A model generated the notes under the pieces. The model did no database searches. It saw only the letters and a program-made list of their open reading frames with translations, and was not told where the DNA came from. Below, piece by piece: positions 1 to 32,772 of a stretch of DNA of 32,772 nt. Position 1 is the stretch's first letter. Every line of letters begins with the position of its first letter. The stretch is taken from contig DYLF01000012.1 of the NCBI GenBank assembly GCA_020722205.1, forward strand, positions 1-32,772, written 5' to 3'. The stretch comes from Desulfobacca acetoxidans. Lineage in GTDB: Bacteria > Desulfobacterota > Desulfobaccia > Desulfobaccales > 0-14-0-80-60-11. Made by a program: the position numbers and the translations under genes.

Positions 1-98
1 ATTGGCAACCCTCTCTCCAAAATTCCTTCAGCAGGGTGGAGATCTGAGGAGGACAGGGAGAAAGGATATAAGGGGTTTCGAAAAAGAAGATCTTAAAG

Positions 99-128
99 TT
101 GATTTGAGTAATTAATACTTGTATTAAT
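99..128 (+). promoter_or_regulatory. Predicted sigma70 promoter with overlapping operator palindrome
   Basis: A TTGATT box (99-104) is followed after 17 nt by TATTAA (122-127), a good sigma70-like pair. The perfect dyad ATTAATAC-TT-GTATTAAT (111-128) covers the end of the spacer and the -10 box. A repressor bound there would block polymerase. TetR-family repressors often control efflux operons of this class, but no regulator gene is visible in the window. The promoter lies about 55 nt before the first export gene. Confidence 0.55.
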
Positions 129-182
129 GAGATAAACGTTCGGCGGGGGTCTGGGAATTTTTCAGTGTAGAGGTTTGATTTC

Positions 183-1208
183 TTGAAGAAGCCGTTGATT
201 ATTGCCGTCATTTTGGCGGTCCTGGCATTGGCCGCTCTGGGTTGGTGGCTGTCGTGGAATGATAGGAAGGACCTTGGTAATACCTTGCGTCTTTCCGGGC
301 ACCTGGAGGCGACTGAAACGGACCTCGCCTTTAAGGTCCCGGGGAAGGTGGTGGTGATTCGTTTTGAAGAAGGCCAACAGGTGAGGTCGGGAGATCTGGT
401 GGCGGAACTGGAGGCACAGGACTTGCGCCAGGAGGTGGCAGTGGCGGAAGGGCGTCTGGCGGCGGCCCAGGCGAATCTGGCCAAACTCCGGTCAGGTCTC
501 CGGCGCCAAGAGGTGCGGGAGGCTCAGGCCGCGGCAGCGCAAGCGCAGGCCGACTTTGTGGACAAGGAACGGGATTACCGGCGCATGCAGAACCTTTATG
601 AGCGCCGGGTGGTGGCAGCCTCTGTGCGAGACCGGGCCGAAGCGGCGTACCTGATGGCTAAGGAAGCTTGGCAGAGGGCGCAGGAGAAGTTTGATCTGGC
701 CAAAGAGGGCTACCGGGGGGAGGATATTGCGGCGGCAGGCGCAGAGGTCAAACAGGCCCAGGCCGCCTTAGAGCTGGCCCGCACCCGCTTGGGTTACGGC
801 ACCCTAATCTCTCCGGTGAACGGTGTGGTTTTAAAACGGCCGGCAGAGCCGGGAGAGGTGTTGGCGGTGGGTTCCACTGTGGTTACATTGGGTGATTTGG
901 ACAACATCTGGTTTGAGGGCTTCATTCCTGAAACGGAACTGGCTCGGGTTAGATATGGGCAGCGGGCCGAGATTACCACGGACACGTATCCGGGGAAGAA
1001 ATATCCCGCCTGGGTGTCATACATTGCAGCCAAGGCCGAGTTTACCCCGAAGTCCGTGGAAACCTTTAAAGAGCGCGTCAGCTTGGTGTATCGCACAAAA
1101 ATCCGCGCCGATAACCCGACCCACGAGCTTAAACCCGGCATGCCGGCAGAAGCTGTGATCTTTTTGGACGAAGTGGTCCGAAGAGACGGGCCGGCGATGG
1201 AGAAATGA
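183..1208 (+). CDS. HlyD/YbhG-family membrane-fusion protein of an ABC exporter
   Basis: This is a periplasmic adaptor that links an inner-membrane ABC exporter to the outer membrane. Residues 1-25 form an uncleaved signal anchor (KKPLIIAVILAVLALAALG). A biotinyl-lipoyl-like half follows around 45-75 (FKVPGKVVVIRFEEGQQV). Residues about 75-200 are an Ala/Gln/Glu-rich coiled-coil hairpin, and the second lipoyl half and beta-barrel follow from about 210 (LISPVNGVVLKRPAEPGEV). At 341 aa it is close to E. coli YbhG (about 330 aa). The TTG start is chosen because AGAGG lies upstream at a usable distance and the membrane anchor begins right there. The next gene starts 6 nt after its stop, so the two are probably co-translated. 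The exported substrate cannot be read from the sequence. Family assignment is firm. Confidence 0.9.
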   Translation: MKKPLIIAVILAVLALAALGWWLSWNDRKDLGNTLRLSGHLEATETDLAFKVPGKVVVIRFEEGQQVRSGDLVAELEAQDLRQEVAVAEGRLAAAQANLAKLRSGLRRQEVREAQAAAAQAQADFVDKERDYRRMQNLYERRVVAASVRDRAEAAYLMAKEAWQRAQEKFDLAKEGYRGEDIAAAGAEVKQAQAALELARTRLGYGTLISPVNGVVLKRPAEPGEVLAVGSTVVTLGDLDNIWFEGFIPETELARVRYGQRAEITTDTYPGKKYPAWVSYIAAKAEFTPKSVETFKERVSLVYRTKIRADNPTHELKPGMPAEAVIFLDEVVRRDGPAMEK

Positions 1209-1214
1209 TTTTTC

Positions 1215-2183
1215 TTGGATCTATCGAGGTTGGGTTCTGATTCTGCTCCTGCCATTGTTACCCATGAGTTAACCAAGCGCTTTGGGAAGCAGGTGGCGGT
1301 AGACCATCTGGATCTGGTAGTACACCAGGGAGAATCTTTTGCTCTGGTGGGCCCGGATGGGGCCGGCAAGACCACCACCATACGCCTCCTTACCGGCGTC
1401 ATGGCTCCTGATGGCGGGCAGGCCCAAGTACTTGGGTTTGATTCAGTTAAGGAAGCACATCGCCTGCAAAAACTTATCGGCTATATGCCGCAGCGGTTCG
1501 GCCTATATGATGATCTGACAGTAGTGGAGAATCTGACCTTTTACGGCGAACTTTATCAAGTGCCCAAAGATGTCTTTGGCCGGCGGGCTGTGGAGCTGTT
1601 GAATTTTGCCGACCTCAGCTCTTTCCGTTCCCGCTTAGCGTCCCAATTGTCAGGGGGGATGCGCCAGAAATTGGGGTTAATTTGTGTGCTCATCCATACA
1701 CCCAAGCTGTTGTTTCTGGATGAGCCGACCTTTGGAGTGGACCCGTTATCCCGGCGGGAGTTTTGGCAGATTCTCTATCAGCTTCTGAAAAGAAGCATCA
1801 CCATTTTTCTCTCCACAGCTTACATGGATGAAGCGGAACGAGCTCATCGGGTTGGTTTGTTGGATCATGGCCGGCTCCTGGTGGCAGATACCCCGGAAGG
1901 CATCAAATCTAATTTTAAGGGTGAGCTTATTGAGGTGCGCACGGGCAATCTTGGGGCAGCCAAGAGTCTTCTGAACAAACAATCGCAGGTGAGGCAGATT
2001 TTGGCTAAAGGTGACCGCCTGAGGCTTGTAGTGGAGCAGAGGTCACAGGCTATCCCCCTTCTCAGGGCGAGTTTTGAGCGAGCGGGGTTGACAGATTTTC
2101 ACCTGTCTCCGGTTGAACCTTCTCTGGAAGATATGTTTGTCCAATTGGTGCGCGGTCACCCTAAGCATGGGTCTCAGCCTTGA
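1215..2183 (+). CDS. ABC exporter ATPase, first nucleotide-binding subunit (YbhF N-half-like)
   Basis: This is a cytoplasmic ATPase subunit of the exporter. Visible motifs are Walker A GPDGAGKT (46-53), the Q-loop region GYMPQRFGLYDDL (89-101), signature LSGGM (145-149), Walker B LLFLDE (165-170) and D-loop GVDP. The H-switch position reads STAYMDEAE (200-208), so the usual histidine is alanine (A202). That makes one composite ATP site probably weak or inactive, as I recall for the first half of YbhF/RbbA-type proteins. The C-terminal part (about 230-322) is the DUF4162-like accessory region. The start is TTG, 6 nt after the adaptor stop. In E. coli the two ATPase domains are fused in YbhF; here they are separate genes. 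The name of the transported compound is unknown. Confidence 0.9.
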   Translation: MDLSRLGSDSAPAIVTHELTKRFGKQVAVDHLDLVVHQGESFALVGPDGAGKTTTIRLLTGVMAPDGGQAQVLGFDSVKEAHRLQKLIGYMPQRFGLYDDLTVVENLTFYGELYQVPKDVFGRRAVELLNFADLSSFRSRLASQLSGGMRQKLGLICVLIHTPKLLFLDEPTFGVDPLSRREFWQILYQLLKRSITIFLSTAYMDEAERAHRVGLLDHGRLLVADTPEGIKSNFKGELIEVRTGNLGAAKSLLNKQSQVRQILAKGDRLRLVVEQRSQAIPLLRASFERAGLTDFHLSPVEPSLEDMFVQLVRGHPKHGSQP

Positions 2184-2275
2184 AAAGTTCCGAGTGTTAA
2201 GTCCATGGTTGGATGAAGGAATAAACCTTAAGAGGAGCGGCCGAGCCACGACGGATAGGGAATGGAGGATCTGGG

Positions 2276-3223
2276 GTGTTAACGGGCCAAGTCCCCGCCA
2301 TTGAGGTAGAGAATCTCAGCAAAGACTTCGGGCGCTTCCGGGCCGTGGACCGCATCAGTTTTACCGTGCGCGCAGGCGAGATTTTCGGGTTTCTGGGGCC
2401 CAATGGGGCTGGCAAATCCACTACCATTCGAATGCTTACAGGGCTTCTGCTGCCCAGTGGCGGCAGCGGACGCGTAGCTGGTCTGGACATTGTCCGGGAG
2501 AACTACCTGATCCAGCACCATATCGGTTATATGTCCCAGCGATTTTCTCTGTACGAGGATTTGACGGCGGAGGAGAACCTCACTTTTTTCGGTGGGGTCT
2601 ACGGCCTGCGGGGAAGCCATTTGAAAGAGCGGATTGACGCAGTCCTTATTTTGGTTGATCTGGCAGGACGTCGTCAGGAGTTAACCCGGAACCTGTCTTT
2701 AGGGCTCAGGCAGCGCTTGGCGTTGGCTTCAGCCGTTCTGCATGAACCAGCCATTCTGTTTCTGGATGAGCCTACCAGCGGCGTGGACCCAATTTCCCGC
2801 CGGACATTCTGGGATCTGATTTATGGGCTTGCGGAGCGGGGGGTGACGGTGCTGGTAACCACTCACTATCTGGATGAGGCGGAGTTCTGTGATCAACTGG
2901 TGCTTATCCACCAAGGGCGTCTGGTTGCTCAAGGGACGCCCAGAGACTTGAAGAGGTTGGTTACTCAGGAGATTATTGCGGTCTACCCGGAGCGTCTTGG
3001 TGAGGCCTTGGAAATACTACATAATTTTCCGGAGATCGGGGAGGCCTCGGTCTTTGGCGACGGTTTGCATGTCACCACCACTCAAGCCGGTCAAGGCGAA
3101 GACGCCATCAAGGCGGTTTTGGCGGCTAACCAGATCGGCATCCGGAGCCTTTCTTTGGTCCCCGCCACCCTGGAGGATGCTTTTATTTTTCTGACCAGAC
3201 AAGCAGGAACCAATAAACAGTGA
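2276..3223 (+). CDS. ABC exporter ATPase, second nucleotide-binding subunit (YbhF C-half-like)
   Basis: This is the second ATPase subunit, with Walker A GPNGAGKST (41-49), Q-loop GYMSQRFSLYEDL, a variant signature NLSLGLRQR (139-147) in place of LSGGQ, Walker B LFLDE (161-165), and an intact H-loop TTHYLDEAE with H197. It should pair with the preceding subunit, which has a canonical signature but lacks the H-loop histidine. The dimer would therefore carry one consensus and one degenerate site. The GTG start at 2276 is preceded by GGAGG at 2264-2268 with 7-nt spacing, which fixes the start. A 92-nt spacer separates it from the previous gene. The C-terminal about 100 residues resemble the DUF4162 extension found in drug-export ATPases. 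Confidence 0.9.
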   Translation: MLTGQVPAIEVENLSKDFGRFRAVDRISFTVRAGEIFGFLGPNGAGKSTTIRMLTGLLLPSGGSGRVAGLDIVRENYLIQHHIGYMSQRFSLYEDLTAEENLTFFGGVYGLRGSHLKERIDAVLILVDLAGRRQELTRNLSLGLRQRLALASAVLHEPAILFLDEPTSGVDPISRRTFWDLIYGLAERGVTVLVTTHYLDEAEFCDQLVLIHQGRLVAQGTPRDLKRLVTQEIIAVYPERLGEALEILHNFPEIGEASVFGDGLHVTTTQAGQGEDAIKAVLAANQIGIRSLSLVPATLEDAFIFLTRQAGTNKQ

Positions 3224-3293
3224 GCGGTGATCGGTGGTCATTAGTTAGTTGATGGGGCGGTGCATGAACCCTGGCCCCGAAACCTGAACCCCC

Positions 3294-4427
3294 ATGAACC
3301 TAAGGCGCACCCTGGCTGTAGCCCAAAAAGAAGTTATTCACATCCGCCGTGATCCTCGAAGCCTGATTCTTATCATTCTGCTGCCCATAATCCTTCTGTT
3401 GCTCTATGGGTTTGCCCTCAATTTCGACATCAAGCACGTCCCCATAGCGGTATTTGACCAAGATGGCGGTCGTCTGAGCCAAAATTTTATCAAGGAGTTT
3501 GGCGGCAGCAGTTATTTTGAACTCAGGCAATATGTCGCTGATTACCAGGAAATCGACCGTCTTATAAACAGCCGCCAGGTGCAGGCGGCCCTGGTTATCC
3601 CCCATGATTTCTCCCGACAGGTCAAGACCGATAAAAGCGCCAAAGTTCAGGTGATTGTGGATGGGGTCGACGCCAACACCGCCAACGTTATTTTAGGCTA
3701 CATCCAGGCCGTGGTAGCGATCTACAATCAGAACCTGGTGATGGAGAGGTTTCGGCGGCAGGGATTGACCTGGCTTAAACTGCCGGTGAAGAGTGATGTG
3801 CGCTTCTGGTTCAATGAAGAACTGGCCAGCGTCAATTTTATTGTCCCGGGGCTAATCGTCGTCATAATGACCATGGTGGGGGCGCTTCTCACGGCGCTGA
3901 CGGTGGTGCGGGAAGTGGAACGGGGAAGTATGGAGAGCCTTTTGGCCACTCCTCTGACAAAAGCCGAATTGCTGCTGGGGAAGATGGCGCCCTACTTTGT
4001 TATCGGCATGGTGGACGTGGCGATTACCGTTGTTATGGGGGAGGGGGTTTTTGGGGTGCCCCGGCGAGGAAGTCTGATGCTACTGGTGGCCATGGCTGCC
4101 ATTTTTCTGGTAGCCACCTTGGGTCACGGCCTGCTCATTTCCGTGACCGCCCAGAACCAGTTGCAGGCCTACCAGATAGCCATGCTGACCACCTTTCTGC
4201 CGGCCTTCCTGTTGTCAGGCTTTGTGTTTTCCATCCAGCTCATGCCCTGGCCGCTGCAGTTTATCTCTTATGCCGTGCCAGCCCGTTATCTGGTCAGTAT
4301 TGCCAAGGGTATATATCTCAAAGGCATCGGCCTTGAAGTTCTCTGGGGGGAAGCCCTGATGCTGACGGTAGCTGCTGCGGCCTTTCTTCTATTGGCCTTG
4401 CGCAAGTGTAAGAAAAAACTCGAATAA
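3294..4427 (+). CDS. ABC-2 type permease (YbhS-like)
   Basis: This is an inner-membrane subunit of the exporter. Residues 1-25 are basic and amphipathic (RRTLAVAQKEVIHIRRDPRS). TM1 follows at about 24-42 (LILIILLPIILLLLYGFAL), then NFDIKHVPIAVFDQD, a typical start of the ABC-2 periplasmic loop, which spans about 45-175. A cluster of about five C-terminal membrane segments begins at FIVPGLIVVIMTMVGALL and carries the ABC-2 signature region VVREVERGSMESLLATPL. At 377 aa it is the usual length for YbhS/YbhR proteins. The ATG is preceded by only a poor ribosome-binding site. It is paralogous to the next gene, and the two should form a heterodimeric channel. Confidence 0.9.
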   Translation: MNLRRTLAVAQKEVIHIRRDPRSLILIILLPIILLLLYGFALNFDIKHVPIAVFDQDGGRLSQNFIKEFGGSSYFELRQYVADYQEIDRLINSRQVQAALVIPHDFSRQVKTDKSAKVQVIVDGVDANTANVILGYIQAVVAIYNQNLVMERFRRQGLTWLKLPVKSDVRFWFNEELASVNFIVPGLIVVIMTMVGALLTALTVVREVERGSMESLLATPLTKAELLLGKMAPYFVIGMVDVAITVVMGEGVFGVPRRGSLMLLVAMAAIFLVATLGHGLLISVTAQNQLQAYQIAMLTTFLPAFLLSGFVFSIQLMPWPLQFISYAVPARYLVSIAKGIYLKGIGLEVLWGEALMLTVAAAAFLLLALRKCKKKLE

Positions 4428-4564
4428 ACTTAGCTGGCAGATGATAGTCTAAAACGAGATTTTGGTTGCTAACACGCCAGGAGCAGATCATTACCAGGCC
4501 ATTATTAGTTGATGGAGAATTTTTTAAGCAAGAACCAAAGAGTGGAAACGAAAGACAAGAAAAG

Positions 4565-5695
4565 ATGTGGTTGCGCATCCATCATATAATGGTCAAAGAA
4601 TTTATTCAGGTATGGCGGGATAAGAAGTTGCGCTTTTTTCTCTTTGTCCCGCCTTTGGTGCAGCTTATTGTGTACGGCTATACCATCAACTTTGATATCA
4701 AACATGTAAGCACCGCCATCTTTGACGAGGACAATTCCGCCGCCAGTCGGGCTTTGAGATCTCGTTTCATGGCCAGCGAGTATTTCCGGGTCAACTACTA
4801 TGTAAGTACTCAGCAGGAGATGCACGGTCTTTTAGATAAGAGTGAGATAACCCTGGTCCTGCATTTCCCCCATGATTATTCCCGTCTGCTTGAGACCGGC
4901 CGCTCGGCGTCCCTCCAGCTCATTGTTGACGCCACCGACTCCAACGCCGCCTTGGTGGTTAACCGTTACGTCAGCAATATTCTGGATGATTATTCTCAGG
5001 AGATTCTAAGATACCGCCTGAGCCGCGCCGGCTTTTCAGGGGAGCTTTCCGCCCCGGTGGTGGTGGAACCGCGGGCCTGGTTCAATGCTAATCTCAGCAG
5101 CCGCTATTCCTTCGTACCAGGAGTCATCGCCATGGTGGTCATGCTGGTCAGCCTCATGCTCACCGCCCTGTCAGTAGTGCGGGAAAGAGAGATCGGCACC
5201 ATGGAACAGATTCTAGTGACCCCCATTCGACCCATTGAGTTCATGTTGGGGAAAACCATCCCTTTTGTTCTGATCTCGCTTTTTTTAGTGGCGCTGGTGA
5301 CCATTTTGGCGGTGTTCTGGTTTGAGGTGCCCTGGCGGGGTAGTGTTTTGGTGCTCTTGGTAGGAACTCTGGCCTTCCTCTTTAATTCGGTGGGGCTGGG
5401 TCTGCTTATCTCCACGGTATCCTCCACCCAGCAGCAAGCCATGATGGCCGGCACCTTTCTGCTGACTCCGGCCATCATGCTTTCGGGGTTGGTCTTTCCC
5501 ATAGCCAATATGCCGCCGATCTTCCAATGGATTACTTATCTCAACCCTTTGCGCTATTTTATCATCGTTTTGCAAGGTCTTTTTCTCAAGGGTTTGGGGT
5601 TTATCGGTCTTTGGGAGCAGATGGCTGCTATGACCGGCTTGGGCCTCATCATGTTGGGGATGAGTGTGCTTCGCTTCCGCCGGCGGCTGGGGTAA
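4565..5695 (+). CDS. ABC-2 type permease (YbhR-like)
   Basis: This is the second membrane subunit. It has the same architecture as its neighbour: an amphipathic N-terminus (IHHIMVKEFIQVWRDKKLRF), TM1, then NFDIKHVSTAIFDEDN, a long periplasmic loop, and five or so C-terminal membrane segments starting at FVPGVIAMVVMLVSLML with VVREREIGTMEQILVTP. The frame is open back to a TTG at 4466. I place the start at ATG 4565 because the product then matches the sister permease (376 versus 377 aa) and the extra upstream residues are hydrophilic and not family-like. The ribosome-binding site is weak in both cases. It is the last gene of the export operon, and 150 nt without a gene follow. Confidence 0.88.
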   Translation: MWLRIHHIMVKEFIQVWRDKKLRFFLFVPPLVQLIVYGYTINFDIKHVSTAIFDEDNSAASRALRSRFMASEYFRVNYYVSTQQEMHGLLDKSEITLVLHFPHDYSRLLETGRSASLQLIVDATDSNAALVVNRYVSNILDDYSQEILRYRLSRAGFSGELSAPVVVEPRAWFNANLSSRYSFVPGVIAMVVMLVSLMLTALSVVREREIGTMEQILVTPIRPIEFMLGKTIPFVLISLFLVALVTILAVFWFEVPWRGSVLVLLVGTLAFLFNSVGLGLLISTVSSTQQQAMMAGTFLLTPAIMLSGLVFPIANMPPIFQWITYLNPLRYFIIVLQGLFLKGLGFIGLWEQMAAMTGLGLIMLGMSVLRFRRRLG

Positions 5696-5846
5696 ATGTA
5701 AGGTGGTGAGGTGTGCTCTGGAAAAGACCCAGAGAAGATTATTGAGGAAAATGAGATCTACTAGATGCAGAGGAAGTCAAAGTTCGATCATCTAGCTGAA
5801 TATTTGACGCTGTTTATTCACTAATTAAACGCAACGGGGTAAAACC

Positions 5847-6638
5847 ATGTCAGAAAAAACTATTCTTTATCACCAGGAAGACGGTGTTGCCACCGTGACC
5901 TTTAACCGGCCGGACAAGCTGAACGCCCTGAATGGGCAAATGAAGGAGGAGCTGCGGGAGATAATTAATAAAGTAGCTGCGGCCCCTGATATTCGCGTCC
6001 TGATCTTCACGGGAAAAGGGCGAGCTTTTATGGCAGGCGCCGATGTCAGCATGTTTTTGGATCTTGACCCGCTGAGCGGCAAGCATTTAGCCCAAAGGGC
6101 CCAGGAACTGCTGGCCAGATTGGAGAGTCTGGAGATTCCGGTGATTGCCGCGGTAAACGGATTGGCCCTGGGAGGGGGTCTGGAGCTCGCCATGGCCTGC
6201 GATCTCATCTATGCCTCGGGAGAGGCAAAGTTCGGCCAACCGGAGATCAATCTTGGTCTTTTGCCCTTTGTCGGCGGCACCCAGCGCCTTACTCGGCTGG
6301 TGGGCAAGGTAGTGGCCAAGGAGCTCTGCTTCACCGGGCGGATGATGGATGCCCAGGAGGCCAAGACATTGGGGTTGGTGGCCCGGGTCATACCGGGAGA
6401 CTCTCTTATGGCGGAGGTCAACAAGATCGCCCATATTTTGGCGCAGAAACCTCGGGTGGCCCTGCGGGCCATCAAGCAGGTGATCGATCGGGGCTTTGAC
6501 CTGGATTTGCGCAACGCCTGCGCTCTGGAGACAGACGCGGTGGCCCTTTGCCTGTCCAGCCCCGACGCCCGGGAGGGCGTCAGCGCCTTCTTGGAGAAAC
6601 GGCCCCCGCGATTTTCCAGAACATTCTCTGCAAAGTGA
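5847..6638 (+). CDS. Enoyl-CoA hydratase (crotonase family)
   Basis: The enzyme adds water across the double bond of a trans-2-enoyl-CoA, giving 3-hydroxyacyl-CoA, in fatty-acid or aromatic-acid beta-oxidation. The 263-aa length is normal. Oxyanion-hole segments are GRAFMAGADVSMF (59-71) and NGLALGGGLELAMACD (104-119). Both acid/base glutamates of true hydratases are present: E113 in GGGLE and E133 in QPEINLG, 20 residues apart as in the rat mitochondrial enzyme. FVGGTQRLTRLVG follows. This favours hydratase over isomerase or decarboxylase members. The start is ATG 5847 with a poor ribosome-binding site. The gene stands alone between the export operon and the phage cluster, so its pathway partners are not visible here. 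Confidence 0.92.
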   Translation: MSEKTILYHQEDGVATVTFNRPDKLNALNGQMKEELREIINKVAAAPDIRVLIFTGKGRAFMAGADVSMFLDLDPLSGKHLAQRAQELLARLESLEIPVIAAVNGLALGGGLELAMACDLIYASGEAKFGQPEINLGLLPFVGGTQRLTRLVGKVVAKELCFTGRMMDAQEAKTLGLVARVIPGDSLMAEVNKIAHILAQKPRVALRAIKQVIDRGFDLDLRNACALETDAVALCLSSPDAREGVSAFLEKRPPRFSRTFSAK

Positions 6639-6784
6639 TGAAAGTAAAGTGCCGAGGACTGAGGCCTGGGTTTGGTTTATCATTGTTTTTAGAGAAGCCG
6701 CAAGGTTCGGGAAGCAGTCGATGAGAAGTAGGGTGGGCGCAGGTTCACACCGGCGCCCGGGATGAGTAAATAGAATTAACGATA

Positions 6785-7066
6785 TTAAACAGTGACCAAG
6801 TCTGGTCCTGTTTTCTTTTTTGGCGGGATGGACGAACCGGGGAAAGCTCTGTGGCATGATATAGTCGGTGTGCCGGTAGCTTGGCCGGGAGAAAGAAAAG
6901 GGATTAAGGTTTCCCGGAGGATGCGCCAGGGGCCTCCGCCGAAGCGAACGCCGGGCAGGCGGCCATCATGGAGCATGCGATAAACCGTTCGGCGGGTAAG
7001 GGAGAGAATTTGGGCCACCTCATCGGGGCGGAAGGTTTTCTTATTTAGATTTATGGGCGCTGACAT
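6785..7066 (-). CDS. Excisionase-type HTH DNA-binding protein
   Basis: This is a small (93 aa) DNA-binding protein of the MerR-like/excisionase HTH_17 type. The core is TFRPDEVAQILSLTRRTVYR followed by MLHDGRLPGVRFGGGPWRI, a helix-turn-helix plus wing. The frame is open further upstream, but on the minus strand AAAGGAA lies just before the ATG at 7066, and the HTH begins a few residues later, so I choose this start. The Pro/Lys-rich tail (after FLSPG) looks unstructured. It is divergent from the paralogous HTH gene at 7749 and the phage operon. It may be a local regulator of that region. Proteins of this fold act as recombination directionality factors or as transcription regulators; no integrase is nearby, so a regulatory role is more likely (inference). 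Confidence 0.75.
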   Translation of the reverse strand: MSAPINLNKKTFRPDEVAQILSLTRRTVYRMLHDGRLPGVRFGGGPWRILRETLIPFLSPGQATGTPTISCHRAFPGSSIPPKKKTGPDLVTV

Positions 7067-7322
7067 AAAAAGTTCCTTTCTTGGTCCGAAGCTATAAATT
7101 TCCATGAGCTGGTTGCTGCTTTTTGTTATTGCAACCTCGGGGCCAGTTTTAATCCTGAGCAGCCAGCAGAAATGGTAATTGGGGCGGTAAGGATTAAATC
7201 GCAGCAAAAAGGTTTAGTCAGTCGCCGCTCCCCGGTCTTAAGGGAGTTTGAAAAGCGAAAGATAACGGGGGCAAACCAAGGTGAGAAAACCCCTAAGATA
7301 TTATAGGGAGATTGCAGTTAAT

Positions 7323-7350
7323 CCCTAGGGACCAGGGAAAACCCCTAGGG
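7323..7350. promoter_or_regulatory. Twin CCCTAGGG palindromes, candidate operator pair
   Basis: Two identical 8-bp palindromes, CCCTAGGG, lie at 7323-7330 and 7343-7350, 20 bp centre to centre. That is two helical turns, so both would face the same side of the helix. The second sits in AAAACCCCTAGGG, and a related AAAACCCCTA occurs about 50 nt upstream near 7286. Such spaced repeats suit cooperative binding of a dimeric regulator, possibly one of the flanking HTH proteins. This is inference only. Confidence 0.35.
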
Positions 7351-7366
7351 CCCCAAAGCAATGAGT

Positions 7367-7389
7367 GGTGGGGAGACCCACCTTTTTTT
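7367..7389 (+). terminator. Intrinsic terminator
   Basis: A perfect 6-bp GC-rich stem GGTGGG-GAGA-CCCACC (7367-7382) is followed directly by seven T (7383-7389), a textbook rho-independent terminator for plus-strand transcripts. No plus-strand gene ends nearby: the closest is the enoyl-CoA hydratase more than 700 nt upstream, with a minus-strand gene in between. It may insulate the phage operon from upstream read-through or end a short non-coding RNA. Confidence 0.7.
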
Positions 7390-7450
7390 CTGGCGAAGCT
7401 TTTCTGCGCCCTTAAGCAACCTCTGGTGTCCAACTGCCAGCCATGTTAGG

Positions 7451-7603
7451 TGGGCAAAGCCCACTGACTCTTAATGATTCCCTATTTCCATTAATAGTGC
7501 GTTTTTGCGGCCTTGGAGGTTCATAGTTCCAAGGGCTTAGACTCCAGCTGTTCCTGGGGCGCGGGGCGCCCGCAGCACTGCCCTTGGCAGGCGGAGGCGC
7601 CTG
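7451..7603. repeat. Cluster of three small dispersed-type palindromes
   Basis: Three perfect hairpins occur in about 150 nt: TGGGC-AAA-GCCCA (7452-7464 approx.), GGGCGC-GGG-GCGCCC (7557-7571) and CAGGCG-GAGG-CGCCTG (7588-7603), the last followed by CTCTAC. A relative of the last hairpin, CAGGC-AGGGAG-GCCTG followed by CTTTAC, is found at 8535-8550. None is followed by a T-run. They look like REP-type interspersed repeats rather than terminators. Confidence 0.5.
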
Positions 7604-7611
7604 CTCTACAT

Positions 7612-7638
7612 TATAATAAGTCAATGAAATAATTGACT
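7612..7638 (+). promoter_or_regulatory. Putative promoter -10 box with operator dyad upstream of phage operon
   Basis: A consensus TATAAT (7612-7617) is followed at once by a perfect inverted repeat AGTCAAT-gaaata-ATTGACT (7619-7638), which would overlap the transcription start. No good -35 box stands at 16-18 nt, so the promoter would need an activator or be weak. The site is 111 nt before the HTH gene at 7749, and a repressor bound here would silence the whole phage cluster. Confidence 0.4.
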
Positions 7639-7748
7639 ATATTACTAAGATGTTCTTGTTTTGGTGACAAGTTGGCGCATTTGTTTCAGGACTTGCCACG
7701 ATTCTTGAAAGGAGAGGGTTAAGAGTCGAGCGCAAGGAGGCAGACCAG

Positions 7749-7940
7749 ATGTGGCAAGAAAGGTTGCTCAGACCCAGTGAGGTGGCCAGACTGTTGGGGG
7801 TATCCCGGGCCACGGTATATCGCTGGTTTTGGGAAGGGCGCCTGAGGGGCGTCAAATTATCCGGGGGGAAGGGGACGGTGCGGATTCTGGAAAGCGCCAT
7901 CGACCAGTTGATGGCCAATGCGGAAATCGGTCCGGATTAA
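7749..7940 (+). CDS. Small excisionase-type HTH protein, first gene of the phage operon
   Basis: A 63-aa protein consisting almost only of an excisionase-type winged HTH: LLRPSEVARLLGVSRATVYR, WFWEGRLRGVKLSGGKGTVRI. It is clearly paralogous to the divergent minus-strand protein at 6785-7066 (shared R-P-x-EVA-x-L-L and TVYR/GRL-GV). An ideal AAGGAGG (7734-7740) sits 8 nt before the ATG. It leads the phage cluster, 63 nt ahead of the small terminase, so it is probably a regulator of that cluster or of its own dyad. A directionality-factor role is possible but there is no integrase in the window. Confidence 0.8.
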   Translation: MWQERLLRPSEVARLLGVSRATVYRWFWEGRLRGVKLSGGKGTVRILESAIDQLMANAEIGPD

Positions 7941-8003
7941 AGACAGTGACAATTGTCGCATGTGTGTTGGGAAAAACTTGGGCTTCGCTCTATATTTTGA
8001 ATC

Positions 8004-8489
8004 ATGAGGGCAAGAAGCGACAAATCAGAAGGCGGAGGGCGGCAAGGGCTTCATCGAGAAAAGTATTTTGAGGAAGCCCAAGCTTGGTACCTAATCAACA
8101 AAGATATCAAGACAATAGCAGAGCTGATGAATCTCCCAGAGGAAACGATCAAACGCTGGCACCAGGAAGGACATTGGGAAGAGAAGAAAAAGCTGGCCAT
8201 GACTTCACCGCGTTGGTTGGGGGAGGCCTTAAAAGGATTGCTGCGGGAGAAAACCCAAAGGCTTTTGACCCAAGGGGATTTGAAGCCCGCGGAAGTAGAG
8301 GAGTTGAACAAGATTGCCGTGCTGATTGAACGGTTGTTGGGGGAGGCTTGGGATCTGAGGGCGGCAGCGTTGGAGGTTATGGATCGGTTTTGCGACTATT
8401 TGCGACACCGGGTGGAAAATCGGGAGGAAATTGAACGGTTTGCCGGATGGCTACTTGAGTTTTACCAGGAGCTGGAGGAGGACGGCTAG
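8004..8489 (+). CDS. Phage terminase small subunit-like protein (Mu DUF1804 type)
   Basis: This 161-aa protein has an HTH near residues 30-60 (AWYLINKDIKTIAELMNLPE then ETIKRWHQEGHWEEKKK), the pattern of small terminases that recognise packaging DNA and feed it to the large subunit. The rest is helical and acidic toward the C-terminus. It directly precedes the large terminase, as in Mu-like phages. The ATG at 8004 has no good ribosome-binding site, and I see no better alternative without cutting into the HTH. The N-terminal Arg/Gly-rich stretch may be extra. Identification rests on the HTH motif and position. Confidence 0.7.
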   Translation: MRARSDKSEGGGRQGLHREKYFEEAQAWYLINKDIKTIAELMNLPEETIKRWHQEGHWEEKKKLAMTSPRWLGEALKGLLREKTQRLLTQGDLKPAEVEELNKIAVLIERLLGEAWDLRAAALEVMDRFCDYLRHRVENREEIERFAGWLLEFYQELEEDG

Positions 8490-8534
8490 CGCAGAGACGG
8501 GCTGAGGGCGACAAGCTAACTCCGGTCCCCCCAA

Positions 8535-8550
8535 CAGGCAGGGAGGCCTG
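8535..8550. repeat. REP-like hairpin between terminase genes
   Basis: CAGGC-AGGGAG-GCCTG followed by CTTTAC. It resembles the hairpin at 7588-7603 (CAGGCG-GAGG-CGCCTG then CTCTAC), including the GGAGG-like loop and the following C-T-x-TAC. It sits in the 101-nt gap between the two terminase genes. Confidence 0.4.
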
Positions 8551-8590
8551 CTTTACAAGTGGGGAAGGGGGAAGAAGAACAGGGATAGCC

Positions 8591-10114
8591 ATGACGTTGA
8601 AAAAGAAACTAAACAAGACGAAGTTTCGGCAGCGGGTCAATGAAATTTCCATGCGTCTTTGTATGGAGGTTCTGCCTTTTGAGGATGAAACAGCGGCGGT
8701 GCGGGTGGAAAGGTTGCGAAAGGCCGAAGCCGACCCGTTGTATTTTTGTCGGAAGTATTTGCCGCATTACTTCTTTCAGGCACCGGCGCCCTTCCATTAT
8801 GAACTGGTGAATTTGCTTGAGTCGCGAAATCAGGTGGTAACGCCGGTGGTGGTGGCGGCACCCCGGGAGTTTGCCAAGACCACGGTGTGTTCTTTTGGGT
8901 ATGTGCTTCATCAGATTTGTTTTAACAAGCGGCACTTTATCATCATCGGCAGTGATACAGAAGACTTGGCCAGCGATTTGACGGGATATATCTATCTCGA
9001 GTTGTTGTACAACGAGCGTTTACAGAGGGATTTTGGGGAGCTGGTGAAGGCCAACCGGTCGGTGGAGGACTTTGTGACCACAAACGATATTCGGGTTAAG
9101 GCCCGGGGAAGGGGGCAAAGGCTGCGGGGTCTAAAACACAAACAGTGGCGGCCGGATCTGATCATTCTGGATGATTTGGAGAATGACCAGAATGTGAGGA
9201 ACCCTGCTATCGTTCAGCAGGTGCTGGACTGGGTGCAGTCGGCGGTGTATCCGTCTTTGGACGCTGGTGGCAATTTGCTGGTGATCGGCACGATTTTAAG
9301 ACAGCGGAGCGCGCTGCACCGGATGTTGACCAGTTCTGACGAGCCATACTGCCATTTTCAGCGGCGGATTTACCGCGCCCTTTCGGAAGATGGCAGTTCT
9401 TTGTGGGAAGCCAGGCATCCGGCGGCGAAACTGACATTGCAGAAGCAGATGATGGGCACGGCGGCCTTCAACCGGGAAAAGATGAATGAGCCGGCGCCTG
9501 AGGAAGGGGCCTTTAAGGAAGAGTGGGTGCGGTATTATCACCCTGACAGCCTGCGGGACAAAGAATTGATCATTACCGGTTTTTTCGATCCTTCCTTGGA
9601 GACCGGAGCCAGCGCCGATTACAAGGCGTTGGTGACGGTGGGGTTTTCCCCTGACGACCAGGTTTTTTTTGTCCGAGACGCCTTTATTCAAAAGGTAAGC
9701 CTGGAACAGGTGTTGCGGATCATCTTCAACCGCCACCGAGAATATAATTATCAGATTCTGGGGGTGGAGGACAATCTGTTTCAGCGCCTGTTGCTGCGGG
9801 AGCTGGACGCGTTGGGACAAGAATATGGGGTGGTGTTGCCGGTCAAAGGGGTGACTCAGAAAGTGGCAAAAGAGACCCGCATCCGCAGTCTGTCTTCTTT
9901 GCTGGAGCGAGGGAAGATTCGATTTATCAAAGGGCATTCCGATCAGGAGCTGTTGGTGGAACAGTTGCTCTATTTCCCCTCTCGGGCGCTGCATGATGAT
10001 GGGCCGGATGCACTGGAGGGTGCCATTCGCCTGGCCCAGGAAATCGGGGGCGGCGAGTCCAAGGGATATGTTTCAGTGAGTCGGAGAAAATTCAAGTTTC
10101 GGGGTGCGTTCTAA
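8591..10114 (+). CDS. Phage terminase large subunit (Mu-like, ATPase plus nuclease)
   Basis: This is the DNA-packaging motor. The N-terminal ATPase shows a variant Walker A APREFAKTT (90-98), Walker B LIILDDLE (190-197) and the coupling motif VIGTIL (231-236). The C-terminal RNase H-like nuclease starts with FFDPSLETGASADYKALV (D333 first acidic residue) and ends with DDGPDALEGA. At 507 aa it is normal length and appears intact. The ATG 8591 has only a weak upstream purine stretch. It is followed 29 nt later by the portal gene, the standard order. Whether it packages phage or random host DNA cannot be told from sequence. Confidence 0.9.
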   Translation: MTLKKKLNKTKFRQRVNEISMRLCMEVLPFEDETAAVRVERLRKAEADPLYFCRKYLPHYFFQAPAPFHYELVNLLESRNQVVTPVVVAAPREFAKTTVCSFGYVLHQICFNKRHFIIIGSDTEDLASDLTGYIYLELLYNERLQRDFGELVKANRSVEDFVTTNDIRVKARGRGQRLRGLKHKQWRPDLIILDDLENDQNVRNPAIVQQVLDWVQSAVYPSLDAGGNLLVIGTILRQRSALHRMLTSSDEPYCHFQRRIYRALSEDGSSLWEARHPAAKLTLQKQMMGTAAFNREKMNEPAPEEGAFKEEWVRYYHPDSLRDKELIITGFFDPSLETGASADYKALVTVGFSPDDQVFFVRDAFIQKVSLEQVLRIIFNRHREYNYQILGVEDNLFQRLLLRELDALGQEYGVVLPVKGVTQKVAKETRIRSLSSLLERGKIRFIKGHSDQELLVEQLLYFPSRALHDDGPDALEGAIRLAQEIGGGESKGYVSVSRRKFKFRGAF

Positions 10115-10143
10115 ATGAATGTCTCTTCAAAAGCGGGGACTTT

Positions 10144-11424
10144 ATGGGGTTGAGGAAATATTTGGGCAAGATATTTAAACCGGCCAAGGAACCGGAGCTC
10201 AGGGAACTGGCGGCGTTGAGTTTACAGGACCGCTGGAGCAGTTATCCCAGCGTCGGTTTGAACGCCGGGCGATTGGCGGCCATCTTTCGGGAGGCGGATC
10301 AGGGGTCGGTGCGGCGCCAGATGGAGCTGTTCGAAGAGATGGAAGAGAAGGATGCGCATCTCTCCTCCTTGCTGGCCACCCGCAAGCTGGCGGTGCTGGG
10401 TTTGGATTACGAGGTATTGCCTTATGCCAGGACCCCTTTGGATGAGCAAATAGCCGAGGTAATCGGCCGTTTGGTGTACGACATCCCAAATTTGGAAGAG
10501 AGTTTTCTAGACTTGTTGGACGCCCTGGGCAAAGGGTTTGCTCTGGTGGAGGTCATGTGGGCAGTGGAGGAGGGTCGGGCCAAAGTAACGGAACTGCGCT
10601 GGATACCGCAGAAAAAGGTGATCTTTGGTGAGGACCACGAGCCCCGTCTATTGACGTCAACTTCTCCTTGGCGGGGTGAGGAGTTCCCCCCCTGGAAAGT
10701 GATCTATCACCGCTACAAGGCCAGAAGCGGTTATGCTACGCGGGCTGGCTTGCTTCGGGTACTGGGCTATCTGTACCTTCTGAAAAATTATGCCTTAAAG
10801 GATTGGGCGGCGTTCAATGAAGTGTTTGGTAGCCCCATGCGGCTGGGGAAATATGAGCCGACGGCTACGCTCACGGAACGCGAAGCCTTGAAAGAGGCAG
10901 TTCGTCAACTGGGTACGGATGCCGCCGGGGTCATAAGCAAAAATACGGATATTGAATTCATTGAGGCGGCCGGGGTCCATGCTGCCACCAACCCCTATGA
11001 GAAGATGGCGGAATTTTGCAACCGGGAGATGTCCAAGGCCATTTTAGGTCAGACCTTGACCACGGACACCTATGGGGCCACCGGGACATATGCGGCGGCG
11101 AAGGTGCATGGCCAGGTCCGGCGGGACTTGGTGCAAGCCGATGCCCAAGCCCTGGCCCACACGTTGAGGGAACAACTGCTCAGGCCGCTGGTGGGTTTTA
11201 ATTTCGGTTGGGACCGGTCTGTGCCCTGGTTTCGTTTCCGGTTTGAGGAGCAAGAAGACCTTAAAAACTTATCAGAAGTGTACCGTAATCTGGCGACCAT
11301 GGGGCTCCCTATGGACTGGGAGCATGTGGCGGAGAGATTCGGTATGCCGTTAGGAAAAAGCAGCAGACAGAAAACCAAAAGTGGAAAGACAAAAAAGGGG
11401 GAAGAGGCTGATGAAGCATCATAA
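10144..11424 (+). CDS. Phage portal protein (Mu gp29-like, DUF935)
   Basis: The portal forms the dodecameric ring at the unique head vertex through which DNA passes. It is recognised from DUF935 features: RWSSYPSVGLNAGRLAAIFR near 31, LFEEMEEKDAHLSSLLATRK around 59-78, the middle LRWIPQKKVIFGEDHEPRLL and DWAAFNEVFGSPMRLGKY, and TDTYGATGTYAAAKVH late in the chain. At 426 aa it is shorter than Mu gp29 (about 510 aa), mainly at the C-terminus, which ends in a Lys/Glu-rich tail. The gene overlaps the next by 14 nt. In Mu the next gene would be F (minor head protein); that gene is absent here. Confidence 0.88.
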   Translation: MGLRKYLGKIFKPAKEPELRELAALSLQDRWSSYPSVGLNAGRLAAIFREADQGSVRRQMELFEEMEEKDAHLSSLLATRKLAVLGLDYEVLPYARTPLDEQIAEVIGRLVYDIPNLEESFLDLLDALGKGFALVEVMWAVEEGRAKVTELRWIPQKKVIFGEDHEPRLLTSTSPWRGEEFPPWKVIYHRYKARSGYATRAGLLRVLGYLYLLKNYALKDWAAFNEVFGSPMRLGKYEPTATLTEREALKEAVRQLGTDAAGVISKNTDIEFIEAAGVHAATNPYEKMAEFCNREMSKAILGQTLTTDTYGATGTYAAAKVHGQVRRDLVQADAQALAHTLREQLLRPLVGFNFGWDRSVPWFRFRFEEQEDLKNLSEVYRNLATMGLPMDWEHVAERFGMPLGKSSRQKTKSGKTKKGEEADEAS

Positions 11425-11722
11425 GGTGAGATGGTTGCCGCTTTTAATGGCAGTGTGGTTAGTGGTTGGTTGTTGCAGCAATCCTGGGGTCTTTGGGAAG
11501 GTGTCGGATTCTCTTCGCTTGGTGCAGTCTTATTATGACCCGCTGCTGAAGGGGGATTTGGGCGACGAGCGGGTAAGGCAAGCCGTGGTGGCGGCGGATA
11601 CTACCTTGCTGGTGGCCGGAGAGCTGCAAAAGCAATGGTGTCCGGATGAAAAAGCAGTGGAGCAGCTTCTGCTGCAGGTAAAGGAAACAGAAGAGCTTAG
11701 AAGGCAAGCGGGCATCAGGTAA
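11411..11722 (+). CDS. Small predicted lipoprotein
   Basis: This 103-aa protein starts with MKHHKVRWLPLLMAVWLVVGC, a basic n-region, a hydrophobic core and a lipobox VVGC, so the mature protein would be lipidated on the cysteine. The remainder is helical (YYDPLLKGDLGDERVRQAVV, later EKAVEQLLLQVKETEELRRQ). I chose ATG 11411 over the upstream GTG at 11381 because the signal sequence begins there and GGGGGAAGAGG precedes it. It overlaps the portal end by 14 nt. A phage lipoprotein could be an outer-membrane spanin or an exclusion/immunity protein; there is no partner gene next to it. No family recognised. Confidence 0.65.
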   Translation: MKHHKVRWLPLLMAVWLVVGCCSNPGVFGKVSDSLRLVQSYYDPLLKGDLGDERVRQAVVAADTTLLVAGELQKQWCPDEKAVEQLLLQVKETEELRRQAGIR

Positions 11723-11745
11723 AGGTGTTGGGGAAGGGCTGAAAG

Positions 11746-13188
11746 ATGTCAACCGAAGCGACGTTACTGTTGGAGGTAAATGGTATTCCCGAATGGGTGC
11801 GGCTGTTGCCGCTGGGGCGGGTGGAACTGGTGGATGGGCGGGAGCCCTTTGAGGTGGACCAGGAGAGTTTGGCGGCTATCGTTGCGGCCTTTGAGAACCG
11901 GGGGATAGACCTGGTGATAGATTATGAGCATCAGACATTGCAGGGAAAGAGGGCTCCGGCGGCAGGCTGGATAAAGGTGCTTGAGGCCCGGGAGGATGGT
12001 CTTTGGGGGAGGGTGGAATGGACAGCGCAAGCCAAAGAGTATTTACAGGAACGGGAATATCGCTATTTTTCTCCGGTCTTGCGCTTGGACCCGGATACCC
12101 GCAAACCCACCGTGCTACTGCAGGTGGCTTTAACTAATGTCCCGGCGATTAAGGGTCTGCCGCCGCTGGTGGCCAAATGGAATGGTGAGCCGAATAGTTT
12201 GGATGTGGCAGTCCAAGGTCCTGAATGGTTATTGAATCGGAACGGGGGAGTTTTGGATTCTCGGCTCTCGCTTCAGACCCAAGAACCCAATAGCCAAAAC
12301 CCAGAACCCGGACGGGACGTAAGCCCGGTATTACCGGCGGACCTGGGAGGGCTGATGACAGCCAGCGAGGCACAAAGAGAACGCAGCTTTAGGTATGGCA
12401 TAGGTATCAAAGAAGGGGGTGGAGTGCTCAAGCCGGTGGAGTTGTCAGAAGTGCCTGATGATAAGTGGGGGGATCCAGTGAATTATCGGTTTCCTTGCCA
12501 TAATCAGGAGGCGGCCTGGGCTGCTTGGGAGCAATGGAATGGTTTTCGCCAACAGGAACAGTACAGCACAGAGGAAATAACCAAGATAACCGAACGTTTA
12601 AAAGGATTATTGCACAATCAGAGGAAAGAGGATTCACAAGAAGTGACGCCGTTTACACCGGTAGGGGAGGAGAGCTTGATGAAGGGAGGATTAAAGGCCA
12701 GGCTGGGTCTGGAAGAGGAAGCGACGGAGGAAGCATTTTGGCAGAGGTTGAGTGAGTTCTGGCGGGAGCTGGCATATACCCTCAATCTGCCGGCGGGGGC
12801 AGATGTATGCCAGGTTAAGGGAGCAGTGGAGGCTTTGAGGGCCAGTTCTGAAAGGGTGGTAAGACTTGAGGAGGAATTGGTGCGTCTGAAAGATGACATG
12901 TTGGAGGAGAAGGCGAATCGGGCCGTGGATGAAGCGATGAAACAGGGCAAGATCAGCCCGGCTCAGAAGTCCTGGGCGATGGAGTATTACCGGCGAGACC
13001 CCGAAGGTTTTCTTAACTTTGTGACCCAAGTGGCGCCGGTGGTTCCTATGGGCGTGAAACTCACGCCCTTAGGGGCCGATGGGGAAGAGAGTGGGCTTGC
13101 TCCTCTCGAAATGGAAATCTGCAGGCAGCTCAACCTCTTACCGTGTCAATATCGGGAGGCTAAAGTGCGCCTTTCAGTAAGTAGTTAA
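11746..13188 (+). CDS. Phage head maturation protease with scaffold (Mu gpI-like)
   Basis: Residues 1-145 are the Mu I protease domain: EWVRLLPLGRVEL, then IDLVIDYEHQTL, APAAGWIKVLE, GLWGRVEWT and YRYFSPVLRLD. It cleaves the scaffold and head proteins during assembly. The middle (about 200-290) holds an unusual segment with VPDDKWGDPVNYRFPCHNQE and AAWAAWEQWNGF, resembling the DUF6582-type module seen in other phage proteases. It is preceded by a Pro/Asn/Gln-rich linker encoded by an inserted repeat. From M312 on lies the helical scaffold (coiled coil VVRLEEELVRLKDDMLEE). The 480-aa length exceeds Mu I (about 360 aa) because of the middle part. The start is ATG 11746, the first in frame, 23 nt after the lipoprotein stop. 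Confidence 0.85.
   Translation: MSTEATLLLEVNGIPEWVRLLPLGRVELVDGREPFEVDQESLAAIVAAFENRGIDLVIDYEHQTLQGKRAPAAGWIKVLEAREDGLWGRVEWTAQAKEYLQEREYRYFSPVLRLDPDTRKPTVLLQVALTNVPAIKGLPPLVAKWNGEPNSLDVAVQGPEWLLNRNGGVLDSRLSLQTQEPNSQNPEPGRDVSPVLPADLGGLMTASEAQRERSFRYGIGIKEGGGVLKPVELSEVPDDKWGDPVNYRFPCHNQEAAWAAWEQWNGFRQQEQYSTEEITKITERLKGLLHNQRKEDSQEVTPFTPVGEESLMKGGLKARLGLEEEATEEAFWQRLSEFWRELAYTLNLPAGADVCQVKGAVEALRASSERVVRLEEELVRLKDDMLEEKANRAVDEAMKQGKISPAQKSWAMEYYRRDPEGFLNFVTQVAPVVPMGVKLTPLGADGEESGLAPLEMEICRQLNLLPCQYREAKVRLSVSS
12248..12312. repeat. Pro/Asn-encoding dispersed repeat inside protease gene
   Basis: The segment with TTGGATTCTCGGCTCTCG on the left and CCAAAACCCAGAACCCGG on the right belongs to the same GGTTCTGGG/CCCAGAACC family as 16987-17084 and 20326-20390. 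Here it is read in frame and encodes the linker QTQEPNSQNPEPG in the protease. Confidence 0.55.
12679..13188 (+). CDS. Putative nested scaffold protein (Mu gpZ-like internal start)
   Basis: An in-frame ATG at 12679 (codon 312 of the protease gene) is preceded by GGGGAGG (12664-12670) with 8-nt spacing, better than most starts in the cluster. It would yield a 169-aa scaffold (starts MKGGLKARLGLEEEATEE) containing the coiled coil and the C-terminal capsid-contacting part. In phage Mu the scaffold Z is made exactly this way from within gene I. The initiation is a prediction from the ribosome-binding site and family precedent. Confidence 0.6.
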   Translation: MKGGLKARLGLEEEATEEAFWQRLSEFWRELAYTLNLPAGADVCQVKGAVEALRASSERVVRLEEELVRLKDDMLEEKANRAVDEAMKQGKISPAQKSWAMEYYRRDPEGFLNFVTQVAPVVPMGVKLTPLGADGEESGLAPLEMEICRQLNLLPCQYREAKVRLSVSS

Positions 13189-13241
13189 AGTCAAGTGGTT
13201 TGAAAGAAAAAGGAAACAGAAAACCGAGTTAAGGAGGAAAT

Positions 13242-13649
13242 ATGGCAGCATTGACTAAGGACAGGGCCACCTCGTATCGGGAGGGGGTGGAAATCGATTA
13301 CCCGGTGGCAGCTGATACCATCATATTTGCGGGGAGTCTGGTTTGCGTAAACAGCAACGGCTATGCAGTTCCTGCGGCAGACACGGCGGGATACAAGTTC
13401 ATCGGGATTGCAATGGCTCAGGCGGACAACAAGGGCGGAGGAAATGGAGACAAGAAGGTCAGGGTGCGCCGCAGTGGGGTTTTTGAGTTCGACGCGGGCA
13501 GCATTACCCAAGCCATGGTGGGAGAGGCCATGTATGTGGTGGATGATCATACATTCGATGATGCCGCCGGCGCCACTAATGACATCAAGGTGGGGGTGTT
13601 GGTGAAATATGTTAGCGCCACCACGGGCTGGATCGATATCAGCAGATAA
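13242..13649 (+). CDS. Phage capsid decoration/cement protein (DUF2190-like)
   Basis: This 135-aa, beta-rich protein has YPVAADTIIFAGSLVCVNSN, YKFIGIAMAQADNKGGGNGD, then VRVRRSGVFEFD and a C-terminal TGWIDI. This is the layout of small head decoration proteins that trimerise on the capsid surface. It sits between protease/scaffold and major head protein, a usual place. A strong AAGGAGG precedes ATG 13242. Not a close match to any single named protein that I can confirm, hence the hedge. Confidence 0.7.
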   Translation: MAALTKDRATSYREGVEIDYPVAADTIIFAGSLVCVNSNGYAVPAADTAGYKFIGIAMAQADNKGGGNGDKKVRVRRSGVFEFDAGSITQAMVGEAMYVVDDHTFDDAAGATNDIKVGVLVKYVSATTGWIDISR

Positions 13650-13664
13650 GGAGGAGATAGGTAG

Positions 13665-14561
13665 ATGATTATCAATGCAGAATCGCTGGCTGGGATTTAC
13701 ACGGCCTTTTCAGCGGTCTTCAATACCGCTTTCCAGTCTACCGAGGTCTGGCATGAGAGGGTAGCCATGACCGTGCCGGCCAGTACCCGGATTGTGGATT
13801 ATAAATTTCTCATGGAGTTTCCCATGATGCGGGAATGGCTGGGAGACAGGCAGATAAAATCCCTGGAAAGCCAGGCATACTTAGTGGAGAGCAAGGATTG
13901 GGAGTCCACCATTGAAGTAGATCGCAATGACATTGAAGATGATCAGTTGGGTTTATTCAATCCAATAGTGGCGGCCTTGGGGCAGGAGGCCAAAAAACAT
14001 CCGGACTGGCTGATTGCTGAATTGCTAAGAGACGGGAATACCAAGACATGTTATGATGGCCGCCCCTTTTTTGACAGCGCTCATCCGGTGGGCACCGGGA
14101 CCAAGTCCAATGTGGACGAGGGCTCGGGCTTGGCTTGGTATTTGTTCGACGTATCCCGGCCGATAAAACCTTTTATTTTCCAGGTGCGCCGGGTTGTGGA
14201 GCTGGTGCGGATGGATCGGCCGGAGGACGAGAATGTCTTTATGCGTAAAAAGTTCAGGTATGGCGTGGATTATCGGGGGGCGGCGGCCTATGGTCTGTGG
14301 CAGTTGGCCTTTCGCTCCACTCAGCCCCTTAATCCCACCTATTACGCCACGGCCCGGGCGGCCATGATGTCCCTGACCAACGGCGAGGGACGACCTTTGG
14401 GCATCAGGCCGAATCTTTTGGTGGTGCCCCCCTCACTGGAGGGCCAAGCCCGAGAGATTTTGCATGCCCAATATATTATAGGGGATCCAACTGCAGGGGG
14501 ATCCAGATCCAACGTATGGCAAGGGTCGGCGGACTTTCTGGTGGTGCCGGAGCTGGCGTAA
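13665..14561 (+). CDS. Major head (capsid) protein, Mu gpT-like
   Basis: The 298-aa protein is full length for the Mu gpT family. Visible family blocks: YTAFSAVFNTAFQ at the N-terminus, TIEVDRNDIEDDQLG, DGRPFFDSAHPVG, AWYLFDVSRPIKPFIFQ, ENVFMRKKFRYGVDYRG, GRPLGIRPNLLVVPPSLEG, and the typical end QGSADFLVVPELA. It forms the icosahedral shell. Start ATG 13665 follows AAGGAGGAGA with good spacing, and only 15 nt separate it from the decoration gene. The stop is followed 11 nt later by a long palindromic repeat, which could lower downstream expression. Confidence 0.93.
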   Translation: MIINAESLAGIYTAFSAVFNTAFQSTEVWHERVAMTVPASTRIVDYKFLMEFPMMREWLGDRQIKSLESQAYLVESKDWESTIEVDRNDIEDDQLGLFNPIVAALGQEAKKHPDWLIAELLRDGNTKTCYDGRPFFDSAHPVGTGTKSNVDEGSGLAWYLFDVSRPIKPFIFQVRRVVELVRMDRPEDENVFMRKKFRYGVDYRGAAAYGLWQLAFRSTQPLNPTYYATARAAMMSLTNGEGRPLGIRPNLLVVPPSLEGQAREILHAQYIIGDPTAGGSRSNVWQGSADFLVVPELA

Positions 14562-14572
14562 CACCTGTAGAA

Positions 14573-14638
14573 GGGGACGTTGTTGAAATATTGATATTCT
14601 TCTTTCCATCAGAATGTCAATATTTCAACAACGTCCCC
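14573..14638. repeat. 28-bp-arm palindromic element, copy 1
   Basis: The left arm GGGGACGTTGTTGAAATATT... (14573-14600) and right arm ending ...CAACAACGTCCCC (14611-14638) pair over 28 bp with a single mismatch, around a 10-nt loop. The same arm ends recur at 19110-19164. No T-run follows, so it is a repeat rather than a typical terminator, although the RNA hairpin would be very stable. It looks like a REP/MITE element. Confidence 0.85.
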
Positions 14639-14663
14639 ATAGAAGGAGGAGAGGAAAAGAGTT

Positions 14664-15002
14664 ATGGGATGGTTTGGCGGAGTGATTTTGCAGACTTATC
14701 ACCGGGTGCCGGGTGATTATGAGGACATCACGGTAGGGTCAGAGGCGGTGGGGTTAAGCCACGGCAAAGTGCAGCCCACAAGGGGCTTGTTTGCCGGTCT
14801 GTCAGCCCAAGCAGCGTTGCTTTCCCTGGAAGGGGGCGATTTGCGGATACGCCTGGATGGTGGTTTGCCTACGGCGGATCACGGTCACATCTTAGTCAGC
14901 GGTGATGCCTTGACTCTCACCGGCACGCAGTCCTTATATCAATTCCGGGCTGTTCGGTCTGGTGAGGTGAACGGAATTCTGAGGGTAACTTATTTTTATT
15001 AA
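14664..15002 (+). CDS. Phage protein of unknown function
   Basis: This 112-aa protein is beta-rich. The C-terminal half reads as a small beta-sandwich (LEGGDLRIRLDGGLPTADHG, then HILVSGDALTLTGTQSLYQF, then NGILRVTYFY), as in virion accessory proteins. It sits between major head protein and the membrane-protein genes. The start is ATG 14664, served by AAGGAGGAGAGG just upstream; that site lies right after the palindromic repeat, so the repeat sits in the leader of this gene. It could be a second decoration or head fibre protein; I do not recognise the family. Confidence 0.65.
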   Translation: MGWFGGVILQTYHRVPGDYEDITVGSEAVGLSHGKVQPTRGLFAGLSAQAALLSLEGGDLRIRLDGGLPTADHGHILVSGDALTLTGTQSLYQFRAVRSGEVNGILRVTYFY

Positions 15003-15044
15003 TACTTAGTGGCGAACATCATTTTCCAGGGAGGAAAGCAGAAG

Positions 15045-15212
15045 ATGTTGAGCGGCAAGAAGACTTATATTACCGCAGTGATTTTGGCCCTTGGGGTTTT
15101 AGCCAGGGCCATGGGATGGTTAACCGAAGAGCAGTACGAAATCATTATGGGCCTCATGGGATCCCTTGGTTTAGCAACCTTAAGGGCAGGGGTGGCCAAG
15201 AGTGTGGAATGA
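15045..15212 (+). CDS. Small membrane protein, possible holin
   Basis: A 55-aa protein with a basic start (MLSGKKTY), a hydrophobic helix ITAVILALGVLARAMGW, and a second weaker one LMGSLGLATLRAGV, ending KSVE. Such proteins are common in tailed phages and are often tagged as holin-like. The frame is open from 15009, but GGGAGG (15029-15034) lies 10 nt before ATG 15045, so this start is preferred. Holin function is inference; no endolysin gene is visible in the cluster. Confidence 0.6.
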   Translation: MLSGKKTYITAVILALGVLARAMGWLTEEQYEIIMGLMGSLGLATLRAGVAKSVE

Positions 15213-15213
15213 T

Positions 15214-15489
15214 ATGGCATTTCAAGACCTGGCCCCTCATATCGGCTCTTTGGTAGCCCTGTTAGGAGTCCTGGCCGGCTTGGTCGGCTTTCTGGTCTGG
15301 CGGATGTTAGTCAGGTTGGAAAAGAAGTTGGACGAGGTCTATCAATTCTGTTGCGACTGCCGACCGGAATTGTTGCTACGGTTTGTCACCAAAGAAGAGT
15401 TTCGGGAAGCCCGGGAAGATCTTCACAGGGTTGTGACAAACCATGTTCACAGCTCTGAGGGCGAGGTCATAAGATTCATAAATTATTGA
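15214..15489 (+). CDS. Single-pass membrane protein with coiled coil
   Basis: This 91-aa protein has one membrane segment (IGSLVALLGVLAGLVGFLVW) followed by RLEKKLDEVYQF, a Cys cluster CCDC, and a charged helical tail. Start chosen at ATG 15214, one nt after the stop of the previous gene; a GTG at 15202 would overlap it. The close spacing suggests coupled translation. Layout resembles an i-spanin or a DUF-type phage membrane protein. Function unknown. Confidence 0.6.
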   Translation: MAFQDLAPHIGSLVALLGVLAGLVGFLVWRMLVRLEKKLDEVYQFCCDCRPELLLRFVTKEEFREAREDLHRVVTNHVHSSEGEVIRFINY

Positions 15490-15574
15490 GATCTATATAA
15501 ATCACCCATTACTTGGCTGAATGAACGATTAAATCCTGAATGCCGTGGAAAAAAGGTAACTTAGGGGACAGGCC

Positions 15575-15829
15575 ATGGTGGTAAAGACATCGGAGAACGG
15601 CAACGGTTGGCTGGGGAAAATAATCTTAACTTCTCTGGGTGTATTGGTTCTTGCTTTATTAACCTATGGCATAAACGACTTTCAAAGATCGGTCAGTGAC
15701 TTACGTTGCGAGGTGAAAGAAAGCCATCGGCAGCTCATCACAGTGAACGAAAGGTTAGCCAAATTGGAGATGCTTATTAGACTCCCCTATGATCAGAGAA
15801 GTAAGGTTGTTGATAAATCAGGTAATTAG
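15575..15829 (+). CDS. Single-pass membrane protein with coiled coil
   Basis: This 84-aa protein has a short hydrophilic N-terminus, one membrane helix (IILTSLGVLVLALLTYGI), then a heptad-like stretch SVSDLRCEVKESHRQLITVN and NERLAKLEMLI. The topology is N-in/C-out with a periplasmic coiled coil, like inner-membrane spanins (Rz). The upstream site AGGGGACA is only fair. It is the third small membrane protein in a row, which suggests a lysis or host-envelope function for the group. No family recognised. Confidence 0.55.
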   Translation: MVVKTSENGNGWLGKIILTSLGVLVLALLTYGINDFQRSVSDLRCEVKESHRQLITVNERLAKLEMLIRLPYDQRSKVVDKSGN

Positions 15830-15864
15830 ACTGCAATTAGCTAAAAGTGTTGGGGAAGACAATC

Positions 15865-16092
15865 ATGAAAAAAGAGCCTGTGGTTTCCGAGGAGCAGGAA
15901 GATTACTATCGGGTAGAATTCTGTCACCAGGAACGTGGGGTGAAGGGATACCTCTATTTAGCTAAGGACCTTTATGATGAAGTGGAAGCAACTGAAATTG
16001 GGGAGTTGCTGATCAGCCTCCACGATTCGTGGTGGCATCAGCGAGAATATTTGAAACAAAGCAGGGAACAGGGGCTTTTGATCTTTCATTAA
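15865..16092 (+). CDS. Small acidic protein of unknown function
   Basis: This 75-aa soluble protein is acidic at the N-terminus (MKKEPVVSEEQEDYYRVEF) and contains GVKGYLYLAKDLYDEVEATE. I chose ATG 15865, preceded by TTGGGGAAGA, over the upstream GTG 15847, since the extra residues look untranslated. It could be a head-tail assembly factor by position, before the gp36-like gene. Nothing is recognisable. Confidence 0.55.
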   Translation: MKKEPVVSEEQEDYYRVEFCHQERGVKGYLYLAKDLYDEVEATEIGELLISLHDSWWHQREYLKQSREQGLLIFH

Positions 16093-16124
16093 AGATAAGC
16101 AAAGACAAGCGAAGGTGAGGAGTA

Positions 16125-16526
16125 ATGTCTTACTGCACTGTCGAGGATATCCTGGTGATGATCCCGGAAAGTGAATTGGCGGAATTGACTGCGGAGTCAG
16201 GGGACGAGCCTGACCTCGAGGTGGTGGCAGAGGCCATCGGCAAAGCTGAGGCGGAAATTGATGCCTATCTGGGGACGGTTTACAATGTTCCCCTTTCCTC
16301 CCCCTCTTTGTTGATCAAATCTCTGTCTGTGGACTTGGCCCTTTATCATCTCTATGGACGGCGCAGTGTGGCGCCTGCGGTGCGCCGCCAGCGATATGAG
16401 GCTGCCTTGGCTTTGTTAAGGGCAGTGGCGGAAGGAAAGGCGGCGGTGCCAGGCGCAGAGGTGCCAGGTCCTATGACTACCAGCGCCAGTCGCCTTTTTT
16501 CCCGGGAGAGTCTCTCTGACTGGTAG
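16125..16526 (+). CDS. Head completion protein, Mu gp36-like (DUF1320)
   Basis: This 133-aa protein has the DUF1320 pattern: YCTVEDILVMIPESELAELT at the N-terminus, then the helix pair VVAEAIGKAEAEIDAYLGTV, then VPLSSPSLLIKSLSVDLALY and RRQRYEAALALLRAVAEGKA. Proteins of this family join the head to the tail via the portal ring. Start ATG 16125 follows GGTGAGGAG. The next gene (gp37-like) follows after 18 nt, the same order as in Mu. Confidence 0.82.
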   Translation: MSYCTVEDILVMIPESELAELTAESGDEPDLEVVAEAIGKAEAEIDAYLGTVYNVPLSSPSLLIKSLSVDLALYHLYGRRSVAPAVRRQRYEAALALLRAVAEGKAAVPGAEVPGPMTTSASRLFSRESLSDW

Positions 16527-16544
16527 GGCCAAAAGGGGGAAGAA

Positions 16545-16985
16545 GTGAGCAACTATACCTGGGGTGAGGTGGAAGATGCGGTGCTGGCGGCGTTGGCGGT
16601 GCAAATAGGGCATGAGGTCGGAACGCTCAGAACTTACCAAGGAAACTGGCAAGAAGACCTCAGACGGCAGGCCTGGCGGCTGCCGGCCGTGTTGGTCATA
16701 GTCAGGGGAGGCACTGCGACCCAGGTGACCAAGAGTTCTTATGACCTCAAGGTTGAGATTCTGATTCTGGTAGCAGACCGACAATGGCGCGGGGAAGAGG
16801 CCGCCCGGCGGGAAGAAGGGGGAGTTTACCATTTGTTAGCGGAGATTAGGGCGGCCTTATGGCATAAGGATCTGGGATTGGAAATTTTACCTTTGCAGCT
16901 GAGGAGGGAAGAGCCATTGTTGGCCAGTAAAGAGTTGGTGGTTATGGGAGCACAATATCACACCGCCATGGTTCTGGATTTTTAA
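16545..16985 (+). CDS. Mu gp37-like protein (DUF1834), tail terminator/neck component
   Basis: This 146-aa alpha/beta protein has EVEDAVLAALAVQIGHEVGT near the N-terminus, LPAVLVIVRGGTATQVTKSS in the middle, DLKVEILILVAD and a C-terminal GAQYHTAMVLDF. This matches the DUF1834 layout in Mu-like phages, placed right after DUF1320. Members are thought to cap the tail or link it to the neck. The start is GTG 16545 after AGGGGGAAGAA. Its stop is followed directly by a dispersed repeat. Confidence 0.75.
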   Translation: MSNYTWGEVEDAVLAALAVQIGHEVGTLRTYQGNWQEDLRRQAWRLPAVLVIVRGGTATQVTKSSYDLKVEILILVADRQWRGEEAARREEGGVYHLLAEIRAALWHKDLGLEILPLQLRREEPLLASKELVVMGAQYHTAMVLDF

Positions 16986-16986
16986 T

Positions 16987-17084
16987 TGGTTTTGGGTCCC
17001 CGGTTCTTGGTTCTGGGCCGAGAACCAAAAACCATTAATCGAGGTTCTAGGCCGAGAACCCAAAAGCCAAAACCCAGAACCCAG
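16987..17084. repeat. Dispersed GGTTCTGGG/CCCAGAACC repeat, longest copy
   Basis: About 100 nt built of GGTTCT, CGAGAACC, CCAAAACCCAGAACCC units in both orientations. Fragments such as CCGGTTCTTGGTTCTGGGCC and GCCGAGAACCC are complementary and can form nested hairpins. It falls between the gp37-like gene and the tail tube gene, and the reading frame of the tube gene stays open through it, which can mislead start prediction. Confidence 0.6.
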
Positions 17085-17099
17085 GTGAGGAAAAAGGGC

Positions 17100-18395
17100 G
17101 TGAGCAGGTCGATGCGAAGTTTTTTGGCGACTCATAACGTGCTGGCAGTGTCGGCTCGTCAAAGAGAGACAGCCTTGAATGTGGAACAAGAGTTAGATAC
17201 GAGCATGCTGGTGGATCTGAACAGCGTGTTACAGTATCGGGCCCTCAAGTCACCCAATCGGGAGGAGATGACTGGCAGGGAGGAGGCGGACCGCCTGGAC
17301 GATTTGGGGGGTGTGGTGTCGGGGACTTTAAGTTTTTCCCGGGCCCAGCCCCAGCACTTTGCCTTTTTATTGGCGTACGCCTTGGGGGAGGTGGAAACCA
17401 GCGCCTTGGGCGGTGGTGGCTTTCGCCACAGCATCCGTCCGTTGGCCGGCGAAGTGGATGTGGGCCGGTCCAATCCTTCCTTTACTGCGGCCATGCGTTT
17501 CGGGCGACAGGTAATGAAAAGGCGGTTCGCCTCCTGCTTCATTGATCAGATCCGGGTGGAATTACCCAAAAATGGCTGGGCCAAAATCCATGGGGTGATC
17601 AAAGGCACCGGCAAAGTTGCGGACAACACCTGGGTGGCGGAGCTGTCGGCGCCCTTTAATACGGACACCTTGACCCTTTCCGGCTACGGGGTGGAAGGTA
17701 GCCAGGCTTCTGAGAGATTAAGCAATGTCCAGGCCGTCCAGGTCAAGAATCCGATGTCGGGGGCCTGGGAGGAAGTCAACTACAGCGCGGTAGCGGCAGG
17801 GGTGCCGGCCCTGATTACCATTGACCCGCCAGGAGGTAGCGGGGAGATGACGAGCTATCGGGTTTATTTTATTCCGGTGGAAAGTGGCTGGATGACCATG
17901 CCTTCAAAAGTATCCGAGCCGCCGCTTTTGGTCAGTGAGATCCAGGTGAACCTAGGTGGCCGTTGGGACGGCGCCGCCTTCCTGGGCGGCCACCTCTTAA
18001 GTGCGGAATTGCACAGCTTAAATTGGATTTTCCGCAACCACCTGATCCTGGAAACCACCCCGGGAGGGGGGACGGGCTATGCCAACCGGGCCTTTCGCAC
18101 CGGCCGGGAACAAAAATTGGAGATGGACCGCGATTTTCGCGATTTTTTAATGGCCCGGCATCTCACCGACAACGACACGTTGGCTTTGTACATCAGGGCG
18201 CAAGGGCCGGAGTTCGCCCCAGGCTGTAACTACCAGCTAGAACTCGTCTTCCCACGGCTGGCGGTGACGGCGGCGCCCATAAAGATCGGGCAACGCCGTC
18301 TGGCCGAAGAAATCAGCCTCACGGTGTTGGAAGATGAAGAATATGGCTCAGTATTAGCCTATGTTCAGAATCAGGTGAGCAGCTACGCGGCATAG
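17100..18395 (+). CDS. Putative major tail tube protein (non-contractile tail type)
   Basis: This 431-aa protein starts SRSMRSFLATHNVLAVSARQ, then NVEQELDTSMLVDLNSVLQY, then GGVVSGTLSFSRAQPQHFAF and LAYALGEVETSALGGGGFRH, followed by long beta-rich parts such as TDTLTLSGYGVEGSQ. This matches large tail tube proteins of siphovirus type, in which a hand-like domain polymerises into the tube and an extra beta domain decorates it. I set the start at GTG 17100, with AGGTGAGG 9 nt upstream; the open frame back to 16986 translates only the dispersed repeat. No sheath gene is next to it, so a non-contractile tail is inferred. Exact family not confirmed. Confidence 0.65.
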   Translation: MSRSMRSFLATHNVLAVSARQRETALNVEQELDTSMLVDLNSVLQYRALKSPNREEMTGREEADRLDDLGGVVSGTLSFSRAQPQHFAFLLAYALGEVETSALGGGGFRHSIRPLAGEVDVGRSNPSFTAAMRFGRQVMKRRFASCFIDQIRVELPKNGWAKIHGVIKGTGKVADNTWVAELSAPFNTDTLTLSGYGVEGSQASERLSNVQAVQVKNPMSGAWEEVNYSAVAAGVPALITIDPPGGSGEMTSYRVYFIPVESGWMTMPSKVSEPPLLVSEIQVNLGGRWDGAAFLGGHLLSAELHSLNWIFRNHLILETTPGGGTGYANRAFRTGREQKLEMDRDFRDFLMARHLTDNDTLALYIRAQGPEFAPGCNYQLELVFPRLAVTAAPIKIGQRRLAEEISLTVLEDEEYGSVLAYVQNQVSSYAA

Positions 18396-18410
18396 ACAAG
18401 GGAAAATGAT

Positions 18411-18794
18411 ATGGCAAGGATGATAGGGGAGAGTCAGCAAGTGTTGGCGGTGCATGATCCGGTGTCGGGGTCAGTGATCCGTTTGCATTTCCGGGTTCCC
18501 ACCTCCGAGGAGCGGGTGGCTTATCAGGTTTCGGCATACCGGCTGGAGGGGGGGGAAAGGCGGTTCTGCCTGGGAGAAACCAGACTCAGGTTTGGGGCCG
18601 AGATTCTCGTGGGTTTTGGGGCGGGGGACATTTTGCTCACCGAGAACGGGTGCCTGACCCCTCTGGATCCGAGCCGGCATCCGGATTGGAAAGCCAAATT
18701 GGTAGAGCAGGCCCCGGATTTAGTGTCCTATCTGGCCCAGCAAGTGTTTGAAGGCTGGCGGGTAGTAGGGCGAGGAGAACAGGAATGGGGCTGA
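18411..18794 (+). CDS. Putative tail assembly chaperone, first frame (gpG-like by position)
   Basis: This 127-aa protein begins with a beta segment (VLAVHDPVSGSVIRLHFRVP) and a helix TSEERVAYQVSAYRL, and ends with helical DLVSYLAQQVFEGWRVVG. It sits between tail tube and tape measure, exactly where tailed phages keep the chaperone pair that coats the tape measure. It overlaps the next gene by 10 nt in the -1 frame, reminiscent of G/GT frameshift pairs, but I see no classical slippery heptamer. Role is inferred from position, size and frame. Confidence 0.5.
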   Translation: MARMIGESQQVLAVHDPVSGSVIRLHFRVPTSEERVAYQVSAYRLEGGERRFCLGETRLRFGAEILVGFGAGDILLTENGCLTPLDPSRHPDWKAKLVEQAPDLVSYLAQQVFEGWRVVGRGEQEWG

Positions 18795-19123
18795 CGGAAG
18801 ACCCAGGGGTGAGTCCTTTATGCTCTGGCTTGGGAAAATGGCCCTTCAGAGAGGAGGTCTTACGCCTTGTGACCGGTAAAGTCTGCACACCGGAGGTTCG
18901 GGCCAGATGCCGGCGGGAAAATGGCGAGTTTGCAGATTGGGCTTGTGGGGAGTGCACGGAATTTCTCCAACCGGAGTCAATATCGCCGTGGACCTGGCAT
19001 CTGCTGATGCTTTTTCGGTTAAAAAAAGCCGGTTACCCCTTCAGGGCCAATGACCTAAGCCTGGAGACCTGGCTGCTCCTGGGTGAAATGGAGGCGGCTC
19101 TCATAAAGGGGGGACGTTGTTGA
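18785..19123 (+). CDS. Putative tail assembly protein, second frame (gpT-like by position)
   Basis: This 112-aa protein starts at ATG 18785 inside the previous gene, with GAGGAG (18772-18777) at usable spacing, so it can be translated independently. It has a small cysteine set (CTPEVRARC, ACGEC) and helical parts (WTWHLLMLFRLKKAGYPF, LETWLLLGEMEAALI). Its last residues (KGGRC) and the stop codon come from the palindromic repeat at 19110-19164, so the native C-terminus was probably changed when the repeat arrived. It may be a tail chaperone; the cysteines could bind a metal. Confidence 0.5.
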   Translation: MGLTEDPGVSPLCSGLGKWPFREEVLRLVTGKVCTPEVRARCRRENGEFADWACGECTEFLQPESISPWTWHLLMLFRLKKAGYPFRANDLSLETWLLLGEMEAALIKGGRC

Positions 19124-19164
19124 ATTATTGACATTCTAAAGAATGTCAATGATACAACGTCCCC
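19110..19164. repeat. Palindromic element, copy 2
   Basis: Left arm GGGGACGTTGTTGAATTATT... (19110-19137) and right arm (19140-19164) pair over 11 outer and 10 inner bp with an unequal internal loop (7 versus 4 nt). Outer GGGGACGTTGT/ACAACGTCCCC and inner TTGACATTCT match copy 1 at 14573-14638, which shows one family. It supplies the stop of the upstream gene and lies 20 nt before the tape-measure start. Confidence 0.8.
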
Positions 19165-19183
19165 ATAATAAATAAGGAGAAAA

Positions 19184-19936
19184 ATGGCAAGGATACTAGG
19201 ACAGAGTGGGGACAAAAAAATCGCTGAGTTTCAGGACCTGCAGAGCGAGATGGTGCAACTCAGCCAGGAGTATAGCCGGGAGCGTCTGGCGATCTGGTCC
19301 AGGGAAATGGAAGAGATGGCTGAAAGCTGGGGGCGCTTCCAGCGCGGCTGGGAGGACACCTTAAATCACATGGGCGAGAGAGCTATTGGTACTTTTGAGT
19401 TGATTGCGGGCAGTTGGGAGGATGCCGGTCATCTCTTGAGTCAAAGTTGGAAAAGGAACTTGACAGAGATGACGGAAGAGCTAGCTAGTTGGGCTGAAGC
19501 GGTGCAGAAGGTGCTGAGGGAGGTGAACCAGGCCTGGGGCGGGTTTGATGGACAGGGGGATGGAGGTGGTTGGTCCTCTTGGCTGGGGCTCGGTTTGGAC
19601 TTCGGTGGGTGGTTTCACCAGGGAGGAGTGGTGGAGGCCCACCAGGGCATGGTGGTGGGGCCGGAAAGGTTGCTGGGGGAAGAACAACTTGTCATGGTCC
19701 AGACTGGGGAAGGCATTTTGCCACGAGACAGCATGCTCCGGTTGGGGAATGATAATTTTGAAGCCTTGCGCCGGGGCCAGTTCGATTTTAACAGCGGCGC
19801 CAAAGAATCTTCAGTGCATATCAACATAACTGTCCAGACCTTGGATGCCTCCGGGGTGGCAAATCTGGACTGGTCACGCCTGATGAACCGACAACTCTTG
19901 CCGGCCCTGCAAAAGGAACTGGGACGGCGCTGGTAA
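19184..19936 (+). CDS. Very short tail tape-measure protein
   Basis: The C-terminal block WFHQGGVVEAHQGMVVGPER, LLGEEQLVMVQTGEGILPRD and LGNDNFEALRRGQF (143-200) is the characteristic end of many siphovirus tape-measure proteins. The N-terminal about 115 residues form charged helices (EYSRERLAIWSREMEEMAES). A Gly/Trp-rich hinge (118-146) lies between. Typical tape measures run from 600 to several thousand residues; this is 250 aa, close to that of the Rhodobacter gene transfer agent (about 220 aa). By the usual length rule it would set a tail of only a few tens of nm. The start ATG 19184 follows AAGGAGA. The gene is not broken by frameshift: the end is intact and the start has its own ribosome-binding site. 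Confidence 0.75.
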   Translation: MARILGQSGDKKIAEFQDLQSEMVQLSQEYSRERLAIWSREMEEMAESWGRFQRGWEDTLNHMGERAIGTFELIAGSWEDAGHLLSQSWKRNLTEMTEELASWAEAVQKVLREVNQAWGGFDGQGDGGGWSSWLGLGLDFGGWFHQGGVVEAHQGMVVGPERLLGEEQLVMVQTGEGILPRDSMLRLGNDNFEALRRGQFDFNSGAKESSVHINITVQTLDASGVANLDWSRLMNRQLLPALQKELGRRW

Positions 19937-19946
19937 GGGGGGGATT

Positions 19947-20312
19947 ATGGCCAATGCCAAGTTGGAGTGGGTGGCGCCAGGGGGAGGGCGCCAGAGCTAC
20001 ATCCTGCCCGTTAATTTTTCCTGGGATTATCAGGAACTGCTGGAAGATAACAGTGACTGGCAGCGGGCGCTGGACGGCAGCCTGAGAAGTTATGTTCAGA
20101 AGCTGAAGGCCTGTTGGACTTTAAAATTTAAATATATAGCTACCGCCCAAAAGGAGCAACTGACAGCCCTTAAACAGGCGCAAGTGGAGGTCGATTTTTT
20201 CCGGGAGGCATCAGGGCCCAAGACATTTACTGCGGTCTGGAGCAACGATCTGGATTTTCGGGAAGTGGCACCGGGGCTTTGGTCTGGGACAATGGTGCTG
20301 GTGGAAGTTTAA
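19947..20312 (+). CDS. Putative distal tail protein
   Basis: This 121-aa beta-rich protein has LPVNFSWDYQELLEDNSDWQ, RALDGSLRSYVQKLKACWTL, then KFKYIATAQKEQLTALKQAQ and a C-terminal WSGTMVLVEV. The plan (short strands, a helix with KEQL, then a final barrel strand) resembles the N-terminal ring part of distal tail proteins that cap the tube end. It lies 10 nt after the tape measure and before the hub, as expected. The start is ATG 19947 after AAGGGGGGG. Family not confirmed. Confidence 0.55.
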   Translation: MANAKLEWVAPGGGRQSYILPVNFSWDYQELLEDNSDWQRALDGSLRSYVQKLKACWTLKFKYIATAQKEQLTALKQAQVEVDFFREASGPKTFTAVWSNDLDFREVAPGLWSGTMVLVEV

Positions 20313-20325
20313 GCCGTGCCTTTAA

Positions 20326-20390
20326 AACCTGGGTTCTGGGTTTTGGCTTTTAGGTTCTCGACCCAGAACCCAGAACCGAGAACCCGAAAC
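20326..20390. repeat. Dispersed GGTTCTGGG/CCCAGAACC repeat, copy before the hub gene
   Basis: GGGTTCTGGGTTTTGGCTTT on the left, then GGTTCTCG pairing with CGAGAACC, with CCCAGAACCCAGAA between. A run of seven T follows seven to eight nt after the hairpin, so a weak terminator role is possible. Same family as 12248-12312 and 16987-17084. Confidence 0.55.
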
Positions 20391-20408
20391 TTTTTTTAAA
20401 AATCGATC

Positions 20409-22082
20409 ATGCGTGAAGCGGGGACGGAATTTCTACAGGAAGAAACATTGCTCAGAGGGGGGCATCCCCGGCTCAAGGCGGTAATTTATCCTTTTGATTT
20501 GGACTTCGGTTTGGCTCTTGGCTCAGGAGTCTATGAGAACACAATTTATGGTGGAGAGCCGGGAAAATTAGCCATGCAAGAGGGATATATCACCCAAGGG
20601 GCCTGGACTTCGCCGGTGATGCAGGCCTTCTCTCCTCAGGTAGGAGCAGCGGTGCCCACCTGGGAAGATCAGGCGGGATATCTTACGACCCGGGTGTATC
20701 TGAGGAGTGCGACAGAGCATGAGGAAGTGGCGGCACAGCCCTTTGCCGAGGCGTCCTTATCTGAGGAAATGGCGCTCAACCTGTATTTCCAAGTAAAAAT
20801 AGAATTCCAGGAGGAAATTCGCGCTTGGGCGGTGGATGATGCCTCTGAGGCGGATGACTATACCGCTTACGGGGAGGAGAGCAACAGCGTGGCTGGTTAT
20901 GAGAGCTATGCCGTAGAAGGGGCCTTTCCAGGTTTTGTGACCCGGGTTCGTTGGGAAGGAAGGCTGGTCCTGCCGGATAACGAGATTCTTGATGCCGGAG
21001 TCATCCAAGTAGGGTTGTCCCGCGATTTTAAGGAAATGCGAAGCGGAGACAATATCCTGGTGTTGGACAATCGTCGGCGCCAATGGCTACCGCAATCTTC
21101 AAACTTTTATTTTCTCGGGTGGCCTTGGGAAGAAAAAAGGTTAGCCCTGTACCACGGTTGGGAACTCCCCAATGGAACCGTGGAGTGGCTGCTGGTGTAT
21201 CAGGGAGTCTTGGAACGTTTAGGGGGCATGGCCGACGGCTGGCAGGAACGCCGCCAAGTCAGGCTGGAAACCCAGGATTGGCTAGCCTCCCGTCTCCAAA
21301 GGTTAGTGGGCACGCCGGGGCCGGACGGTGTCAGGCGACCCTTTCTGCGGGGGTCAACCCGTTGCCAGGGAGAGTTATACCAGACCATTGGTGCCCAGGT
21401 CAGTGACCCGATAAAGTCTGGCAGCGGCAGCGCCACCCTGAAAATATTAGGCAACTTTAGAGGGGAAACCCCCATGACCTATCTGCTCGAAGCCGAGAAC
21501 ACGGGGGAAATAGGGGTGGCTACTTTCCGTTGGTCAATCAACCAGGGGCAGAGCTGGCTGGGGAGGGAAATTATCACCGCCGGCGCCGAGGATCCGGTGG
21601 AGCTTTCGGAAGGACTGGCGGTGTACTGGGAGGGGGGGACGGGCATTGATCTGGTGGCACAAGACCGCTGGACCTTCCTCGCTCAACCGGTGAGCTATCA
21701 CTATAAATTGTTCGGTGGCCCTTTCGCCGGCATAACCAACATTTATCTCAATGGCGAGGAAACCACTGACGGTGTAACGGCAGATCCAGCCACCGGGCTG
21801 ATCCAGGTTACCGGCCGGAGCGCCATCGTTTCGGCACGGGTGGTCAAAGACGACACCAACCATCCGGTGGATATCATCAGGGATCTTCTCCAGGAAGTGG
21901 GATTGAGCCAGGCGATTAATCAGGAGTCCTTTGAATTAGCTAAAAGCCTGACCCCGGAATATAGCATCGGAGTCTGCTTCGAAGACTTGACGGCGGCCCA
22001 AGCGATACGTGAAATCGTTAGCCGCTGTCTCTACGACCTGTGGGTGGATTTTGGGGAAATCAAGATAAGGGCTTCGCTTTAG
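20409..22082 (+). CDS. Tail hub/baseplate protein
   Basis: This 557-aa protein divides as follows. Residues 1-180 are beta-rich with YLTTRVYLRSATEHEEVAAQ. About 180-300 resemble a hub domain (VIQVGLSRDFKEMRSGDNIL, VEWLLVYQGVLERL, RRQVRLETQDWLASRL). About 336-427 are an inserted beta domain (SGSGSATLKILGNF ... FRWSINQGQSW ... WTFLAQP) that recurs in the next gene. The end (480-557) has HPVDIIRDLLQEVGLSQAIN and AIREIVSRCLYDLWVDFGEI, typical of hub proteins such as J-type ones. It would sit at the tail tip and hold the receptor-binding proteins. The start ATG 20409 has a poor ribosome-binding site. It is followed by the 1384-aa protein after 13 nt, whose C-terminus looks like the missing rest of a hub. 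Confidence 0.6.
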   Translation: MREAGTEFLQEETLLRGGHPRLKAVIYPFDLDFGLALGSGVYENTIYGGEPGKLAMQEGYITQGAWTSPVMQAFSPQVGAAVPTWEDQAGYLTTRVYLRSATEHEEVAAQPFAEASLSEEMALNLYFQVKIEFQEEIRAWAVDDASEADDYTAYGEESNSVAGYESYAVEGAFPGFVTRVRWEGRLVLPDNEILDAGVIQVGLSRDFKEMRSGDNILVLDNRRRQWLPQSSNFYFLGWPWEEKRLALYHGWELPNGTVEWLLVYQGVLERLGGMADGWQERRQVRLETQDWLASRLQRLVGTPGPDGVRRPFLRGSTRCQGELYQTIGAQVSDPIKSGSGSATLKILGNFRGETPMTYLLEAENTGEIGVATFRWSINQGQSWLGREIITAGAEDPVELSEGLAVYWEGGTGIDLVAQDRWTFLAQPVSYHYKLFGGPFAGITNIYLNGEETTDGVTADPATGLIQVTGRSAIVSARVVKDDTNHPVDIIRDLLQEVGLSQAINQESFELAKSLTPEYSIGVCFEDLTAAQAIREIVSRCLYDLWVDFGEIKIRASL

Positions 22083-22095
22083 GGGAAATTTTTGA

Positions 22096-25000
22096 ATGGC
22101 GCGCATACAATGGGCCAAAGCCTCGCAGTTTAACTGGGTGTTTGACAATATGGGCGGGGTGCCGCTTATGGCGGCGGTGGCCGGGGTCTTTGGCAATGCT
22201 GTAACTATGGTACAACCCGAGGGTCAGGTCCAAATTCAGACTCCCCTGCCGGGAGGGGGCCGGGTTTACCTGGTACGGGGAGTCTGGCGCTCTGAGGTGC
22301 AGTTCCCCTGGGATGGGTTCTGGGCCGAACCCATAGAGGGGGAGCTGACCAATTACTATACAGGCGGCTTCTTTGTGAACCGGGGGATGGTGACGACCCT
22401 CACCCTGGGCCAGCCGTTGCCAGCCGGGACGCCGGTTCAGATATATTATCTCTATTTTACGGGGGAAAAATCCAGCAAGTACGAAGCCTTGAATAATTAT
22501 CCCTGCATCCGCCGAGCTTACCGGTCAAGAGAAGATTACACTTATGATTTTGCGGTGGACCGGCTTTTGGACCTGATGGTTTATCTGTATGAGGCCGAAG
22601 GTGAATGCGACCGGGATTTTCGGCCCCTGCGGGATTTTCTTTGGGAGGCTTTCTGTTGCCGTGAGCATAGCCTCACCCCTCCCTTGATATATGATTCGTT
22701 TGACAGGGTCTTCTGGGACCGGGGTTCTTTTCTCTTGTACCGGGGGGCCACTGCGGGAAGCGAGGCGTTCAAGGTCTTTCAGACGGAACTGGCCACAGGT
22801 GTTAAAGGCAGAGTGTTGCATGTCAGGGCGGACCTGCCTACCCGCCAGGATAGCGCCTGGTGCGGCTATGGTCTTAACTGGTCATTGGAGGACAGCCCTT
22901 TTTCTTCGCTGGCTCGGGTCTTCTTCAGTGTTAAAGGCCAAGCAGGATGCCGCCGGCTCCACAACCTCCTGAAGATAGGTAGCGGCAGCGCCAATCTGGT
23001 CCTGGCGGGGGATTTTGACCACCAGGAGAAGACCCGCTTTGTCGTGCAGATCGAAACCAGCGGCGAAGTGGGTGAGGCTGCCTGCCGCTGGTCCAAGGAT
23101 GGCGGTTTGACCTGGCAGGAAACCGGCGTTCTCACCGGGGATGCACAACACCCTGTGACCCTGTGGGGAGGGGTGAGCATATATTGGGAAAAGGGGGACG
23201 GACTCGATCTGGTGGCAGGGGATTACTGGACTTTTTGGGCCGGAGAGCCGGCCGAACACCCCCGGCGCCTGCTGGTGACGCTCAACGATTCAGCTCAGGG
23301 CGAGCCTGACCCCTGGGGTCCCCAGCATACTTATGTCCATGCTTTGCCTGACCGCGAGACTCAGCTGACCGCCTTTGAGGTACCGTTCAGCCAGTTCTGG
23401 CGGCGTGACAATATCATTGATGACGCAGACCGGGTGCGCGGCGAATGGGGTTGTTGGTACTCGGCCAGCCAAGTAGACGGTTGCGACCTCACCATTAGTG
23501 ATCGGGAAGTAACCGAGGTTATCGAGGGTGACACATTTTATACCCAACGGCAAGTTATCTGGAATCTGTCGCCTTTTGCCACCGCCTTTGGGGTTTGGGT
23601 GGGGGTGTCACCTTCTAGGACTGATTCCACCGACCATGTCAACCTCAATTTTCTCCTTAAACCTTTGGTGTCGGGGGCCAATAACTTACTTCTGCGGATC
23701 AAGGTGAAAGACGCCCGGGGAAGTTATTTTTATCAGGACCAGATGGTAACGGTGAACAGCTGGCAACGGGTGGTCGCACCTTTTGCGAGCATGGCTTTGG
23801 AATCAGGTGCAGAACCCCTGACCCACCCCATTCAGGCAGTGGATTTAGGCATCCCTGCCAACCCGCCAAGCAACGGTACGTTTCTGATCACCGATCTCAA
23901 GTTTGATGAGCACCTCACCTTCACCGGGGCGAAGCGCCTGCGAGTGTTAGAGTTCAAGATGGAGCAGCAGGGGATGAGGGACCATGAATGGTGGCTGGAT
24001 GAGGTGGGTCTTGGACCTATGGAGGCCACAGACCCTTATCCCATGGCGCCGCGGCTGGCCGTCTCTCTGGGTCCTTACGGCCAAAACCCTTGGCGAGGCC
24101 CCACTCTAGTCCACTACGCCCACCCCCTTGCACCTTACCTGGTAGGAGCAATAAATCTGAGTCAGATTTATGTCAAGCTGCACCGGGACGCGCAAGACCA
24201 ATATCATCAACGCTATGGGGGAGTGAAAGGGCCTATTCTCCCGGTGCACACCAGGAATGATATTGAAAACATCGCCTTATGTGGTGAGGAAAATTTTGGC
24301 CGGTTCTGTTGGTGGGGGCGGGTCCGACATTATGGCAAGCTGGTGGCCGCTTGGCGGTTCAACGGCGATTTGGTGGATGAGATTGGCACAACTCCCTTAT
24401 CTTGGTCAGGGACGCCGACCTATACCTCTGGCATCTGTCAGCCGGGTGACACCGCAATCAGCCTGGATGGGACAAAATATTGTTATTGTGCTCACCATGA
24501 CAAATTTCGGTTAAAGGACAACGATTTTACTTTTGAAATGGTGGTGAAATTCAACAACCTGACACCCGCCCAAGACTGCTTGGCGGGATTCTGGGATGTT
24601 TCCGGCAATAACCGTAGCTGGTCTTTATGGCGGTATTACAGCGGCTTGGGTTTCCGATATTCCACTAACGGCTCAGATGTCATTTATTTATACGATTACG
24701 TTGGCCCCTTATCTACCGGCACCTGGTATCACCTGGCATTTGTCAGGGATGGAACTGATCTGCATTTTTATATTAACGGCGAGCTGTTCACCACCTTAAA
24801 TATTGGCACGACTTATATCTATGACGCCACCAGCCAATTGCGCTTAGGCTCCTGGGGGCCTGGAACTTGGCAATTAAACGGCGACATTGACTACTTTTCC
24901 CTGATAAACGGCTATGCCATGAGTGCTCTTGAGGTGGCTGACCGTTGGCAGATTATCCAGGGCCAACTTAATGGCTCTGCTTACCCGGAAGCGGGCCATG

Positions 25001-26250
25001 CCTTGGGGCAATATTGGGCCTTCCTGCGTTTGGCGCAATATTATTTTCATACCAATGGGACGGAAGCCTGGGAGATATTGGAGCACTGGCTGCACTGGAT
25101 TGACACCTTTGGGGTGGCTGACGGTCAGGGGTGGAAATTCCCCACTTACTTTTCTGAATATGGCTTTGGCTACGGGGATTATGACCCAGGGGCAGCGGCT
25201 TCTTTAGCTATCGGTTGTCTCTATATCTATCTCAGGAACGGCAATGAAACAGCCGGCCTCTGGGCTCGGCGGATTTTGGACGACCTGCGACTCAACCGGC
25301 AAAGCCGGGATTATGGTGGCGGCTACAAAAGCGATTATCATTACGCCTGGCTCAATGCCCTGGTAGCTCAGGCCTTTGCCTTGGCGGTGGCACCGCTCCG
25401 TGGACAGGCCTTTCCCTTCCCCCACCATTCTTTCGACGCCGATCATTATCAAGCCCTTATGTCCTGGATGTTCACCCACTCCGGAGACGTCAAGCCCAAT
25501 CTGCTTAACCGCGATCTCATCCCCTTCACCTATCTGGAAGCACAGGATGTTTGGGATTATGCCCCTCATTACGTCTTTATGTCGGGCATGGGGTCTCTCG
25601 AGGCTGTCGTGTTGATGCTCGGAGCGGCCCTGGGCTATGGCAAAGTTGCCGGAGACTGGACTTGGTTTGACCGCTTGCTGCGTTTCCTGCTGCTGGACAA
25701 TCTGGTGAGGTTGCACCCCCAAAACATCAGCTCGCTGCACGCCGCCTACGACCTGGCGGGGGTCAAAAACCTGATCCGGATGAAATACGCCGACTATGAC
25801 CAGGATAATTCCAGATTTGTGGAAATCCGGGATGAGGCTGCCATCACTGCCTGGGGGGAGGCGCCCCTTGTGGTGGATTGCCGCTATGGTGGCCCTGTAG
25901 TCGTAGAAAACCCGGAAACGGCAAACCTGCTGGCGACACGCCTCCTAAAACGGCTCCGCACCCCTTGGGAGACCCTGGATCTCACTACTTGGCTGGAAGG
26001 CGCCCGGATAGAGATAGGAGATACGGTGGCGGTGTCAGCAGATTTTCATGGCTTGGCGGAAGAGGAATTCACGGTCTTTGGCAAAACCTTGGACTTAAAG
26101 CGTCGGCAGGTGCATCTTAACTTGGCTCGTCCCTTGGATTGTTCCTGGGCTTGGGCGGTAGAGACGGCGGGAAGTAGTTACGACAGTTTCGCCATTGATC
26201 AGCCCAGTCAGTATGATGCAAATTGGAGTTTTAAAGCCTTGGCCGGATAG
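22096..26250 (+). CDS. Giant multidomain tail-tip protein with lectin-like and hydrolase-like domains
   Basis: A 1384-aa protein. Residues 1-190: phage tail N-terminal part. About 294-384: beta domain shared with the preceding hub (IGSGSANLVLAGDF, CRWSKDGGLTWQ, DYWTFWAGEP). About 430-615: beta-sandwich resembling a carbohydrate-binding module (WQRVVAPFASMAL, GTFLITDLKFDEHL). About 748-945: LamG/concanavalin-like jellyroll (LVAAWRFNGDLVDE, FTFEMVVKFNN, TGTWYHLAFVRDG, LRLGSW). About 965-1235: all-helical region rich in Trp/Tyr/His (GQYWAFLRLAQYYF, YGFGYGDYDPGAAASLAIG, HYAWLNALVAQAFALAV) resembling an alpha/alpha-toroid sugar-active enzyme. About 1260-1345: hub-type ending (NLLATRLLKRLRTP, ARIEIGDTVAV). 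It likely binds and perhaps trims surface polysaccharide. Catalytic residues cannot be assigned by eye. The start ATG 22096 follows AGGGGAAA. Confidence 0.65.
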   Translation: MARIQWAKASQFNWVFDNMGGVPLMAAVAGVFGNAVTMVQPEGQVQIQTPLPGGGRVYLVRGVWRSEVQFPWDGFWAEPIEGELTNYYTGGFFVNRGMVTTLTLGQPLPAGTPVQIYYLYFTGEKSSKYEALNNYPCIRRAYRSREDYTYDFAVDRLLDLMVYLYEAEGECDRDFRPLRDFLWEAFCCREHSLTPPLIYDSFDRVFWDRGSFLLYRGATAGSEAFKVFQTELATGVKGRVLHVRADLPTRQDSAWCGYGLNWSLEDSPFSSLARVFFSVKGQAGCRRLHNLLKIGSGSANLVLAGDFDHQEKTRFVVQIETSGEVGEAACRWSKDGGLTWQETGVLTGDAQHPVTLWGGVSIYWEKGDGLDLVAGDYWTFWAGEPAEHPRRLLVTLNDSAQGEPDPWGPQHTYVHALPDRETQLTAFEVPFSQFWRRDNIIDDADRVRGEWGCWYSASQVDGCDLTISDREVTEVIEGDTFYTQRQVIWNLSPFATAFGVWVGVSPSRTDSTDHVNLNFLLKPLVSGANNLLLRIKVKDARGSYFYQDQMVTVNSWQRVVAPFASMALESGAEPLTHPIQAVDLGIPANPPSNGTFLITDLKFDEHLTFTGAKRLRVLEFKMEQQGMRDHEWWLDEVGLGPMEATDPYPMAPRLAVSLGPYGQNPWRGPTLVHYAHPLAPYLVGAINLSQIYVKLHRDAQDQYHQRYGGVKGPILPVHTRNDIENIALCGEENFGRFCWWGRVRHYGKLVAAWRFNGDLVDEIGTTPLSWSGTPTYTSGICQPGDTAISLDGTKYCYCAHHDKFRLKDNDFTFEMVVKFNNLTPAQDCLAGFWDVSGNNRSWSLWRYYSGLGFRYSTNGSDVIYLYDYVGPLSTGTWYHLAFVRDGTDLHFYINGELFTTLNIGTTYIYDATSQLRLGSWGPGTWQLNGDIDYFSLINGYAMSALEVADRWQIIQGQLNGSAYPEAGHALGQYWAFLRLAQYYFHTNGTEAWEILEHWLHWIDTFGVADGQGWKFPTYFSEYGFGYGDYDPGAAASLAIGCLYIYLRNGNETAGLWARRILDDLRLNRQSRDYGGGYKSDYHYAWLNALVAQAFALAVAPLRGQAFPFPHHSFDADHYQALMSWMFTHSGDVKPNLLNRDLIPFTYLEAQDVWDYAPHYVFMSGMGSLEAVVLMLGAALGYGKVAGDWTWFDRLLRFLLLDNLVRLHPQNISSLHAAYDLAGVKNLIRMKYADYDQDNSRFVEIRDEAAITAWGEAPLVVDCRYGGPVVVENPETANLLATRLLKRLRTPWETLDLTTWLEGARIEIGDTVAVSADFHGLAEEEFTVFGKTLDLKRRQVHLNLARPLDCSWAWAVETAGSSYDSFAIDQPSQYDANWSFKALAG

Positions 26251-26328
26251 CTCAGAACACAGAATTAAATTAACAGTAAGCAATGACCAGCCAAAAAATT
26301 TGGGCAAAAATAGCAAACGGAGGAAGAT

Positions 26329-27384
26329 ATGGCATTGATCAATCTGCCGCAGGCCAAGTGGGGCAGCGGCACGGGCAGACAAGTAATCTTAAAAAGTGAT
26401 TTTAACACCATCGAGCAGGCGGTGGTGGAAAGTTTTGCCCTCGGGGGGACGCCGGCTCTGGAATATGTCAATGGCACCACGATACAGGTAAATGCCACCC
26501 CTGATTGCAAGGCTCGGGTGATGCTGTGCGGCTTTCCCTCCCCCCTGCACCGCGGCTTATGGATCGATAGCGGCTTAAGTGATGGACGCTACCGGGAGAA
26601 CGCCACTTGTGTCACCCTTGACTTGGCCGTTACGGGCAGTCTCTGGGGTACTATTAAGGCCAGCCAGTGGTATGTCGTCTATGCACTGGCCGGGTCAGCG
26701 GACACCACCTTCAGTCTCAAAGCCATGCCGCTGATGCGGGTTTCCTCCCAGAGCACACAAATCATTACTCTCCGCAACAATGGCAACAGTGCCAATATCG
26801 GCTATGGCTTCGCCACCAATGAACTGGTGGGGGCCAAAATCTTGGTGCTCACCGGTACCTCCCGCGGCTTGGCCCGCCAGATTACAGCCAACAATAATGA
26901 CAACGCCGAAGGCGGCACCATAACCTATGGCGGCAGCGCCCTGACCCTGAGTCAAGGCGATTGGTTTGTAGTCCTCCCCCAGACCAACTTTCGCTATTTG
27001 GGAGCGGTGTTCAATGACTCCGCGGGGGAGGTATCGCCCTTCTACCAGGACGGCCCGCTCTTTACCTTTCGGACCCCTCGTGAGCTGACTTCCGGGGCCA
27101 TCAACGGCTACACTCTTTATGATCTCTGGTCGGTGGCGCCGCCCACAGCTCGTGTCTTGAGAGGCTTTGCCTCCGCCACCAACGGTTATGACCTGAAACT
27201 GGCCTTGTCCCTGGACGGCGTCAACCCAACCCTTATCCTGCATGGGGCCCCGCCCTCCGGTGATTTTGCGGGTGGGCGCGGAGCCATCCCTTTCAACTCC
27301 CGGGTTCTGGCCCATCATGCCATCTATCTTAATAACGAAAACACGGCCAATCAGGTCATCAGAGTGACAGGCTGGGAGGAGTAA
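26329..27384 (+). CDS. Putative tail tip/fibre protein
   Basis: This 351-aa, Gly/Thr/Asn-rich beta protein begins ALINLPQAKWGSGTGRQVIL and has repeated short strands such as AKILVLTGTSRGLARQITAN and TITYGGSALTLSQGDWFVVL, with C-terminal AHHAIYLNNENTANQVIRVT. A strong GGAGGAAG precedes ATG 26329. As the last gene of the morphogenesis cluster, after the large tip protein, it is probably a receptor-binding or tip-capping component. I do not recognise a family. Confidence 0.6.
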   Translation: MALINLPQAKWGSGTGRQVILKSDFNTIEQAVVESFALGGTPALEYVNGTTIQVNATPDCKARVMLCGFPSPLHRGLWIDSGLSDGRYRENATCVTLDLAVTGSLWGTIKASQWYVVYALAGSADTTFSLKAMPLMRVSSQSTQIITLRNNGNSANIGYGFATNELVGAKILVLTGTSRGLARQITANNNDNAEGGTITYGGSALTLSQGDWFVVLPQTNFRYLGAVFNDSAGEVSPFYQDGPLFTFRTPRELTSGAINGYTLYDLWSVAPPTARVLRGFASATNGYDLKLALSLDGVNPTLILHGAPPSGDFAGGRGAIPFNSRVLAHHAIYLNNENTANQVIRVTGWEE

Positions 27385-27396
27385 AGACGCGGGTGG

Positions 27397-27432
27397 CCCT
27401 CTCCCCCAATTCCTCTCTCAGTGGGGGAGGGG
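27397..27432. repeat. C/G-rich hairpin after the phage cluster
   Basis: CCCTCTCCCCC (27397-27407) pairs with GGGGGAGGGG (27423-27432) across a 15-nt loop with one wobble. This CTCTCCCCC/GGGGGAG hairpin is a common dispersed repeat in many bacteria. With no T-run it is not a canonical terminator but may slow read-through from the phage operon into hdrA. Confidence 0.5.
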
Positions 27433-27478
27433 AATATGCAGAAGCTGTCTTAGCTTAACTCAAAAACAAGAAACTTTC

Positions 27479-27507
27479 TTGACTTGCCCCCCCTTTTTTT
27501 ATATATG
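27479..27507 (+). promoter_or_regulatory. Predicted promoter of the hdr operon
   Basis: TTGACT (27479-27484), a 17-nt spacer, then TATATG (27502-27507). The spacer contains seven C and seven T in a row. The box pair lies about 150 nt ahead of the hdrA ATG, leaving a long untranslated leader with no recognised riboswitch. Confidence 0.5.
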
Positions 27508-27653
27508 AATCTTAGTGGATAATTTCACAAAAGCAGGCTCTTTATATACTTTTAACAACATTTGCGCAGGCGCCAAGATAAGTGCAAAGAATTATTGTGA
27601 GGGGTGTGAGCCTACAAGACTTGCCTTGCAAATCTCTGGAAAGGAAATACCTC

Positions 27654-30600
27654 ATGACACAGTCAAAGAATGAAAAAGTCGGAGCTGTTTTGGTAGTGGG
27701 CGGTGGCATTGCTGGTGTTGAGGCCTCTCTGGACCTGGCTAACGCCGGATTCTACGTGCACTTGGTGGAAAAGAAATCGGCCATTGGCGGAGTCTTGGTT
27801 CAACTTGACAAAAGCTACCCCACCAATGAACCCGCCATGTGCGTGATCTGCATGATGTCCCCCAACCTCATGGAATGTGGGCGCAATAAAGCCGGAGGCG
27901 GGCTGGACTATGAGATTACGGACTGCGGCTGCCATAAAAACATTGAAATTCATACCCTGGCGGAAGTGAAAAATCTGAGCGGTGAGCCTGGCAACTTCAC
28001 GGTCACCATAGAGAAAGCACCGCGCTTCGTCGATCCCCTCAAGTGTATTTCCTGTGGTGCCTGCACCGAGGTCTGCCCCATCAGCATCCCAGATGAGTTC
28101 AATCTCGGGATGAAAAAAACCAAGGCCATTTCCTTGCCCTATGCCCGAGCCATTCCGCCCACCTATGTGCTTCATAAACAGCCGGAGTGCGACGACTGCC
28201 GGAAGTGTGTGGAGATCTGTGAACCTGGAGCCGTCAACCTGGGAATGAAACCTGAGACCATAACCCTTAATGTGGGGGCTGTCGTGGCGGCACCGGGTTT
28301 TCAGGTTTACGATCCGTCCAAATATGACGGCTACCATTATCCCGCTCATCCCAATGTACTGACCAGCCTGGAATTTGAGCGTATGCTGTCGGAGGGGGGG
28401 CCCTCTGGTGGGCGTTTGCTGCGGCCCTCCGACCAACAAGAGCCCAAAAAGATCGCCTGGCTTCAGTGCGTGGGCTCCCGGGACACACACCACTGCAATA
28501 ACAGCTATTGTTCCGATATCTGTTGCATGTACGCCATCAAGCAGGCGCTGGTCGCCAAGGAGCACGCCAGCAGTCCCCTGGACACCGCCATCTTTTTCAT
28601 GGACATGCGCACCCAAGGCAAAAATTACGAACGATATTTCCAGCGGGCCAAGCGGGAAAAAGGGGTGCGCTTCATCCGCTCCCGGGTGCACGGCATTGAC
28701 ACGGTGCCCGGCACGGACACCCTGGTTCTTCGCTACCTCACAAAGCAAGGGGAGCTGAAAATTGAAGAATTCGACCTCGTGGTCCTCTCGGTGGGTGTGG
28801 AAACCTCTGCTGACGGTCTGCAATTGGCCAAGACCCTGGGGGTGGAGGTCGATCCGGAGACCCGCTTCGCCGTGACTTCGCCGTTTACGCCAGTGTGCAC
28901 CAGTAAACCGGGTGTTTTCGTGTGCGGTGTTTTTCAGGGTCCCAAGGACATTCCCCGCTCCACCACAGAGGCTTCCGCCGCGGCGGCGGCAGTGGGTGAA
29001 TTGCTGGCCCCGGCCCGGGGCACGGCTTTGCAGGTAAGAGATCTGCCGCCGGAAAGTGACGTCTCCGGGCAGGAACCCCGGGTGGGTGTATTTTTCTGCA
29101 GCTGTGGGGACAGCATGACGGGGGTTATAGACGTCAAGGATCTTTCGGCCTCCGTCTCTTCTTATCCTGGGGTGGCTTATAGCGCCCAAATTGCTGTTGC
29201 CTGTACTGGCGACGCCCAGAGAGACATTCTGCAAGCCATTAAAGATTATCACCTCAATCGAGTGGTGGTGGCCGCCTGCACTCCACGTATTTTGGGGCCC
29301 TACCTCCGGCAGACCATCAAGCAAGCAGGATTAAATCCCTATCTGTTCGAGATGGCCAATATCCGGGATCAGGCTGCCTGGGTGCACAAGGAGGAGCCGG
29401 ATAAAGCCCTGGCCAAGGCCAAGGCCATGGTCAGGGGGGCCGTGGCTCGGGTGGCCAGATTGGAACCTCTCCAGAAAATGAGCTTCCCCATGACCAAGAG
29501 CGCCTTGGTGGTGGGGGGCGGCGTCGCCGGCCTGGAGGCGGCCTGTTCCATCGCCGATATGGGCTTTCAGGCCTATCTGGTGGAAAAGACTGACCAGCTG
29601 GGCGGCCAGGCCCGGAACCTGGTGGTCAGTTCCCGGGGATATGATTACCAGGGCTATCTTAAACGCTTGATTAATAAGGTTGAGAACCACCCTCGCATCG
29701 AACTCCTGCTCAACTCCACTATAGTTGGCACCAGCGGAATTCTCGGCAATTTTAACACCACTGTCCAAACTCCCCAGGGCGAGCGCCTGGTGAACCATGG
29801 GGTGGGCATTATGGCATGTGGCGGCCGACCTTTCCAACCGAAGGAATACCTCTACGGCCAAAGAGACGATGTTTTCACCCTTTTTGAACTCGACAAGCTT
29901 ATTGCCGATAAAAATCCCAAGGTTACCGGTGCCCAGCAGGCAGTGTTCATTCAGTGCGTGGGCTCCAGGGAGCCGGAGCGGCCTTACTGCAGCCGTTTAT
30001 GCTGCACGCATTCGGTGGAGAGCGCCCTCGCTCTGAAAGAACTGAATCCCGAACTGGAGGTGATTGTCCTCTACCGGAATATCCGGACTTATGGGGACAA
30101 GGAACTGCTTTTCAAAAAAGCTCGGGAAATGGGAGTAATATTCATCCGCTTCGACCTGGACTGCAAACCCCGGGTGGAAACGGGGAGCGACGGTAAATTA
30201 CAAGTGACCGTCACCGATCCCATCTTGGGGCGGCCGGTGGTCTTGACCCCTGACCTGCTGACCTTGGCTAGCGCAGTGTTGCCCACCGGCACAAGGGAGA
30301 TGGCGGAGATCTTTGACCTGGAGGTTGACCTCGACGGCTTCTTCCAGGAATCCCACCCCAAACGGCGCCCAGTGGATGCTTTTCGGGAAGGCTTTTTCCT
30401 GGCTGGCTTGGCAAACTCGCCCAAACCGCTGGATGAATCCATCGCCGAGGCCAAGGCCGCGGCGGGCCGGGCCGCCACCTACCTGGCCCAGGAGAGCGTC
30501 CAACTCAGCGGTGTGGTGGCTGTGGTGGACCAGGACAAATGTGCGGTCTGTCTCACCTGTGTGCGCACCTGTCCCTTCGGCGTGCCCGTCATCGATTACC

Positions 30601-30743
30601 AAGTCGATGCGGCTTACATCGATCCAGTCACCTGCCAGGGGTGCGGTGTCTGCGTCTCAGAGTGCCCCGGCAAGGCCATCCAACTGCAAAACTTCACCGA
30701 TGCCCAGATCATCGCCCAGGAATTAGCCTTGGCGGCCGGTTAA
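27654..30743 (+). CDS. hdrA: Heterodisulfide reductase subunit A, tandem (two FAD modules)
   Basis: A soluble flavin-based bifurcating iron-sulfur flavoprotein. Module 1 (1-460): FAD fold GGGIAG (16-21), PTNEPAMCVICMMSP in the HdrA-specific Cys region, and two 4Fe-4S sites CISCGACTEVCP (131-142) and CDDCRKCVEICEPG (179-192). Module 2 (475-950): HdrA N-terminal domain VGVFFCSCGDSM, AACTPRILGPYLRQ, YLFEMANIRDQAAWVHKE, then GGGVAG (621-626). The end has two more clusters, CAVCLTCVRTCP (963) and CQGCGVCVSECP (994). At 1029 aa it exceeds the archaeal single-module HdrA (about 650 aa). The ATG at 27654 has AAAGGAAA upstream; the longer open frame to 27582 has no support. It should pair with the MvhD, HdrC and HdrB encoded next. 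Module 2 lacks the Cys region. Confidence 0.92.
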   Translation: MTQSKNEKVGAVLVVGGGIAGVEASLDLANAGFYVHLVEKKSAIGGVLVQLDKSYPTNEPAMCVICMMSPNLMECGRNKAGGGLDYEITDCGCHKNIEIHTLAEVKNLSGEPGNFTVTIEKAPRFVDPLKCISCGACTEVCPISIPDEFNLGMKKTKAISLPYARAIPPTYVLHKQPECDDCRKCVEICEPGAVNLGMKPETITLNVGAVVAAPGFQVYDPSKYDGYHYPAHPNVLTSLEFERMLSEGGPSGGRLLRPSDQQEPKKIAWLQCVGSRDTHHCNNSYCSDICCMYAIKQALVAKEHASSPLDTAIFFMDMRTQGKNYERYFQRAKREKGVRFIRSRVHGIDTVPGTDTLVLRYLTKQGELKIEEFDLVVLSVGVETSADGLQLAKTLGVEVDPETRFAVTSPFTPVCTSKPGVFVCGVFQGPKDIPRSTTEASAAAAAVGELLAPARGTALQVRDLPPESDVSGQEPRVGVFFCSCGDSMTGVIDVKDLSASVSSYPGVAYSAQIAVACTGDAQRDILQAIKDYHLNRVVVAACTPRILGPYLRQTIKQAGLNPYLFEMANIRDQAAWVHKEEPDKALAKAKAMVRGAVARVARLEPLQKMSFPMTKSALVVGGGVAGLEAACSIADMGFQAYLVEKTDQLGGQARNLVVSSRGYDYQGYLKRLINKVENHPRIELLLNSTIVGTSGILGNFNTTVQTPQGERLVNHGVGIMACGGRPFQPKEYLYGQRDDVFTLFELDKLIADKNPKVTGAQQAVFIQCVGSREPERPYCSRLCCTHSVESALALKELNPELEVIVLYRNIRTYGDKELLFKKAREMGVIFIRFDLDCKPRVETGSDGKLQVTVTDPILGRPVVLTPDLLTLASAVLPTGTREMAEIFDLEVDLDGFFQESHPKRRPVDAFREGFFLAGLANSPKPLDESIAEAKAAAGRAATYLAQESVQLSGVVAVVDQDKCAVCLTCVRTCPFGVPVIDYQVDAAYIDPVTCQGCGVCVSECPGKAIQLQNFTDAQIIAQELALAAG

Positions 30744-30756
30744 CACTAGGAGAACT

Positions 30757-31218
30757 ATGGCCACCCCTTTTATTCCCAAAATCATCTGTTTTTGTTGTCG
30801 CTACTGAGGTTACACAGCGGCGGACCTGGCAGGTTCGATGCGGCTGCCATATCCCCCGGAGATCAAAATAATCATGGTACCCTGTACCGGCCGAGTGGAC
30901 ACCCTCCACCTACTCAAGGCCTTTGAGGGCGGAGCTGATGCGGTGATGGTGGTGGGTTGTTTGGAGGGTGACTGCCATTACCTCACCGGCAATATCCGAG
31001 CCAAAAAGCGGGTCAACAGGTTAAAGGAAGATTTCGTCCGGATGGGCTTCGAGGCGGCACGCCTGGAGATGTTTAACCTGTCTTCTTCCGACGGACCAAA
31101 GTTTGCGGCCATCGCCATGGAAATGAGCGAGCGGGTCTATAAACTGGGGCCCAACAAGGTGAAAAGAGAGGCCCAGGAGGTTTGGCAGAAACAACAAGCC
31201 GCCGCTAGCCCTGCCTAG
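30757..31218 (+). CDS. mvhD: MvhD-like [2Fe-2S] electron-transfer subunit, predicted selenoprotein (TGA = Sec17)
   Basis: MvhD carries electrons from a hydrogenase or formate dehydrogenase to HdrA. The product is 153 aa if the TGA at 30805-30807 is read as selenocysteine: it starts ATPFIPKIICFCCRY, then U17, then GYTAADLAG. Family members have FCCNWC-[ST]-Y-x-GAD here, so U17 falls exactly on the conserved cysteine. Later ligands are present: C43 (VPCTGRVD), C68 and C73 (VVGCLEGDCHYLTGN). A good AGGAG sits 4 nt before ATG 30757, 14 nt after the hdrA stop. Reading the TGA as stop would leave a 16-residue peptide and an N-terminally truncated ORF without its cluster motif. A selenoprotein VhuD is known in methanogens, a family precedent. 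Confidence 0.85.
30808..30846 (+). promoter_or_regulatory. Candidate bacterial SECIS stem-loop
   Basis: Fourteen nt after the TGA, GGACCT-GGC-AGGTTC (30822-30836) forms a 6-bp hairpin (one G-T) with a GG-starting loop; CAGC (30815-30818) and GCTG (30843-30846) can close an outer stem. Distance and GG in the apical loop fit bacterial SECIS elements bound by SelB. Bacterial SECIS sequences vary widely, so this supports but does not prove Sec insertion. Confidence 0.6.
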
Positions 31219-31370
31219 CAAGAAACCAAGATTTTTGATATAATTTAAGGAGGGGGCCAGGGGTTGCAAGCTTCTGCCACCTTTATCAGCAAAACAGCTC
31301 AGGTGGCTAAGGCGTGGCCAAGCTTAAGAAACTTTTGCCCCAGTCGAAATAATAATTAGGTGGTGATTGC
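31219..31370 (+). other. Structured 152-nt spacer between mvhD and hdrC
   Basis: TATAAT (31239-31244) stands alone without a good -35. AAGGAGG (31247-31253) is a strong ribosome-binding-like site with no matching long gene; a TTG at 31264 opens a 31-codon frame ending at 31359 (MQASATFISKTAQVAKAWPS...), which I do not trust. GCCACCT (31276-31282) pairs with AGGTGGC (31301-31307). The spacer may hold an internal promoter, a leader peptide or an mRNA-processing hairpin. Confidence 0.35.
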
Positions 31371-31979
31371 ATGGATAAGGTTCCCATTCTGGAGCCGTCT
31401 TTTGAACTGCCAGAACAGCTGCAGGATGCTCATTTATCCGTGTCCGCCTGCTATCAATGTCGGAAGTGCTCCAGCGGCTGTCCATTAACCTTCGCCATGG
31501 ACCTGCTGCCGGACCAGGTTATTCGTCTCTCCCTTTTGGGCCAGGAAGAGCAGGTCTTGGGGTGCACCACCATCTGGGTCTGTTCCAGTTGCGAAACCTG
31601 CACTACCCGCTGCCCTAACGGCATCGATATCGCGGGGGTCATGGACTGGCTGAAGGAAACAGCACTCAAGCGGGGTGTTGCCCTTCCCCAGCCCGCAGTC
31701 ACTCGGTTTCACCAGACATTTTTGCGCAGCGTCCGCCTGGGCGGGGGGCGCCTTCCCGAGGCGGTGTTATTGGGCCTCTATACCCTGAGAAGCGGGCAGT
31801 TCTTGAAAAAGTTATGGTCGGGAGGGCTGTTCTCCGACCTGAGCCTCGGCCGTAAATTGCGTCAACGCGGGCGGCTTCGCCTCAGCTTGCCTCATCGCCT
31901 CAAGGGGGTCAAAGAGATACGGAAAATCTTCAACGGCGCGCAGATGAAAGCTCAAGACTCCGGATCAGGAGAAAAATAG
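31371..31979 (+). CDS. hdrC: Heterodisulfide reductase subunit C
   Basis: An iron-sulfur protein linking HdrA to the HdrB active site. It has two 4Fe-4S motifs: CYQCRKCSSGCP (27-38) and CSSCETCTTRCP (71-82), with the HdrC-typical LLPDQVIRLSLLG and IWVCSSCETC. At 202 aa it is a little longer than archaeal HdrC owing to a basic C-terminal tail (LRQRGRLRLSLPHRLKGVKE). The start ATG 31371 follows AGGTGGTGA. No membrane helices are present, so this is the soluble HdrABC type and not HdrDE. The hdrB gene follows closely. Confidence 0.9.
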   Translation: MDKVPILEPSFELPEQLQDAHLSVSACYQCRKCSSGCPLTFAMDLLPDQVIRLSLLGQEEQVLGCTTIWVCSSCETCTTRCPNGIDIAGVMDWLKETALKRGVALPQPAVTRFHQTFLRSVRLGGGRLPEAVLLGLYTLRSGQFLKKLWSGGLFSDLSLGRKLRQRGRLRLSLPHRLKGVKEIRKIFNGAQMKAQDSGSGEK

Positions 31980-32014
31980 GTGGGCTGGTGGTGAATTTTC
32001 AGAAATCGCTCCCG

Positions 32015-32772
32015 ATGAAAGTTTCTTACTATCCTGGTTGTTCGTTGGAAGGCACTGCCAATGATTACGCCGCCTCCATTGAGGCTGTGGCTCGCGCCCT
32101 GGATGTGGAATTGGTGGAGCTGGACGATTGGAATTGCTGTGGGGCTTCCGCCGCCCACAGCATCAATCGCCACCTGGCTCTCGACCTGCCCATGCGGAAC
32201 CTCCTCATCGCCTACCAGGCCGGACTCGATTTGGTGGTGCCTTGCGCGTTGTGTTTCAACCGCTTGAAGGTGGCGGAGAAGGCGCTCAAAGGGCCGGAAG
32301 GTCACCGCTGGCTCCAAGGCCCCCACACTCCCGTAAAGATTTGGGACCTGCTGGATTATTTTTCCCAACCCAAATTCTTGGCCACATTGCCTACCAAAAT
32401 TGTCAGGCCGCTCATTGGCCTAAAAGCCGTGGCCTATTACGGCTGTCTGGCGTCCAGGCCTCCGAGTATCACCGATAGTGCCGATTATGAAAACCCTCAG
32501 AATATGGAGAAGTTGTTGAAAGTCTTGGGCGCTACCCCTGTGGACTGGTCGTTTAAGACCGACTGTTGTGGGGCGGGTCTGGCGGTGGCCCGGCCGGATA
32601 TCATTGATTACTTGGTGCATTGCCTATATGAGCGGGCCTTAGCGGCCGGGGCGGAATGTCTGGTGGTTTCCTGTCAGATGTGCCAAGCCAATCTGGATCT
32701 CTCTCAGGAACGTATTTCCCGGAATTTCTTGAAAGAATATTATCTGCCGGTATTCTACTTTACGGAACTCAT
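32015..32772 (+). CDS. hdrB: Heterodisulfide reductase subunit B (3' end outside window)
   Basis: The catalytic subunit, with non-cubane 4Fe-4S clusters in CCG domains, that reduces a disulfide (CoM-S-S-CoB in methanogens; the bacterial substrate is unknown). First CCG domain: SYYPGCSLEG, NCCGAS, PCALCFNRL. Second: AYYGCLASRPPS, TDCCGAG, VVSCQMCQANLD. Both Cys sets are complete. ATG 32015 gives the family-typical N-terminus MKVSYYPGCSL; an in-frame GTG 31991 has a better ribosome-binding site (AGGTGG) and would add 8 residues. The gene runs off the window end near the final residues. Confidence 0.9.
   Translation, partial: MKVSYYPGCSLEGTANDYAASIEAVARALDVELVELDDWNCCGASAAHSINRHLALDLPMRNLLIAYQAGLDLVVPCALCFNRLKVAEKALKGPEGHRWLQGPHTPVKIWDLLDYFSQPKFLATLPTKIVRPLIGLKAVAYYGCLASRPPSITDSADYENPQNMEKLLKVLGATPVDWSFKTDCCGAGLAVARPDIIDYLVHCLYERALAAGAECLVVSCQMCQANLDLSQERISRNFLKEYYLPVFYFTEL

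Follow-up and report, generated by a model that had tools for sequence, protein, structure and literature searches.

A UGA codon within the mvhD gene of a Desulfobacca genome, predicted to be decoded as selenocysteine through an in-gene SECIS hairpin conserved in relatives

The mvhD gene in the window (the whole stretch of DNA that we analyzed, 32,772 nucleotides) carries an in-frame TGA at codon 17 that, judging from the sequence, is almost certainly decoded as selenocysteine (Sec). SelB and tRNA-Sec of the bacterial type would insert Sec at this UGA, directed by a SECIS hairpin that lies within the mvhD coding sequence, 13 nt 3' of the UGA. A preliminary description of this DNA had proposed the same reading, and it was borne out: the Sec machinery is present in the genome, and both the TGA and the SECIS are conserved in relatives. 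The window is located on contig C152 of an assembly of 2.64 Mb in 180 contigs (99.97% complete). The features discussed below are the following:

27582 to 30743, plus strand: tandem HdrA-like flavoprotein, 1053 aa as called (two HdrA-type FAD modules; NF040770; matches to HdrA structures in the PDB)
30748 to 30753, plus strand: ribosome-binding site AGGAGA (read directly)
30757 to 31218, plus strand: mvhD (FlpD family), predicted selenoprotein of 153 aa (PF02662, E = 3.4e-45 with the TGA read through; homologues found by protein search in 254 of 297 genomes of the phylum)
30805 to 30807, plus strand: TGA codon 17, predicted selenocysteine in C-C-R-Y-U (TGA in 9/9 closest homologues and in 79/91 genes of a second set)
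30821 to 30837, plus strand: predicted bacterial SECIS hairpin CGGACCU-GGC-AGGUUCG, 7 bp with a 3-nt loop (folding, synonymous freezing, and spacing of a 17-mer)
31371 to 31979, plus strand: hdrC-like 4Fe-4S subunit (TIGR03290, E = 2.1e-15, under its curated cutoff; Pfam Fer4_8)
32015 to 32770, plus strand: hdrB-like subunit with cysteine-rich CCG domains (L087:5516-6271; PF02754, E = 5.7e-21)

Read directly, mvhD begins at ATG 30757, 3 nt downstream of the AGGAGA, and its frame is open from the TGA through to the TAG at 31216-31218; with the TGA read as U, the site around codon 17 is C-C-R-Y-U. The upstream hdrA gene stops at TAA 30741-30743, 13 nt before mvhD. Pfam FlpD (PF02662; curated cutoff, 22.3 bits) matched the read-through protein over residues 9-131 of 153 with 153.5 bits and over the full length of the profile (positions 1-123 of 123), so that the conserved N-terminal motif lies both 5' of the TGA and around it. 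The preliminary description was thus right that the frame is continuous on either side of the TGA, that a good ribosome-binding site serves the upstream ATG, and that the TGA falls on a conserved cysteine, since it aligns with the Cys of homologues. It had also anticipated that gene callers would begin at 30838 and lose the N terminus; without recoding, the first open reading frame does start there. Automatic annotation therefore truncates mvhD at the conserved N-terminal motif, and the read-through model corrects the gene.

The truncated frame could in principle be the real gene, with the TGA as a true stop and translation restarting at ATG 30838 to give a protein of 126 aa that lacks the N-terminal motif. 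Standard gene calling yields this very frame. Three observations count against it: homologues keep the family's FCC motif, which precedes the TGA; the strong ribosome-binding site is that of ATG 30757; and only TGA genes show freezing at the synonymous sites that follow the TGA (see below). We consider a restart very unlikely.

Absence of the selenocysteine machinery would have spoken against Sec decoding, as the preliminary description had pointed out. The genome encodes all of the parts that we looked for: tRNA-Sec (75.4 bits; anticodon tca [UCA] according to ARAGORN), selB (368.8 bits), selA (604.9 bits), and selD (373.8 bits), the last with an in-frame TGA of its own. We also considered a genome-wide reassignment of TGA and rejected it. 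Five other genes in the window end in TGA, and because such ordinary genes stop at this codon, the TGA of mvhD is recoded rather than reassigned.

Next, we compared codon 17 among relatives. Within the 297 phylum genomes, the nine closest homologues (67 to 75% identity) have one TGA each, always at codon 17 and in the context CCRYU, while more distant homologues carry either U or C there. In a second collection of 91 genes, 79 had U at site 1 and Cys at site 2, 9 had the reverse arrangement, and 3 had Cys at both sites. Retrieval of this collection was not biased toward U, because codon 17 lay outside the search patterns and a TGA counts as a stop in tblastn. Relatives that could be named were deltaproteobacterial metagenome-assembled genomes and isolates (Syntrophobacterales, Desulfobacca, Desulfopila, an Olavius symbiont, and others). 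The alignment suggested in the preliminary description thus showed TGA kept at the same codon in relatives and Cys in other homologues. As Cys versions are common, Sec is not essential for the MvhD fold.

The same comparison bears on whether position 30805 was misread or misassembled in what would really be a Cys-type mvhD. The assembly is a draft in 180 contigs and Cys homologues do exist, but the TGA at this codon and the hairpin recur together in independent genomes. With dozens of such genomes, chance or sequencing error is effectively excluded, and we regard an error as vanishingly improbable.

The genome contains further FlpD genes. In one of them (L024; G000:C131:9827-10195), the TGA occupies the other position (FAGGU-QLGECHY); both single-site forms of Sec-MvhD are thus encoded in this genome. 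Two more FlpD-like proteins, on contigs C171 (L025) and C10 (L026), lack the usual site-1 cysteines; the former reads CENDAY at site 1, and the match of the latter starts only at profile position 26.

The preliminary description had also noted a hairpin 14 nt after the TGA. The hairpin is there and is conserved in relatives, but it begins 13 nt after the TGA, with the GGC loop 20 nt after the UGA. The bacterial SECIS model specifies an apical loop of 3 to 9 nt, an upper stem of 4 to 16 bp, a G in the first two loop positions, and a UGA-to-loop distance of 16 to 37 nt (PMC13188914). The mvhD hairpin fits this published model in its 3-nt GGC loop, 7 bp, and 20-nt spacing. Folding energy was rejected as proof of a SECIS: it was barely unusual in a tight window (z = -2.0 for 30815-30843) and nonsignificant in longer stretches (z = -0.08 and -0.85). 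An Rfam scan of 30700-31300 returned nothing but a chance match far under threshold. Folding energy alone is weak evidence for the SECIS; the comparative evidence is decisive.

Synonymous-site identity in 21 TGA genes averaged 0.94 at codons 22-27, compared to 0.53 in the rest of the gene, and this stretch was the highest seven-codon window for synonymous identity. In 15 Cys genes encoding the same Ala-Gly-Ser residues, the corresponding values were 0.38 at codons 22-27 and 0.42 elsewhere. The 17-mer GCGGACCTGGCAGGTTC was present in 98 of 395 phylum genomes, whereas the reversed control gave 0, and there is a single copy in the genome studied here. In the loci inspected, 117 of 118 distinct copies lay exactly 12 nt after a TGA; the sole copy outside mvhD was a chance occurrence on an IMG/VR contig with no TGA before it. 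The idea that the 17-mer is a generic SECIS common to other selenoproteins was therefore rejected, as in these loci it otherwise occurred in mvhD alone. Two relatives had the motif but no selA was seen in them; both are drafts (G026, 90% complete; G033, 79%) that may lack selA.

We also enumerated all 4,608 synonymous codings of ADLAGS. Only 24 form the full helix, and four have Watson-Crick pairs throughout except for one fixed G-U. Of these four, only the observed mvhD sequence opens its loop with G. It ranks 51 in stability, and since it is not the most stable, the shape of the hairpin rather than its stability seems to be maintained. The helix is nearly invariant among relatives. In one gene alone (L056), it occurs in a shifted register, kept via synonymous changes (codons 22-27, GCT GAC CTG GCA GGC TCA).

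Frozen DNA after the TGA might have another purpose, such as a protein-binding site or an internal promoter or start, and read-through of the TGA might be achieved by a means other than Sec. We judge this highly improbable. The frozen pattern is missing from Cys homologues that code for the same residues, the element sits at a fixed 12 nt from the TGA, pairing and the loop G account for every synonymous choice, and the genome has tRNA-Sec and SelB.

Under Sec decoding, the strength of SECIS freezing across the phylum is the most notable by-product of the analysis: more than 100 genes share nearly identical 17 bases at a fixed 12-nt distance from the UGA. A limited literature search found no published description of such phylum-wide freezing. 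We raise tentatively, as a rather doubtful possibility, that the SECIS of mvhD forms a class of its own, maintained at the nucleotide level throughout the phylum, unlike most bacterial SECIS elements. If so, SelB could recognize it sequence specifically and not by the loop alone. In practical terms, TGA-N12-GCGGACCTGGCAGGTTC can serve as a simple DNA probe when anaerobe genomes are searched for selenocysteine MvhD genes.

The neighbors of mvhD are hdr genes. The tandem HdrA matched NCBIfam NF040770 (HdrA2; E = 1.8e-263) in three stretches, its halves are approximately 27 to 30% identical over 244 and 116 aa, and its true start is probably an ATG slightly inside the called frame. The hdrB-like gene runs to the end of the window and is followed by a scaffold gap and then by a larger HdrA with a GltD-like insert. 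HdrA, MvhD, HdrB, and HdrC, the gene content of an HdrABC-MvhD complex, are thus encoded together, and the natural reading of the neighborhood is a putative Hdr-type electron-bifurcating or -confurcating complex. By analogy with homologues, the four proteins would form one complex. A [2Fe-2S] cluster is known in FlpD/MvhD homologues (PMC6019823, PMC12350162); MvhD would likewise carry one, with Sec17 at or beside it. Sec17 may tune electron transfer, and we infer a redox-tuning role for Sec in MvhD from these homologues. In treating the residue as a cluster ligand that alters the redox potential, the preliminary description went beyond the evidence. No Mvh hydrogenase genes were seen beside this mvhD copy. 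Directly upstream of the hdrA-mvhD operon, at positions 8004-27384, lie Mu-like prophage structural genes (portal, protease/scaffold, and gpT head protein).

The preliminary description had implied that the arrangement was new, which did not hold. A 2006 report described bacterial Sec-FrhD/MvhD together with tandem hdrA, including eight copies in Syntrophobacter fumaroxidans (PMC1794560); Desulfobacterium autotrophicum has four Sec-MvhD genes (mvhD1/2/3/5; PMC2702500), and Desulfococcus multivorans has one (PMC5109826). Many of the published deltaproteobacterial members are neighbors of hdrA. A 2026 review gives the Sec motif of the MvhD/VhuD (PF02662) family as CxxU, with up to two Sec (PMC13188914). 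The mvhD gene of the window is a further member of a Sec family well known in the phylum and in methanogens. Paired Sec and Cys forms of MvhD, with the SECIS found only with Sec, make it possible to ask cleanly what an electron-bifurcating complex gains from selenium.

The deltaproteobacterial Sec-FrhD/MvhD systems (Syntrophobacter, Syntrophus, D. autotrophicum, and D. multivorans) share with the window gene PF02662, the in-frame TGA, an in-gene bacterial SECIS, and an hdrA neighbor; hdrA tandems have been described there too, and our gene differs in coming from a different member of the phylum. Methanogen VhuD likewise has a nonstandard residue at the CxxU site. In PDB 9sfi_K, the aligned codon-17 site and a second site are both nonstandard (X); taking X as Sec by inference, it appears to be a two-Sec VhuD. 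Its second Sec, at site 2, corresponds to Cys68 in the window MvhD and to Sec in the C131 paralogue. Archaeal SECIS elements sit in the 3' untranslated region (PMC13188914), whereas the window SECIS is inside the coding sequence. The HdrL or type III HdrA proteins with a GltD-like insert, encoded beside Sec-MvhD, occur within the same bacterial family and have the same flavoprotein backbone and Sec-mvhD neighbor. A reaction with NAD(P)H has been proposed for such inserts (PMC12054007). The tandem HdrA of the window (27582-30743) differs in lacking the approximately 470-aa insert, while the insert-bearing copy lies just downstream (L087:6380-11020); in relatives, the gene upstream of Sec-mvhD was an insert-bearing HdrA wherever it was readable.
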